A stretch of DNA of 58,477 nt from Chloroflexota bacterium. GTDB taxonomy: Bacteria > Chloroflexota > Anaerolineae > Anaerolineales > Anaerolineaceae. The notes beneath the pieces are model-generated. The model was not told where the DNA came from and searched no databases. It saw only the letters and a program-made list of their open reading frames with translations. Of the stretch, positions 1 through 58,477 are shown piece after piece. The DNA is taken from NCBI GenBank assembly GCA_023406965.1, contig JAEXTI010000447.1, forward strand, positions 1 through 58,477, in the 5' to 3' direction. The stretch's first letter is position 1, and every line of letters starts with the position of its first letter. The position numbers and the translations under genes were made by a program.

Positions 1-89
1 GGCTTCGCCCCTCCAAACACCACAAATTCGGCCTCTTTCCCCAAAGGGCTGAGCAGCAACAAAAATTCGCCAACCGATTGGATTGAATC

Positions 90-124
90 ATCGTATCTAC
101 TCACCTAATAAAAGTAGATACGAT
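90..124. repeat. 12-bp inverted repeat
   Basis: Arms at 90-101 and 113-124 are perfectly complementary around an 11-nt loop. It lies downstream of the beta-helix gene that ends at 216 on the minus strand, but no T-run follows on either strand, so it is not a clear intrinsic terminator. The first 215 bases of the window otherwise show no supportable gene. Confidence 0.5.
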
Positions 125-140
125 TCATTATACCAACCCG

Positions 141-172
141 GCCTATGGCAGCACAATTGTGCCGCCATAGGC
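141..172. repeat. Long hairpin 3' of the beta-helix gene
   Basis: GCCTATGGC at 141-149 and its complement at 164-172 enclose a second self-complementary core (GCACAATTGTGC). This is a strong stem within 45 bases of the stop codon at 216. No T-tract follows on the minus strand. It may be a processing or Rho-assisted 3' end, or a repeat-family palindrome. Confidence 0.45.
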
Positions 173-215
173 TGTAAACTTTTTGTAACGTTCTTTGGTA
201 CAGAATATTCCTTGC

Positions 216-2741
216 TTATCGCATCACCAGCGGCAAGTAAACCACCTCTGGATCAACAATCGTGATCACCGTGCTGCCATTCACCGGCGCCAGGTCGTCT
301 GCCGTCACGCTGTAAGTCGTGTTGCGCACCGCCTTCGTCCCCGGCAGCACCGTCACCGTGAAGGCAAACTCCGCCGACGTGTCCGCCGCCAGGCTGCTCA
401 TTGTCCATGTGATCACGCCGCCAGACTCACTGCCCCCACTCACATAAGTCGTCCCTACCGGAAGCACATCGCTCACCATCAAGTTGGTGGCCGCCGCCCC
501 GCCCTTGTTGGTCACGGTCAACCGGTATTCAATTGTGCCACCCTCCTCCACTCCGGCAGGCGCGCTCTTGGTGAGGGTCAAATTCGCAATCGGATCTCCA
601 GTCGGCACCAAAATACGCCCCGTGAAAGGCTGCAAAGTGATGATCATCGGCACTTCGTTCTCTGCCAGGTCTTCATAGCGCTTTTCCAGGTAAATGGTTT
701 GAACGCTGTTTGTATCGTTATAAAACAACTCCGCGCCCGCCAAATCCCCATCCACCCGCTCCACTGAGCTGCCGTCCTTCCCCGAAGCCGACCGCCAGCC
801 CGCCAGCGTATATTCGCTCCCCGCGCGGATGTGATTTATCCGCGAGGAATGATAAAAGCCGTTGTTATTCGAAGTACCCAACCTGGTCTTCGCATCCAGG
901 TCCATCGTCCAGGTGTTGGGTTGCTTCCCCAGCAAGGTGTTGCCCGTGTGCGTGCCCACATACGCCCCCGAATCCGTCAACACCAACTGCGCGCCCCACG
1001 AGTTGGGGTAAAAATTGTCAAACAAGATGTTGTTCAACACCGACCCGGTCGAGCGCTGATACAAAATCCCCGCCGCCGTGCACCGGGCGATGACATTGCC
1101 CTGCGTGGTCACATTGCGCGAGCCGTTGTCGTAATATAGGCCAAATCCAAACAGCTCGTCATAAGCCGAATGTGCCCCGTCGGTGTTCCCGACCGAGTCC
1201 ACGATAATATTTTCTCGGACAACCAGATCGTACACCGGCGTATCGTTCAGGTTGTTGCTGCCAAAGCTGCGCAGCCCGCCGCAGTCGCCCTTGGAAAAAC
1301 ACGGGCGGTTGATTACATTTCGATAAACCGTGTTGCCAAAGCCAAACACATCGATGCCGTTATGCCCAATCCGCTCCAGGCGGTTGTACTGGAGGGTGTT
1401 GCTGTTGCCCGAATAGGCGCGCTGGTCCACCTTGATGCGGATGCCTGCCCCGTCCTCGGTGCAGGCGCCTTCTCCCGCGTCCATCTCGCAGCCCATCCCG
1501 CTCTTCCCCAGGTTGGCAATCATGCCCACGTCGCGGATAGTATTGTTCTCAAACGTCGACAGGCGCGCGTATGAGTCGATCCCCATGCGGTTGGCCCGCT
1601 CGATGGTGTTGCCCGCCACGGTGATATATCGCCCCCCGCGCCAGCCCGAAGCGTCTCCGGCGTTCCACACCCAGGTTGCCAGGCGGATACCCGTTCCGTT
1701 CACGTCCCGGATCACGTTATTACGCAAAACAATCTGGTAATTTTCATCCGCTTCCAGATTCACCGGCGTGGTGATCCCGCTTTCAAACCACTTGCTGATC
1801 TCAAAATTCTCCACCACCACGTAGGAGATGTGCTCCTCCAGGTGCCGCCCCAGGATGATCCCTCCGGCATACGCGCTTTCCGCATTCAACACCGCCGAGC
1901 CTTCGATGGCCCCGTTGGCAGGCAGCCCCGAAGTGGAAAACAGGAAAATTTTATTGTCGGAAGGCCTGTAATACCACTCGCCATCCCGGTCGAGGGTTGC
2001 TATATGGCTGTCCAGCCAAAAGCCCCAGCCCGTGCAGTTGCCAGCCCAGCAACCCAGTCTAGACTCTACCGTGAGGGTGTTACCGCTATCGCCGGTCACC
2101 TGCCGGTTGAGGATATACCAGCGCATGCCCTTGATGTGCGCCGTGGCCCCCGTCCAGTTGACCGCCGGGAGCTGGTTGTCCGTAAACTGAAAGTCTCCCG
2201 GCTGCGCATCGATCGTCGAATATCCTCCATCCCCCGCGTCGAGATTGGGCCAGCGCCCAATCCCCAATCGCGCCCCCCCGCGGAACAACTGGTTGAGGCC
2301 TTTGGGGAACTTGCCGGCGTTTGTGCCTTCGTCCAGGTCGGCAACATATATATTCGGTGTGCCTGATCCCCCCCATCCGCCAATCGGCTGTGCCCCCGAG
2401 ATCACCGGCTGGTTCTCGCAATCCCGCTCCGGGTACGAGCCAAATGTAATCGGGCTGCCCGCCAGCCCCGAGCGCGTGATGCGCAGCATCTCTCCACGCC
2501 AGGTATCCCCGCAGCGGAACAAGACCGTATCGCCGGGTTGTAAGGCCAATCCATTCACCTTGCCAATCGTCTTGAACGGCGCCCCCGCCGACTGTCCGTT
2601 GTTCCCATCATTGCCGCTGGTCGAGACGTAATACGTAGTCCCCGCCGCCCGGGCCACCTGCCCCGTCCAAACGCTCCCCCAACCCGCTACCGCTATCAAA
2701 GTGGCAGCCATCACCCGCACAACCTTCTTGAGAAAATTCAT
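216..2741 (-). CDS. Secreted right-handed beta-helix protein with DUF11 domain
   Basis: About 841 residues. The ATG at 2741 is chosen because GGGGGAGGAACAG lies directly upstream; an earlier in-frame ATG at 2765 lacks a ribosome site. Residues 1-32 form a signal peptide (MNFLKKVV, hydrophobic stretch, AxA-like cleavage). Then comes TTYYVSTSGNDGNNG, typical of the start of right-handed parallel beta-helix / pectate-lyase-like (NosD/DUF1565) proteins, followed by several hundred residues with repeated N-rich turns (NTI, NVI, NNI). A C-terminal DUF11-type repeat (residues ~735-830: YRLTVTNKGGAAATNLMVSDVLP) is a conserved surface-protein module. It is probably an exported polysaccharide-binding or -degrading protein; no catalytic residues were identified. 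The gene ends in PLVMR without a sorting motif. Family is confident, activity unknown. Confidence 0.82.
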   Translation of the reverse strand: MNFLKKVVRVMAATLIAVAGWGSVWTGQVARAAGTTYYVSTSGNDGNNGQSAGAPFKTIGKVNGLALQPGDTVLFRCGDTWRGEMLRITRSGLAGSPITFGSYPERDCENQPVISGAQPIGGWGGSGTPNIYVADLDEGTNAGKFPKGLNQLFRGGARLGIGRWPNLDAGDGGYSTIDAQPGDFQFTDNQLPAVNWTGATAHIKGMRWYILNRQVTGDSGNTLTVESRLGCWAGNCTGWGFWLDSHIATLDRDGEWYYRPSDNKIFLFSTSGLPANGAIEGSAVLNAESAYAGGIILGRHLEEHISYVVVENFEISKWFESGITTPVNLEADENYQIVLRNNVIRDVNGTGIRLATWVWNAGDASGWRGGRYITVAGNTIERANRMGIDSYARLSTFENNTIRDVGMIANLGKSGMGCEMDAGEGACTEDGAGIRIKVDQRAYSGNSNTLQYNRLERIGHNGIDVFGFGNTVYRNVINRPCFSKGDCGGLRSFGSNNLNDTPVYDLVVRENIIVDSVGNTDGAHSAYDELFGFGLYYDNGSRNVTTQGNVIARCTAAGILYQRSTGSVLNNILFDNFYPNSWGAQLVLTDSGAYVGTHTGNTLLGKQPNTWTMDLDAKTRLGTSNNNGFYHSSRINHIRAGSEYTLAGWRSASGKDGSSVERVDGDLAGAELFYNDTNSVQTIYLEKRYEDLAENEVPMIITLQPFTGRILVPTGDPIANLTLTKSAPAGVEEGGTIEYRLTVTNKGGAAATNLMVSDVLPVGTTYVSGGSESGGVITWTMSSLAADTSAEFAFTVTVLPGTKAVRNTTYSVTADDLAPVNGSTVITIVDPEVVYLPLVMR

Positions 2742-2762
2742 CTGTTCCTCCCCCCCTGCATA

Positions 2763-2799
2763 CAAAAAACCTGACAGGTCTCGGAGACCTGTCAGGTTT
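2763..2799 (-). terminator. Intrinsic terminator of the M16C peptidase gene
   Basis: Perfect inverted repeat with 16-nt arms at 2767-2782 and 2784-2799. Read on the minus strand, the stem is followed by a run of T (complement of the A-run at 2764-2769). It lies 15 bases after the peptidase stop codon at 2814. The stem core (CCTGACAGGT) resembles the one in the terminator near 17.76 kb, so it may be a recurring terminator cassette. Confidence 0.8.
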
Positions 2800-2813
2800 G
2801 ATTCGCGTTATCG

Positions 2814-5735
2814 CTACAACACTTTGGTGATCTTGAGCAACCCTTCCCGCTCGGCGTTGGCCGCTTGCAAAGTCCCTTCCGAGCCAAGCACCACGGTCAA
2901 CCCGTCCCTGCTCACTGCTTCCAGCGCATCCGCCAGCGCGACAAAATCCTGCGGACTGGCCGCCAGCAGTTCGTCGCGGAACTGCTGCCGCCACCCGTCG
3001 TCCACACCGATCAAATGCCGTGTCAGCGAGGAAAAACCCTTGGCGTCCGGCAGCAGGTAAGTGTCCAGTTCGCCAATCGCCCCGATGACAGCCTTAGTCA
3101 ACTCTTCCGACGGCACTTTCAACTCACGCAAGAAGTCCACCGTCTTGTCGTAGGTATCCAGCGTGGCCAGCAGGTTGGGGTCGCGGTACGACAGGTACGA
3201 GAACACCCCCGAGTACAGCTCAAAAGCCGCAAACCCGCCGTACGCTCCGCCCTGCACGCGCACTTTCTCCCACATCCAGGTGGTGTTCAGCAGTTGCAAA
3301 ATCGCCAGCACCGAGCCGTTCAGCCGGTAGCCCGCTGCCACCAGACTGCCCGCCTTGCCCACGTAATTCACCTGCGCCGGGATGGTCAACCCTTCGCCCG
3401 CGCCGCCCCGCTCCACGGCCCCGCTCCAATCCACTTTCTGGCTCATGCCTCCCGGCAATCCGCCCAGGAAAGCCTCAAACCGCGGGCGTACGGTCTTCCA
3501 ACTATTGGCGTCCAGCGTCACGTTGGCAATCGCATTCCCCTGCCGGAACAGCCCCGCGCGGATGCCTTCCAGGCGCTGCTGCACAGAGGCCCAATCCTTG
3601 TCAATCTCCTCCAGCAAAGCCCGCAGGAAGAACAACTGGCTCACGCCGTACATCTGCTCCACGGCCCAGCCCGCCTCGTCAAAATGCGCCTTCATGCGCA
3701 AGTTGATTACTCTGTGGCCCGACTGTACCAGGCCGCTCTCCAGCCCCGATTTCTCCTCCAGCACCATCTGCCGGAAGCGCTCGCGATCGTCCAGGCGCGC
3801 CTCCAACAAGGCTTCTGTAATCAAATCGAGCAACTCGCCGGTCTGGTCCAGCATGGCCTTCCCGCGCAGGAAGAACCACGCCTCCGCTTGCGGGCGGCCC
3901 ACCGCCGCCGAGATCATCGTCTGCGGGCGAATGCCGCCCGTCGAGCGCCCGATGCGCTGCAAGAACTGCACAAAGCTGGAGCGTTGGGTACCCATCTCGG
4001 TCAGCGCCCGCCCAAACAGCGGAACGTAAGGCAGCCATTCCTTGGGCAGGGTATGCAAATTGAAACCCAAATCAAAGTACACGATCCCGTTGGTGAACAG
4101 GTCGTGATAGAGAATTTTCGCCGGGCCGCCCGCGATTTCCTCCGCCGGAATGCGCCGGATTTCACGGTCGATGTCCTCCAGCTTGAGGCTGGGGATGGTA
4201 GCCAGCGCCTCGGGGCTGTCGGGCACGTCCTGGCGGCGCTTCAACTCTTCCGCGTCGGCCATCACGCCTTCCAAATCAGCCTTTGTCATGCCCGCCCGCG
4301 CTTTGGCCAGCCGGGCCTTCTCTTCCTCGGCCCGCCGCGCCGCCAGGCCTGCGTCCGGCTCCAACCGCACCGTCACCCGGTGATTATTTTCCAGCCAGTA
4401 TGCACGCAGCAAATTCTCAAAATAGCGCTCGCCCTGCGCCAGCTTGCGTTTGATGTTCGACAGCGGCTCTTCCAGGCGCAGCAAGGCCAGCGGGTCCCCT
4501 TCATAAAGCCACGTGTCCAGCGCCCGCAGCATGGTCATCAACCCGCGGGGGAAGCGTCCGGTGTTGCGCTCGCGCAGAACGAATTCCACTGTATTGAACG
4601 AAGCCGCCACCGTGTCCGGGTCGATGCCTTCCTCAGCCAGCTTCTTCAGCGTGTCGAGGATCAGGTTCTCCACCGCGGGCAAGTTCTCAGACTGCACGCC
4701 CTTCATGCCCACCGAGTAAAACATCTGCTTTGACCCCGTTTCCGCGCCGCGCCCGGTCAGGTCCTCGCCCAACCCCGAATCGATTAGTGCTTTGCGCAGC
4801 GGCGATGCAGAGGTGCCGATCAGGATATGATTGAGCACTTCCAGCCCAATGGTCAGCTCCACGTCGCCGGTTTCGGGCAGCAGCCAGGCCGTGGTCATCA
4901 TCGCCTTGGGGTTTTCTTCCGATTCGCTCACCTCATAGGGCTGGGTCACGACCCGCGGCGCGTCAAAACGGGCCTGCAGATCGATCTTCGAAGGCACCGG
5001 TATTTGATCGAAATCGCGCAAATACGCATCCAGAATCGCCAGGCGCTGCTCCGGGTCGTCATTGCCCGAGAAATAAATGCGCGCATTGCTGGGATGGTAG
5101 TAGCGCTCGTGGAAATCCTTGAACATTTCGTAGGTCAAATCAGGAATATGCACCGGATCACCGCCGCTGTCGATTCCGTAGATCGTATCCGGCAGCAGGG
5201 CCTGCTGCACCGCCTCATCCAGCACCCCGTCCGGCGAGGAGTACGCGCCCTTCATTTCATTGAACACTACGCCCTTGTAGGTCAACTCGCCGTCCAGGCT
5301 GTCCAGTTCGTAATGCCAGCCCTCCTGCTTGAGGGTGTACGGCCCAATCAGCGGGTAGAACACCGCGTCCAGGTACACATCCACCAGGTTGTAGAAATCC
5401 TGCGTGTTCTGGCTGGCCACCGGGTAACAGGTTTTGTCCGGGTAGGTGAAGGCATTCAGGAAGGTGTTCAGTGAGCCTTTCATCAGCTCCACGAAAGGCT
5501 CTTTCACCGGGTACTTGCGCGACCCGCACAGCACCGAGTGCTCCATGATGTGCGCCACCCCGGTTGAATTCAGAGAAGGGGTGCGAAAGGTGATGCCAAA
5601 AACCTTGTTTTCATCGTCATTGATCAGCGAAAGCAGCTCCGCGCCGCTCTTCACGTGCCGGTATACTCGCGCCGTCGAGTTCAATTCGGCGATATGCTCC
5701 TCGCGCAGCAGTTCAAAGCCATGCTTCAAAGCCAT
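2814..5735 (-). CDS. M16C family zinc metallopeptidase (presequence protease-like)
   Basis: 973 residues, the full length of PreP/Cym1-type peptidases, which degrade short unstructured peptides in a closed chamber. The inverted zinc motif HxxEH is visible at residues ~61-65 (HIMEH), followed by the family signature SVLCGSRKYPVKEPF. The distal glutamate is likely in the segment FNEMKGAYSS (~residue 158). The C-terminal half (~620-960) is the second, catalytically silent M16 repeat. No signal peptide, so probably cytosolic. The gene is separated from its neighbours and ends in its own terminator. Family assignment is firm; substrate is inferred. Confidence 0.93.
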   Translation of the reverse strand: MALKHGFELLREEHIAELNSTARVYRHVKSGAELLSLINDDENKVFGITFRTPSLNSTGVAHIMEHSVLCGSRKYPVKEPFVELMKGSLNTFLNAFTYPDKTCYPVASQNTQDFYNLVDVYLDAVFYPLIGPYTLKQEGWHYELDSLDGELTYKGVVFNEMKGAYSSPDGVLDEAVQQALLPDTIYGIDSGGDPVHIPDLTYEMFKDFHERYYHPSNARIYFSGNDDPEQRLAILDAYLRDFDQIPVPSKIDLQARFDAPRVVTQPYEVSESEENPKAMMTTAWLLPETGDVELTIGLEVLNHILIGTSASPLRKALIDSGLGEDLTGRGAETGSKQMFYSVGMKGVQSENLPAVENLILDTLKKLAEEGIDPDTVAASFNTVEFVLRERNTGRFPRGLMTMLRALDTWLYEGDPLALLRLEEPLSNIKRKLAQGERYFENLLRAYWLENNHRVTVRLEPDAGLAARRAEEEKARLAKARAGMTKADLEGVMADAEELKRRQDVPDSPEALATIPSLKLEDIDREIRRIPAEEIAGGPAKILYHDLFTNGIVYFDLGFNLHTLPKEWLPYVPLFGRALTEMGTQRSSFVQFLQRIGRSTGGIRPQTMISAAVGRPQAEAWFFLRGKAMLDQTGELLDLITEALLEARLDDRERFRQMVLEEKSGLESGLVQSGHRVINLRMKAHFDEAGWAVEQMYGVSQLFFLRALLEEIDKDWASVQQRLEGIRAGLFRQGNAIANVTLDANSWKTVRPRFEAFLGGLPGGMSQKVDWSGAVERGGAGEGLTIPAQVNYVGKAGSLVAAGYRLNGSVLAILQLLNTTWMWEKVRVQGGAYGGFAAFELYSGVFSYLSYRDPNLLATLDTYDKTVDFLRELKVPSEELTKAVIGAIGELDTYLLPDAKGFSSLTRHLIGVDDGWRQQFRDELLAASPQDFVALADALEAVSRDGLTVVLGSEGTLQAANAEREGLLKITKVL

Positions 5736-5816
5736 ACATGCTCCTTTTGTTGTTTGGGCCCGCCCCGCCCAGCGATTCTTTTCGGATAGCGTTCATTATA
5801 ATCATTCCCAGGCACG

Positions 5817-5844
5817 AATAAAAGGACGGCTGCACAAGCCGTCC
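5817..5844 (-). terminator. Intrinsic terminator of the zinc-ribbon gene
   Basis: GGACGGCT at 5824-5831 and AGCCGTCC at 5837-5844 form an 8-bp stem. On the minus strand it is followed by TTTTATTC. It lies about 100 bases after the stop at 5946 and faces away from the peptidase gene start. Confidence 0.7.
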
Positions 5845-5945
5845 TAACTTCTACTTTTCACCTCTCTGATCCCTGAGCCTCCCAAACCCTGGCCTCCGTA
5901 AACTTAGCAAGGGCTTTAGCCCGCGCGACAAAGAACCTCTGGTTC

Positions 5946-6509
5946 CTAATTGCGCAGCTTCTTCGGCACAACCACCATGCTGCCGCAATACGCGCAAAGC
6001 GTGGTGGCTCCTCCACCAATCGGCAGCGGCGCGCCGCATCCCGGGCACCGCAGCGCCTCGGGCTTCTGTCCATCCGTCTCCCTCTCCATGCCGGGTTGTG
6101 ACACCCTCACATTGATCACGTTGCACGTCACATAATCCGCCCGAAAACGGATATAGGCGGGCCGCGCCTTCTCGGGAACCTTGAATGCCACCCATCCTCT
6201 GGCCTGCTGCCCCAGGTCAAGCACCCCTTCGCGTAATTTCATCCGCGCATCGTCCGCGTAAAACTGATCGCGCAGTTCCGATTCGTAGGCAAAACCCTCC
6301 CCATCCACAAGCTGCCACTGTCCCAGCCGGAATTTCAACGGCTGCCTGGACTGGTTATCGTAAGCCACCAGCACCCGCACACTGCGCGCATCCTCCGGCG
6401 GTCTCACCCCGCTGTCATGAATGATGGCGTCTTTCAATCCGCTCTCCACACGCACCGTGTACTCGTCCACCGTCACCCACTCGCCCATGTCTTCAATCTT
6501 CGGCTTCAT
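5946..6509 (-). CDS. Hypothetical protein with C-terminal zinc ribbon
   Basis: 187 residues. The N-terminal two-thirds is a beta-rich domain (VTVDEYTVRVESGLKDAI, then VLVAYDNQS, GWVAFKVPEKARPAYIRF) resembling DUF4352/telokin-like folds, in which a protein is described relative to solvent-exposed beta strands. A CxxC...CxxC zinc ribbon ends the protein (CPGCGAPLP and CAYCGS, residues ~155-180), of the type that often tails membrane or regulatory proteins. No signal peptide or membrane segment. I do not recognise a specific function. It is a single-gene unit with its own terminator downstream. Confidence 0.7.
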   Translation of the reverse strand: MKPKIEDMGEWVTVDEYTVRVESGLKDAIIHDSGVRPPEDARSVRVLVAYDNQSRQPLKFRLGQWQLVDGEGFAYESELRDQFYADDARMKLREGVLDLGQQARGWVAFKVPEKARPAYIRFRADYVTCNVINVRVSQPGMERETDGQKPEALRCPGCGAPLPIGGGATTLCAYCGSMVVVPKKLRN

Positions 6510-6543
6510 TTGTTACCTCTTCCGCCGCGTAAAATATTCCTTC

Positions 6544-6572
6544 TTGACAAAATAGAACACAAATTCTATAAT
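6544..6572 (+). promoter_or_regulatory. Consensus sigma-70 promoter with no obvious gene
   Basis: TTGACA at 6544-6549 and TATAAT at 6567-6572 are separated by exactly 17 bases: a textbook strong promoter on the plus strand. Downstream, 6573-6780 holds no convincing open frame before the IS110 element, so it may drive a small RNA or read into the element. It overlaps the upstream region of the minus-strand gene starting at 6509. Confidence 0.6.
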
Positions 6573-6726
6573 ATACTCGTGCCATTCTATCCCATTCCCA
6601 TCCTACTTACTTCACCCCAAAGGTACATTCGTTCCATTCGTTTTTTTCCACAAACGAACCGTACTCTACCCGCTTCAAAACCCAACCTCATTCTCTACCT
6701 CCGCGGTTTTTCTTCTCTTTCCTCTC

Positions 6727-6778
6727 GGGCGCAGCTCATTTCCGGATGATTCTCATGCCGCTTCCCACCGCTGCGCCC
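6727..6778. repeat. REP-like palindromic repeat, copy 1 (IS110 target)
   Basis: GGGCGCAG at 6727-6734 pairs with CTGCGCCC at 6771-6778; the arm starts are 44 bases apart. Two further copies (9277 and 17793) have the same arm spacing. The IS110 element begins just after this copy, at the CT dinucleotide 6779-6780. Confidence 0.75.
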
Positions 6779-6780
6779 CT

Positions 6781-7940
<1,160 letters not shown>

Positions 7941-8021
7941 TTTTTATCACAGTTGCTACAAACCCTTTCGCACCCCATTCGCATTCAATTAGCGTTCATT
8001 CGCGGATAAATCTTCTTCTCT

Positions 8022-9170
8022 TCAATTCGTGCCATTCGTGTAATTCGTGGAGAATCCCTCTTCTCTCTCCAGATACCCCTCCATCACCCCCAGCGCCTCG
8101 GGCAAATTCCTCCGCCCGAACCCCAGCCGGAAATATCCACCCGGCATATCGAACAGTGTCCCCGGCAGCAGCAGCACGCCCGCCTCCGTCACCAACCTTT
8201 GACAAAACACCTCGATATCTCCATCCACCAGCCGCGGGAAAGCCACCGAGCCTGCCCTGGGCCGCAGCCAGGCAAAGCGCCCCGCCTGCCGGGCAAAGAA
8301 CCCGTCCAGCACCTTCAAATTCTCTACAATCAAAGCCACGTTCCGCGCCGCAAGCTCTTCACGGTGCTTCAAAGCCACCTCCGCCAGCAATTCCGAAGGC
8401 GCGCTGTTGCAAATGGTGGTGTAGTCCTTCATCCCCGCCATCCGGGCAAACACCTCCGCGTTGCGCGTGGCAATCCAGCCAATGCGCAGCCCCGCCAGCC
8501 CGTAAGTCTTCGACATCACCCCCAGCGACACCGCCCGCTCGCTCAAGTCACAAGCCGCCGGCAGCCGGTCCGCCGGGTCGTGCTCCGACTCCCGGTACAC
8601 CTCATCGGAGAACAACAGCGCGCCGTGTTCTTCCACCAGTTCCACCACCTCGGCCTGCTCGGCATGCGTAAAGTGATACCCGGTCGGGTTATGCGGCGAG
8701 TTGACCACCACCACCCGCGTATTAGGCCGGAACGCCCGGCGCAGCTCGTCCAGGTCCGCCGTCCAGGCCCCGCCTTCCTCGCGCAGCCGCCAGGGAGTAA
8801 CCGCGCAGCCAATGCCAAGGGCTACCTCGCTCAACGATTGATAACAGGGCCACTGCACAATCACATGATCTCCCCGCTCGAGCACCGCGTTCATAAACAA
8901 GAAGATCGCCTCTTCCGCCCCGCTGTGCACCAGCACCTGCCCCGGCGCAATGTCTGCATAGATGCCCGCGATGGTCTCTCGCAGGCTCGGGCTGCCCAGC
9001 GACTCGGTATAGCCCAGCCACAGCCCCCGCAGCCGCTCTTCCGCCCTCGGCTCCAGCGCCAGCAAGTCCTTCACCGCCAGCGACTCGCAGTCCGAACTGC
9101 ACAACAGGTACTTGGTACTGAATTCGTATTGAGCAAAATATCGTTCGAGGGTAAATGGTTGAAGTTTCAT
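8022..9170 (-). CDS. Pyridoxal-phosphate aminotransferase class I/II
   Basis: 382 residues, a fold-type I aminotransferase. The PLP lysine lies in SKTYGLAGLRIGW (residue ~220). The phosphate/PLP contacts HSGAEEAIF, NSPHNPTG and SDEVYRE are all present. Substrate cannot be told from sequence; relatives include arginine- or methionine-type transaminases. The C-terminal tail (EEGFSTNYTNGTN) is translated from a TTCGTG-rich intergenic repeat also seen nearby, so the reading frame has probably been extended into a repeat. Monocistronic, with about 270 bases to the next gene. Confidence 0.88.
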   Translation of the reverse strand: MKLQPFTLERYFAQYEFSTKYLLCSSDCESLAVKDLLALEPRAEERLRGLWLGYTESLGSPSLRETIAGIYADIAPGQVLVHSGAEEAIFLFMNAVLERGDHVIVQWPCYQSLSEVALGIGCAVTPWRLREEGGAWTADLDELRRAFRPNTRVVVVNSPHNPTGYHFTHAEQAEVVELVEEHGALLFSDEVYRESEHDPADRLPAACDLSERAVSLGVMSKTYGLAGLRIGWIATRNAEVFARMAGMKDYTTICNSAPSELLAEVALKHREELAARNVALIVENLKVLDGFFARQAGRFAWLRPRAGSVAFPRLVDGDIEVFCQRLVTEAGVLLLPGTLFDMPGGYFRLGFGRRNLPEALGVMEGYLEREEGFSTNYTNGTN

Positions 9171-9276
9171 GGGTGGTCCCGCTGTCCGCGAAAAGTAATA
9201 ATCCTTTCTCTTTTCTTCTCTCTGCGTTGCTCTGCGCCCACTTGCCCTGGCGGGCAGTGCCCCTTATCTTCCTCAC

Positions 9277-9328
9277 GGGCGCAGCTCGATTCTAGTTAAT
9301 TCACATGCCTCTTACCACCGCTGCGCCC
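9277..9328. repeat. REP-like palindromic repeat, copy 2 (uninterrupted)
   Basis: GGGCGCAG at 9277-9284 and CTGCGCCC at 9321-9328, arms 44 bases apart as in copies 1 and 3. It is followed by ACAAGAATATGCG and, 60 bases on, by an ATTCGCGCTTATTCGTG tail also found after copy 3. This copy shows what the IS110 target looked like before insertion. Confidence 0.72.
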
Positions 9329-9400
9329 CTACAAGAATATGCGTGAAAATGGGTCTTTGTAGATGTATTTTCCTCTCTCATTCGCGCTTATTCGTGTCCA

Positions 9401-9417
9401 CCCTGGCAAGGCCAGGG
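9401..9417. repeat. Short hairpin 3' of the RlmI-like gene
   Basis: CCCTGGC at 9401-9407 and GCCAGGG at 9411-9417 with a 3-nt loop, 23 bases after the stop of the minus-strand methyltransferase gene. No T-run follows on the minus strand, so it is only a weak terminator candidate. Confidence 0.35.
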
Positions 9418-9439
9418 CTTTTCGAGGATTAATTTCTTC

Positions 9440-10612
9440 TCACCGCTTCAAACACACCAACCCCTTCAAATACTCCCCCTCGGGGAAGCTCAGCGCCACG
9501 GGGTGGTCCGGCCCCTGGGCCAAGCGCTCCACCACCGCCGCGTCCACCTTCGCGTCCAGCGCCGCCCCCGCCACAATCTTCTGGAACAGCTCCGCCGTCA
9601 CGCCCCCCGAGCAGGAAAACGTGAACAGCACCCCGCCCGGGCGCAGCAGCTTGAACGCCAGCAGGTTGATATCCTTATACCCCCTCGCCGCCGCCTCCAC
9701 CTGCGCCGCCGTCGGCGCAAACTTGGGCGGGTCCAGCACGATCAAATCGAACGACCGCCCCTGGTCGCGGAACAGGCGCAGCGCCTGGAACACATCCGCC
9801 TCGCGCCATTCCGCCTGCTCAGCCGGCAGCCCGTTCAACGCCAAATTGGCCTGCCCCTGCGCCAGCGCCTCTGCCGAAGTGTCCAGCGAAAGCACGCTCC
9901 GTGCCCCACCCCGCAGCGCATACAAGGAGAACCCGCCCGTATAGCAGAAGCAGTTCAATACCTCCCGCCCCGCCGCATACGCCCCCAGCCGGGCCCGGTT
10001 GCGCCGTTGATCCACGTAAAAGCCGGTCTTCTGCCCACCGGTGATATCCACGCGAAACTTCAGCCCGTTCTCGGTGATGATCACCGGCTCGCTTGGCACA
10101 GCGCCTCGCAGCGCGCCTGTGCGCTCCGCCAGCCCTTCCAGCTTGCGCACGTCCACGTCCGAGCGCTCGTAGATATTCTCCACCCCGGTCAGTTCGCTCA
10201 GCAGTTCAATGACCTCATCCTTCCAGCGTTCCATCCCCGCCGAGAGGATCTGCACTACCAGCCAACTCGCATAGCGGTCCACCACCAACCCCGGCAACCC
10301 GTCCGACTCCCCGTGCACCAGGCGCATGGCATCCGTCTCATCTTCTGGAATCACCGCCCGGCGCAGCGCCAGCGCCCGCTCCAGCCGCCCGCGCAGGAAG
10401 TCCACGTTCACCTGCTCGGCCTCATCCGTCGTCCATACCCGCGCGCGGATCTGCGACTCAGGGCTATAGGCCGCCCAGGCCAAAAACTCGCCGCTCGCGC
10501 TGCGCACTGCCACCGTTTCGCCGGGCTGGGCGTGTCCCTCCTCGCGGGCAATCGCCCCCGAAAAGATCCACGGGCGGCCCTGCACAACAGGCTTTTCTCG
10601 GTCAGGTTTCAA
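9440..10612 (-). CDS. rlmI: Class I rRNA large-subunit methyltransferase (RlmI-like)
   Basis: 390 residues. The N-terminal PUA-like domain starts with PWIFSGAI; the central domain and C-terminal Rossmann methyltransferase show VLNCFCYTGGFSLYALRGGA (SAM motif I), LDTSAEALAQGQANLALNG and FDLIVLDPPKFAP (motif IV). This fits the YccW/RlmI family, which makes m5C in 23S rRNA. The start is unclear: the first allowed codon is TTG at 10612, but the upstream in-frame codons from ATA at 10627 encode ATLIL, which resembles usual family N-termini and would overlap the ligA stop by 4 bases. The true start may therefore be a rare ATA or ATT. It probably forms an operon with ligA. Confidence 0.9.
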   Translation of the reverse strand: MKPDREKPVVQGRPWIFSGAIAREEGHAQPGETVAVRSASGEFLAWAAYSPESQIRARVWTTDEAEQVNVDFLRGRLERALALRRAVIPEDETDAMRLVHGESDGLPGLVVDRYASWLVVQILSAGMERWKDEVIELLSELTGVENIYERSDVDVRKLEGLAERTGALRGAVPSEPVIITENGLKFRVDITGGQKTGFYVDQRRNRARLGAYAAGREVLNCFCYTGGFSLYALRGGARSVLSLDTSAEALAQGQANLALNGLPAEQAEWREADVFQALRLFRDQGRSFDLIVLDPPKFAPTAAQVEAAARGYKDINLLAFKLLRPGGVLFTFSCSGGVTAELFQKIVAGAALDAKVDAAVVERLAQGPDHPVALSFPEGEYLKGLVCLKR

Positions 10613-10623
10613 AATGAGGGTAG

Positions 10624-12669
<2,046 letters not shown>

Positions 12670-12824
12670 TCACTTGTCGCTGAGTCACTGTGCAGATTGT
12701 GTCTCCCCGATTATACGCTGAATCATCCCGCTGGTTTACTAGCCATCTTAAGACCTAAGAACCGCCCTTCCAGAGTATGCATTACAAGATTCTGCCTTCA
12801 AATTGAGGAGAAATCCGATTTATG

Positions 12825-12853
12825 TTGACTTATGACACCTTATTTCCTATAAT
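12825..12853 (+). promoter_or_regulatory. Sigma-70 promoter of the AOR operon
   Basis: TTGACT at 12825-12830 and TATAAT at 12848-12853 with a 17-base spacer. The start point would be near 12860, leaving a leader of about 250 nt before the AOR start codon at 13113. The gene-free stretch 12664-13112 holds this promoter and the structured leader. Confidence 0.75.
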
Positions 12854-12894
12854 CAATATGCGGAAGCACGACCCGCACCCCCTCCGATTCACTG

Positions 12895-13038
12895 ACTCCC
12901 TCCGGGATAGGTGAACGATAAGGCATGGAGAGCAATTTCCATACCCGCCGTTGCGCAAAGGAGGACGATTCTGGTTTGTCGTTTGAACCAGATAGTCTAA
13001 TTTTGCGCCGTTTGCTTTAAAACGGCCAGTAAGGAGGG
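12895..13038 (+). promoter_or_regulatory. Probable molybdenum/tungsten cofactor riboswitch
   Basis: The leader folds around a closing helix of CCCTCC (12898-12903) with GGAGGG (13033-13038). Inside are three local stems: ATGGA/TCCAT near 12925-12942, TCTGGTT/AACCAGA at 12970-12976/12986-12992 and GCCGTTT/AAACGGC at 13007-13013/13020-13026. Unpaired blocks such as CTCCGGG, GGTGAACG, AAGGC and AAAGGAGGACG resemble what I recall of the Moco RNA motif, and the gene it precedes is a tungstopterin enzyme. The fold is my own pairing by eye; the class assignment is from memory of the motif. Metal preference (Mo or W) cannot be told. Confidence 0.6.
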
Positions 13039-13112
13039 TCCAGAATCTTATTCTCCCCCATACATCATCCGTAAACTATATCCAATCCGAATGAAGATTG
13101 AGGAGGTTTTCT

Positions 13113-14870
13113 ATGTGGTTCGTACGCGTAAATATGACTGATCTTTCTGCCAGCATTGAGGAAGCCCCGGAAGCCTATAAGATTTTAGGCGGCCGCGGCT
13201 TGACCTCGACCCTCGTCGCCCAAGAAGTTCCCCCCAAGTGCCACGCCCTGGGGCCTAACAACAAGCTGGTCTTTGCCCCCGGCATCGTCACCGGCACATC
13301 CGCCCCCACTTCGGCCCGTATTTCGGTGGGCGGCAAATCGCCCCTCACCGGCGGCATCAAGGAAGCCAACGCAGGCACCTCCTGGGCCGCTGATATCGCT
13401 GTCATGGGCATCCAGGCCATCATTGTGGAAGGCTTCCCTAAAGAAAAAGGCAAGTATTGGGGCATCAGTGTTAGCATGGACGGCAACAAACCCAAGGTGG
13501 AGTTCTTTGACGCCACCGAGTATACGGGCAAGCCCCTCCCGCAGGTCTTCCCCGATGTCTACGCCCGCTTCGGCGATCGCATCTCTATCTGCAGCATCGG
13601 CATGGCCGCTGAACACGGTTACGGCAACTCGGGCGTTGTGTTCAATGACCAGGCCAAACGCGCCAGCCGTTATGCCGGGCGCGGCGGCCTCGGCGCGGTA
13701 ATGAGCTCGAAAGGCCTAAAGCTGATCGTCCTCAAGCGCGAAGGCGCGCCGGGCGTCAAGATCGTGGACCATGCCCTCTTTGACCAGGGCCGCAAGAACA
13801 TGATCGAAGCCCTGCGCACCCACGCCATCACCAAGCCCAAGGGCGGCCTGAACACCTACGGCACCGCTGTTCTGGTCAACATCATGAACGAAGCGGGCGG
13901 TCTGCCCACCCGCAACTTCAGCAGCGGACGCTTTGAAGGCGCTCCCAAGATCGCCGGTGAAGCCATCTTCGAGACCAACAAGCAGCGCATCGGCAAGGAG
14001 CTTTACAACCATGCTTGCAGCCCCGGCTGCATCATTCAATGCTCCAATACCGTCCACAAACCCGATGGCACTGAGCACACCTCCTGCCTCGAATATGAAT
14101 CCGACTGGGCCTTGGGCGCCGACTGCGGCATCGATAACCTGGACCAGATTGCCGAACTGAACGAACTGTGCAACAACTACGGCCTCGATACCATCGAGAC
14201 CGGCGTTGCCATTGGCGCGGCCATGGAAGCCGGGGTCATCCCCTTCGGCGACGGGGCCGGAGCCATCGACCTCGTCCACCAGATGGGCAAGGGCACCCCG
14301 CTTGGCCGCATCCTGGGCGGCGGCGCCGAAATGGTCGGCAAGGCCTTTGGAGTCACCCGCATCCCCACGGTCAAGGGCCAGGGCATGCCTGCCTATGAAC
14401 CGCGCGCCGTGAAAGGCATCGGCATCACCTATGCCACCACAACCATGGGCGCCGATCACACCGCCGGCTACACAATCGCACCCGAAATCCTGGGCGTCAT
14501 GGGCAAGCAGGACCCCCTCAGCCCCGAAGGCAAGGCCGCCCTCAGCCGCGCCTTCCAAGCCACCACCGCCTTCATCGACTCCTCCGGCCACTGCCTGTTC
14601 ATCGCCTTCGCCATCCTCGACATCGCCGCCGGTTACCAGGGCATGCTGGATGAATGCAACGGCGTCCTGGGCACCAGTTGGACCGCGCAGGATATTCTCG
14701 ATTACGGTGGCAAGATCCTCAAGATCGAGCGCGCCTTCAACGAAGCCGCCGGCATCGGCAAGGAAGCTGACCGAATGCCCGAATTCATGAAGACTGAGCC
14801 GCTCCCGCCGCACAATCAGGTCTTCGACGTGCCCGACGAAGCCCTCGACTCCGTCTTCGGCGACCTCTAA
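13113..14870 (+). CDS. aor: Aldehyde:ferredoxin oxidoreductase (tungsten enzyme)
   Basis: 585 residues from the ATG at 13113, which has GAGGAGG 8 bases upstream; an upstream TTG at 13098 lies inside that ribosome site. AOR N-terminal domain: GGRGLTSTLVAQEVPP and APGIVTGTSAPTSARISVGGKSPLTGGIKEANAGT, which bind the bis-tungstopterin; RYAGRGGLGAVMSSKGLKLIV follows. Cluster cysteines are in CSPGCIIQC (CX3CX3C, where classical archaeal AOR has CX2CX3C), with a fourth probably in SGHC near residue 500. It oxidises aldehydes to acids with ferredoxin, or runs in reverse. First gene of the operon, followed by a dedicated maturase and MoaD-like proteins. Substrate unknown. Confidence 0.93.
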   Translation: MWFVRVNMTDLSASIEEAPEAYKILGGRGLTSTLVAQEVPPKCHALGPNNKLVFAPGIVTGTSAPTSARISVGGKSPLTGGIKEANAGTSWAADIAVMGIQAIIVEGFPKEKGKYWGISVSMDGNKPKVEFFDATEYTGKPLPQVFPDVYARFGDRISICSIGMAAEHGYGNSGVVFNDQAKRASRYAGRGGLGAVMSSKGLKLIVLKREGAPGVKIVDHALFDQGRKNMIEALRTHAITKPKGGLNTYGTAVLVNIMNEAGGLPTRNFSSGRFEGAPKIAGEAIFETNKQRIGKELYNHACSPGCIIQCSNTVHKPDGTEHTSCLEYESDWALGADCGIDNLDQIAELNELCNNYGLDTIETGVAIGAAMEAGVIPFGDGAGAIDLVHQMGKGTPLGRILGGGAEMVGKAFGVTRIPTVKGQGMPAYEPRAVKGIGITYATTTMGADHTAGYTIAPEILGVMGKQDPLSPEGKAALSRAFQATTAFIDSSGHCLFIAFAILDIAAGYQGMLDECNGVLGTSWTAQDILDYGGKILKIERAFNEAAGIGKEADRMPEFMKTEPLPPHNQVFDVPDEALDSVFGDL

Positions 14871-14882
14871 ACCAATCCTTTT

Positions 14883-14910
14883 CCGGGGAGGGAGACAACT
14901 CCCTCCCCGG
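14883..14910 (+). terminator. Perfect 12-bp hairpin between AOR and maturase genes
   Basis: Arms 14883-14894 and 14899-14910 with an ACAA loop. Only CTTTAC follows, so it is likely a partial terminator or an mRNA-stabilising stem that leaves AOR made in excess of the downstream maturation genes. It lies 12 bases after the AOR stop. Confidence 0.6.
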
Positions 14911-14934
14911 CTTTACAGGTGAATACCAGAACTC

Positions 14935-16122
14935 ATGCCTCTCATCTCAAAATCCCCACAACATACCATCCAATTACCCGCCGATTTCGTCGAACGGCGG
15001 CGGCTGCCGGATGAAATGGAATTTTGGCTGGATGAGCGCGAAGGCGACATCATCCTGCACCCGCGCCTGCCCGATGCCAAAAAGCTGTACATCGAAGCCA
15101 CCACCGGCTGCAACCTTCAGTGCCGCACCTGCATCCGCAATGTGTGGTCCGACCCGCTGGCCCCCATGAAGGCCGACACCTTCAAGAAAATTTTGGCATC
15201 TCTCGACAGTCTGCCGCGCCTGGAACGGGTGGTGTTCACCAGCTTTGGCGAGCCTCTCACCCACCCGCGCATCCTGGACATGATCGAAGCCGTGCGCAAT
15301 AAGGGATTAGAAGTCACGTTGGGCAGCAACGGCCTGCTGCTCAAGCCCCGCATCGCCCGTGAACTCATCCGCCTGGGCGTCGACCGCCTGATGGTATCCA
15401 TCGACGGCGGCCGCCCCGAGACCTATGAAAACGTGCGCGGCGCGCAGCTCAACCCCATCGTCGAGAACATCATCAAGCTCAACGAACTCAAGCATGAGAT
15501 GGGCTCGCTGTTTCCTTCGGTGGGGGTCGAATTCGTCATCATGCAGAGCAATGCCGATGAGATCAAAGAGTTGGCTATGCTGGCCACAAAACTCAACGTC
15601 TCGCGGGTGCTGGTCAGCAACGTACTACCCTATTCCGAGGATATGCGCTCAGAAGTGCTTTATGGGCACGAACCCATCGAGCCATTCAAAACCTCCAGCT
15701 GGGCCATCCGCGCCGGTGCGTGGGTCAGTTGGGCCACCATGGAACTTCCGCGCATGCACTGGGGCGCCGAACGCCGCTGCCGATTCATCCAGGACAAGGC
15801 CATTGTGGTCGGCTGGGATGGAAAAGTCGCGCCCTGCTACGCCCTTTCCCACAACTACAGCTACTACGCCATCGACGGCTTGAACAAGCAGGTCAGCCGT
15901 TACGTCCTGGGCAATGTTCACGACCAATCGCTGGGCGACATCTGGATGTCCGAAGAATATGTGCGCTTCCGCAGCGAAGTGCAGTCTTACCACTTCCCCT
16001 CTTGCCCCGATTGCGACCTACGCGCCACATGCGACCTGCGCAAAGTCAACGAAGGCTGCTGGGGGTGGAACCCCTCCTGTGCCGACTGCCTGTGGGCGCA
16101 GGATATTATCCGCTGTCCGTGA
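14935..16122 (+). CDS. Radical SAM maturase for tungsten-cofactor oxidoreductase
   Basis: 395 residues. A short N-terminal domain (QLPADFVERRRLPDEMEFWL) is followed by the radical SAM core with CNLQCRTC (CX3CX2C, residues ~59-66) and the usual FTSFGEPLTHPRI and MVSIDGG strands. A cysteine-rich SPASM-like C-terminus (CPDCDLRATCDLR...CWGWNPSCADC, ~350-385) binds auxiliary Fe-S clusters. Domain order and position directly after AOR match the family of radical SAM maturases that accompany tungsten-cofactor oxidoreductases. The chemical step it performs is not established, to my knowledge. The gene is 64 bases after AOR; its stop overlaps a possible GTG for the next gene. Confidence 0.88.
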   Translation: MPLISKSPQHTIQLPADFVERRRLPDEMEFWLDEREGDIILHPRLPDAKKLYIEATTGCNLQCRTCIRNVWSDPLAPMKADTFKKILASLDSLPRLERVVFTSFGEPLTHPRILDMIEAVRNKGLEVTLGSNGLLLKPRIARELIRLGVDRLMVSIDGGRPETYENVRGAQLNPIVENIIKLNELKHEMGSLFPSVGVEFVIMQSNADEIKELAMLATKLNVSRVLVSNVLPYSEDMRSEVLYGHEPIEPFKTSSWAIRAGAWVSWATMELPRMHWGAERRCRFIQDKAIVVGWDGKVAPCYALSHNYSYYAIDGLNKQVSRYVLGNVHDQSLGDIWMSEEYVRFRSEVQSYHFPSCPDCDLRATCDLRKVNEGCWGWNPSCADCLWAQDIIRCP

Positions 16123-16130
16123 ACCCGACC

Positions 16131-16373
16131 ATGCACGTACGAGTTAAGCTCTTTGCCACCCTGGGGAACTTCGCGCCCGTTAGCGGTTTTCCCGGCACAC
16201 CCTTCGAGATGGATCTACCCCAAGGGGCTGATTTGTCGGAATTGATTGATCGGCTCCAAATTCCAGCAGAATCGGTTAAAATAGCATTTGTGAACGGTAT
16301 CATCCAACCGCCGGATTTTGTTCTCACCGACGGCGATGACGTTGGCATCTTTCCCCCCATTGGAGGAGGATAA
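16131..16373 (+). CDS. MoaD/ThiS-like sulfur carrier protein
   Basis: 80 residues from the ATG at 16131; a GTG at 16119 overlapping the maturase stop is a possible alternative. Ubiquitin-like fold: MHVRVKLFATLG, a helix LSELIDRL, and the ending VGIFPPIGGG with the C-terminal Gly-Gly that is adenylated and thiocarboxylated. It probably supplies sulfur for the dithiolene of the pterin cofactor used by AOR. The tight operon position after the maturase supports an AOR-specific role. Confidence 0.87.
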   Translation: MHVRVKLFATLGNFAPVSGFPGTPFEMDLPQGADLSELIDRLQIPAESVKIAFVNGIIQPPDFVLTDGDDVGIFPPIGGG

Positions 16374-16374
16374 C

Positions 16375-16767
16375 ATGGCAGACATGACATTGGACGTTTG
16401 GCTTTACGGTGACCTCACCCGATATGGCGGAGATTCTGCCGGTCCCGGATACGCCAATCCCAAGGTGCAGCTTCCCGAGGGCGCCACAGTCGGCGAATTG
16501 CTGGTTTATCTCGGCCTACCCACCGAAGAACGCGGCATCACCTTCATCAATGGCGACCTCAGCGCCATGCCCGGCTTGCAGCCCGATCTGAGCCACCCTC
16601 TCAAAAACGGCGACCGCATCGCCTTTTTCCACCTGACCAGTATGTGGCCTTTCCAATACCGCCACGGCGCCGCCATGATCGGCGAAATGAAGGATGCCAT
16701 GTTCTCCAGCGAAGATCAAGGCTTGCACCATGCCTACGACGGTCCCCACGAAGACGGAGAAGAATAA
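16375..16767 (+). CDS. MoaD/ThiS-like protein with extended C-terminus lacking GG
   Basis: 130 residues from the ATG at 16375, which overlaps the GGAGGAGG ribosome site of the previous gene end and follows its stop by one base. The first ~85 residues have the same ubiquitin-like pattern (LDVWLYGDL, GATVGELLVYLGLP, ITFINGDL, LKNGDRIAFF). There is then a ~40-residue tail (MWPFQYRHGAAMIGEMKDAMF) ending HEDGEE. It lacks the terminal Gly-Gly, so it is unlikely to act as a normal sulfur carrier. It may be an AOR partner or a cofactor-insertion chaperone; that is inference from context only. Confidence 0.8.
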   Translation: MADMTLDVWLYGDLTRYGGDSAGPGYANPKVQLPEGATVGELLVYLGLPTEERGITFINGDLSAMPGLQPDLSHPLKNGDRIAFFHLTSMWPFQYRHGAAMIGEMKDAMFSSEDQGLHHAYDGPHEDGEE

Positions 16768-16835
16768 CGCGACTCGCTCATCTCCTGTTTCGGTGCTAAA
16801 ATTTTCACATCCCCACCATCCCCCACAGAGGAACC

Positions 16836-17726
16836 ATGAAATACGATAATCGCGAAGACATCCTTCAACTCACCCCCTTATGGACCGGCGAGCGCTTCGA
16901 AAATGGCCGCCCGCGCATCTCCGATGACATCCTGCGCCGCTTCCGGGTTGTCACCACCGAAGAGGCCTGGGGCGTGCTTTGGGATCAAGGCTACAAGTAT
17001 CAGTTCCAGGGCGATTGGAAAGTTTCGCAGCCGGGCAAAATCCTGGTGGGCCGCGCCGTGACCGCTGTCATGGTGCCCAAGCGCCCCGATCTGGACACTA
17101 CCCTCCTGGATTACGGGCACAACGTGGAAGGGCGCAAGGGTTTCTTCAACTCCTGGCCCCTCGAAACAATGGTGGAAGATGATGTCCTGGTGGTGGACCT
17201 GTTCGACAAGATCTACGGCGGCACCTATGTGGGCGGCAATCTGTCCACGGCCATTTCGCGGCGCACCAAGCGCGGTGGCGCCGTGATTTGGGGCGGCATC
17301 CGCGACGTACAGCAGGTCATGGAAATTGACAATATCCAGATTTTCTACCGCGGCAACGACCCCACCCCCATCTGGGACGTGACCCTGACCGGTTTCAACG
17401 TGCCCTGCCGCATCGGCAATGCCATTTGCATGCCCGGCGACCTGGTCCTGGGCACACCTGCGGGGGTCATTTTCGTACCGCCGCACCTGGCCGAAATTTG
17501 CTGCGTGCGGGCCGAGAAGGTCAACGTGCGCGACCGCTTTGGCCTGCAGCGCCTGCGCGAAGCCAAATACACCACCGCGCAAATCGACTCGATGTGGTCC
17601 GATGAAATCTGGGCCGACTTCCACGAGTGGCGCAAAGACAACACCCCGCCGGAATACATGCACCTCGATTGGACCAATGAAGAAGAAGAAATGCGCAAGC
17701 GCCAAACCGGCCCCACCATTGCATAA
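16836..17726 (+). CDS. RraA-family protein (demethylmenaquinone methyltransferase-like fold)
   Basis: 296 residues. The central region shows the RraA/HMG-aldolase fold: PGKILVGRAVTAVMVP, VEDDVLVVDLFDKIYGGTYVGGNLSTAISRRTKRGGAVIWGGIRD and PGDLVLGTPAGVIFVPPHLAE, with the acid and arginine expected around the metal site (GGIRD). Extra N- and C-terminal segments make it longer than RraA itself (~160 residues). Relatives act as class II aldolases or decarboxylases or as RNase E inhibitors. Position in the AOR operon (68-base gap, strong terminator after it) suggests it processes the carboxylate or aldehyde substrate, for instance by releasing an aldehyde for AOR. Substrate unknown. Confidence 0.8.
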   Translation: MKYDNREDILQLTPLWTGERFENGRPRISDDILRRFRVVTTEEAWGVLWDQGYKYQFQGDWKVSQPGKILVGRAVTAVMVPKRPDLDTTLLDYGHNVEGRKGFFNSWPLETMVEDDVLVVDLFDKIYGGTYVGGNLSTAISRRTKRGGAVIWGGIRDVQQVMEIDNIQIFYRGNDPTPIWDVTLTGFNVPCRIGNAICMPGDLVLGTPAGVIFVPPHLAEICCVRAEKVNVRDRFGLQRLREAKYTTAQIDSMWSDEIWADFHEWRKDNTPPEYMHLDWTNEEEEMRKRQTGPTIA

Positions 17727-17743
17727 GAGACATTGTTAAGCAC

Positions 17744-17787
17744 AACAGCCGTGACAGGTTTTGAAAACCTGCCACGGCTGTTTTTTT
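17744..17787 (+). terminator. Strong terminator of the AOR operon
   Basis: Nineteen-base arms at 17744-17762 and 17764-17782 (one mismatch) followed by seven T at 17781-17787, starting 17 bases after the stop of the RraA-family gene. The stem core shares GACAGGT with the terminator near 2.78 kb. Confidence 0.88.
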
Positions 17788-17792
17788 CAGAA

Positions 17793-17844
17793 GGGTGCAG
17801 CTCGACTCTGGTTCAAAGTCTGCTATTCTCATTCCGCTGCACCC
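17793..17844. repeat. REP-like palindromic repeat, copy 3 (compensatory change)
   Basis: GGGTGCAG at 17793-17800 pairs with CTGCACCC at 17837-17844. Compared with copies 1 and 2 both arms changed (C to T and G to A), keeping the pair, while the 44-base arm spacing is unchanged. The following ATTCGCGCTTATTTGCG tail is shared with copy 2. Confidence 0.72.
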
Positions 17845-17934
17845 CTACCAGATCATTCGCGCTTATTTGCGTCCATTCGCGGATTTTTTCTTCTCCGCTA
17901 TAATTGGATTCACCTCACCTTTCAGGAGACCCTC

Positions 17935-18951
17935 ATGAGAATCCTCTTCATCGGCGGCACCGGCCTCATCTCCTCGGCCTGCTCCGATCTGGCCCTCCAG
18001 CGCGGGCACGACCTGACCCTGCTCAACCGCTCCGCCTCCACCAAATACCCCGCCCCTCCCGGCGCAACACTGATCACCGCCGATGTGCGCGCCGACGAAG
18101 CTGCTGTCAGCGAGCTGCTCTCTAGACAGCATTTCGATGTAGTCGTCGATTGGATCGCCTTCACCCTCGCCGACATCGAGCGCGACCTGCGTCTCTTCTC
18201 CGGCAAGACAAGTCAGTTTGTCTTTATCAGCTCCGCCAGCGCCTATGAAAAACCGCCCTCTCATTACATTGTCACTGAAGATACCCCTCTGGCCAATCCC
18301 CACTGGCAGTACTCGCGCAACAAGATAGCCTGCGAGCAGCGCCTGATGGACGAATACCGCCAAAACGGCTTTCCCGTCACCATCATCCGCCCTTCGCTCA
18401 CCTACGGCCCCTCGCAGATCCCCTTATGCGTGGGCAGTTGGAATCATCCCTACACCGTCATCCAGCGCATGAAAGAAGGCCGCCCGGTCATCGTCCCCGG
18501 CGACGGCACTTCTCTATGGACCGTGACCTGGAACGGGGATTTCGCCGTGGGCCTGCTGGGGCTGTTCTGCAACCCCGCCGCCCTAGGTGAAGCCTTCCAC
18601 ATCACCTCCGACGAAGTCCTCACCTGGGACCAGATTTACCAGGAAACCGCCCGCGCTGTCGGCGTGCCCCCCAACCTGGTGCACATCCCTTCGGAACTCA
18701 TTGCCGCTTACGACCCGGATATGTGGGGTAGCCTGATCGGCGACAAAGCCCACAGCGCCGTCTACGACAACAGTAAGATCAAGCGCTTCGTGCCTGAGTT
18801 CAATGCCAAAGTCACCTGGGCCGAGGGCGTACGGCGCTCGCTGGCCTGGTTTGATGCCGACCCAGACCGGCAGTCCATTGACCAGCCTGCCAACGAAACC
18901 TGGGACCGTACCATCGCAGCCTACCAGAAAGCATTTCCTCCCAAAGATTAA
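17935..18951 (+). CDS. Extended SDR / NAD-dependent epimerase-dehydratase
   Basis: 338 residues from the ATG at 17935 with TTCAGGAG upstream; a -10-like TATAAT sits at 17899. The start MRILFIGGTGLISSAC is the NAD(P)-binding glycine motif and HWQYSRNK gives the YxxxK catalytic pair. FISSASAY provides the serine region, and RPSLTYGPSQIP is the usual extended-SDR segment. It is closest in outline to atypical sugar epimerase/dehydratases that act on nucleotide sugars; substrate unknown. Its stop codon overlaps the stop of the convergent MFS gene (TTAA at 18948-18951). Confidence 0.86.
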   Translation: MRILFIGGTGLISSACSDLALQRGHDLTLLNRSASTKYPAPPGATLITADVRADEAAVSELLSRQHFDVVVDWIAFTLADIERDLRLFSGKTSQFVFISSASAYEKPPSHYIVTEDTPLANPHWQYSRNKIACEQRLMDEYRQNGFPVTIIRPSLTYGPSQIPLCVGSWNHPYTVIQRMKEGRPVIVPGDGTSLWTVTWNGDFAVGLLGLFCNPAALGEAFHITSDEVLTWDQIYQETARAVGVPPNLVHIPSELIAAYDPDMWGSLIGDKAHSAVYDNSKIKRFVPEFNAKVTWAEGVRRSLAWFDADPDRQSIDQPANETWDRTIAAYQKAFPPKD

Positions 18952-20114
18952 CCAGCCGCCTTCTTTCGCAACGCCAGTAGGCTGACCAAGAACCCCAACA
19001 GCAGGATACCCGCGCCGCTCAGAAACGGGTATCCTGTGTTTATATCGAACAACCATCCTGCCCACAACGGCCCAATTACCCGTCCCAGACTCGCCGAGGC
19101 GCTGTTCATGCCCATCACCGCGCCTTGATGCTCCCCGGCAAAAACTGAAATATGCGCATTCATCGCGGGGCCCATGAGCGCCAGCCCCAGGCACAGGATG
19201 CTGACCGCGGTCATCATGGATGAAAAGTTCACTGCCACCAGGATGCCCAGCATCCCCGCCGCTCCCACCAGCAGCCCGCCGCTGATCACCACCCTTTCCC
19301 CCACCCATTTCGTCAGGCGCTCGGTCAGCAACCCCTGCGCCAGGATCATGATGCCGCCAATCGCCATCCACAGCCAACCCACCTGGGCAGTGTCAAAAGC
19401 CAGACGCTGCACCAGGTACAGCCCGATGATACTTTGAAAGTTCGCCAACCCCACCGCCATAATGAAAATGAGTAAGAGCAGCACGCCCGCCGGGCCTATC
19501 AGCACCGCTCGCGCCGCCGCCAGGTTGAAGCCCTTTCTTTCTTTGCGTTGGGCGATCTTCTCTTGCGCCTCCGGCAAAATCAAAGCCACCAAAACCAAAG
19601 CCAGCGCCGCCAGCCCCGAACCCAGAAAGAACGGAAACGAAAATGAGTCTGCGGAAAGCCAGCCGCCCACCAGCGGCCCCAGCACCACGCCCGCCCCCAT
19701 CGCGGCGCCCAACTTGCCCATCCCGCCGCTGCGCTCCTTCTCGGGCGCGTTGTCGCCGATGTAAGCCATCGCGGTGGGCATGGTGGCCGAAGAAAGGATG
19801 CCCGACAGCACTCTGGCAAAGAAGAGCATCGGAAAGGTTTTTGCCAATCCAAACAATAGCAGCGCAACCGCATAGCCAAGGATGCCCAGCATCAAAATGG
19901 GTTTTCGACCTACCCGATCCGAGGCGATGCCCCACAATGGAGCGAAGATGAGCTGCATGAGCGCATAACTGGAGGTCATCCAGCCCATCTCGGTCCCACC
20001 CGCACCCAACTGGGTGATCAGGAAGGGCATCACCGGCATGACCATGCCGTAACCCAGCATCACCACCAGCAAGGTGAAGCTCAAAATCCACACGTTTTTC
20101 TGCGTTGTGTTCAT
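18948..20114 (-). CDS. MFS drug:H+ antiporter (TetA-like, 12 TM)
   Basis: 388 residues from the ATG at 20114, 35 bases after the PEP-synthase-like gene. About 12 hydrophobic segments are apparent. The loop 2-3 signature GIASDRVGRKPIL, the motif GRVIGPLWAGW in the second half and VLGPLVGGWL mark a DHA1/TetA-like exporter. It probably exports a drug or metabolite by proton antiport. It is the last gene of the TetR / PEP-synthase-like / MFS unit, consistent with inducible resistance: one enzyme that modifies, one pump that exports. Substrate not predictable. Confidence 0.9.
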   Translation of the reverse strand: MNTTQKNVWILSFTLLVVMLGYGMVMPVMPFLITQLGAGGTEMGWMTSSYALMQLIFAPLWGIASDRVGRKPILMLGILGYAVALLLFGLAKTFPMLFFARVLSGILSSATMPTAMAYIGDNAPEKERSGGMGKLGAAMGAGVVLGPLVGGWLSADSFSFPFFLGSGLAALALVLVALILPEAQEKIAQRKERKGFNLAAARAVLIGPAGVLLLLIFIMAVGLANFQSIIGLYLVQRLAFDTAQVGWLWMAIGGIMILAQGLLTERLTKWVGERVVISGGLLVGAAGMLGILVAVNFSSMMTAVSILCLGLALMGPAMNAHISVFAGEHQGAVMGMNSASASLGRVIGPLWAGWLFDINTGYPFLSGAGILLLGFLVSLLALRKKAAG

Positions 20115-20149
20115 AGTTCGCTTTTTCGATTGTTCGCGCCAGCCCCATG

Positions 20150-22723
20150 CTAGAGCGTCACCGTCCCGGCGTTCCCGTCCACGGTGATCATCTGCCCGTC
20201 GCGGATGCGCCGCGTGGCAACGCCCGTGCCCATCACCGCCGGAATGCCGTACTCGCGAGCCACGATCGATCCGTGCGAGAGCGGCCCGCCGATGTCGGTG
20301 ACCACCGCCGAAGCCATGGTAAACAGCGGCGTCCAGGCCGGGGTGGTCGTCCCCGCCACCAGCACATCGCCAGGCTTCATCTTGCCAAAATCTTCCGGCC
20401 CGTGCAGCACGCATGCCGGAGCGCTTACCTTACCTCCTCCTGCTGCTACACCTTTCAGAATATTCTGGTTTTGGTTCGGCCCAGAATCTGCCAGGAAAGC
20501 TGAAGTATCGATGCCCATATATTTTTTCTTCATCGGGATCATCGAAGGCGGAGACGATTTTCGAGCCCGCTGATTAAAGGCCTTGCGCTCTCCCACCTCG
20601 CCCTGCAAACTGCCGCCTGAAAGGCCAGCCAGCCAGGCCTGGACCTCGCCTTTTTGCAGCCAGAAAATATCTTCTGCCTGTTCCAGAACGCCTGCCTGAG
20701 CCATGCGCCCGCCAAGCTCAGCGAGCATGGCTCTCAGTGATGGGTATCCCAAGCCAATTTCAGCCAGGGCATCCTCGCGTATCTCCGCCAACGACTGCCC
20801 CCAATTGAGTGCTTTCCGGAACGCCCAACCTTTCAATCCCTTTGATTGCCCCAATGTCGCCGCCGAAAGCTGCTTGCGTGCTTCTTCGGCCTTGCGCTGC
20901 CGTTCGTAAGGATTTGCGCCCTCTCCTCTTAGATACATTTTTAGGGTCTCAATCATCGGCTCGGGATGATCGCCAGGCAAATCGGCGGAGAAGTCTAACT
21001 GGAAAACAGGGTAACCAAAACGCTGCAAATGCTGATCGAAGCGCTCGCGAAACTCCTTCCAACCAGTTGCAGAACCCTCGGAAAGAATTTCTCGAGCCTG
21101 CATAGCCTGAACGATTTGGCTGGTTTCCATCGTGAGGAAGGCCTCGCGTAGTTCAGTTTTCTCCCCCATCCAACCGGCCAGGTCGAATAATGATTTCTCG
21201 CCCTGAACCGCCAGGGTGTTCCACCCCATCAGCAACGTCTCTACTGGGGGCATTCCCTCCTTGCGCACCCAACGGTTATATACAATCCTCAGCATTCCCT
21301 CGGAACCGGCGGCATTCCCCATCGTGGCAAACAACAAAGTGCCTACGTAGGCCATGACATTGCCAACCAGTACCTGGATATTATTCCACAATTCTGCAGA
21401 GGTTTGCCCAGCAAAATCCATTTTCTTGTACAGCTCCACCTGTTTCTTATATTTAGGTAGGGCGACATCCCGCCAAAAAGGCACTGCCTCGCGAACCAAC
21501 CGTGGGTAAGAAGGTAACATGGTCAAAATCCACCACCAGGTCCGAGCTGAAAAGTTGACTCCCATGTAAGCATATCGATTGATTGAGGTGTAATAGTCGT
21601 CCGGCAATACCGGCCGAGTTTTTATGAGGGCCTCGCCAACCGAAACCATCTCCTTTGCTAATGAGCCAATCCCCAGGGTGTCAAACAGAGGGCTCATCGG
21701 ACTGGGAAGCAAATCCACCAGCCCGCCGCGCATATAAGTCCCTTTGGGCTTCGGCGGCGTCCAATCCAGCGGCTCGTCTGGCAGCGCTGTGATGGGCCGG
21801 GCCTGGACGATAGCAAACTTGCCGCCTGCCAGTGTCCATTCCACATCCATCGGCGTTTTGTAATGATCTTCGATCTTTACGCCCAACGCGCACAGTTCCA
21901 TTGTCTGCGCATCGTTAAGCACAGGCCGTCCTTGCTGTTCTGCAGCTACGGGCTGCTCTTCGGTCCCGCTTTCTGTGCGAACGGTCATGACCTGCTTGTT
22001 GGAAATCTCACGCTTCAGCACTTGCCTGCTAGCTTTTTCCACCGTCAGCGTGTCAGGCGTAACTGCCCCACTCACCAACGCTTCGCCCAATCCCCAGGTA
22101 GCGTTAATCACAGCCTCACCGCGCTTGCCGTTCACCGGGTTCGCCGTGAACATCACCCCTGCAGCGTCTGCCGCCACCAGTTCCTGCACCACCACCGCCA
22201 GGGCTACGCTGTCGGGGTCAATGCCCTGTCTGGCACGGTAGCCAATGGCCCGCGCCGTCCACAGGCTGCCCCAGCAGTGCTTCACCGCCTCCAGCACAGC
22301 TTCCGGCCCGTGGATATTTAAATAGGTATCCTGCTGCCCGGCAAAGGAGGCATCCGGCAAATCCTCCGCTGTGGCCGAAGAGCGCACCGCCACAGCTTTT
22401 TCCACGCCCATCGCAGCGTAGCGCGCAAGAATTTCTTCCGCCAATTCTACTGGCACCACCCCACCCCCAAATAAGCCGCAGATTTGAGCGGAAGCCTCTT
22501 CAAGCACAGTCGGGGTGGCCAGGTCGATTCCGTTTATCACGTCTAAAATAGACTTCTGAAGTCGGTTAGCCTCCACAAAATCCCGGTACGCAGCCGTGGT
22601 TATGTGGAATCCATCCGGCACAGGCAGGCCTGCCCGGATCAATTTCGCCAGGGACATACCCTTGCCGCCTACGTTTTCCAACGTAGCCGCCTCGTCAGCC
22701 AGTGAAAGTGTGTATTGATTCAT
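20150..22723 (-). CDS. PEP-synthase-like dikinase, rifampicin-phosphotransferase type
   Basis: 857 residues, close to the ~865 of rifampicin phosphotransferases. The N-terminal ATP-grasp domain has NVGGKGMSLAKLIRAGLPVPDGF, VRSSATAEDLPDASFAGQQDTYLN and GLGEALVSGAVTPD. A long central region (~330-760) corresponds to the substrate-binding insert. The C-terminal swivelling domain carries the phospho-histidine in DIGGPLSHGSIVAREYGIPAVMGTG (~residue 813). The order ATP-grasp, insert, His domain is that of Rph, not of true PEP synthase, which has a C-terminal TIM barrel. It probably phosphorylates an aromatic or macrolactone-like compound. Linkage to a TetR repressor and an exporter supports a detoxification role; the actual substrate is inference. 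Confidence 0.83.
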   Translation of the reverse strand: MNQYTLSLADEAATLENVGGKGMSLAKLIRAGLPVPDGFHITTAAYRDFVEANRLQKSILDVINGIDLATPTVLEEASAQICGLFGGGVVPVELAEEILARYAAMGVEKAVAVRSSATAEDLPDASFAGQQDTYLNIHGPEAVLEAVKHCWGSLWTARAIGYRARQGIDPDSVALAVVVQELVAADAAGVMFTANPVNGKRGEAVINATWGLGEALVSGAVTPDTLTVEKASRQVLKREISNKQVMTVRTESGTEEQPVAAEQQGRPVLNDAQTMELCALGVKIEDHYKTPMDVEWTLAGGKFAIVQARPITALPDEPLDWTPPKPKGTYMRGGLVDLLPSPMSPLFDTLGIGSLAKEMVSVGEALIKTRPVLPDDYYTSINRYAYMGVNFSARTWWWILTMLPSYPRLVREAVPFWRDVALPKYKKQVELYKKMDFAGQTSAELWNNIQVLVGNVMAYVGTLLFATMGNAAGSEGMLRIVYNRWVRKEGMPPVETLLMGWNTLAVQGEKSLFDLAGWMGEKTELREAFLTMETSQIVQAMQAREILSEGSATGWKEFRERFDQHLQRFGYPVFQLDFSADLPGDHPEPMIETLKMYLRGEGANPYERQRKAEEARKQLSAATLGQSKGLKGWAFRKALNWGQSLAEIREDALAEIGLGYPSLRAMLAELGGRMAQAGVLEQAEDIFWLQKGEVQAWLAGLSGGSLQGEVGERKAFNQRARKSSPPSMIPMKKKYMGIDTSAFLADSGPNQNQNILKGVAAGGGKVSAPACVLHGPEDFGKMKPGDVLVAGTTTPAWTPLFTMASAVVTDIGGPLSHGSIVAREYGIPAVMGTGVATRRIRDGQMITVDGNAGTVTL

Positions 22724-22743
22724 CCTATCCTCCGCAATTCATG

Positions 22744-22760
22744 AGCGACCAAGAGTCGCT
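22744..22760. promoter_or_regulatory. Candidate TetR-family operator (internal)
   Basis: AGCGAC-N5-GTCGCT, 6-base perfect arms, in the 69-base gap between the regulator and the PEP-synthase-like gene. The GTCGCTTTT arm is the same word found twice in front of the regulator gene. Confidence 0.55.
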
Positions 22761-22792
22761 TTTGTTGGCAAAAATTAAAGAGGCCTTCCCTC

Positions 22793-23440
22793 TCATTCCG
22801 CGCCCCCCAAGCGGGCATGTAGCGCTACTTGACTTGCATCTCCGCGCTCTAGCACACCCAAAAAGATCAGATCGAAGACTTCTTTTAACATTTCCTCCGG
22901 CGTGCCGGTCGGCCGGGTGGTATAAACAACATTCGACATTGTGTTGATCAGCATCCTGGCGACCAGCAGCGAGTTGACCTTGCGAAAGCTGCCCTCCGCG
23001 ATGCCCTGATTAATCACGCTGCAAATCAAATCCTGGTACGTGTAACGCAATTGCAAGACTCGCTTCTGGCTGTGCATACCCAGTTTTTGCGCTTCCAGTG
23101 TGATTTGCAAAAAAAACTCTTTATTCTGCAGGATGATCTCTAATTCTTGTTTCATGATCATGTGCAGTTTTTCTATCGCCGGGAGGGGCTGCCTGGATAT
23201 TTCCAACGCGCAGTTGTACAGGCTTTCCATCTCCTCTTCCACGGCAAACAACAGCACCTCATCCTTAGAACGGAAATAATCGTACAAGGTGGACTTGCCA
23301 ATTCCAGCCGCATCAGCAATCTCACGCATGGAGGTCTCGCTGAATCCTTTTTGCATCATCACTGGCAACGCGGCCCGAAAGACTTCATGCCTCCTGCGAT
23401 CAATTTCTTCATCTGTCAACGGGATTCCCTTGGGCATCAT
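22793..23440 (-). CDS. TetR/AcrR-family transcriptional regulator
   Basis: 215 residues. The N-terminal helix-turn-helix is characteristic: ALPVMMQKGFSETSMREIADAAGIGKSTLYDYFRSKDEVLLFAVEEEM (~residues 22-68). The rest is an all-helical ligand-binding domain, which differs in every family member. Two ATG codons stand in tandem at 23440 and 23437. It heads a three-gene minus-strand unit and is preceded by a consensus promoter bracketed by repeated GGTCGCTTT words, so it probably represses its own operon until a ligand binds. Confidence 0.92.
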   Translation of the reverse strand: MMPKGIPLTDEEIDRRRHEVFRAALPVMMQKGFSETSMREIADAAGIGKSTLYDYFRSKDEVLLFAVEEEMESLYNCALEISRQPLPAIEKLHMIMKQELEIILQNKEFFLQITLEAQKLGMHSQKRVLQLRYTYQDLICSVINQGIAEGSFRKVNSLLVARMLINTMSNVVYTTRPTGTPEEMLKEVFDLIFLGVLERGDASQVALHARLGGAE

Positions 23441-23449
23441 TCACCTCTC

Positions 23450-23470
23450 AAAGCGAATAGCGGTCGCTTT
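23450..23470. promoter_or_regulatory. TetR-family operator, inverted repeat
   Basis: AAAGCGA-N7-TCGCTTT, perfect 7-base arms, lying between the -10 box and the regulator start codon. The word CGGTCGCTTT in its right arm recurs at 23511-23520, exactly 50 bases away. Confidence 0.6.
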
Positions 23471-23471
23471 C

Positions 23472-23500
23472 ATAATACAGTCATAAACGACGCTTGTCAA
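23472..23500 (-). promoter_or_regulatory. Sigma-70 promoter of the TetR operon
   Basis: Read on the minus strand, TTGACA (23500-23495) and TATTAT (23477-23472) are 17 bases apart. The two operator words lie just downstream of the -10 and just upstream of the -35. Confidence 0.75.
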
Positions 23501-23510
23501 TACCGAACAT

Positions 23511-23520
23511 CGGTCGCTTT
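23511..23520. promoter_or_regulatory. TetR-family operator half-site
   Basis: CGGTCGCTTT, a 10-base direct copy of 23461-23470, upstream of the -35 box of the regulator promoter. Confidence 0.45.
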
Positions 23521-23592
23521 TGGACTCAACATCAATCCCATCTTCGAGTACAATTAACTCAATCTTTTAATCTTCAGGACTAGTTCAGCGGC

Positions 23593-24618
23593 ATGCCCCT
23601 ACGCAGCTTTTTCCAAAACTTCAAAAACCGCCTCCGCAACTTGCCCGACGGTTGGTTTGTTGCGCTAAATACGATTTTCTGGTTGGGATTGGCCGCGTTG
23701 CTGCTCACTGACAAAATCCGCTTGATGATCGGCGTTGGACTGATGACCCTGGTCTTTAGCATTTACTTATTCGTTGCCGCCCACCGGGGTGAGATGAAAC
23801 AGCACACCAACCTGGCCTATGGATTCGGCGCGTTTTGCCTCTTGATCAGTTTGGTGAGCTTTACGGCGTTAATCGCTGACCCGGACTCCTTCCCTCCCTC
23901 TTCTGTCAGGGGTCGCATCGCCGCTGCGCAAAAGAGTTCCTACCACGTACGATTAGACTTATCCAAAAAAGGCTTGAAGGAAATCCCGCCCGAAGTGTGG
24001 GAGATCACCAACATTTCCAGCCTGGATTTGAGCGGCAACCGGCTAACCGCAATCCCCGCTGACATCGCCCGCCTGGAAAACCTCACCTCCCTGACACTCT
24101 CGGACAATTGCCTGGAAAGCCTGCCACCGGAAATTGGCAACCTGCCGCGGCTTTCCGTCCTGGATGTAACCGGCAATCGCCTGACTGCCTTGCCCCCCGA
24201 AATCGGCAATCTCACTACCTTGACCATTCTGGATCTATCCGATAACCGCCTGACCAGGCTGCCCGCCGAAATCGGCCAACTCAGCCAGCTGCGCTTCCTC
24301 TCTGCTTTTGACAACCAGCTTGCCACCCTGCCGCCCCAAATTGGCGACCTCACCCAACTGGAAGGGCTAGCCCTATCACGCAACCAGATCAGTCACCTGC
24401 CGCCCGAAATGGGCGGTCTCAGCACATTGGGTTATCTGTACATCAACCAAAACCAACTCACCGATCTGCCCGCCGAACTGGCGGATCTGCCCAAACTGGA
24501 GATGGTTACTTTGGACGACAACCCCCTCGGATTACAGCCCGAAGCCGTAAATCGGCTGCGCGAACACGGCATCCGCACCATCTACCACCCCCCGCCCACG
24601 CCAACCCCTAACCGCTGA
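23593..24618 (+). CDS. Membrane leucine-rich-repeat protein
   Basis: 341 residues. The N-terminal part has three hydrophobic segments (WFVALNTIFWLGLAALLL, IGVGLMTLVFSIYLFVAA, YGFGAFCLLISLVSFTALI; residues ~20-98). From residue ~115 there are about nine leucine-rich repeats with the bacterial consensus (LDLSGNRLTAIPADIARLENL, and then LPPEIGNL repeats). The protein ends in a proline-rich tail. The repeats would sit on one face of the membrane and bind a partner protein; no enzymatic domain is present. The last 11 bases overlap the convergent hydrogenase protease gene. Confidence 0.9.
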   Translation: MPLRSFFQNFKNRLRNLPDGWFVALNTIFWLGLAALLLTDKIRLMIGVGLMTLVFSIYLFVAAHRGEMKQHTNLAYGFGAFCLLISLVSFTALIADPDSFPPSSVRGRIAAAQKSSYHVRLDLSKKGLKEIPPEVWEITNISSLDLSGNRLTAIPADIARLENLTSLTLSDNCLESLPPEIGNLPRLSVLDVTGNRLTALPPEIGNLTTLTILDLSDNRLTRLPAEIGQLSQLRFLSAFDNQLATLPPQIGDLTQLEGLALSRNQISHLPPEMGGLSTLGYLYINQNQLTDLPAELADLPKLEMVTLDDNPLGLQPEAVNRLREHGIRTIYHPPPTPTPNR

Positions 24619-25063
24619 CCTCCTGCACCACGGCGTCCATTAACCGGTCCACCACCGCTGCCACCGGCGGGGTCAGGCCGATGCCTGTTTCCAGGCTTTG
24701 GGGCTGCACGCCAAAGACTACCACCCGTTTGGGGTAAATCCCCGTCAACTGGGCCGTCAGCATCAGCTCGGGCAGGCCAATCTCGTGGGGTGAGGTCTTC
24801 AAGGCCAGGTAAGCGGGCACCTGTTCATTTTCCATGCGCAGGATTGCCCCAGGCTCTTTGCCAAAGTGAGCCGCGTCCACCACCACCAGGTGATCGACAC
24901 CCTCCAAGAACTGGAGGAGATCCAGGCCGCAGGTGCCCCCGTCTTCCACCTGGACCTCCTCGGGCAGTCTTCCGGATTCCTTCAAGCGTTCGATGGTGTG
25001 GACCCCCACCCCGTCATCCGACAGGAGCAGGTTGCCCACACCCAACACCAGCGTCTTAGCCAC
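24608..25063 (-). CDS. hybP: Hydrogenase maturation protease (HyaD/HybD type)
   Basis: 151 residues, typical for the family. It cleaves the C-terminal extension of the large subunit after nickel insertion. The metal-sensing residues are visible: GVGNLLLSDDGVGVH (first acid, ~residue 17), VVDAAHFG (Asp ~61) and SPHEIGLPELM (His ~92). Six bases after the large-subunit gene, whose product ends in DPCMACAVH plus a 15-residue tail that would be the substrate. Confidence 0.93.
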   Translation of the reverse strand: MAKTLVLGVGNLLLSDDGVGVHTIERLKESGRLPEEVQVEDGGTCGLDLLQFLEGVDHLVVVDAAHFGKEPGAILRMENEQVPAYLALKTSPHEIGLPELMLTAQLTGIYPKRVVVFGVQPQSLETGIGLTPPVAAVVDRLMDAVVQEVSG

Positions 25064-25069
25064 AGCCGT

Positions 25070-26788
25070 TTAATCCATCACCGTCACGCGGGTGATTTCC
25101 TGGCCTTCCGCATCCAGGACATGCACGGCGCAAGCCATGCAGGGGTCAAAGGAGTGGATGGTGCGCAGGATTTCCACCGGCATGTTCGCATCCGCCACCG
25201 GCGTGCCCACCAAGGCCGCTTCGTAAGCGCCCGGCGTGCCGTTGCCGTCTCGCGGCGAGCCGTTCCACGTAGAAGGCACGATGGCCTGGTAATTGGCGAT
25301 CTTACCCTCCTTGATGTGGATCCAGTGCCCCAGCGCGCCGCGCGGCGCCTCCGACCAGCCCCAACCCATTGCTTCGGCCGGCCAGGTGGAGGGGTGCCAG
25401 TGCTCATTCTCGTGAATACGCAAATCGCCCTTGCCGATATTCGCCGCCAGTTCCATCGTCCACGGGGCCAACTGCTCGGCCAGTACCACCGTTTCCACGC
25501 AACGCGCCGCCACCCGACCCAACGTGGAGAACAAGGCCGTCGCCGGAACATTCAGCTTCGTCAATACCGCATCCACCCAGTACTGGACCCGCTCATGCCC
25601 CGAAGCGTAGGCGATCAGCATACGTGCCAGCGGTCCTACCTCCATCGACTCTTCGCCATAACGTGGAGCCTTGAGCCATGAATACTTATCTTCGGTGTTG
25701 AGAAATTCATAAGGCGGCTTGGGACCGGTATAGTTGGGAGTCGTCTCACCCACCGATGGGTGCAGTCCCTTCGATTCATCGGCGTAAGTGAACCAGGAGT
25801 GCTTGACGTGCTCGGTGATTTGAGTCGGGTCCAACGGGTGAACAGTGCTCAAATCTCGTCCCAGGATCACACCGCGTGGGAAGAACAAATCGCCGGGGTT
25901 GTCCGGGTTCGCCCCATCAATCAACGGCAGGTCGCCATAGGACAGGAAGTTGCCCAACCCTTCGCCCAACCCAGCCCATTCCAGGTAAAAGGGCGCCACT
26001 GCCAGCACGTCCGGCAGGTACACCTTCTCGACAAACTCTTTGGCCTTGGCAAACAGTGACAGCAGTTGGGCAATCTTGTCCGCATTAATGGCCGCCTGGC
26101 TATTGGGATCCACCGGAATGGACATGCCGCCCACCAGGTAGGTTTGCAGATGGGGGTTCTTGGCTCCTAAAATAGCGTGCGCTTTGATAACCTCGCGCTG
26201 CCAATCCAACGCTTCCAGGTAGTGCGCCACCGCCATCAAGTTGGCCTCGGCGGGCAGCTTATACTCGGGGTGCCCCCAATAAGCATTTCCAAAAGGACCC
26301 AATTGCCCACTTTGCACGAACAGCTTGATGCGGTCCTGCATGGTCTTGAAGTACGTCTCGCTGGATTTACCCCAATCCGAAATCGACTGCGCCAGCGCAG
26401 CGGTCTTGGCCGGGTCGGCGTCCAGCGCCGAAACGATATCCACCCAATCCAGGGCATGTAGATGGTAAAAGTGAACGACGTGATCCTGAATGTACTGAAT
26501 GGCCTCAATGATATTGCGGATCAGGCGGGCATTGGTCGGAATTTGAATTCCCAAAGCATCTTCGACAGCTCGCACGGAGCTGAGTGCATGTACCGTCGTT
26601 CAGACACCGCAGATGCGCTGCGTGAATGTCCATGCCTCCCTGGGGTCGCGCCCCTGCAGGATGATTTCAATGCCCCGGAACATAGTGCTGCTGCTCCAGG
26701 CCTTGGTGACTTTGCCCCCATCGACTTCCACCTCAATGCGCAGGTGGCCTTCAATGCGGGTAATCGGGTCAATGGCAACTTTGGTCAT
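25070..26788 (-). CDS. hybL: [NiFe] hydrogenase large subunit with in-frame UGA (selenocysteine)
   Basis: Frame of 572 residues if the TGA at 26602-26600 is read through. Upstream of it: [20 protein letters not shown]...TFTQRICGV; downstream in the same frame: [17 protein letters not shown]. The TGA therefore sits exactly at the second cysteine of the L1 nickel motif (RxCGxCxxxH). The rest is intact, including the L2 motif DPCMACAVH followed by a cleavable tail. A 6-bp stem with a 5-nt loop follows the TGA by 17 nt. No other damage is seen, so recoding to Sec fits better than a pseudogene. A group 1 membrane-linked uptake enzyme, oxidising H2 outside the membrane with the small subunit, HybA and HybB. 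Standard gene callers would split it into 62- and ~501-residue pieces. Confidence 0.85.
26566..26582 (-). promoter_or_regulatory. Candidate SECIS stem-loop
   Basis: On the minus-strand mRNA, CAGCUC-CGUGC-GAGCUG: 6-bp perfect stem, 5-nt loop with G at loop position 2, starting 17 nt after the UGA. This matches the general form of bacterial selenocysteine insertion elements (apical stem-loop about 16-37 nt downstream, G among the first two loop bases). Found by eye; energy and conservation not tested. Confidence 0.6.
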
Positions 26789-26813
26789 AGAACACTCCTT
26801 ATCTCCGCTTTTC

Positions 26814-27962
26814 TCACAGACTCTTGGTCACTTCCGGCTTAGGCTCCGGGAACATGGGTAGGAAGCGTACCGCTGCGTCGAACATAATAAATCCCAGGCA
26901 GGTCAAACCGATGGAGACGGCCAACTCTGACCATGCCGGCAGGTAGAAATCTCCGCTGAAGAACGACAGGGTGGTGTTGATCCGGTTCAATATCAGCCCG
27001 CCCATCACAAAGACCGAGGCCCACACGATCCCGTCCAGATTTTCACGCGTCTTGGGATCGATGAAGCAGAACAATGGGTAAAGCACCCCACCCAAAATTT
27101 CAGCGATGAACATCGCCGCAGGCCAGCCGCCCTTCAAAAGATACATGTAGTTGCCCGAAATGAACAACTCGCCCATACGCAACACAAAATATGTACCTAG
27201 CACGTAGGGGATGATCTTGGCCAACCTGGACAGCAGATTCAGGTTGAACTTGACCCCATACGCCCGCGCAGAGAGGTACGACTCAAATACGGTCATGCCC
27301 AAACCGGCGGCAATGGCGGTCAGGTAGAAATACACCGGCAGCAAACCCGAATACCACAATGGGTGAATGCGATGGGGCAGAATGGTTAACATCGTGCCCA
27401 GGGTGGATTGGTGTAGTGTCGAGAGGGTTACCCCCGCAACGATCAACACGATGGTGATTCGGCGAATGATTTTCAGCGGCACCTTCCAGCCCAAGGCATC
27501 AAAGACCACCGGGCTGAACTCCATCGCCAGCACCGCGGTATACAGCATGACGCACCAGCCGATCTCAAACAGCGGTGAATGGATGTTCCAGTAGATCAGC
27601 AGGTGCCAGATGCGCTGCGGAAAGCCCAGGTCCACCAGCAGGGTGAGCGCAGCCAGGATGTAGCTGATGAACCCGGTCAAGATCGTTGGCCGCACAATGG
27701 GGTAAAAATCTTTCAGATTGAAGATATACACCACCGCAGCCACCGTGAAGGCTCCCGCTGCCAGCCCAATGCCGCTCATCATGTCAAAGCTAATCCAGAT
27801 TCCCCAACCGCGCCCATCGGTCAGGGCTGTGGTCGCGTCCAGCCCGGCAAACCAGCGATAGACTGCCACAGAAAGTCCCAAGGCGCCCAACACCCACACC
27901 ATGATCATGCCGGGGCCAATCGGGTAATGGCGCAAACGGATTTGGCCCATACGCAATGCCAT
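26814..27962 (-). CDS. hybB: Hydrogenase membrane subunit HybB (NrfD/PsrC family)
   Basis: 382 residues with about ten hydrophobic segments, characteristic of HybB. It is an integral quinone-reducing subunit without cofactors of its own that takes electrons from HybA. The N-terminal stretch [27 protein letters not shown] is typical. The gene is one base from the hybA stop and 25 bases before hybL, in a tight operon. Confidence 0.92.
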
Positions 27963-27963
27963 C

Positions 27964-28848
27964 TTAGCCCTCCTTTTCCGGCTTCTTGCCGTTAGCAGCC
28001 TTCACTTTGGCTCGCCGGTGCGTGTACTGGTAAATCGCCGTGCTCAATGTCGCGACTGTGACCACCACCCAGGGGACTGCTTTCATGTAAGGCCAGGTGA
28101 TATCCGGCAATGAACGATCATCCAGTTCGGGAAAGCCCAACTTGGCGAAATCAATGTGCGAAATGTAAAGCATGGTCGTCCCCCCAGCTTCTGTCTCGCC
28201 GTAAACGTGCTTCAAATACATGGGATTTTCGTCGATGCGTTGGTGAGCAATCGCCAGCATCCCGCCACGCTTGCCCGAGATCAACGCCCCCGTCGGGCAT
28301 ACCTCGCTGCAAGCCGGTTCTTTCCCTTCGGCCTGACGGTCGGCGCAAAAATCACATTTCTGGATGAGGGGCAAAGGCTCGGGCCACTTCGCTTTGGGAA
28401 CGCCAAATGGGCAGGCGGCCATGCAATACCGGCAGCCGATGCAGCGATCGGAATGGTATACTACCGGGCCGCTGGGGGTCTTTTCCAGAGCAGCCACCGG
28501 GCACACCGAAACGCAGGCTGGTTCAATACAATGCATACATTGATCTTTTACAAAGGAAATGCCGTCATTGCCCTTATACAATCTTATGATTGTCCAGGTA
28601 TCCGCACTCAAATCCTTCGGCATATCGTACAATTTGTCGCCGTCGAATTCGGGTGGCAGGTTTGAACGATGCTTGCAAGCGTTCTGGCAGGCCCGGCAGC
28701 CTACGCACTTAGTCGTATCGTACAGCATCGAAAAGCTGTCCGCCGCTTCTCTCGGGCCAGTCGCAGCCACAACCTCGGCATTTGGAAGCACCAGAGCCCC
28801 CAACCCCGCCCCCGCCGATTTTAGGAAATCTCTCCGGCTGATTGGCAT
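27964..28848 (-). CDS. hybA: Hydrogenase ferredoxin subunit HybA
   Basis: 294 residues. A twin-arginine signal (ISRRDFLKSAGAG) starts the protein. Four [4Fe-4S] motifs follow: CVGCRACQNAC, CMHCIEPACVSVC, CIGCRYCMAAC and CDFCADRQ...CSEVC. A C-terminal hydrophobic anchor (VPWVVVTVATLSTAIYQY, ~250-270) fixes it to the membrane. It relays electrons from the small subunit to HybB. Exported with the hydrogenase. Confidence 0.94.
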   Translation of the reverse strand: MPISRRDFLKSAGAGLGALVLPNAEVVAATGPREAADSFSMLYDTTKCVGCRACQNACKHRSNLPPEFDGDKLYDMPKDLSADTWTIIRLYKGNDGISFVKDQCMHCIEPACVSVCPVAALEKTPSGPVVYHSDRCIGCRYCMAACPFGVPKAKWPEPLPLIQKCDFCADRQAEGKEPACSEVCPTGALISGKRGGMLAIAHQRIDENPMYLKHVYGETEAGGTTMLYISHIDFAKLGFPELDDRSLPDITWPYMKAVPWVVVTVATLSTAIYQYTHRRAKVKAANGKKPEKEG

Positions 28849-28863
28849 GGCTTTTACCTCCTG

Positions 28864-30036
28864 CTACCCTTTCTTGTCGGTAGATTCTTCAGGTTCTTCG
28901 GATTCTTCGTGCTCAACCTCTTCCTCTTCGCCCACCTCCGGGTTTGAACTTCTCCGTCCGGTCATGGTCGAGTAAGCAAACGCTCCCACTGCGCCGGCGA
29001 TCAAACCCAGTGTGCCGCCCGTAATGGCTGCGCCTTCGGGTGTCACCTCGCGCACCACGTTGTCTGTGGAGGGGTAGGTGAGCGGCGGGGTGGCCTCTTG
29101 CAACTTGATCGGCTCATAGGTCGGCCAATCCCAGAATCCCGGCTCCGAGCAGCCAATGCACGGATGCCCTGCCCCAATCGGCCAGTTGGTGCCGTCGTTA
29201 TAACGCACCGCCGGGCAGTTGTGCGAGCTGATCGGCCCCTTGCAGCCCATCTGGTACAGGCACCAGCCTGCCCGGTGCCCCACATCGCCCCAGGCGCGCA
29301 CGAATTCGCCCGCATCGAAGTGCCCCCTGCGCTCGCAGTTGTTGTGGATCAAATGCCCAAAGGCGAACATCGGCCGGTGCAGGCTGTCCATCTCCGGCAG
29401 CGCCCCAAAAGTCAAGAAATGCACCACTGTGGCGGTTAAATTCACCGGGTTCATCGGGCAGCCGGGAATGTTGAGCACCGGCTTATCCTTCACCAGGTCC
29501 ATCACCCCAATCGCACCGGTTGGGTTGGGGCTGGCCTTGGGAAGCCCGCCAAATGTGGCACAGTTGCCCACCGCCACCACCGCTACCGCGTTTGCCGCCG
29601 CCTCTTCCACCAATTCCACCGATGATTTTCCGCCGATGCAGCAGTACACCCCATTGTCCGCTGGTGATATCGAGCCTTCCACCACCAACAGGTACCCGCC
29701 CGCCTGGATGGTAGCCTCTTTGGCCTCTTCCGCGCGACGTCCAGAAGCAGCCATGATCGTCTCATGGTAATCCACCGACAACACGTCCAACACAATCTCC
29801 GCCGCGGTGGGATTGGACGAGCGCAGGAAGGCTTCGCTGCACCCGGCGCAATCCTGAAGTTCCAACCAGATCACCGGCAACCGCTTGGGGGTTGCCAGAG
29901 CCTCCTCAATCATTGCCGAGGCTCTCTTCGGCAATGCCAGCGCAGCCGCCATCATCCCGCAAAAAGCGAGAAATTCGCGGCGTGAGACCCCTCTCTTGGA
30001 GAGCGCTTGCTCAAGACTGGTTCCCTGGTGTGGCAT
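28864..30036 (-). CDS. hybS: [NiFe] hydrogenase small subunit (Tat-exported)
   Basis: 390 residues from the ATG at 30036, with GGAGGAG upstream. A twin-arginine signal (VSRREFLAFCGMMAAALALP) marks export with its folded partner. Cluster ligands are visible: ELQDCAGCSEAFL (proximal), VGNCATFGG, IPGCPMNP, HNNCERRGHFDAG, CLYQMGCKGP and HPCIGCSEPGFWD. A C-terminal hydrophobic helix (GLIAGAVGAFAYSTM) and an acidic tail follow. First gene of the five-gene hyb operon. Confidence 0.95.
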   Translation of the reverse strand: MPHQGTSLEQALSKRGVSRREFLAFCGMMAAALALPKRASAMIEEALATPKRLPVIWLELQDCAGCSEAFLRSSNPTAAEIVLDVLSVDYHETIMAASGRRAEEAKEATIQAGGYLLVVEGSISPADNGVYCCIGGKSSVELVEEAAANAVAVVAVGNCATFGGLPKASPNPTGAIGVMDLVKDKPVLNIPGCPMNPVNLTATVVHFLTFGALPEMDSLHRPMFAFGHLIHNNCERRGHFDAGEFVRAWGDVGHRAGWCLYQMGCKGPISSHNCPAVRYNDGTNWPIGAGHPCIGCSEPGFWDWPTYEPIKLQEATPPLTYPSTDNVVREVTPEGAAITGGTLGLIAGAVGAFAYSTMTGRRSSNPEVGEEEEVEHEESEEPEESTDKKG

Positions 30037-30163
30037 AACTCCTCCATGGAAATACAGACTAGACGGGCAGCGATGTATTTAATTTTGTTGACGAATGGGC
30101 TGAATGAAATGATATATCTCTTAAAGCTCGATATTAAAATAATATTAACACGTGAAAGGGCTC

Positions 30164-30183
30164 ATTACAAGTACTTTTGTAAT
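30164..30183. promoter_or_regulatory. Dyad upstream of the hyb operon
   Basis: ATTACAA-N6-TTGTAAT, a perfect 7-base-arm palindrome about 130 bases before hybS, in an AT-rich gene-free stretch (30037-30243). It is a plausible binding site for a redox or global regulator; the binding protein cannot be named. Confidence 0.45.
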
Positions 30184-30243
30184 ATTTTTCACACGAATTT
30201 TACTAACTTTGTCTATTTTTTCACAAATTCACCCTCGCAAAAT

Positions 30244-30280
30244 AAAAAAAGAGCGAAACGAGATCTGTCTCGCCTCGCTC
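30244..30280 (-). terminator. Terminator of the mevalonate decarboxylase gene
   Basis: GAGCGA-AA-CGAGA / TCTCG-CC-TCGCTC (30251-30280) forms a long stem, followed on the minus strand by TTTTTTT (30250-30244). It lies 26 bases after the stop at 30307. Confidence 0.88.
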
Positions 30281-30306
30281 CAACGAGCAATCGTTTCTGG
30301 CATTTT

Positions 30307-31281
30307 CTACTCCAGGTGAGCCGGTCCCCCCGCCCGCGCACTGAGTACCTGCTGCACCCCGGGCAGATGTGCCAGGCGGCTGGCCAATTCGGCGGCGTGA
30401 TCAGCAGGGCACAGCACATGCACATTCGGGCCCGCGTCCAGGGTAAAGCAACAAGGCAGCCCTTCGGCGCGCCAGGCTGGAACGACCTTCATGATTTGGA
30501 TAGAAGCCGGCTCCCAATAGAACAGCGGCGGCACGGAGGTCATCATCACCGCGTGCATTAAGGTGCTATCCTGTTCCACCACTTCGGCAAACGTGAAGAA
30601 ATCCCGCTCCAAAATCGCCCGGCGGCATATCTCTAACCTTCGTGGCGCATCTTCAACCCGCGCGGCCTGCAAGATGCTGGTCCCCGCCAGGGCATGCCCC
30701 TCTGTGGAACCGACCGGTTTGTGCCCTGTGGCAACCACGGCAATGCAATCCACCAAATCCCAATGCTGGGCTGGGGCAATAGAAGCGGCAATCGAATCTT
30801 CATCCCCTGCCCCCACCATCCACTCAACAAATCCGCCCGGCACCGAGCGCGAAGCCGACCCCGACCCGCGCCGGGCCAGTCGAGAAAGCCCCGCCTCGTC
30901 CAGATCCAGCCCAGCCGCACGCGAACCCGCCAGGGCCAGCGCGGCAAAAGCCGCCGCCGAGGAGGCGATCCCTGCCCCAATGGGAAAATTGTTGCGGCTG
31001 ACCACCTGCGCACATGTATCCATTCCCGCCATCTGGCGCACAATATCCAGGAAGCGCGACACCCGGGCCAGAGAAGCTCCCAGGGCCGGCTGGTTGTTCA
31101 GCAGCAGTTCGTCCGCCTCCAACCCAGGCACAAAGGTGACCGTTGTGCGGGCAAACAAACCGTCCAAATTCATGGAGATCGAGCCGTTGACCGGCAGGCG
31201 CAGGACGCTGTCCCGGTTACCCCAGTATTTGATGAATGCGATGTTTGCATTTGCAATCGCTGTAGCGGAAAAATTTGACAT
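30307..31281 (-). CDS. mvaD: Diphosphomevalonate decarboxylase
   Basis: 324 residues. The start ATAIANANIAFIKYWG and NGSISMNLDG are signatures of the family. The GHMP ATP-binding loop is PIGAGIASSAAAFAALALA (~108-126) and the catalytic Asp is probably in LDAGPNVHVL (~285). It converts mevalonate diphosphate to isopentenyl diphosphate, a step of the mevalonate pathway, which is unusual in bacteria but present in some Chloroflexota. The first 112 bases overlap the 3' end of a serine recombinase gene in another frame, placing the edge of an integrated element at the start of mvaD. Confidence 0.94.
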   Translation of the reverse strand: MSNFSATAIANANIAFIKYWGNRDSVLRLPVNGSISMNLDGLFARTTVTFVPGLEADELLLNNQPALGASLARVSRFLDIVRQMAGMDTCAQVVSRNNFPIGAGIASSAAAFAALALAGSRAAGLDLDEAGLSRLARRGSGSASRSVPGGFVEWMVGAGDEDSIAASIAPAQHWDLVDCIAVVATGHKPVGSTEGHALAGTSILQAARVEDAPRRLEICRRAILERDFFTFAEVVEQDSTLMHAVMMTSVPPLFYWEPASIQIMKVVPAWRAEGLPCCFTLDAGPNVHVLCPADHAAELASRLAHLPGVQQVLSARAGGPAHLE

Positions 31282-32855
31282 ACGACGTCAATCACCTTCA
31301 ATCCGTTTTCTATCGCAAGTGTACCACGAACGTTCAGCAGTTCAATAACCTTTCTTTTCGCTTCGAAAGTTGCATCCCGGAGGCGTTCACGGATTTTCTC
31401 AAAGTACTCCTTCAACTGATTGATCAATTTGGGCGACATCGAGGCGCGGGGCTGGAGTTCGGCAACTTTTTTCTTTTGAACCTCCAGTTTTTCAATAGTA
31501 TTTGTAATTTGCAACCTCCGTCCGTTGTACACCTCTTTCGTGATCTGCCGCTCAAGGTAAAGGTCAAGCAACCGATCCAATTGTGTCTGCGCAAACGCGA
31601 TCTGCTCATCCGTTGTTTTGAGCATCTCCTCAAACCGGGAGGCGGATTTATTCTCTTCTTCACAATAAAATATCATGCCGTTAGCAAAATTGTCGGCATG
31701 CAACAACTTATTCGTCACCCAATCCCATACATTCTCATCAACAAGCCGGCCTGAAAAAGAAGGCATATCGCACCGGGAGACCACCTGACGGCGTCCATTA
31801 CAAAGGTAGTAATAATTACCGCTGCGCTGATACTGCCCCCGGTAACCATAATTGCAACATTTGCATTTCAGCCGTTTCGCCATCAGGTAGTTGTGCTCCG
31901 GCTTGGGACCGCAAGCATGCTTTTTGTTCACCTCAAACCGGTCTTGCGCCAATTTATAAGTGGCCAGGTCGATGATCGCCGGAACAGGCACTGAGATCCA
32001 CTCGTCTTTCGAGCGAGACACTTGCCGGCCTAACCCTCGTTTGGATTTCAGCTTGCGGGTTGACTCTTTGCCGTCATTGACCATTTTCGTTTTGCCAAAG
32101 TGCCATATTCCGGTGTATGTTTCGTTTTTCAAGATGTGCGTGACCATCGCCGGCTGCCAAACACCATGGCCAAACTTCTTCGCCACATGCTTTGCTTTGT
32201 CACCTCGTGTGGGAATACCCAACTCGGTCAATTTGCGCGCAACCCCACGGATCGTCAATGGTTTTGTGTCGCCACTTCCATACACATACCAGTCATACAC
32301 CATCCGGACAACCTTTGCCTCTTCTTCATCAACAACCAGCCAGTTCTTGTGAGGCTCCGAACGGGATGTGTAGCCATACGGGGGGCGGGCTCCAACCAGC
32401 ACAAAGCCGCTTTTTGCCTTTCCCCGTTTTCCACGTTTGCTGCGCTCAAGGATCTTGGCTTTCTCGTATTCCGCGATCGAGGCGCGAATCTGTTTTTGCA
32501 ACCGGCCCTCATCGGAGTCCTCGTAGCGTCCAATGACATACTCCACTGTAATCCCTAGACGATTTAACTCTTCTTCCAAGATCATCTGGTGAACGCTTTT
32601 CCTTGCCATCCGGTCCAGATCGTATACGATCATGGCGTTGATCCCCCCATCCTCGCCGATAAATTGACGCATTTCGTTCAGCGTGGGACGATCCAGCACG
32701 GTGCCGGTATAGTCCTCCTGGAAGGTGGCTACAACCGAGTAACCTAACTCAGCCGCATAACCTTCGCAGCCCTCAATCTGGGTCTTCAAGCTATAGCCGC
32801 GCGTCTGCTCATCCGTACTTACCCGCACGTAGATAATTGCCCGCTTATCGCTCAT
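31170..32855 (-). CDS. Large serine recombinase (integrase) of an integrated element
   Basis: 561 residues as an open frame. The resolvase domain starts with IIYVRVSTDEQTRGYSLKTQ (catalytic Ser ~residue 13). Recombinase domain: GKAKSGFVLVGARPPYGY; a zinc ribbon with four cysteines (CGPKPEHNYLMAKRLKCKCCNYGYRG...C) and a coiled coil complete a phage-type integrase. The natural C-terminus is near ENGLKVIDVVC; the remaining ~37 residues are read from the mvaD gene in a different frame. So the recombinase gene was truncated or extended by its own integration into the mvaD 5' end, with the attachment site near 31280. Overlaps the next gene's stop by a 4-base gap. Confidence 0.92.
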   Translation of the reverse strand: MSDKRAIIYVRVSTDEQTRGYSLKTQIEGCEGYAAELGYSVVATFQEDYTGTVLDRPTLNEMRQFIGEDGGINAMIVYDLDRMARKSVHQMILEEELNRLGITVEYVIGRYEDSDEGRLQKQIRASIAEYEKAKILERSKRGKRGKAKSGFVLVGARPPYGYTSRSEPHKNWLVVDEEEAKVVRMVYDWYVYGSGDTKPLTIRGVARKLTELGIPTRGDKAKHVAKKFGHGVWQPAMVTHILKNETYTGIWHFGKTKMVNDGKESTRKLKSKRGLGRQVSRSKDEWISVPVPAIIDLATYKLAQDRFEVNKKHACGPKPEHNYLMAKRLKCKCCNYGYRGQYQRSGNYYYLCNGRRQVVSRCDMPSFSGRLVDENVWDWVTNKLLHADNFANGMIFYCEEENKSASRFEEMLKTTDEQIAFAQTQLDRLLDLYLERQITKEVYNGRRLQITNTIEKLEVQKKKVAELQPRASMSPKLINQLKEYFEKIRERLRDATFEAKRKVIELLNVRGTLAIENGLKVIDVVCQIFPLQRLQMQTSHSSNTGVTGTASCACRSTARSP

Positions 32856-32858
32856 ACC

Positions 32859-33644
32859 TCACTCCTTGATAATTTCAACGCCGTTGCCATTCCGCCGGAT
32901 GCGGCCGTCGCTCTCCAGCTTGCCCAGGTATGTGTAAACTGTCTGCCTGGACATGCTCAACGCCCGCGCCGCATCAGTCACCCCAATGCCGGGATTGTCA
33001 CGATAGAGTGTCAAAAGACTGTCCATGCGGTTACCTTGAATGACCGTCTTGGCTTGACGCGCCTTGACTAACGAACTGTCAGGATGGACTGCGTTTGACG
33101 CTATGTTGGACGCAAGCATCTCAGTCAAGCTTTCCCCGGTTGGACGAACGGCTTGACGCTCTGCCTTGCGATCCGCGCGTTCTTGGGCGATACGCGCCAG
33201 CCGTCGGCGGTGTCCAGAACGCAGTGCCAGGTTGACAGCGCCCACCAGTGCCAACATCGGGAACAGGGCCGGCGCAAAACGCCCCATCTCTGGGTAGATA
33301 TCCAACAATACCGTCAGCCCAATGGTGGAAAATAGATACACCCCCACCAACGAAGCCGCCAGGTAGAACGGCGCATTTGCATCGGTCTTGCGCTTGTCGG
33401 TATTGTAGTCCCACAGTTGCAGGCTGGTGCTGACCGTGGTCAGTCCCAGGCTCTCGATGATCGCAGCCGTGATCCAACCCAGCGCCGGTGTCCAGTGCAA
33501 ATCCTGGACAACCGCATTGGCCACCAGTGCGGCGCTAGGCAGCGGCGTAATCCAGGGAGCGATGGCGGCAATCCCATCGGTGAGGTTGGTTTCAACCTCC
33601 GAGAGAAATTCCCGCAGACGAATATTAAACAGAAGATCAGCCAA
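32859..33644 (-). CDS. Membrane protein with C-terminal winged helix-turn-helix
   Basis: 261 residues. Two or three hydrophobic segments occupy residues ~20-140 (AAIAPWITPLPSAALVANAVV, ASLVGVYLFSTIGLTVLL, PALFPMLALVGAVNLAL). A basic linker (RRRLARIAQERADRKAERQ) leads to a helix-turn-helix: LLTLYRDNPGIGVTDAARALSMSRQTVYTYLGKLESDGRIRR (~207-250). A membrane-tethered regulator, transcribed directly ahead of the recombinase, so it may sense a signal and control excision. Family not recognised. Confidence 0.72.
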   Translation of the reverse strand: MADLLFNIRLREFLSEVETNLTDGIAAIAPWITPLPSAALVANAVVQDLHWTPALGWITAAIIESLGLTTVSTSLQLWDYNTDKRKTDANAPFYLAASLVGVYLFSTIGLTVLLDIYPEMGRFAPALFPMLALVGAVNLALRSGHRRRLARIAQERADRKAERQAVRPTGESLTEMLASNIASNAVHPDSSLVKARQAKTVIQGNRMDSLLTLYRDNPGIGVTDAARALSMSRQTVYTYLGKLESDGRIRRNGNGVEIIKE

Positions 33645-33691
33645 GTTTCACCTCCTTTGATACCGGTGAATATCCACCGAGGGCGAATCCT

Positions 33692-33718
33692 GGCTGATCG
33701 ACTATAATCAGATCAGCC
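33692..33718. repeat. Inverted repeat in the element's regulatory region
   Basis: GGCTGATC (33692-33699) and GATCAGCC (33711-33718) around an AT-rich centre containing TATAAT. It lies 50-75 bases before the membrane-HTH gene; candidate operator or promoter site. Confidence 0.45.
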
Positions 33719-33751
33719 CCTGCTTCCGCTGATACCGGTGGTTGGGGTCAG

Positions 33752-33784
33752 GTTCGTGTGGGTGCTCGCTACACCCGCACGAAC
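33752..33784. repeat. 13-bp inverted repeat in the element's regulatory region
   Basis: Arms 33752-33764 and 33772-33784 match at 12 of 13 positions around a 7-base loop. Upstream of the membrane-HTH/recombinase pair; candidate operator or hairpin. Confidence 0.45.
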
Positions 33785-33797
33785 CGCCTTGCTGTTT

Positions 33798-33823
33798 TGT
33801 TCTATTATAAACCATAGAACAAA
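33798..33823. promoter_or_regulatory. Operator-like dyad covering a -10 box
   Basis: TTGTTCTAT (33798-33806) and ATAGAACAA (33815-33823) form a perfect 9-base-arm palindrome. Its centre contains a TATAAT on the minus strand, so a bound repressor would cover the promoter of the membrane-HTH and recombinase genes. Confidence 0.5.
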
Positions 33824-33834
33824 AAACCGAACAA

Positions 33835-34119
33835 TCAATTTTGCGATCTGGACCGGGCTTGCGAGGCGGCCCGGTCAGAGGGTCCATACCGCCAGTTGCG
33901 ATGCGCACTGGGCGGCAGCTTGAAACCGCCATTTGCCCAGGCATTGAAATCATCTTCGAGTATTCCCAGCATCAGGCACCAGCTCAGACCTTCCTGCCTG
34001 AGCCAGGACAACGCCTCGGCGGCGCGCGCAGGGTTGCTGCTGTTAATATCCACGGCGGCCTGGAGAATGATCGCCAACATGAGGGCCGCGTAAGGGTCGC
34101 CGCTCCGTTCATTGTCCAT
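33835..34119 (-). CDS. Small element-encoded hypothetical protein
   Basis: 94 residues from the ATG at 34119, which overlaps the end of the helicase-like gene by 11 bases. A hydrophobic alpha-helical start (DPYAALMLAIILQAAVDINS) and a basic tail (RNWRYGPSDRAASQARSRSQN). No recognised family. Translational coupling with the upstream replication gene suggests a helper role. Confidence 0.55.
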   Translation of the reverse strand: MDNERSGDPYAALMLAIILQAAVDINSSNPARAAEALSWLRQEGLSWCLMLGILEDDFNAWANGGFKLPPSAHRNWRYGPSDRAASQARSRSQN

Positions 34120-36766
34120 CCCCGGTATCCTCGGCCTTTTCGGGCAGGTGGATGTGGAGAACTTCCCCACCCGTCACCGCCACCAAACGTTCATGCAGTT
34201 GGCTGACGGAAGAGCCGGCGATCTTCTCAACGTCCACAACCTTCTCCAAAAAAATGGTTAGCGCCATTGCCATCTGCTCCACGCTGTAGCCGGCCTCGAT
34301 GCGACCGTCCGGCAAGCGGCGCATGCACCCGCCAATCGTTGGCATGCTCGAATCGGCAGGCAGACGAAGGGCAATTTCGCAGTGTTTCCACGGAGGATCA
34401 TCCTGTGACATTACGCCATTACTGACATGAGTGACATTTATATGGCGGGCCAGTTGTTCGGGAATGCGGATTCCATACACAGCCGACCAGCGCTCCAATT
34501 CTTCCAACGTGATCTGCCACTGCCGCGTCCCCTTCCCGCCTTCGCGAGACTTACGCAAGCGGAGCTTGCCCAACAGCCGGCCAACTTTACGCGAGGTGAT
34601 CGCATCCTTGTCAATATCCGCCTCTGCTTTTTCGGCAACCATCTGGGCTGATTCGCTGATTTGCGCGGTAGAAAAGGTCCAGGTCGCCTGGGAAATGTCA
34701 CTCATGTCTTTCATGTCACTCTTGGCGGCTATCAGCCGGAAGAGGCCTTGCAGAACCAACAGCGTCAGATCACCCGACTGTTGATCGGCGCTTTCTTCCT
34801 GCTGGTAGTTCCAGGACAACTCCTCCAGGCGGCGGTAGAGTCCGCCCACGACAGCCTGCTCCTGCCCCTGGTTGCGGATCGTATATGCACGCTGCAGGCG
34901 GCAGCCGAGGTCCAGGCTGTCCAGCCAGGCCGCCACTGAGAGAATCGCCTTCCAGGGCTGGAGGTTTCGACCCCGCAGGCGAGCCTTTTGGGAGACGGTC
35001 ATCTCAAAGCTGTGCAGGCAGGGCAAGTTGGCCAACCCAATTGCCCACAATTCGTCGATCAATTCCCGGCGGTTGTGCGGCCACAGATGGTAGTCCAGCG
35101 GGTCGTAGTTGGCCTTGTCACGGTCGGCGGTGCGGATGAGCGGAATCACAATCGTGCGGGAGGCCAACACCGGGTCCGGCATACGGATGGCGGAGAACAG
35201 GCGCGGGCAGTAGGCATTTACATAGCGCATCTTCCACTTGTTGGGGCCGTCCGCCTCTTTGAGCGGTACGCTCGATCCGCGCCGGTTACCGGCCAGCAGC
35301 AGGGCGCGTTTATCAGGGTCGGTCATCTTGGGATCGGAGAGGTTCTCGGCGTCATCAAAGGCCAGGGTCGCCCCGTAATCGGCCAGGTCGCGCAGGCTGG
35401 CAAAGCTGCCCCCGGCCAAAATAAGCTGGCCCAGATAGGCCATCTCGGTCACCACGATGAGCAGATTGGTTTTTCCCGAGCCGGGGCTACCATTGGGCCA
35501 AAGAAAACCGATCACATTGAAGGCATCCAAAAGGTAAGTTGCCAGGACAAAGCAGCCGAGCAGTTCTGCCATCGTTTGCTGGTCACCCAGCGAGCGGTCG
35601 AAGTCTAGAAAACGGTTGACGATATCCACCACTTTGAAGAACGTCTCGACTGGGTTGGGACGCCGGCCTTGAACGTACCCACGCACGCCGCGCGTCGACC
35701 AGCGCTTCTCAGCCGGCACGATCTCTCGGAAGACGGTCTGTATCTCCAATTCGCTGAGTGGGCTGACGGTACTGCCATCGCCAGCTTCCGCGAAAACCTT
35801 GCCGTCGCCGCGAACAACAAACAAGCACAACTTTTCTTCAATCAGAGGTGGGTTGTGCAGAATGACATTGCCTGCTTTGTCCAGGCTTTCGCGGCGGGTA
35901 GTGCGCACCGGCAGCCAGGTGACGGCATAGGCGACCTTGTCGATCAGGCTCAACGGGCGGGTGATGATGGGCGAGGGTTCATCCAGCAGTTCGAGCGTGG
36001 GCAGCGCGGCATGGGGTGTAGGATGGGGCAGTTCGAGCAAGGCTTCAAGATCCGCCAGCGTGTGTCCGGCGGCAAAAAAATCGTCTACGCCGCATTTTGC
36101 GCCGTTGGGCTGGTTGGGCAGGTACAGCGCCGAGACCGTGGCGCCCTTGCGTTGCAGGATCTCCGTCAGCCGCTCCAAGGCCTGGCGCACAGCAGGCTTG
36201 TCCATCACGTCCGAGTCGAATACGATGCGCACGGAACGATCGTTCCAGGCGATGAAATCGAAATCCGCCAGGACAGTGGTGCCACCAAACTCGTTGCGGC
36301 CTTTGAAGTTCCAAACCCCCAATAGACTAACGGCAGTTGCGCCGGCGGAAGCCAGCGCGTCGCCTTTTTTCTGACCCTCGGTGATGTACAGCGGGATAGC
36401 CGGGTTCTGGAGGTTCTGGAAACAAGCGGGCGGACAATCCACGCGTACCCCGGCGTGCTTGGGAAGTTCGTATTTGAGCACTTTCATGGGGTGCAGGCCG
36501 CCCTTGTCGCGTTCTGAGCGATCCTCGTGGACGCGAGGGTTGTCTGGACGGAACACATGCAGGCCAACTTTCCCGTCGGTGGTATGCAAGGGGATGAGCA
36601 AGCCGGGCACGCGGCGCTGAGCCGGCGAAAACCCATAATCGGCTAGTTCATTCTGGTGGAGGATAGTGCGGTAACCGCGCTGGCGGATCACATCCGCAGA
36701 GATCGCGGATTGCTCCATCAGCATTTTCAGGTGATCTTCAGAAAGCGGCATGTCGGCGCCGGTCAT
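34109..36766 (-). CDS. DUF3854/Toprim-like and P-loop ATPase replication protein
   Basis: 885 residues. The N-terminal half is DUF3854-like with a Toprim-type core: LYITEGQKKGDALASAGATAVSLLGVWNF (glutamate) and VRIVFDSDV (Asp), found in primases of mobile elements. The second half has an ATPase: Walker A GSPGSGKTN (~residue 430), Walker B TLAFDDAE (~470) and a lid LLLAGNRRGSSVPL. The C-terminal ~200 residues contain a DNA-binding-like region. It is probably the primase-helicase that replicates the element. Its start overlaps the previous small gene by the sequence ATGA. Confidence 0.8.
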   Translation of the reverse strand: MTGADMPLSEDHLKMLMEQSAISADVIRQRGYRTILHQNELADYGFSPAQRRVPGLLIPLHTTDGKVGLHVFRPDNPRVHEDRSERDKGGLHPMKVLKYELPKHAGVRVDCPPACFQNLQNPAIPLYITEGQKKGDALASAGATAVSLLGVWNFKGRNEFGGTTVLADFDFIAWNDRSVRIVFDSDVMDKPAVRQALERLTEILQRKGATVSALYLPNQPNGAKCGVDDFFAAGHTLADLEALLELPHPTPHAALPTLELLDEPSPIITRPLSLIDKVAYAVTWLPVRTTRRESLDKAGNVILHNPPLIEEKLCLFVVRGDGKVFAEAGDGSTVSPLSELEIQTVFREIVPAEKRWSTRGVRGYVQGRRPNPVETFFKVVDIVNRFLDFDRSLGDQQTMAELLGCFVLATYLLDAFNVIGFLWPNGSPGSGKTNLLIVVTEMAYLGQLILAGGSFASLRDLADYGATLAFDDAENLSDPKMTDPDKRALLLAGNRRGSSVPLKEADGPNKWKMRYVNAYCPRLFSAIRMPDPVLASRTIVIPLIRTADRDKANYDPLDYHLWPHNRRELIDELWAIGLANLPCLHSFEMTVSQKARLRGRNLQPWKAILSVAAWLDSLDLGCRLQRAYTIRNQGQEQAVVGGLYRRLEELSWNYQQEESADQQSGDLTLLVLQGLFRLIAAKSDMKDMSDISQATWTFSTAQISESAQMVAEKAEADIDKDAITSRKVGRLLGKLRLRKSREGGKGTRQWQITLEELERWSAVYGIRIPEQLARHINVTHVSNGVMSQDDPPWKHCEIALRLPADSSMPTIGGCMRRLPDGRIEAGYSVEQMAMALTIFLEKVVDVEKIAGSSVSQLHERLVAVTGGEVLHIHLPEKAEDTGDGQ

Positions 36767-36978
36767 ACATTTGACTCCGCGGTAGAAGCAGGGCTCGTGC
36801 TGGTCTCTTGAGAGGTTGAGCGGCGTTTTCGTGTACGGGCCGGTTTCACCTCAGGAGAGGGCTTATCCTCCTGGGAAATAACCGTGAACTGATCGCTGAG
36901 GATGAACGCGTACACACGGGCTAACAGACGACCCTGCTCTTCAGGGGAGATCTGGGGGAGATCAGGCGATGGATTCAT
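36763..36978 (-). CDS. Small element-encoded hypothetical protein
   Basis: 71 residues from the ATG at 36978, with GGAGG 12 bases upstream; an alternative ATG at 36990 has no spacing to that site. Content: LPQISPEEQGRLLARVYAFIL, a basic linker (ARTRKRRS) and a Ser/Thr-rich tail. It overlaps the gene before (17 bases) and after (ATGA), so the three are translationally coupled. Function unknown. Confidence 0.6.
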   Translation of the reverse strand: MNPSPDLPQISPEEQGRLLARVYAFILSDQFTVISQEDKPSPEVKPARTRKRRSTSQETSTSPASTAESNV

Positions 36979-37165
36979 AGCGGGCGCCATCCTCCTGGTT
37001 CTGATCGGATGGGTTGGCTTTGTTCGTTAGCAATCCGCGCTGGATTAGCTCCAGGCGAACCAGCAGCCTGACCTGGTCGGCAGGGGAGCGCAGTTCTTGC
37101 TCCGCCAGCCGGATCAGGGCCGAGTATTCTGGCTGTTCAAAAAAGACTTTCAAGGGATTGAGCAT
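36962..37165 (-). CDS. Small element-encoded hypothetical protein
   Basis: 67 residues from the ATG at 37165, preceded by GAAGGAGGAACC. Mostly helical: MLNPLKVFFEQPEYSALIRL, LVRLELIQRGLL. The length and helix content are compatible with a ribbon-helix-helix or accessory replication protein, but I recognise no motif. First gene of the replication cluster after a terminator. Confidence 0.6.
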   Translation of the reverse strand: MLNPLKVFFEQPEYSALIRLAEQELRSPADQVRLLVRLELIQRGLLTNKANPSDQNQEDGARYESIA

Positions 37166-37183
37166 GAGGGTTCCTCCTTCGGG

Positions 37184-37221
37184 CAAATAAAAAATGGCGG
37201 CGTTTTGTCTGACGCCGCCAT
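37184..37221 (-). terminator. Terminator after the HTH regulator gene
   Basis: ATGGCGGCGT (37194-37203) and ACGCCGCCAT (37212-37221) with an 8-base loop. On the minus strand the stem is followed by TTTTTTATTTG. It separates the regulator from the small-gene/replication operon. Confidence 0.8.
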
Positions 37222-37277
37222 TCTCCTTCCTGCTGTATCCCGTGGTCAATTCCCCGAGATATCCCCCAATATCCCGG

Positions 37278-38399
37278 TTATATCCTGTCTATATCCCGAC
37301 TCTGATCTTCGTGCTTATTTTTGGCTGTTTTCGCTCTGCGAAGGGGAGCAATATCAACGCCATACTGCTTTCGCAGGAGGTCGACCTTATTCTGAATGGT
37401 CTTCGGGGACAGACTCAAACGTGCACCAATTTGTTTATAGCTGTTTCCAGCATGCCAAAGGCGCACAATTTCCCGGTATGTGCCCACATCTGGAATGGAC
37501 ATCCACTTTTCGACTTCTGGAACTTGGCCCTGCGCCTGGATCTGCATTACCGGATCCGGTTGGGAGGCCACAGGCGTCTCTTGAACCTCGGGCACCTCTG
37601 GGAAGGTATACCAGCCCAACCTGACCAGTTCGTCCCGGATTTCGTCCCACAGCTTCCACAGGTCCTTGCTGCCCTTCAAGTGAACTCGCAACCGACTTCC
37701 ACCGGATGGAACGAGGTGCACGTGTAGGTAACATTGACTTCTGCCTTGAGTAAGTTTCAAGGCCACCGGGTTGGCATCTGAAGGGAGGCTGCCGGTGTCT
37801 TTGCGCCCGGTTGGAAGCGTCAGATTGGCTCCCAGTTTTTGGAAGTCTGGGTGGGAATGGAGAGTTTGAATAAACTCATCAATCATGGCCCCGAATTGCG
37901 CTGGCTTGCCCTGCAGAGGAAACTCGAAGGACTCGTCCAATGCATCGGTTTCTTTTAGTGCGTGGTCAATATAAAAAGAATAGTAGCCAAAGATACGCAG
38001 CCGAGAGCCCAGCCAGGTTTTGAATTCACTGTGACGAGCCAGACGGATTTTTTGCAGTGGCTCTACGCATCGTTGAGCAATTAAATCGAAACGGTTGTCA
38101 GCTTCATGAATTCTTACACTATAACCCAGCGTTTCAACACCAAGAATTTCGTAATATTTGAGAGCTTCCTCAGGAGAAACAAGCGCGGGTCCAACAAATC
38201 GTAAACTGGAGTTCTCAGGCCGATTGGCTTCACATATTAACTGGCCGATATCGCCCCACGTGTCACATTTCAACTGAAACGTGTTTGGGGAGGTAATCTC
38301 ATAATCAAACGATTCTGGCTTTAAGAAAGGATGGAAGCAGGCCAACACGGTGGACATCCAGCGGCGAGACTGGGTGTTAACGGGGAAAGAGGGTGTCAT
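37278..38399 (-). CDS. Element regulator with C-terminal helix-turn-helix
   Basis: 373 residues. The long N-terminal part has no motif I recognise (SRRWMSTVLACFHPFLKPESF...). The C-terminus is a LuxR-like helix-turn-helix: IVRLWHAGNSYKQIGARLSLSPKTIQNKVDLLRKQYGV (~325-360), followed by a basic tail. It heads the element's operon and probably controls it. The ligand or partner is unknown. The 254-base gap before it (38400-38653) shows no gene. Confidence 0.68.
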   Translation of the reverse strand: MTPSFPVNTQSRRWMSTVLACFHPFLKPESFDYEITSPNTFQLKCDTWGDIGQLICEANRPENSSLRFVGPALVSPEEALKYYEILGVETLGYSVRIHEADNRFDLIAQRCVEPLQKIRLARHSEFKTWLGSRLRIFGYYSFYIDHALKETDALDESFEFPLQGKPAQFGAMIDEFIQTLHSHPDFQKLGANLTLPTGRKDTGSLPSDANPVALKLTQGRSQCYLHVHLVPSGGSRLRVHLKGSKDLWKLWDEIRDELVRLGWYTFPEVPEVQETPVASQPDPVMQIQAQGQVPEVEKWMSIPDVGTYREIVRLWHAGNSYKQIGARLSLSPKTIQNKVDLLRKQYGVDIAPLRRAKTAKNKHEDQSRDIDRI

Positions 38400-38653
38400 C
38401 GTTCTCCTTATTGATGTAGTATTTATTTTCTATTTTAGCACGCAACCAAAATTTCCAAAATTTCGCATAAGTTACAAAAGAACGAATGAAGTATCTCTGT
38501 CCACGAAGGAGGCGCGGCAACCTCTATTGAGGGAAGGTAGGCTTGTGCAAAGATGTATGCTCACGCCGACCAGCGGCCTGCACAGGCTCATGGGATTGGC
38601 AAATATCTGCAAAATGAGCAGGCCTGATAAACGCGGATGGCAGGGTTTCTGGT

Positions 38654-39646
38654 TTATGTACATATTAAGTCGCAGAAAGCGTTCTCGAAGTTTCTGGTGC
38701 GAAGGTCGTCTTGGCGGATAAAGAATTGCAGGAATCCAGCATCTCCCCAGACCCTTCCCAGGGTAGATTCTAATCCGAAGAGCATTTCCACAGGCGCAAG
38801 ATGTTCGTTAAGATTATCTTTAATTCGTTCATACCGTTGCACTTCTTGTTCTAGCGCTTGTTCTTTTCCGGCTGCCACGACGGTTTCATGCATTTTTCGA
38901 AAGCGTTCGCGGTGCTCATGTTCACTTACATAGGGGGAAGGTTGAGATAAATAGAGGTAATGATACTGAACCATCAAGGGAAACCCATTCAGAGCCAAAC
39001 TCGCATCCTGATCAGGGTTTCCCCCCTGAAAGCCGTATCCATATCCCCCTATCCGCGTGGTTTCTGGCAGGCATTTGTCGATAGGGGGCAGCGTTTTTTG
39101 AAGTCCGGGCTGTGCTCTGGATTCGAGCTGGTCAAAGAAGATCTGCCAGTAATAATCCGGATCCATGGTGAAACTGGCGACAAAACGGATGAGCGCGGTT
39201 CTGGCTCCGATTTGATCCGGAGGCTGTAGATGAGATGGGGGTCGGGCGCGCACCAATTGATCCTTCGGTCCATCAAAAAACAGGACACGATGGGGGATGG
39301 AACCCTGCCCGTAAGGATCCCCAACGAAAAAGGTAAGCAAACCAACCTCCGGAAGGAGTGGATGAAAGCCGGGTTCCAGGTCTTCCAGGCGGATCTGGGC
39401 TACAAAATCGAGAGCTTTCCCGTTATGCTGAGGCCATTGCATGCCTTCAGGCAGGTCGGGCAGACCGTCTAGCCGGCTGAGTCCAATTTCCAGCACGGCA
39501 TCTCTGTCCATGATTTGCAAGTCTGCCTGAGAAAAAGCAGGTAAGAAATGTTGGAAGAGAAGTTCAGGATCGAACTTGCCAGCGCTATCAGCGATGTAAT
39601 CGCGATATAAGCTTTGCCAGCGCTGGTAGAGTTGTTGTGTGTTAAT
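38654..39646 (-). CDS. DUF1963 (YwqG-like) protein with likely non-ATG start
   Basis: Up to 330 residues. The core matches DUF1963: RLDGLPDLPEGMQWP (~58-72), LDFVAQIRLEDL and GLLTFFVGDPYGQG. The frame stays open 42 codons upstream of the TTG at 39520, reading LYQRWQSLYRDYIADSAGKF and LFQHFLPAFSQADL, up to a GGGGAGG site at about 39652-39658 just before an ATT at 39646. I therefore propose an ATT start; an internal TTG would be the fallback. Family members are poorly understood and often lie in toxin or polymorphic-system contexts. Here the gene borders the NACHT/caspase island. Confidence 0.62.
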   Translation of the reverse strand: MNTQQLYQRWQSLYRDYIADSAGKFDPELLFQHFLPAFSQADLQIMDRDAVLEIGLSRLDGLPDLPEGMQWPQHNGKALDFVAQIRLEDLEPGFHPLLPEVGLLTFFVGDPYGQGSIPHRVLFFDGPKDQLVRARPPSHLQPPDQIGARTALIRFVASFTMDPDYYWQIFFDQLESRAQPGLQKTLPPIDKCLPETTRIGGYGYGFQGGNPDQDASLALNGFPLMVQYHYLYLSQPSPYVSEHEHRERFRKMHETVVAAGKEQALEQEVQRYERIKDNLNEHLAPVEMLFGLESTLGRVWGDAGFLQFFIRQDDLRTRNFENAFCDLICT

Positions 39647-39841
39647 ACGTGCCTCCCCTGTCTACAATCCTCAGAACTCGATTGCTTGATGCGGCAAAAT
39701 CACGATCGACGGTTGGAGGGTGAAAACTCCGGTTCGTCTTATTCAATAAAATCTATATACACTTCGCTGTGTCGATCTAATTTTTAGCCAACCAACCATT
39801 GGATCACACCCGGATTGGAAACTTGTTTTATTTTCACTCAC

Positions 39842-39944
39842 CCCCGCTTCGCGGGGAAGATCTGCCTATGATTAATCCTTTGCCTTGCGCACCCAGAGGC
39901 CAGGACTCCAGAGCCCCAGAGTCCAGAGTCTCCGGCACCCAGAG
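39842..39944. repeat. Conserved 3' tail with cruciform, copy A
   Basis: A ~105-base sequence after the first NACHT gene, nearly identical to the tail of copy B and clearly related to copy C. It has a CCCCGC-TTC-GCGGGG hairpin (39842-39856) 88 bases past the stop, and CAGAGTC/CCCCAGAG heptamer words. DGR targets carry such hairpins downstream of the variable region, although usually closer to the stop. Confidence 0.65.
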
Positions 39945-42900
39945 TCAGGACGAGAAGAATGGGGAGCAAACTACCACACGAAAACCGAGGAAGTCGTAGG
40001 CGAAAACTGGGCCGTTCCTGTTGCGGGAGGCGCAGCGGGCGTTGACGGCATAGTTATCGAAGGAACCGCCGCGCAAGGTGCGCGCAGTGTCGCTGCCGGC
40101 CGACAGGTCTTCTCGCTGCGCTTTCTCCGCCGGGTTTTGCGGATAGGGGTAGCCGGCGAAGCTACTGGAAGTCCACTCCCAGACATTGCCGCTCATATCC
40201 ATCAACCCATAGGGACTGAGATTGGCGGGGAAGCAGCCCGGCGTGCTGGTGGCGCCCAGGCCGGCTTCAGCGAAGTTCACCATGCCGGGGGTGAGTTCCT
40301 GCCCCCACGGGTAGGCGCGCCGCGGCAGCGGGTTGGAGTCCTGCGGCGGCGCCCCGGGATCAACTATTTGGGAGATGGGGCAGATCAGCGCCTGGCGCGG
40401 AATGGTCCACCCGCCGCGAGCGGCTTTTTCCCACTGCGCTTCACTGGGCAGGCCAACCCGCTGGCCTTCGGGCAGGAAGCCTTTGTCGCGCCAGGTTTCC
40501 TCCAGCCAGCGGGTGAAGGCCAGCATTTCATACCAGGTGATGCCCACCACCGGGTGGTTGGGCAGGTTGAACGGTTCCCCAAAATCCATCGCGGCCTGCC
40601 GGTATTGATTCTCATTCCAGGCCTTTACCTTACCATTTTTCCACACCCTCGCATCAATCGCCTCGGGCCAGTAAGAACGTTTTTCATAGCCCCCGGCCAG
40701 CACAAATTCACTGTACTGGGCATTCGTCACCGGGCAGCGCCCCATCCAGTAGGCCGGCAGGGATAACTCGTGTTGAGGACGTTCATCCTTAGCGCCTTCC
40801 CCCTCCGGGCTGCCCATCCAGAACTCGCCTTCCGGCACGTAACAGAACTGCATGGCATCCACGCGCATAATCTCCGGGCGCGGATCGCCCAACCGGCCCA
40901 GCGCGCGCCCGGCCTCGGCCCGCTCCAGCGGCAGCAGGCTGCCGCCCAGAACCTGCACCAGCCCCGGCAGGAGCTTATCCAGGAAAGTCGCCCCCCCGAT
41001 GGGGACGTTATCCTGTTCCACGGCAGCCCGCCCCACCAGGGCAGTGATCTGCCCGGCCCACAGGAAGGCGCGTTCATGCTGCTCGCCTGGCCGGAATTCG
41101 CCGCCCAGGGTATATGCCAAATCCAGGAGGTCGGGGGCGCGGCGGTTGTAATACAGTTCCTCGAAGGCCAACTGTGCCGCCAGGTCCCAACTGTCGCCCT
41201 CGGCGGCATGTTTCAGGAAGGTGCGCAACCGGTCGCGCTGCCCGGCCAGCCAGGACCCGGCCAGGTATTCCTGGAAGGTGCGGTGGGGAAAGCTGTAGGA
41301 GGTGGGTTTGTTCAACTCGCCGCCCGCCCCCACCAACAGCCCGGCGCGCTGGTCGACGTAATCCAGAAAGTCTCCGGCCAGGGCCAGGCTGCCCAGGTGG
41401 GGAGATTGTTCCAGCAGGTCAATCACATCCTTACGCAGCAGGGCGCCCGCCCCGCCGCTGCGCGCGCCGGCGCGGTGCGCGGCATAGGCCAGGCTTTCCA
41501 TCACAGCGCGCAGCTTGAGATCGTTTTTCAAGAACTCGGCCAGGGTGTCATCGCCCACTTTGTGTTTTTGCCAGCGGCGCAGCAGCACATCCACGGCCAT
41601 GTTGTACAGCCGCACCCGTTCGCGCGGCAGCCCCACCTCGCGCTGGTGGATGATGGCCATGGTGGTCAGCAGCATGGGGTTGGAGGATAATTCTCGCAAA
41701 TCAGCCTGCAAGGCTGCATGAGCCAGGTCGTTGGCTCGGGCCTGGGCCTGCTCTTCGGTCAGGTGACCCAGCTCGTGTTGGGTGTTGTACCAGGCCTGGA
41801 CGAAGTCTCCAATCTTCTTTTTATCAAAGGGCGCCAGGGTGCGGCTGGTGAAATGCGGCAGGACGGCCTCGCCCACGTAGGAACGCACCCGGCAGGTGAC
41901 GATTACCCGTTGAAGCAGATAGCCCTTCAGCAGAGCATCCACCGCCAGGCGCACATGCCCGCGCAAGGACTGCGGCACCTCATCCAGTCCGTCCAGCACC
42001 AACAGGCAGGTCCCGGCCCGCAGGTGATCCTGTAGTATGTCGCAGAAATCGGCACACTCACTTCCGAGTTCCTCCCGCAGATACTCCGTAACTGCCTTGC
42101 GCAAGCCTTTTTCACCTTCACTAGCCGGCAAACGCTGAAGGTCAATGTCCGCCAGGCGCGTGGCCAGGTCGCGCAGGATGACTAAGACCGGCAGAAGGGA
42201 GGGAGACAGTCCCTCCGGCGGCTGCGCCTGCCCCAGGCACGCGGCGGCTTGCCAGCCCAGCAACTTTTTGACAAAGGTACTCTTTCCCGCTCCGGGATCA
42301 CCTAGCAAAACCAATCTTTGATGTTGCAAAGCTGCTTCCAGAGCTGTGACCTTTGTTTCATCGCTAAAGAAACCTTCTGTCTCAAAGCGGGCTTTACCTT
42401 CTTTTTTCCTCTGGATTTCCTTGTATTTTTGTAAGGAGATTTTTTCAGTAATTTCAAGGTCTATGTAAACCTTATCCAGGGTGATGTCGCTGTCCGAGCC
42501 ATCTTCTCCGCCCAAGGCCGCCAGCGGTAGGGATTGGCAGTAGCGGCGCAGGCGGGCCAGGTAAGCGTTGCGCGCCTTGCTGCGCTTTTCGGCGGCCGGG
42601 TCGGGAGGTGGGGGGTTAACCACCTGGTTCTCAACATAGGTTTGGGCCAGGAAATAATGTGTGTTGATGTCGCCGGTTGCATTGCCTTCAATCAGCACGC
42701 CTCCTGCTCCAACTGCTTTGGCTCCATTCCCTTGCGCAATCGCCCCGTTACCGTCCAGGTGGGCCTCGTAGTGTATTGTGCTGTTGAGCTGGGCGAGTTC
42801 CCTTTTCATCGTTTCAGCAAACCAGGTCCGGTCTTCGTCACTGAGGGCTTGCTCGGCCAACTGCGGAACCTGCAGAGCTTCCAGAATTTTGTCCAACGCG

Positions 42901-43196
42901 GCGCGCAGTTCGGCATCTTTCGCGACCTGCGTTTCCAGGGTCCGGGCGGCATCTACTTCGTCACTCCAGGCCTGGATCTGGTTGGAGATCAGGTTGACGC
43001 CCACCCCGCTCAATACGCCGCCCACAGCCATCAAAGCGGTAACATCCCCCTGACGAAACATTTCCACCACCGGCAAGAGGGCCGTTGCCGAGAGCATGGC
43101 ATAGGCCGAGTTGACCCCGGCGCGCGTCATGCGCTCGCGGAAACCGGGTAGTTTTTGTTTCAGCGCTTCTTTCCATTGTTGGATGTCAAATGCCAT
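39945..43196 (-). CDS. NACHT NTPase with C-terminal FGE-CLec domain (sensor A)
   Basis: 1,083 residues from the ATG at 43196, with GGGAGGGGTAAAG upstream. N-terminal domain with two hydrophobic helices (~28-75: SAYAMLSATALLPVVEMF, ALMAVGGVLSGVGVNLI), then the shared glycine-rich motif (GNGAIAQGNGAKAVGAGG, ~150-178). NACHT: Walker A GDPGAGKST (~299-307), Walker B LLVLDGLDEVP, sensor VIVTCRVRSYVG; a helical arm follows. The C-terminal ~290 residues are a formylglycine-generating-enzyme-like CLec fold (GEFWMGSPEGEG, MSGNVWEWTSSSF, LRGGSF). The last variable segment lies between LRGGSF and GFRVVV. STAND-type signalling ATPase with a lectin-like sensor; last gene of the four-gene set. Confidence 0.9.
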   Translation of the reverse strand: MAFDIQQWKEALKQKLPGFRERMTRAGVNSAYAMLSATALLPVVEMFRQGDVTALMAVGGVLSGVGVNLISNQIQAWSDEVDAARTLETQVAKDAELRAALDKILEALQVPQLAEQALSDEDRTWFAETMKRELAQLNSTIHYEAHLDGNGAIAQGNGAKAVGAGGVLIEGNATGDINTHYFLAQTYVENQVVNPPPPDPAAEKRSKARNAYLARLRRYCQSLPLAALGGEDGSDSDITLDKVYIDLEITEKISLQKYKEIQRKKEGKARFETEGFFSDETKVTALEAALQHQRLVLLGDPGAGKSTFVKKLLGWQAAACLGQAQPPEGLSPSLLPVLVILRDLATRLADIDLQRLPASEGEKGLRKAVTEYLREELGSECADFCDILQDHLRAGTCLLVLDGLDEVPQSLRGHVRLAVDALLKGYLLQRVIVTCRVRSYVGEAVLPHFTSRTLAPFDKKKIGDFVQAWYNTQHELGHLTEEQAQARANDLAHAALQADLRELSSNPMLLTTMAIIHQREVGLPRERVRLYNMAVDVLLRRWQKHKVGDDTLAEFLKNDLKLRAVMESLAYAAHRAGARSGGAGALLRKDVIDLLEQSPHLGSLALAGDFLDYVDQRAGLLVGAGGELNKPTSYSFPHRTFQEYLAGSWLAGQRDRLRTFLKHAAEGDSWDLAAQLAFEELYYNRRAPDLLDLAYTLGGEFRPGEQHERAFLWAGQITALVGRAAVEQDNVPIGGATFLDKLLPGLVQVLGGSLLPLERAEAGRALGRLGDPRPEIMRVDAMQFCYVPEGEFWMGSPEGEGAKDERPQHELSLPAYWMGRCPVTNAQYSEFVLAGGYEKRSYWPEAIDARVWKNGKVKAWNENQYRQAAMDFGEPFNLPNHPVVGITWYEMLAFTRWLEETWRDKGFLPEGQRVGLPSEAQWEKAARGGWTIPRQALICPISQIVDPGAPPQDSNPLPRRAYPWGQELTPGMVNFAEAGLGATSTPGCFPANLSPYGLMDMSGNVWEWTSSSFAGYPYPQNPAEKAQREDLSAGSDTARTLRGGSFDNYAVNARCASRNRNGPVFAYDFLGFRVVVCSPFFSS
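39990..40058 (-). other. DGR-like variable region A
   Basis: 23 codons between the invariant TTCCTTC... and CTCGGTTTTCG. Compared with B, 17 substitutions lie in 12 codons, all in first or second codon positions, none in third; all other bases in the surrounding ~45 bases on each side agree. Most variable codons end in C or T, the pattern left when adenines of AAC/AAT codons are mutagenised. See finding. Confidence 0.8.
42660..42752 (-). other. GAIAQG glycine-rich motif of sensor A
   Basis: GNGAIAQGNGAKAVGAGG then VLIEGNATGDINT. The same motif recurs in the other three proteins of the set (near 45993-46079, 46236-46343 and 49990-50085), in different places in the chain. Glycine spacing resembles left-handed beta-roll repeats. 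Confidence 0.7.
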
Positions 43197-43284
43197 CTTT
43201 ACCCCTCCCGGCATGGGATTCCTCGCTGGCCCAACTTGTTCAGCAGTCTACTTATTTATAGTATAGCTGTTTTCCACCTTTGCG

Positions 43285-43388
43285 CCCCGCTTCGCGGGGA
43301 AGATCTGCCTATGATTAATCCTTTGCCTTGCGCACCCAGAGGCCAGTGATTCAGAGCCCCAGAGAGTCAGAGGTATCAGTGGTCAGAG
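43285..43388. repeat. Conserved 3' tail with cruciform, copy B
   Basis: Same element as copy A; hairpin CCCCGC-TTC-GCGGGG at 43285-43299, 89 bases past the stop. Identical over most of its length to copy A, including GGGGAAGATCTGCCTATGA. Confidence 0.65.
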
Positions 43389-46181
43389 TTAAGAAGAGAA
43401 GAATGGGGAGCAAACTACCACACGAAAACCGAGGTTGACGTTGGCGTGATCTGGGCCGTTCCTGCCGCGGGCGGCGCAGCGGGCGTAGTCGGCAACGAGA
43501 TTGAAGGAACCGCCGCGCAAGCAATATATGATATCCTTTCCTTTTTCATCCTTTCCACCACCATTTCGATATTCTTGTTCAATATATACCTTTTCACGAC
43601 CATCTTGAGCAAGATACGGATAGGGTCGGTATAAACTCCGCGTCCATTCCCACACATTCCCGCTCATATCCAGTAATCCATCCGGGCTGGCCCCAGCGGG
43701 GAATGCACCAATAGGCGAAGGCCCGCCAATGGCGGTCTCATCATAATTGGCCCGGTTGGGGTCAATTCTTTCGCCCCACGGGTATTCTCTACCGTCTGCG
43801 CTCCGCGCGACTTTTTCCCATTCGGCCTCGCTGGGCAGGGTGACGCGCAGCTTGTTCTCCCGGATTCCATCCCAGAAGGGATGATCTAACCCTGCAAAGT
43901 CCTTGCCGGCAACGCTTAACCGCTGAGTCAACCAGTCGCAATACCCGATCGCATCAAACCAGCTAATATCCCGAACCGGATGATTGTCAAAACCACGCAA
44001 GGCACGCTCATAATTGCTTTCTTTCCCCGTGGCTGTGGCGAAGGCGCGAAACTGAGCGACGGTCACCGGGTATTTCCCCAGCCAATAATCATAAGACAGG
44101 TTGAGTTCATGCTGCGCTTTCTCTTCTCCCATAATGAATTTGCCCGCCGGAATCTTTACAAAACCCAGCGTTTCACCACACGGCAAGAACCATCGCTCCG
44201 GGTCAAAACGCGGGTCGCCCAACACACCGAGCGTATTCCCGGCCGCCACCCGTTCTTTGGGCGCCAGCTTCCCGCTCTCCAGCAGGTCTTTCAGGCGTTT
44301 TTGGCTGCGCTTGAGCAGGTCCCGCCCAAAGGCGCTGTCGCGCACACGCTGTAAACCGATTTCCTGCAGCACATCTCCCGCCAGCCAGGCCAGCCGCCAG
44401 GCGGCATCGCGATCGTCTATGTCATCCGGGCACAGCTCCGCCACCAGGGCCAGGGCCTTGTCCACATCCCCGTTGACGTACACCAGCTTGCCGGCAGCAT
44501 AGAGAATCGCCTCACGCCATAGGGCCAGGTCCTTTTGGGCAAGCGCCAGAACCTGCCTGGAGAAATCCGCCTGGGTTGCCAGGTGCGCCCCGGCCAGGTA
44601 TTCCTGAAAAGTTCGGTGAGGAAACGTGAACAGCTCCGGCTGGCGCTCCAACAGCAATCCCGCTCGCGTTTTCATCAGGTCAACCACGTTTTGGGCCCAG
44701 CTCAAGTCGCCCTCCGGGTTAGCTTCATCGCACTTCAATGCCGCCAGGGTCTTGAGAATCCGGTGCTCGCCGATGTCGGCCAGCCCATCCCCACCGGCAT
44801 CCGGCTTCACCGCCGCATGGGCATTGTAGGCCAGCTCCCACAGCGCGCGCTTGAGGTCCACGTCGGTGCGCCCGGCTTTGAGCAGGTACTGGCGCAGGCG
44901 CGGGGCATCTTCCTGCCCGCCCAGCTTGATCTGCTCCCAGCGCCACAGCAGAATGTCCACGGTTTCTTCATAGAGCAAAGCGCGCGCATCCGGCAGCCGC
45001 CCGCGGTGCGTGTGCACCAGGGACATGACCGTCAACAGCAGCGGGTTGGAGGCCAGGCGCTGCAGGTCGGGGCGGCGCACGGCCTCGCGCAAGCGTGCGG
45101 TGAGCGCATCCACATCCGCGGCGGGCACGCTGCCCAGGCGGCCCAGCTCGCCATACCAGCTGCCCACAAAGCGGTCGATTTTTTCCTGGTCAAAGGGCGC
45201 GATCTCGAAAGCGGGCAGCTCGGTCAGGCGCAGATCCGGCTTGCCTTTTTCGGGCTGTTGGTAGGAAAGCACCCGGCAGGAGACCAAAAAACGGCAGTTC
45301 GGATAGCGTTGAATCAAGGCACGCACGGCGTTGCGCACAAACAATCGCTGCGCCTGAGAGGGAACCTCGTCGAGGCCGTCCAACAGGACAATGGCTTTGC
45401 CCGCATCCAGCGCTTTTTCAATCGGCGTGGCGGCAAAGCCCAGGTTTTGGGCCGCAAGGCGGGCCTTGATGAAATCCAGCAGGTGGCACGGCTCGGCGCC
45501 GGCGGGCAGCTTATCCGCGTGGCCGCGGGCGAAATCGCGCAGGACGACGCTCACCGGCAGCAGGTCGGCTTCTTGCTCGGGCCAGCCGCTGAGGTGCTTC
45601 AGCCAGCCTCGCTGCGGCTCGAGGGCGTGGGCGGCCAGGCAGTGCGCCAGGAAGTTGCCAAAGGTGCTCTTCCCGCCGCCGGGGTTGCCCAGCAGCACCA
45701 AGCGCCGGTTTTGGATGGCTGCCTCGAGAACCGACAGAGGGCGCGTGTTTTCCTCACGCCCCAAAATAGAGTTTTCGGGCTTGCGTGCTTTTTTCTCCTT
45801 CTCAGTCAGCTTGACGGATTGCGTGGTATCCAGGTCCACATACACGTTTGCCAGCCCGATGGACTGCTGCGCCTGGGTGGGGTCGCTGACGCCCACGTCC
45901 ACGCCGCGCAAAGGCAGGCTGGCGGTGGCTTGCCTGACCATACGCAAGTAGATGGCCAGGCGCTTTTGATCCTCGGCAGGGTCCTCGCCCATGTAGATAT
46001 TGCCCTGGAAATTACCCTCCACGAGGACGCCGCCTTTGCCCACCGCTTTTCCGCCAGGTAGAGCAATGGCCCCATCCCCGTGCAGTTCAGAGTTGTGCGA
46101 GGCGGATTGTTCTTTTAGCCTAGCGATCTGCTCTTCCAGTTCGCGGATCTTTCGCTGAAGTTCATTGGAATCTTCGCTCAT
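43389..46181 (-). CDS. NACHT NTPase with C-terminal FGE-CLec domain (sensor B)
   Basis: 930 residues from the ATG at 46181. A short N-terminal coiled coil (LQRKIRELEEQIARLKEQS) is followed by the shared motif (GDGAIALPGGKAVGKGG, ~35-63). NACHT: Walker A GNPGGGKST, Walker B IVLLDGLDEVP, sensor FLVSCRVLSY. Helical arm, then FGE-CLec domain: GKFIMGEEKAQHELNLSYDYWLG, MSGNVWEWTRSLYRP, LRGGSF. Variable segment between LRGGSF and GFRVVV, same C-terminal CSPFFSS as A and C. It lacks the hydrophobic N-terminal helices of A, so the N-terminal effector part differs among paralogues while the sensor end is kept. Confidence 0.9.
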   Translation of the reverse strand: MSEDSNELQRKIRELEEQIARLKEQSASHNSELHGDGAIALPGGKAVGKGGVLVEGNFQGNIYMGEDPAEDQKRLAIYLRMVRQATASLPLRGVDVGVSDPTQAQQSIGLANVYVDLDTTQSVKLTEKEKKARKPENSILGREENTRPLSVLEAAIQNRRLVLLGNPGGGKSTFGNFLAHCLAAHALEPQRGWLKHLSGWPEQEADLLPVSVVLRDFARGHADKLPAGAEPCHLLDFIKARLAAQNLGFAATPIEKALDAGKAIVLLDGLDEVPSQAQRLFVRNAVRALIQRYPNCRFLVSCRVLSYQQPEKGKPDLRLTELPAFEIAPFDQEKIDRFVGSWYGELGRLGSVPAADVDALTARLREAVRRPDLQRLASNPLLLTVMSLVHTHRGRLPDARALLYEETVDILLWRWEQIKLGGQEDAPRLRQYLLKAGRTDVDLKRALWELAYNAHAAVKPDAGGDGLADIGEHRILKTLAALKCDEANPEGDLSWAQNVVDLMKTRAGLLLERQPELFTFPHRTFQEYLAGAHLATQADFSRQVLALAQKDLALWREAILYAAGKLVYVNGDVDKALALVAELCPDDIDDRDAAWRLAWLAGDVLQEIGLQRVRDSAFGRDLLKRSQKRLKDLLESGKLAPKERVAAGNTLGVLGDPRFDPERWFLPCGETLGFVKIPAGKFIMGEEKAQHELNLSYDYWLGKYPVTVAQFRAFATATGKESNYERALRGFDNHPVRDISWFDAIGYCDWLTQRLSVAGKDFAGLDHPFWDGIRENKLRVTLPSEAEWEKVARSADGREYPWGERIDPNRANYDETAIGGPSPIGAFPAGASPDGLLDMSGNVWEWTRSLYRPYPYLAQDGREKVYIEQEYRNGGGKDEKGKDIIYCLRGGSFNLVADYARCAARGRNGPDHANVNLGFRVVVCSPFFSS
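43434..43502 (-). other. DGR-like variable region B
   Basis: Codon-by-codon partner of region A with the same length and flanks. Differences with A: GAT/AAT, AAC/CTC, TAT/GTT, GTC/GAC, AAC/TAC, TCC/GCC, AAC/GGC, GTT/GAT, TTC/CAC, TAC/AAC, GAC/GTC, TTC/AAC (A/B). Third bases always agree. Confidence 0.8.
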
Positions 46182-46232
46182 GTTTGCCACCTTTGTGCCT
46201 GGAGAATCGCTAAAAAAGATCAACTTGAACGA

Positions 46233-47246
46233 TTAGTCTTGCGATTTATCTCCTGTCGTAATATTGCCTGTGACATTGCTACCAACCATGATGCTGCCCG
46301 CCCCAACTGCCTTCGAGCCTTTCCCCTGAGCGATTGCACCGTTGCCGATCATGGTGGCGTTGTACTGTCGCAGGTACCTCTCGCTCTTCTCTTTGCCGAC
46401 CTGACGGGCGCCGTCCGGGATCGGCTCGCTCTCATCAAAAACCCCCAGTGAGGTCGCGCCCTTGTAAAGCGCCACCGGAAACGGCCCCACGCCTTTAATT
46501 ACGGTCAGCTCGGCTTCCTGAGTCTGCCCAAAGGTTTCCGCTGCTTCTTTGGCCTCTTCAAAAATATACTCATACAAGCTGTACGCGCTGATGTAGCCGT
46601 TACGGTTGGGCGCGCCGCCCTTCAAGCCGCGCACCAGGGCATCGGTGAAAATGCTCAACTTGCCGTTGCCGATCCAGGAAATTTGCTCCGGGCGGCAGGC
46701 GGTGATGACAATGCGCCCCTCACCGGTGCCCAGCACGGCAGTGGTCAGCTTTTCGGGTGGAGGTTGGCTGCCGAGGGCTTCCGCTTCGGCGCCCAGGCTT
46801 TGCGGCGAGAGGTTGCCCGAATGACAGGCGTTGATCACCACCAGCAGGCGCTTGGCCTTGATCCCTTTGAGGGCTTTGAGGAAATCCTCCTCGCTGATGC
46901 CGGTGCCCGGAACCACCTTGAGGTGATCCAGCTTTGTGTCGTGGGTGGTGAGGTAGTAATTGCCATCGGTGCCCATCACACCGTGCCCGACGAAGAACAG
47001 GAACAGGGTGTTGTCTTCGGTGAGTTGCTTGCCCATCTCGGCCAGCGTAGAGAGAACTGCCGCGCGGGTGGTCTCCTGGTTGCGCAGCAATTGAACCTGC
47101 TCTGGCGGGTAGGCGCACAGGTCCTGATCCTGTAGGGCGACTGCCACCGCTTCGGCATCCGTGGCGGCGACGGGGACGTTGTGCGCGGACATGAGCTGGT
47201 ATTGGCCGACGCCGATGATGAGTGCATGCGCTTTGTCGAATGACAT
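46233..47246 (-). CDS. Caspase-like peptidase (C14) with GAIAQG motif
   Basis: 337 residues from the ATG at 47246, preceded by AGGAGG. The caspase fold shows AHALIIGVGQYQ, the catalytic His in FFVGHGVMG and the catalytic Cys in VINACHSGNLS, with the usual ~45-residue spacing. A C-terminal ~35 residues repeat the glycine-rich motif of the NACHT proteins (NGAIAQGKGSKAVGAGS), ending GNITTGDKSQD. Orthocaspases cleave after Lys/Arg and act as effectors in bacterial death or defence systems. Gene position between NACHT C and NACHT B, same strand, supports one signalling unit in which the shared motif recruits the protease. Confidence 0.9.
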   Translation of the reverse strand: MSFDKAHALIIGVGQYQLMSAHNVPVAATDAEAVAVALQDQDLCAYPPEQVQLLRNQETTRAAVLSTLAEMGKQLTEDNTLFLFFVGHGVMGTDGNYYLTTHDTKLDHLKVVPGTGISEEDFLKALKGIKAKRLLVVINACHSGNLSPQSLGAEAEALGSQPPPEKLTTAVLGTGEGRIVITACRPEQISWIGNGKLSIFTDALVRGLKGGAPNRNGYISAYSLYEYIFEEAKEAAETFGQTQEAELTVIKGVGPFPVALYKGATSLGVFDESEPIPDGARQVGKEKSERYLRQYNATMIGNGAIAQGKGSKAVGAGSIMVGSNVTGNITTGDKSQD

Positions 47247-47272
47247 ATTGCCTCCTGAAGAATTACTCGCGG

Positions 47273-47376
47273 CCCCGCTGTGCGGGGAAGGTTTGCCTTT
47301 GATAAATTTCTTTGTCTTGCACACCTAGAGGCCAGGGATTCAGAGCCCCAGAGCCCAGAGTCGCCAGCGGGCAGAG
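47273..47376. repeat. Conserved 3' tail with cruciform, copy C
   Basis: Same element as in A and B with more divergence; hairpin CCCCGC-TGT-GCGGGG at 47273-47287, 89 bases past the stop. The stem is conserved while the loop differs (TTC in A and B). Confidence 0.62.
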
Positions 47377-50214
47377 TCAGGACGAGAAGAATGGGGAGCA
47401 TACTACCACACGAAACCCGCCGTTGAGACCGTCGGCGAAGCCTGGGCCGACCCCGCGGCGGAAGGCGCAGCGGGCGAAGTCGGCAAGGCTACTGAATGAG
47501 CCGCCGCGCAAGCAATAATTGATATTCAGTCCTGTTCTAAATGTCCGATTGTACTCTCGATATTCTTGTTCAGTATATGCTTTTTCACGGCCATCTTGGG
47601 GATTGTACGGAAAGGGACGAAGCAAGCTACGCGTCCATTCCCAAACATTGCCGCTCATATCTAGCAATCCATACGGGCTGACCCCGCCGGGGAAAGCACC
47701 AACCGGTGAGGTTTTCCAAATATCAGTCTCAGTGGTATTCGCACGGTTGGGGTCAAATATATTATTCCACGGGTATTCCCCGCCGTATACGCCCCGCGCC
47801 GCTTTCTCCCATTCTGCCTCGCTAGGCAACGTGACCTGCAGCATGTTTTCCCGGATTCCATCCCAAAATGGATGGTCTAACCCTACAAAGTCCTTGCTGG
47901 CGACGACTAACTTCGGAGTCAACCAATCACAATACGCGATCGCATCGAACCAGGCAATATTCCTAACCGGATGATTGTCAAAACGGCGCAAGGCATGCTC
48001 ATATTCCTTTTCCGTGCCCGTTGCTGTGGCAAAGGCACGAAACTGTGCAACAGTTACAGGGTATTTCGCCAGCCAATAATCATAAGACAGGTTGAGTTCG
48101 TGTCGTGGTTTCTCATCATTAAACCGATCGGCTCCCATGATAAATTCACCCGCCTGGATCTTTAAAAATCCCATCGTCTCTCCACGCGGCAAGAACCAAC
48201 GCTCCGGGTCAAAACGCGGATCGCCCAGCACGCTGAGCGTATTCCCGGCCCTAACACGCGTGTTCGGCGTGGTGGATAAGCTAGCTCCTTCAAATGCCCG
48301 GCAAAGTTTTTTAGCTTGAGCTTTGCGCAAGGTGGAATCCGGTTTCTCGATCTCCAAAATGGCTGCGGCGGCCAGTTCCAGCCCGGCCAGGCGAGTTTCT
48401 TCGGGCTCGAGCTGTTCCAGCCAGGTGAGATATTCGCTCGAGAAAATGCTGTAATCGGCGCGGGCAATACCGTAAAACAGCAAGCATACTTCTCGCCACC
48501 AGGGAATCGTTACATAAGGATGCAGCGTCGCCAGCCCTTTCTCCCTTTGTTGCACGAGCAGGCGCGCCGCCAAGAATTCCTGGAAGGTGAGGTGAGCAAA
48601 CTGGAAAAGCTCGCCGCGCTCCTCAAACAACCCACCGCGCAAACGCACTGCCATGATGAAGTTGTTCAGGCGGATTTCATCCATGCCGGGATAGGTTTTC
48701 AAGATGGCATGCAGCCGTTCTTCCGGGATGGCAGCTCCATCACGGCCACCGCGGTGCATTTCGAGCGCCAGGAAAGACAACCACTGGCGTTGTTCCTCCC
48801 AATTGCCACTCCAATTGACCAGTTCTTTCTGGGAGTCGTCATTTTCAAGATACTGCGCCTGCAAGATCACCTTCACCGCCGCTTCATACAGCTTGGCACG
48901 TTCACGCGGTAGTTCGTCTTCGCCCCACTTGACGCTCACCACCATGGTGGTCATTAATGGCGTGTTCACCAGGCGCGGCAGATCCTGCGACTCATTACGC
49001 CCATTAATCTCCTGAATGGCGCGGACGACCTCACGGGTTTGAGATTCAACCGCTTCCGGGTATAACTGCTGGCACCAGTTGTGCGCCAACTGCCCGATCT
49101 GATTATCATCAAGGGGCTGGACATCCAGCCGAACAAAATCGTCGCCAAAAACAGCATCCTCCCGATAGCCTGATTCGCGGGCCGTGACCAGGATCATGTT
49201 GCCCGGATAGATATCATTGGCGAGGACTTCAACCTGGGTTTTCACCTGGCCTCGTTCCGAGCGGCTGACGACCTCATCCAGACCATCGAGAATTAACAGA
49301 CAGCCCCCTCCCAGCAACAGGCGATCAAAGAAATCTTCCGAAAGCTCTAACGCCGGGCTGCGGCGCATCAGGTACCAGGGGATAAAGCCGGCCAGTTTAC
49401 CAGTGCGCGGTTTTTTGAGTTTTTCGGCGGGTGCTTCTCCGCAAATACGCTGGTATTCGCGGTAATATCGCAGCGGGATGAGGAGTGGAAGAAGCTGCTT
49501 ACGCTGCTTTGGCAGGTCAACCGGAGCTATACGTCCGCTCAAGGCGGCCTGGGCCAGGCTGGCCGCCAGGTAAGCTGCTAGCGTGCTCTTGCCGCAGCCT
49601 GCCCCACCGACCACCGCCAGGCGGTCCTGGATGGTGAGAAGCAACTTTAGCTGGATCTCTTCGCCATCCTTACGGTGATTGTCGACGGCCCGCATATAGG
49701 CGCGTTGCCGTGCCAGCGGGTCGCCCTTGAACTCGCTTGCCATTTCTTCAATTTCATCCCGACTGGGGGGCGAGAAGCGGCGCAAGGTGAGCGGCACGAA
49801 CACGTCAGCCAGCTGGCGGCGGGGCTGATCGCGAGTGGTGGGCAGGCTTTCCAGCCCGTAGAGGCGCGCCTTGCCGTATGCCTTGACCACCCAGGCCAGA
49901 TACTCACGCAGGATGCGTTCGAATTCAACTTTAGCAAGTCGCGCTTTCTCAGCAGAGGCTTCATAGTGATTAAAAAAGTAATTCACCGTGCCGGTGTTGA
50001 TGCTCCCACCGACATCGCCATCCACGATTACCGCCTGCTTGCCGGCTGCCCGTGCATCCTGTCCCTGCGCGATTGCGCCAGCGCCAATCAGTTTGGCTTC
50101 AAGGGAAGCCTTTTCTGCCAACAGAGTCTTGTGAGCTCGGGTGCCTTCTTTGAGCGTCTCCAGTTCTTGTTGGATCTCTTCCAGTTCTTTGCGCAGATCG
50201 TCGGTGTTGGGCAT
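47377..50214 (-). CDS. NACHT NTPase with C-terminal FGE-CLec domain (sensor C)
   Basis: 945 residues from the ATG at 50214, with GGGGAGAAG upstream. A short coiled coil (LRKELEEIQQELETLKEG) precedes the shared motif (GAGAIAQGQDARAAGKQ, ~44-75). NACHT: Walker A GGAGCGKST, Walker B LLILDGLDEVV, sensor ILVTARESGYR. Helical arm, then FGE-CLec domain: GEFIMGADRFNDEKPRHELNLS, MSGNVWEWTRSLLRP, LRGGSF, and variable segment to GFRVVV. The variable region is one or two codons longer than in A and B and the flanks differ slightly. First gene of the four-gene set; a 10-base inverted repeat overlaps its ribosome site. Confidence 0.9.
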   Translation of the reverse strand: MPNTDDLRKELEEIQQELETLKEGTRAHKTLLAEKASLEAKLIGAGAIAQGQDARAAGKQAVIVDGDVGGSINTGTVNYFFNHYEASAEKARLAKVEFERILREYLAWVVKAYGKARLYGLESLPTTRDQPRRQLADVFVPLTLRRFSPPSRDEIEEMASEFKGDPLARQRAYMRAVDNHRKDGEEIQLKLLLTIQDRLAVVGGAGCGKSTLAAYLAASLAQAALSGRIAPVDLPKQRKQLLPLLIPLRYYREYQRICGEAPAEKLKKPRTGKLAGFIPWYLMRRSPALELSEDFFDRLLLGGGCLLILDGLDEVVSRSERGQVKTQVEVLANDIYPGNMILVTARESGYREDAVFGDDFVRLDVQPLDDNQIGQLAHNWCQQLYPEAVESQTREVVRAIQEINGRNESQDLPRLVNTPLMTTMVVSVKWGEDELPRERAKLYEAAVKVILQAQYLENDDSQKELVNWSGNWEEQRQWLSFLALEMHRGGRDGAAIPEERLHAILKTYPGMDEIRLNNFIMAVRLRGGLFEERGELFQFAHLTFQEFLAARLLVQQREKGLATLHPYVTIPWWREVCLLFYGIARADYSIFSSEYLTWLEQLEPEETRLAGLELAAAAILEIEKPDSTLRKAQAKKLCRAFEGASLSTTPNTRVRAGNTLSVLGDPRFDPERWFLPRGETMGFLKIQAGEFIMGADRFNDEKPRHELNLSYDYWLAKYPVTVAQFRAFATATGTEKEYEHALRRFDNHPVRNIAWFDAIAYCDWLTPKLVVASKDFVGLDHPFWDGIRENMLQVTLPSEAEWEKAARGVYGGEYPWNNIFDPNRANTTETDIWKTSPVGAFPGGVSPYGLLDMSGNVWEWTRSLLRPFPYNPQDGREKAYTEQEYREYNRTFRTGLNINYCLRGGSFSSLADFARCAFRRGVGPGFADGLNGGFRVVVCSPFFSS
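47419..47493 (-). other. DGR-like variable region C
   Basis: 25 codons between TCATTC and GGGTTTCG. Compared with A and B it has more changes, including two third-position differences and an extra codon (GGC) near the end. It may have been copied from a different or older template. Confidence 0.7.
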
Positions 50215-50224
50215 ATATACTTCT

Positions 50225-50263
50225 CCCCTTGTTGAGAACTTGATATCACTATACAACAAGGGG
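50225..50263. promoter_or_regulatory. Inverted repeat covering the start of sensor C
   Basis: CCCCTTGTTG (50225-50234) and CAACAAGGGG (50254-50263), perfect 10-base arms 19 bases apart, immediately upstream of the start codon at 50214. On the mRNA the stem would include the ribosome site (AAGGGGAG); the interior holds TATAGT on the minus strand. So either an operator over the promoter or a translational switch. Confidence 0.55.
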
Positions 50264-50298
50264 ATTTTTCAAGCAATAAATTCGCGTCCGATTATTTA

Positions 50299-51411
50299 TT
50301 ACCAGAACCGCTGATTGGTATGGGTAATTAGTTCAAACACATGCCCGTTATCGTGATCATTCGTGCGCCCCAAGAGATTCTTGACCCACCGATCGGGCAA
50401 GGCATCTTTCCCGTGTAGCGCACCCACGGCTGCTCCGACGATGGCAGCAACGGTGTCGTTGTCCCAAGTGTCATTGACCGCCCTGACCAGCGCCTGTTCA
50501 GGGTCGTGACCATACCGCATGAGGATGTACAGGGTACTGGGAACGGTTTCTAGCAGGAAAGCGCCGGACCCCCAGGTGTTGCCGGCCTCCAGAGTGGACC
50601 AGTCTTCCTCCATTGCTTTAGGCAGTTCCTGTTGGACGAACTGCCACAGTGGGCCGTGATGAACCAGGTTGGGCATCCGAGGCGAGTAGATCGTGTTCTG
50701 TCCTTCCAGCGCTTCGGCCACCTGACAGTACCGTTCCATCCACCAGGAGGGATCGGGAGGTTGTTGCATGGATAGCAAATCCCACAGCATGGCGGTGAAG
50801 GCCACGCAGGCAGCGTTGGAGGACTGATCATTGTGGGTAACCATCCCGGCCAGGGCTGCGTCAGCCCACAGCCCGCAGGAGGGATGCTTTAGGTGCGGCA
50901 CCACCACGGGGGCGATGCGCATCAAGGCGCCGTTGCCGGCGGAATTGGGGCCGGCTGTGCGCCAATTTTTGCTGGCCTTGTACTTGCTGATGAACTCGCG
51001 GACACTGCTGCCAATGCCAAAGATTTGCTCCTGGCAAAAGCGCTGCGCCAGATGATCGGGATCGAGCCCGCCATCTTCCAGCAACACCTCCAGCGTCCAG
51101 AAGCTCATCTGGGTGTCGTCGGAAGGCACTCCTACCTTGCGATATCCTGCGTGCTGGTTAGGAAGGTAATCGTCGATCTGGCCATGGCGCTGGTTGCGAG
51201 TAAGCGGGGGCTGGGATTCGGTGGTGTTGCCCAGTGAGTCGCCGATGGCCAGGCCAAGGAGCATCCCTTCGATGCGATCAAAGGAGAAGTCTGTGGGTAG
51301 GGGAGGTGGGGTGGTCCAGAGGAAGGGGTGGTCCTCAAGGGCGATGGCGTGTTCGGCCAAGAGGGTGTGGAATAATTGACTGTTATCCGTAACAGGATCA
51401 GTAATCTTCAT
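50299..51411 (-). CDS. ADP-ribosylglycohydrolase family protein
   Basis: 370 residues. The metal-binding signatures of the DraG/ARH family are visible: MLLGLAIGDSLGNTTES (~48-64), SDDTQMSFW (~96-104), and NDTWDNDTVAAIVGAAVGALHGKD (~315-340), where the two acidic clusters hold divalent metals. It removes ADP-ribose from proteins or other targets; such enzymes often accompany NAD-dependent toxins or defence systems. Sits next to the NACHT/caspase set. Confidence 0.88.
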   Translation of the reverse strand: MKITDPVTDNSQLFHTLLAEHAIALEDHPFLWTTPPPLPTDFSFDRIEGMLLGLAIGDSLGNTTESQPPLTRNQRHGQIDDYLPNQHAGYRKVGVPSDDTQMSFWTLEVLLEDGGLDPDHLAQRFCQEQIFGIGSSVREFISKYKASKNWRTAGPNSAGNGALMRIAPVVVPHLKHPSCGLWADAALAGMVTHNDQSSNAACVAFTAMLWDLLSMQQPPDPSWWMERYCQVAEALEGQNTIYSPRMPNLVHHGPLWQFVQQELPKAMEEDWSTLEAGNTWGSGAFLLETVPSTLYILMRYGHDPEQALVRAVNDTWDNDTVAAIVGAAVGALHGKDALPDRWVKNLLGRTNDHDNGHVFELITHTNQRFW

Positions 51412-51438
51412 AATAGTCTTTCCTCAATCAAGGGGAGC

Positions 51439-52350
51439 TTATCCTCGATATACTGTTTCATTGTGCCATTTTAGGAATTCTGTCGACGGACGGAACGCAG
51501 CTTTGGCCGGAAGCCTGATTACACTGCCATGATGCCGGTAATACTCCCGCCCGTTTTCAAACTCCTCCTTGATTCTTCGGCTGACCTCGAGCGTATATTC
51601 TGGCGTGATGGTCAGGTAGCCCCGGTCAAATAGTGCGTGCAGGTCTTTCCGCATCAGGATACCGTTGCTCACTTCAAGTGGGCCATGTTCAGCATAAGGT
51701 TTGATGTGGGCGGCGTCCAGGGCCGGCAGGGTGCGTTCGTTGGTGACTGCACAGCGCCGTTCGTACGCATCGGTCACAAGCACCCGGAAGGAGCCTTGGC
51801 CGAGACGCGGAAGAATGAGAACCGGTTTCCCGTAGCGGTCACGCTCATCGCGGACCATAGGAGCCATTGGCACAGCAGATTGTACCTGTCGCCATAGCGA
51901 AAGTCCCGGCTCCTGCATCAGGTCGTACGAGCGCCCCACCACGATATTGGGGCTCCACCCCACGGGAGTGGGGATCCACAACTCTTTGGGCAGGAAGAAG
52001 GGTTGTTCAAGAAGGATGCAGCCAAGGGTGTAATCTTCCAGGCGGTTCTCTGTTTGCCGGCGATATTTTGCGACTCGCCTGCGCATTTCGGGCAGGTCTT
52101 TGGCCCCATTGGCCAGGCCGAAAGACTCCCATGCTAATGAAATTGGCAGCAAGCTTGAGTGCGCGAAGAAGCCCCCTCCAACGATGTAGTTATTCGGGCT
52201 ATGTAGTTTGAATAAGAACAATTCGCCTGGTTCAAGGGCCCGAAATTGAGTTTTACCCGACGGCTGCCAGAAGTTAACCTCATCCAGGTGTGACTGGTTA
52301 CTCAAGAGTTTGAACCAATCCCAGTCAGTGATGCCAACGAAGAGTTTCAT
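51439..52350 (-). CDS. HNH endonuclease with N-terminal ASCH/EVE-like domain
   Basis: 303 residues. The C-terminal HNH nuclease is clear: ALDAAHIKPYAEHGPLEVSNGILMRKDLHALFDRGYL (His, Asn, His; ~205-245). The first ~90 residues (FVGITDWDWFKLL...FLFKLHSPNNYIVGGGFFA) have the look of an ASCH/EVE-like domain that could read modified bases, suggesting a modification-dependent restriction enzyme. The substrate is inference. Confidence 0.82.
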   Translation of the reverse strand: MKLFVGITDWDWFKLLSNQSHLDEVNFWQPSGKTQFRALEPGELFLFKLHSPNNYIVGGGFFAHSSLLPISLAWESFGLANGAKDLPEMRRRVAKYRRQTENRLEDYTLGCILLEQPFFLPKELWIPTPVGWSPNIVVGRSYDLMQEPGLSLWRQVQSAVPMAPMVRDERDRYGKPVLILPRLGQGSFRVLVTDAYERRCAVTNERTLPALDAAHIKPYAEHGPLEVSNGILMRKDLHALFDRGYLTITPEYTLEVSRRIKEEFENGREYYRHHGSVIRLPAKAAFRPSTEFLKWHNETVYRG

Positions 52351-52512
52351 CTAACACCTACCTTTCAAGAATAGGTAGTCCTACGGCCCATTTATCCATT
52401 ACCCAAAAGATGTAAGATTGTGGCAGCGATGTAGAAATCAATAATTCAATCGGCAATCACCTTAGATTACGTTTTCCGTCTGAGACCAATCAACAAGAAT
52501 GCTCGGTGATCT

Positions 52513-52779
52513 CTACTCCAACAGCGTATAGTTCTTGATCAGGCTGGACAACGGTTTGCCCATTTCCTTAACGGTCTTCATCCCGGTGTAGTCTTTCACG
52601 TACCGCCCGATCATCGAGTTGGTGGTGGCGTAATCGCCATCGGCGAACTCGTGATAGCGCTTGAGATACCCAGGGTTTTGCTCGATGGCCAGGAACACCC
52701 GGTCAATGATGTTGCAGGGCCAGCGCCGGTTGGGATAGGCATGTAAGATGGCGATAATCATATCCTCGATTTCTTCCAT
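52513..52779 (-). CDS. Small hypothetical protein in defence island
   Basis: 88 residues from the ATG at 52779, preceded by AGAGGAACC; an upstream in-frame start is less well placed. Sequence MEEIEDMIIAILHAYPNRRW, GDYATTNSMIGRYVKDYTG. No motif recognised. Convergent distance to the HNH gene is 162 bases without a gene. Confidence 0.55.
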   Translation of the reverse strand: MEEIEDMIIAILHAYPNRRWPCNIIDRVFLAIEQNPGYLKRYHEFADGDYATTNSMIGRYVKDYTGMKTVKEMGKPLSSLIKNYTLLE

Positions 52780-52987
52780 GGTTCCTCTAGTTGCTTTTAC
52801 CAACCTTTGCTTCTTTTAGCTTGTACGTCAGCATTAAGTGTATCGAGTCTATTATAGCGAAAGTAGCGCAGTTTCTTGCACGGAGCCGTTGCACTAACTC
52901 GCGCCTTGAATCCCGTGGCATTCGGAGTAGTTTGGGCTTCGGGATGGGATTGGGCTGGCAGATCCTGCACGATCGGTGAACTTCATC

Positions 52988-52993
52988 TATAAT
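52988..52993 (+). promoter_or_regulatory. -10 box for the type I R-M operon
   Basis: TATAAT at 52988-52993, inside a short palindrome (CTATAATTTATAG), 34 bases before the hsdR start. No good -35 at 16-18 bases, so an activator or an extended -10 may be needed. The rest of 52780-53027 shows no gene. Confidence 0.4.
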
Positions 52994-53027
52994 TTATAGG
53001 AGTTCAATTCCGTCGCAGGAAAACAGT

Positions 53028-55379
53028 ATGAGCGAAGCGGACACCTGTCGAAAATACATTACCCCACAGTTGCACGAGGTTGGCTGGCAAGATACCGACC
53101 AGATCCGCGAGCAGGTGACCTTTACGCACGGGCGAATTGTGCCCGCCGGGAAACATGCGACTCGCAAGGTGCAGAAACGGGTGGATTATCTGCTGTACTA
53201 CCGGCGCGATTTTCCCCTGGCAGTGGTAGAAGCCAAGGAAGATATCCACCACGCCGCAGACGGGCTGCCCCAGGCTAAGGATTATGCCCAAACGCTGGGC
53301 CTGCGTTTTGCCTATGCCAGCAACGGGCATGACATCCTGGAGTTCGATGCGCATACCGGCGAATTGCGCGAGTTGAGCACCTTCCCTTCCCCGGATGAAT
53401 TGTGGCAGCGCCTGAATCCGGTGCCTGCTGCGCAGGCGGAGCAGCTGCTCACCCCGGCCCGCACCAACAAGCAGCTGCGCTATTACCAGGAGATCGCCAT
53501 CAACCGCGCGGTCGCGTCCATCTTATCCGGGCAGAAACGCCTGCTGCTGACCCTGGCCACCGGCACCGGAAAAACCTCGATTGCATCGCAGATCGCCTGG
53601 AAGTTTTGGAGTTCGCGCTGGAACCGCCAGAGCCGCCCCGGCCGCCGGCCCAAAATCCTCTTCCTGGCAGACCGCAACTTCCTGGTGGACGATCCCTACA
53701 GCAAAGACTTTGCCGTTTTTGGCGACGCCCGCTGGAAGATCCAGCATGAGGCCAACCTGGCCCACGATATGTACTTTGCCATTTACCAGGCGGTGGACGG
53801 CGATCAATGGAACCCCGGCCTGTACCGAGAATATCCGGCTGACTTCTTCGACTTGATCATCGTCGACGAGTGCCATCGCGGGTCAGCCAAGGAAGAAAGT
53901 AATTGGCGCGAGATCCTCAACTACTTCCACGACGCGGTTCAGTTGGGCATGACTGCCACGCCCATGCGCGAGGAGAACCGCGACAGCTACGCTTATTTTG
54001 GCAATCCGCTGTATATCTACAGTCTGAAGCAGGGGATCGAGGACGGCTTCCTGGCTCCCTACCGCGTGCACCGCGTGGTAACCAACGTCGACCTGGATGG
54101 CTACCGCCCGGAGCGAGGGCAGCTGGATAAGCTGGGGCGCGAGATTCCGGACAAGGTGTATAAAACGCCCGAATTCGAGCGCGATATCATCCTCAAAGAA
54201 CGCACCAGGGCGATGGCCAGGCACCTGACCAACTTCCTCAAAAAGACCGGAGACCGTTTTGCAAAAACCATCATCTTCTGCGTGGACCAGGACCATGCCG
54301 CCAACATGATGGTGGAGCTGGCCAAGCTCAACCACGACCTGGCGGCCCAGTACCCGGATTACGTGGTGCGCATTACTGCCAACGACGGCGATATCGGTAA
54401 AGGCTACTTGAGCAAATTCAGCGACGTAGAGAGCAAGACGCCGGCGCTGGTGACCACTTCGCAGCTGCTGAGCACCGGCGTGGACGTGCCCACCTGCCGC
54501 CTGATCGTGATTGCGCGCACGGTCAACTCGATGGTGGAGTTCAAGCAGATCATTGGGCGCGGTACGCGCGTGCGCGACGACTACGGCAAGCTGTGGTTCG
54601 ACATCATCGATTACACCGGCAGCGCAATTGAGCGTTTTTCCGATCCCGAATTTGACGGCATGCCGGCCCTGGCCACGCAGGAGGAGATCGATGCCGCGGG
54701 TGAAATCCTGCCGGGCAGCGAACGGATCACCCAGCCGGAGGAAAGTGATGGGGAAGAGGGTGAGCAGCCGGTAGAAATCAAAGATAAATCCAAAGATCCC
54801 TACGGCAGCAGGAAATTTATCGTCGAAGGCGCCCAGGTGGAAATCGTCGCCAACGTGGTCTACGAACTGGACCCGGACGGAAGCCGGTTGCGGTCGGTCT
54901 CGTACACGCAGTACGCCGCCAGCACCGTCCAGCGCATGTACACCACCGCGGCGGCGCTGCGCCAGAAGTGGGCCGACGCCGGCCAGCGCGCAGCGGTGAT
55001 CGCCGCCCTGGAGGAAAAGGGCGTATCCTTCGAGTACCTGGGCGAACTGCTGGGACAGCCCGAGGCCGATCCATTTGATCTGGTCTGCCATGTGGCCTTC
55101 CAATCGCCGATCTTCACCCGGCGCGAGCGCTGCGACCGCCTGCGCCGCGAGGAGCGCGCCTTCTTTGAGAAATTCACTCCCGAAGCCAGGCAGATTCTGG
55201 AGGAGATCCTGGATAAATATATCGACGCGGGGGTGACCGAATTCAAGATGCCGGATATTTTCAAGCTGCCCCCATTGGTCCAACACGGTACCCTGATTGA
55301 AATCAGCCGTCAATTTGGCGGCGCAGAGAGACTGCGTGATACGATGCAGAGCCTGCAGAATATGCTTTACGCCGTTTAA
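53028..55379 (+). CDS. hsdR: Type I restriction endonuclease subunit R
   Basis: 783 residues. The N-terminal PD-(D/E)xK nuclease is visible in KRVDYLLYYRRDFPLAVVEAKE (~46-67). SF2 helicase follows: Walker A ATGTGKTSIAS (~180), DECH box LIIVDECHRGS (~280), motif VI QIIGRGTRVRDD (~505). The C-terminal region contacts the methyltransferase core. It cuts DNA after translocation when the site is unmethylated. EcoEI-like in organisation. First gene of the operon, with GCAGGAAAACAG before the ATG. Confidence 0.94.
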   Translation: MSEADTCRKYITPQLHEVGWQDTDQIREQVTFTHGRIVPAGKHATRKVQKRVDYLLYYRRDFPLAVVEAKEDIHHAADGLPQAKDYAQTLGLRFAYASNGHDILEFDAHTGELRELSTFPSPDELWQRLNPVPAAQAEQLLTPARTNKQLRYYQEIAINRAVASILSGQKRLLLTLATGTGKTSIASQIAWKFWSSRWNRQSRPGRRPKILFLADRNFLVDDPYSKDFAVFGDARWKIQHEANLAHDMYFAIYQAVDGDQWNPGLYREYPADFFDLIIVDECHRGSAKEESNWREILNYFHDAVQLGMTATPMREENRDSYAYFGNPLYIYSLKQGIEDGFLAPYRVHRVVTNVDLDGYRPERGQLDKLGREIPDKVYKTPEFERDIILKERTRAMARHLTNFLKKTGDRFAKTIIFCVDQDHAANMMVELAKLNHDLAAQYPDYVVRITANDGDIGKGYLSKFSDVESKTPALVTTSQLLSTGVDVPTCRLIVIARTVNSMVEFKQIIGRGTRVRDDYGKLWFDIIDYTGSAIERFSDPEFDGMPALATQEEIDAAGEILPGSERITQPEESDGEEGEQPVEIKDKSKDPYGSRKFIVEGAQVEIVANVVYELDPDGSRLRSVSYTQYAASTVQRMYTTAAALRQKWADAGQRAAVIAALEEKGVSFEYLGELLGQPEADPFDLVCHVAFQSPIFTRRERCDRLRREERAFFEKFTPEARQILEEILDKYIDAGVTEFKMPDIFKLPPLVQHGTLIEISRQFGGAERLRDTMQSLQNMLYAV

Positions 55380-55390
55380 GGAGAAATAGA

Positions 55391-56170
55391 ATGCATATCC
55401 AACCTGTTCTTTTCTCTGATATCCAAACGACCGACCTGATCTATTATGATCCAGACGTCAAGGATGGTTGTCTTGGCTTTTGCCAGCAACGTGACATTGA
55501 TTGCTTGCCGTCTCTAACCGATCCGAACAGGTTCTTTCAAAGGAATAGCACCGGTTTTGAGGAAAAAGAAGTACCGCCTGAAAGAATCGTGGATTGCAAA
55601 ATGCCCATCTTTGATCCATCTCTACTCGAAAAATTTCGCACTTACTATCTTCTCTTCGTTGTGGCAAACAACCAGTTGACGGGGGTTGTCCACTTCTGTG
55701 ACTATAACCGACCGACGGTCCACAGCTACCTTTTTAACCTGCTCTCCGCTTATGAGCGATCTTTACGAAAGCTTTTCTGCGTCAACAAGCTCAGTAACCA
55801 GGACATGCTCGATTATTACCAGGATAGGATCGATACCTGCTCGGGGGATGAAAAGAATTTCTATAAGAGGAGAAAAAAAGGCTATGAAAATCACAAAGCC
55901 GATCATGAAAAACTGGCGCCTTTTGAATGCTTTTACCTGTCAGATTTGCTCGAGCTAGCCGGTCATCGGAAAGTGATCGAGGTTCAAACTGGTACCTGCG
56001 ACCTTCGCAATCAGATCATGCACGCTCATGACCTGGTCAATCTGGACGATCCATACCGTGGGGACCTCATTTATACATTGGCATCCTTTGAGAAGTTCTT
56101 TGCGCAGGTTATGGTTTTACTGCATGATTATAAAAAAGTTAACAATCGGATTACCTTACTGTCGTTGTGA
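55391..56170 (+). CDS. HEPN-like protein in the R-M operon (CBS-like N-terminus)
   Basis: 259 residues, 11 bases after hsdR, so in the same operon. N-terminal ~110 residues resemble a CBS-type pair (LLFVVANNQLTGVVHFCDYNRP). The C-terminal helical half contains LRNQIMHAHD, an R-x4-H element (RNQIMH) typical of HEPN ribonucleases, after several helices (YERSLRKLF, KNFYKRRKKGYENHK). It may be an abortive-infection RNase regulated by the CBS-like part, or a nucleotide-binding accessory of the system. Lower base composition (AT-rich) than its neighbours hints at separate acquisition. Confidence 0.68.
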   Translation: MHIQPVLFSDIQTTDLIYYDPDVKDGCLGFCQQRDIDCLPSLTDPNRFFQRNSTGFEEKEVPPERIVDCKMPIFDPSLLEKFRTYYLLFVVANNQLTGVVHFCDYNRPTVHSYLFNLLSAYERSLRKLFCVNKLSNQDMLDYYQDRIDTCSGDEKNFYKRRKKGYENHKADHEKLAPFECFYLSDLLELAGHRKVIEVQTGTCDLRNQIMHAHDLVNLDDPYRGDLIYTLASFEKFFAQVMVLLHDYKKVNNRITLLSL

Positions 56171-56193
56171 CAATCCAACTGGAGTTACCCTCA

Positions 56194-57744
56194 ATGCCAC
56201 CTCGTAAACTAACCCCAGCCGCGCAAACCACCCCGGCGCAGCTTTCCTCCGTGATCAAAGCCGCCCGCGACATTATGCGCAAGGACCGCGGCCTGTCGGG
56301 CGACAGCGACCGCCTGCCCCAACTGACCTGGATCCTGTTCCTCAAATTCATCGATGACAGCGAGAGAGTGCGCGAAGAGGAAGCCATCCTGGCGGGCGAG
56401 GTCTTCCGCCCGGCGATCGAAGCACCTTACCGATGGCGTGATTGGGTTGTCCAGGAACAGGGCCTGACCGGCGACGATTTGGTGCAGTTCATCACAGCAG
56501 ACGAGGTGAACCTGCCGGGTGGGAGAAAGGGCAAAGGGCTGTTTGCCTATCTCAAAGGGCTGCGCGGCGCGAACGGAGGCGACCGGCGCGATGTGATTGC
56601 GCATGTATTCGAGGGTACGCTCAACCGCATGGTCAGCGGCTACCTGCTGCGGGATGTGCTCAACCGCATCGACCAGATCAACTTCACCGCCAGCGCCGAG
56701 ATCCACACTCTCAGTGCGCTGTACGAAAGCATGCTCAAAGAGATGCGTGACGCGTCCGGTGACAGCGGCGAGTTCTACACCCCGCGCGCGGTGGTGCGAT
56801 TCATGGTCGCTGCCGTTGATCCAAAGATCGGCGAGACCGTACTCGACCCGGCCTGCGGCACGGGCGGTTTCCTGGTGGAGTCGTTCGAGCACATGCGTAA
56901 ACAAGCCACCACGGTGGAGAAACAAGCCACATTGCAGCGAGGCAGTTTGCTGGGCGGGGAAGCAAAACCGCTGCCCTACCTGCTTTGCCAGATGAATCTG
57001 CTGCTGCACGGACTTGAATTCCCCCAGATTGACTACGGTAATTCTCTGACGGTCAAGTTGGGCGAGATCGGCGACGCGCAGCGCGTGGACGTGATCCTGA
57101 CCAACCCGCCCTTTGGCGGTGAAGAAGAGGTCAAGATCTTGTCCAATTTCCCCGCCGACCGCCAGACCAGCGAGACCGCGCTGCTCTTTCTGCAGTTGAT
57201 CATGCGCAAGCTGCGCCGCGCCGGGGGCCGGGCGGCGGTGGTCGTCCCGAATGGGACGCTCTTTGGCGACGGCATCGCCGCGCGCATCAAGGAAGACCTG
57301 CTCAAGAACTTCAACCTGCACACGGTTGTGCGTCTGCCCAATGGCGTCTTCGCACCCTACACCAGTATCCCCACCAACCTGCTCTTCTTCAACGCCGGAC
57401 TGCCGACCGGCTCCGTGTGGTATTATGAACAGCCTCTGCCGGAGGGAGTCAAGAACTACACCAAGACCCGCCCGATGGCCTTTGAAGAATTTGCCCCACT
57501 GTTGGAGTGGTGGCAGAATAGAGAAGAGAACGAACGCGCCTGGCAGGTGCCGGCCGGCGATCTGCTCAAATACGACGGAAGCGGCAGCCTGCAAAGCGTC
57601 AACCTGGATGTCAAGAACCCCCACAAAGCCGCCGACCTGGAGCACCTGCCGCCGGAGGATCTGGTGCGGAGCATCGCCGCCAAAGAGCGCCAGATCGCTG
57701 CGATCATGGAAGAAATTGAGCGCCTGCTCGGCGAGGGGGTGTGA
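56194..57744 (+). CDS. hsdM: Type I restriction-modification DNA methyltransferase subunit M
   Basis: 516 residues from the ATG at 56194 with ACTGGAG upstream; a GTG at 56167 overlapping the previous stop is an alternative. HsdM N-terminal helical domain (~1-130) then the Rossmann methyltransferase core: FYTPRAVVRFMV, DPACGTGGFL (SAM motif I, ~225), and VDVILTNPPFGGEEE (motif IV NPPF, ~305). N6-adenine methyltransferase that protects the host. It ends by overlapping the specificity gene (ATGA-like, 4 bases). Confidence 0.95.
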   Translation: MPPRKLTPAAQTTPAQLSSVIKAARDIMRKDRGLSGDSDRLPQLTWILFLKFIDDSERVREEEAILAGEVFRPAIEAPYRWRDWVVQEQGLTGDDLVQFITADEVNLPGGRKGKGLFAYLKGLRGANGGDRRDVIAHVFEGTLNRMVSGYLLRDVLNRIDQINFTASAEIHTLSALYESMLKEMRDASGDSGEFYTPRAVVRFMVAAVDPKIGETVLDPACGTGGFLVESFEHMRKQATTVEKQATLQRGSLLGGEAKPLPYLLCQMNLLLHGLEFPQIDYGNSLTVKLGEIGDAQRVDVILTNPPFGGEEEVKILSNFPADRQTSETALLFLQLIMRKLRRAGGRAAVVVPNGTLFGDGIAARIKEDLLKNFNLHTVVRLPNGVFAPYTSIPTNLLFFNAGLPTGSVWYYEQPLPEGVKNYTKTRPMAFEEFAPLLEWWQNREENERAWQVPAGDLLKYDGSGSLQSVNLDVKNPHKAADLEHLPPEDLVRSIAAKERQIAAIMEEIERLLGEGV

Positions 57745-58370
57745 AGGTGGAGGATTGGATTAGGTACAGAATTAGTGATCTCGTTAAGCAAAAAGAGGAA
57801 AGGGTTATTGTTTCTCCAGATAAAACTTATAAACTTTTGGGTGTGCGTCTCGAGAGCCGAGGCGCATTCTTCCGAGAAGAAAAAATTGGCAATTCTATCT
57901 CAGCTAACACCTTGAATCTTGTTCGCGAAGGAGATTTTATTTACAGTCGCCTGTTTGCATGGCGTGGCGCTTTTGGAATTGTGCCTCAGGAACTAGATCA
58001 ATGTTTTGTCTCAGATGAATTCCCGTCTTTTCTAATAAACACCGAAAAATTGGATCCGAAATTTCTACAACTTTATTTTTCTCGTCCAATTATTTGGCAA
58101 GAAGTCGAAAAATATTGTACAGGCACAACCAAAGCAAGTCGCAACCGTTTTAAAGAGTTCTTTTTCCTTTCCATGGAAATTCCACTACCTCCGTTGGACG
58201 AGCAGCGCCGCATCGTGGCACGCATCGAGACGCTGGCAGAGCGGGTCGCGGCTGCCCAGTCCCTGCGCAGGGAAGCCTCGTCTGATGTTGATGCTTTTGT
58301 TAGTAGTTATCACATCCAATATTCTAAAAATCGTACAATTAAGTTAAAAGCAGTAGTTTTGCAGATTTAA
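57741..58370 (+). CDS. hsdS: Type I specificity subunit S, short (one target domain)
   Basis: 209 residues, about half a usual HsdS. One target-recognition domain (WIRYRISDLVKQKEERVI...FFREEKIGN...DFIYSRLFAWRGAFGIV) is followed by the conserved coiled coil MEIPLPPLDEQRRIVARIETLAERVAAAQ (~150-180). It stops soon after the coiled coil. The region 58371-58477 has no clear continuation in the same frame, so it may be a natural half-subunit acting as a dimer, or a product of a frameshift. AT-rich TRD compared with hsdM is usual for this domain. The window ends ~100 bases later. Confidence 0.85.
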   Translation: MKVEDWIRYRISDLVKQKEERVIVSPDKTYKLLGVRLESRGAFFREEKIGNSISANTLNLVREGDFIYSRLFAWRGAFGIVPQELDQCFVSDEFPSFLINTEKLDPKFLQLYFSRPIIWQEVEKYCTGTTKASRNRFKEFFFLSMEIPLPPLDEQRRIVARIETLAERVAAAQSLRREASSDVDAFVSSYHIQYSKNRTIKLKAVVLQI

Positions 58371-58477
58371 CAATTGGCGCTCAAAACGGGCAGTGCCGGG
58401 GCCGAGCAATCAAGAACTTGCTGATTGGATGCCCCATCACGAATTTGGAGGCAAATCCACTTCAATAGAAGCTGTTT

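What the first reader, a model, noticed from the sequence alone, without database searches (positions are those of the whole stretch)
39945..47493. Three NACHT-lectin genes carry DGR-type hypervariable 3' ends
Seen: the last lectin segment of the three genes (39990-40058, 43434-43502, 47419-47493) is variable inside otherwise near-identical DNA. A and B differ at 17 bases in 12 codons; all are in first or second codon positions, none in the third, and 14 of 17 have A in one of the two copies. Flanking TTGCGCGGCGGTTCCTTC and CTCGGTTTTCGTGTGG are identical in A and B. Known: DGRs mutagenise adenines of AAC/AAT codons in C-type lectin/FGE folds through reverse transcription of a template repeat. 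Inferred: these are remote DGR targets, i.e. sensors whose binding surface is diversified. No reverse transcriptase or template is in the window.
Basis: partly seen in the sequence, partly recalled or inferred. Interest (0 to 1): 0.95.

Follow-up and report, generated by a model that had tools for sequence, protein, structure and literature searches.

The report
Hypermutable immune sensors with address tags
Three neighbouring immune-type sensor genes of an uncultured, likely Chloroflexota, bacterium end in a short segment with the mutation pattern of a diversity-generating retroelement, followed by a phased repeat that also sits beside dozens of paired targets of such elements, so they are likely hypermutated by machinery encoded elsewhere, and the repeat would serve as the address tag that marks a gene for hypermutation.

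Summary
Genes A, B and C (39945-50259, minus strand) are NACHT-FGE proteins whose last lectin segment varies between A and B at codon positions 1/2 only (17 of 17 changes), inside otherwise identical DNA. Of these 17 bases, 14-16 are adenines in each of eight template repeats (TRs) of related elements. No reverse transcriptase (RT), Avd or TR is in the window, and no whole genome is held, so the machinery is unseen. New evidence supports target status: directly after each stop codon lies an array of CTCTG units 7-9 bases apart, then a GC hairpin. In 60 RT loci of a class taken to be Anaerolineae, 50 TR/VR pairs were found; 45 of 50 variable repeats (VRs) carry such an array and 0 of 50 TRs do. 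A sequence-only model of 22 such tails, none from this window, finds exactly three matches in the window: the three gene ends. DGR-diversified NACHT-lectin sensors and trans-acting DGRs are published (Doré 2024). The array was not found in the papers I could search. I judge these genes remote DGR targets, with the array as likely address tag for retrohoming. Whether diversification is still active cannot be told.

The parts
39945..43214 (-). Gene A, 1089 aa: NACHT + C-terminal FGE-sulfatase (C-type lectin fold) domain
   Evidence: Pfam PF03781 E 7.8e-47, PF05729 E 2.4e-6
43389..46223 (-). Gene B, 944 aa: NACHT + FGE
   Evidence: Pfam PF03781 E 1.6e-42, PF05729 E 3.3e-6; AlphaFold2 model of its FGE part, pLDDT 92
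47377..50259 (-). Gene C, 960 aa: NACHT + FGE
   Evidence: Pfam PF03781 E 2.6e-46, PF05729 E 1.1e-10
46233..47324 (-). Caspase-type peptidase (PF00656) between B and C; its C-terminus carries the same Gly-rich motif as A, B and C
   Evidence: Pfam E 1.2e-16, PADLOC caspase E 1.1e-19, motif
39987..40058 (-). Variable core of A (24 codons)
43431..43502 (-). Variable core of B (24 codons)
47419..47493 (-). Variable core of C (25 codons)
39945..39986 (-). Conserved 3' segment of the A VR (GGTTTTCGTGTGGTAGTTTGC... to stop), IMH-like by position
   Evidence: IMH role inferred
43389..43430 (-). Same segment of B
47377..47418 (-). Same segment of C
39893..39944 (-). Phased TCTG array after A (CTG spacings 16,7,8,8,7)
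   Evidence: model R1 match 39896-39933 E 1.2e-5
43337..43388 (-). Phased TCTG array after B (7,9,8,8,8,7)
   Evidence: R1 match 43339-43389 E 1.7e-8
47327..47376 (-). Phased TCTG array after C (7,9,7,8,8)
   Evidence: R1 match 47328-47377 E 1.2e-7
39842..39856 (-). GC hairpin CCCCGC-GAA-GCGGGG after A (GRA-type triloop)
43285..43299 (-). GC hairpin CCCCGC-GAA-GCGGGG after B
47273..47287 (-). GC hairpin CCCCGC-ACA-GCGGGG after C (loop not GRA)
42666..42752 (-). Gly-rich motif GNGAIAQG... in A, candidate adapter
45996..46079 (-). Same motif in B (GDGAIALPGG...)
49999..50085 (-). Same motif in C
46260..46346 (-). Same motif at the caspase C-terminus

Best explanation
The 3' ends of the three NACHT-FGE genes are likely remote targets of a diversity-generating retroelement whose reverse transcriptase, Avd and template lie elsewhere in the genome. 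Shown here: (1) each gene ends in a module of about 236 bp made of a variable lectin segment, a conserved 3' segment with the stop codon, a phased TCTG array and a GC hairpin; genes that are otherwise divergent share it. (2) A/B variation sits almost only where templates of related elements have adenines. (3) The array is a VR-side feature of related cellular DGRs and is not found at their templates. Inferred: the element copies its template into an adenine-mutagenised cDNA. The conserved 3' segment primes or receives it. The array and hairpin mark the site for the RT-Avd complex and so let one element serve several genes in trans. The cDNA replaces the VR and changes the binding face of the lectin-fold domain. 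Untested: binding of an invader component would switch the NACHT ATPase, and the Gly-rich motif shared by the sensors and the caspase would bring the protease in for a suicide response.
For: A/B: 17 changes, all at codon positions 1/2, all 24 third positions identical. 14-16 of the 17 varying bases are adenines in each of 8 distinct TRs of relatives against 11-18 of the 55 non-varying bases: Fisher p 4.4e-8 to 6e-5; with positions 1/2 only 6.6e-5 to 0.0062. These TRs are related, so the tests are not independent. A relative with the same NACHT-FGE architecture has TR, bAvd and RT in cis (L004). TR/VR homology ends just before the array: CTCTG counts 6,6,6,5,5,3,2,1,1,0,0,0 in 12 VR tails against 0 in all 8 TR tails. 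In 60 RT loci of the class of G005, 43 had TR/VR pairs, 50 pairs: at least 3 TCTG in 80 nt in 45 of 50 VR tails and 0 of 50 TR tails, Wilcoxon p 1.5e-9. Model R1 finds exactly the three gene ends in the window. Three CTCTG triplets in the window, 0.01 expected. GAA triloops in A and B fit the GRA loops reported for archaeal DGR hairpins (PMC4372165, passages). The FGE model matches FGE enzymes and the DGR protein TvpA, 2y3c.
Against: No RT, Avd or TR was seen for this organism. No sister strain was found among the 120 best proteins listed in each of two searches, and protein B stands as one member sequence on 3 contigs, so variation in a population is not shown. The closest genome (G001, 51-55% protein identity) has four such modules but no DGR-type RT in its draft; G004, G006 and G007 also lack one while holding an arrayed VR-like end (clear in G006, at a contig edge in G004, frame-broken in G007). 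So modules can exist without visible machinery. B/C shows no adenine excess, C has an extra codon and 2 non-adenine changes in codons 1-20, and the C hairpin loop is ACA.
Confidence: 0.87

Rival explanations
1. Relict targets: the modules were made by a DGR, but this genome has since lost the RT or TR and the segments now drift.
For: G001 has four modules and no DGR-type RT; none of 393 genomes searched in its class has one at E 1e-60 (the tool notes that an empty answer without a known positive shows nothing). G004, G006 and G007 are similar. C has non-adenine changes and an extra codon.
Against: A and B share all 24 third codon positions of the core while varying at 17 first and second positions, which argues for recent copying from a template. 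Drafts miss loci.
Confidence: 0.1
2. No retroelement: the three ends are paralogues homogenised by gene conversion, with positive selection on a binding loop.
For: The tail, which retrohoming would not copy judging from where TR/VR homology ends in relatives, is also 81-85% alike between the genes, so ordinary recombination has moved the module.
Against: Selection does not explain 0 of 17 third-position changes together with coincidence with template adenines and the VR-side tail.
Confidence: 0.03
3. On the array alone: it is not a homing signal but a Rho-type or other transcription end of the target mRNA (phased C/T units, then a hairpin).
For: It lies right after the stop codon on the coding strand; Rho binds spaced pyrimidine pairs (recalled).
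Against: In this window it occurs at the three VR genes and nowhere else on either strand; a general terminator should end other genes too. It starts where TR/VR homology ends in relatives.
Confidence: 0.2

Closest known systems
DGR-diversified STAND/NACHT lectin sensors of multicellular bacteria (Thiohalocapsa PB-PSB1 DGR 3 and 6, clade 5D; Doré et al. 2024, PMC10907252, abstract and passages read)
   Same: NACHT or nSTAND1 fused to a VR-bearing C-type lectin/FGE domain, duplicated targets, peptidase neighbour, proposed antigen sensors; trans activity inferred for some targets
   Different: Here three targets and a caspase in one cluster with no RT or TR in 58 kb; a word search of that paper gave 0 for 'hairpin' and 'downstream of', and no VR tail array is reported in the passages read
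Remote DGR targets of cyanobacteria (Vallota-Eastman et al. 2020, PMC7517822, passages read)
   Same: Remote lectin-domain targets with VRs at gene 3' ends; the authors suggest that cis-acting features might activate remote targets
   Different: They name cruciforms or IMH sites as candidates; no phased array is reported in the passages read
BPP-1 DGR target site: VR, IMH, downstream hairpin (Guo et al. 2011, PMC3240598, passages read)
   Same: A VR-side element beyond TR/VR homology is needed for efficient retrohoming; GC stem
   Different: Hairpins 4-34 bp after the VR with GRNA tetraloops in the phage elements listed there; here an array of about 50 nt lies between, and two of the three loops are GAA triloops
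Bacterial NACHT defence proteins (bNACHT)
   Same: NACHT ATPase core with another C-terminal part
   Different: FGE/lectin sensor with DGR-type VR; no defence activity tested; PADLOC gave no NACHT-named hit at E 0.01

Membership tests
Diversity-generating retroelement (target part) | VR varying at template adenines, codon positions 1/2 | tested here: met
   Indirect, no own TR: positions 9/8/0 and coincidence with adenines of 8 TRs of relatives. The B/C pair alone shows no adenine excess
Diversity-generating retroelement (target part) | C-type lectin/FGE fold carrying the VR | tested here: met
   PF03781; AlphaFold2 pLDDT 92, Foldseek hits FGE enzymes and TvpA 2y3c
Diversity-generating retroelement (target part) | GC hairpin downstream of VR | tested here: met
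   6-bp GC stems at all three ends, GAA loop in A and B, ACA in C; could also be a terminator
Diversity-generating retroelement (whole element) | DGR-type reverse transcriptase | tested here: inconclusive
   None in the window; genome not held
Diversity-generating retroelement (whole element) | Template repeat | tested here: inconclusive
   None in the window; 0 exact matches of the VR pattern in viral contigs and genome contigs
Diversity-generating retroelement (whole element) | Avd-type accessory gene | tested here: inconclusive
   None in the window; found by phmmer in 67 of 71 related RT loci
Cellular DGR VRs with phased TCTG tail (class proposed here) | TCTG units at 7-9 nt directly after the VR, absent after the TR | tested here: met
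   for the window; in relatives 45 of 50 VR tails, 0 of 50 TR tails
Bacterial NACHT (STAND) anti-phage sensors | NACHT/STAND ATPase domain | tested here: met
   PF05729 over cut-off in all three
Bacterial NACHT (STAND) anti-phage sensors | Protection against phage | not testable with these tools
   No experiment available

The most novel reading that the evidence does not exclude
Cellular DGRs find their targets through an address tag: a ruler of about five to seven C/T-rich units 7-9 bases apart, lying between VR and hairpin, that docks a multimeric RT-Avd-RNA complex. Because the tag travels with the VR as one module, any gene that gains the module by recombination joins the set that one element hypermutates in trans; the window shows three such sensors and the sister genome four. 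The tag can be searched for, so the hidden set of remote hypermutable immune genes can be read from genomes without finding the element first.
Probability: 0.5. Interest if true: 0.88.

Novelty: new variant of a known kind. Interest (0 to 1): 0.72.

Why it matters
How a DGR recognises its target, above all a target far away, is known in detail for one phage element (recalled; Guo 2011 is the study). A phased array that sits on the VR side only, in Chloroflexota and in the same or a related form in some Proteobacteria and cyanobacteria, is a concrete candidate for the missing recognition element and can be tested directly by deletion and respacing in a reporter. It also gives a sequence search for remote targets, which a large survey says it would miss (Roux 2021, PMC8144416, passage read). 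For immunity, it supports a bacterial repertoire of NLR-like sensors diversified by reverse transcription and possibly wired to a caspase.

Tried and rejected
Tried without result: VR pattern in viral contigs (0) and genome contigs (0); a 20-base conserved segment in viral contigs (0) and in the loci held (0 of 240); own-genome RT search (no genome held); DGR RT of L004 in viral contigs (2 loci at 36-37% identity, not pursued); VR DNA in 393 genomes of the class of G001 (0; the tool notes that an empty answer shows nothing without a known positive); protein B in the same 393 (only G001 at E 1e-100); sister-strain variants by protein search (none among the 120 best listed); Rfam in 39600-50400 (nothing at E 0.5); pairing between array and template RNA (CAGAG 15, CTCTG 56 in 29,661 bases around TRs; no excess of the complement). 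A first RT motif scan had the motif order reversed and was redone. The YadA-head reading of the Gly-rich motif stayed below cut-off (E 0.23). Loci L013, L018 and L019 had adenine-biased repeats without a DGR-type RT motif in the locus.

Considered and rejected: a simple tandem repeat (spacings run 7-9-7-8-8-7 in several tails rather than one constant); a general intergenic repeat of this genome (the window has it only at the three VRs). A different dispersed repeat, CTCTGYGTCYTCTGYGTCTCTG, does occur in relatives and makes up at least 30 of the 72 clusters read.

Rows dropped or chosen by hand: 34 VR ends for the hairpin count, the window's three included; 21 tails; 22 of 36 tails for model R1; 57 of the 80 loci L001-L080 for the R1 search; 60 of the 78 genomes with a DGR RT, one locus each, best scores first; one codon of C left out of pair counts. 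The odds of the relict rival went from 0.2 to 0.1 and of gene conversion from 0.04 to 0.03, because with the main reading they summed to more than one.

Full report
What is there. Genes A (39945-43214), B (43389-46223) and C (47377-50259), all on the minus strand, encode NACHT proteins with a C-terminal FGE-sulfatase domain; a caspase-type peptidase (46233-47324) lies between B and C. The best genome match is a Chloroflexi MAG (51% identity; L001), and some protein relatives are labelled Chloroflexota, so I take the organism to be Chloroflexota; this is inference. No whole genome is held.

The observation. A and B differ at 17 of 72 core bases in 12 codons, at positions 9/8/0; 14 of 17 sites show A in one copy. 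Identity of A and B is 27% in the last 40 aligned columns before the segment (22 comparable bases), 85% from there to the stop, 85% in the tail to the hairpin and 39% beyond it. The shared unit is thus a module of about 236 bp, not just the variable segment. Pairs with C are weaker: A/C 23 changes (10/12/1, A in 15), B/C 19 (10/8/1, A in 9, no adenine excess). In codons 1-20, before its extra codon, C departs from bases shared by A and B at 7 sites; 5 are A in A and B, 2 are not. Beside the extra codon the alignment is uncertain.

Test against templates of relatives. TRs with the same 24-codon length could be read in eight cis elements (L005, L051, L057, L061, L092, L095, L096, L099). Of the 17 A/B variable bases, 14-16 are adenines in each of these TRs, against 11-18 of the 55 others (Fisher p 4.4e-8 to 6e-5). 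Restricted to codon positions 1/2, p is 6.6e-5 to 0.0062. The eight TRs are related to each other, so these are not eight independent tests.

Relatives. L004 (Ardenticatenia MAG) has the same architecture with everything in cis: a NACHT-FGE gene with VR 4565-4638, bAvd 4799-5143, TR 5194-5267 and RT 5480-6535. L005, L006, L020, L029, L051, L057, L061 and L080 also showed adenine-biased repeat pairs and the SQ-type RT motif. The closest genome, G001, carries four copies of its own module on four contigs, aligned. Its only RT hit has the QG..SP motif, not the SQ motif. G004, G006 and G007 also lack a DGR-type RT although each has an arrayed VR-like end: clear in G006 (L158), at a contig edge in G004 (L152), frame-broken in G007 (L210). 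Either these drafts miss the element, or modules persist without it.

The tail. After the stop codons of A, B and C comes an array of CTCTG units and then a hairpin. The window holds three CTCTG triplets, 0.01 expected in shuffles, all at these ends. In eight cis elements the TR/VR homology stops just before the array; CTCTG counts are 6,6,6,5,5,3,2,1,1,0,0,0 in 12 VR tails and 0 in the 8 TR tails. The zeros and ones are L057 (cyanobacterium) and L061 (methanotroph), which have CTTT/CTCT units instead, and L095, which has no array. Of 21 hand-chosen tails from cyanobacteria and proteobacteria, 16 had a chain of four or more units 6-10 nt apart (11 with CTTT/CTCT units, 5 with TCTG), 5 had none; 7 of 2200 random windows of these loci did.

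Systematic test. A search of 396 genomes of the class of G005 gave a DGR RT in 78. I take that class to be Anaerolineae because G007, titled 'Anaerolineae bacterium', and G002, titled Thermoflexus, are listed in it. I fetched one locus from each of 60 of the 78. 43 of 60 showed TR/VR pairs, 50 pairs in all, one of which (L322, second pair) looks spurious. At least three TCTG within 80 nt: 45 of 50 VR tails, 0 of 50 TR tails, 0 of 50 stretches upstream of the VR; means 5.1, 0.4 and 0.4, and 1.8 in shuffled VR tails; Wilcoxon p 1.5e-9. The five low ones are L285 and L299 (CTG units with other first letters), L296 twice (CTTTGG-like units) and the spurious pair. Spacings peak at 7 (74), 8 (44) and 9 (29). 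In 36 tails, which have units at 0, +7 and +15/16 by construction, a further unit lies at +22/23 in 30 and at +29 to +32 in 24. The window arrays read 7,9,8,8,8,7 (B), 7,9,7,8,8 (C, from its first unit) and 16,7,8,8,7 (A).

Blind search. A sequence-only model (R1) of 22 of these tails finds three matches in the window at E up to 10, exactly the three gene ends: 1.7e-8, 1.2e-7, 1.2e-5. In 57 of the 80 related loci it finds 16 matches at E up to 0.05; 15 lie at VR-type 3' ends and one (L067) does not. Not all VR-type ends in these loci were hit; cyanobacterial ones were not.

Genome-wide specificity. In eight relatives' genomes I fetched 68 regions around the CTCTG triple pattern, which hold 72 clusters; one further place, the VR end of L004 itself, was not fetched again. 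By regex 16 clusters follow a VR-type end, one of which (L159) is false because of a stop. Reading 14 regions more closely added six (L152 at a contig edge, L167, L174, L175, L181, and L210 with a broken frame), so 21 of 72. At least 30 of the others belong to a different dispersed repeat. The pattern is thus enriched at VR ends but not exclusive to them in those genomes.

Hairpins. 16 of 34 hand-chosen VR ends (the window's three included) have a perfect GC-rich stem of at least 6 bp within 235 nt, against 2.1 expected by base shuffling. A and B have GAA loops, C has ACA. Paul et al. 2015 report GRA triloops in one group of archaeal DGR hairpins (PMC4372165, passages), and Guo et al. 2011 GRNA tetraloops 4-34 bp after phage VRs (PMC3240598, passages). 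A terminator role is not excluded.

Fold and partners. The FGE part of B models at pLDDT 92 and matches FGE enzymes and the Treponema DGR protein TvpA. A Gly-rich motif (GxGAIAQG...) occurs before the NACHT domain in A, B and C, at the caspase C-terminus, and in 58 of 165 proteins held. That it couples sensor and protease is inference, parallel to the effector-associated domains described by Doré et al..

How it works, my reading. An element elsewhere reverse-transcribes its template with errors at adenines; the cDNA replaces the VR at sites marked by the 3' segment, array and hairpin. The array would explain why several genes can be served in trans and why the whole module, tail included, is shared. 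bAvd is present by phmmer in 67 of 71 RT loci, so a docking role for the RT-Avd complex is plausible but not discriminated here. I found no excess of the array's complement near templates.

What is known. DGR-diversified NACHT-lectin sensors, trans activity and the immune-repertoire idea are published (PMC10907252, abstract and passages). Remote targets and the suggestion of cis features are in PMC7517822 (passages). For the array I searched the held library with 'CTCTG' and with tandem repeats, direct repeats and 'downstream of VR', and looked at passages of ten DGR papers (PMC3240598, PMC3521204, PMC10907252, PMC12875486, PMC10053308, PMC6642488, PMC7517822, PMC8144416, PMC6199706, PMC4372165): no such array. 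Full texts and supplements were not read through, and Wu et al. 2018 is not held, so prior mention is not excluded.

Noticed in passing
window 46260-46346, 42666-42752, 45996-46079, 49999-50085: A Gly-rich motif (GxGAIAQG...AVGxGGVxVxGNxxGxI) is shared by the caspase C-terminus and the N-terminal parts of all three NACHT genes; candidate homotypic adapter, no Pfam family over cut-off.
   Followed up: partly
G001 (L001/L109, L016/L110, L111, L112): Closest relative genome has four dispersed VR modules with arrays but no DGR-type RT in its draft; none of 393 genomes of its class rang at E 1e-60.
   Followed up: partly
G001, G004, G007, G008 (e.g. L185-L203): A different dispersed intergenic repeat of the type CTCTGYGTCYTCTGYGTCTCTGYGGT recurs in these genomes; its resemblance to the VR array is unexplained.
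   Followed up: no
window 30307-32855: A large serine recombinase (31170-32855) overlaps the start of a mevalonate decarboxylase-like gene (30307-31281): possible insertion edge of a mobile island that holds the NACHT cluster.
   Followed up: no
window 50299-57744: The cluster is followed by an ADP-ribosylglycohydrolase, an HNH endonuclease and type I restriction-modification genes: a defence-like neighbourhood.
   Followed up: no
L005, L087, L096 and several of L271-L330 (e.g. L272, L275, L277): Right after the array many VRs have two G-runs and one C-run (GGGGGG...GGGGGG...CCCCCC), so two alternative hairpins are possible.
   Followed up: no
L018 19158 and 19223: Viridilinea contig has minisatellite-like arrays of TTCTCTG (7 and 8 CTCTG units) with no VR beside them.
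   Followed up: no
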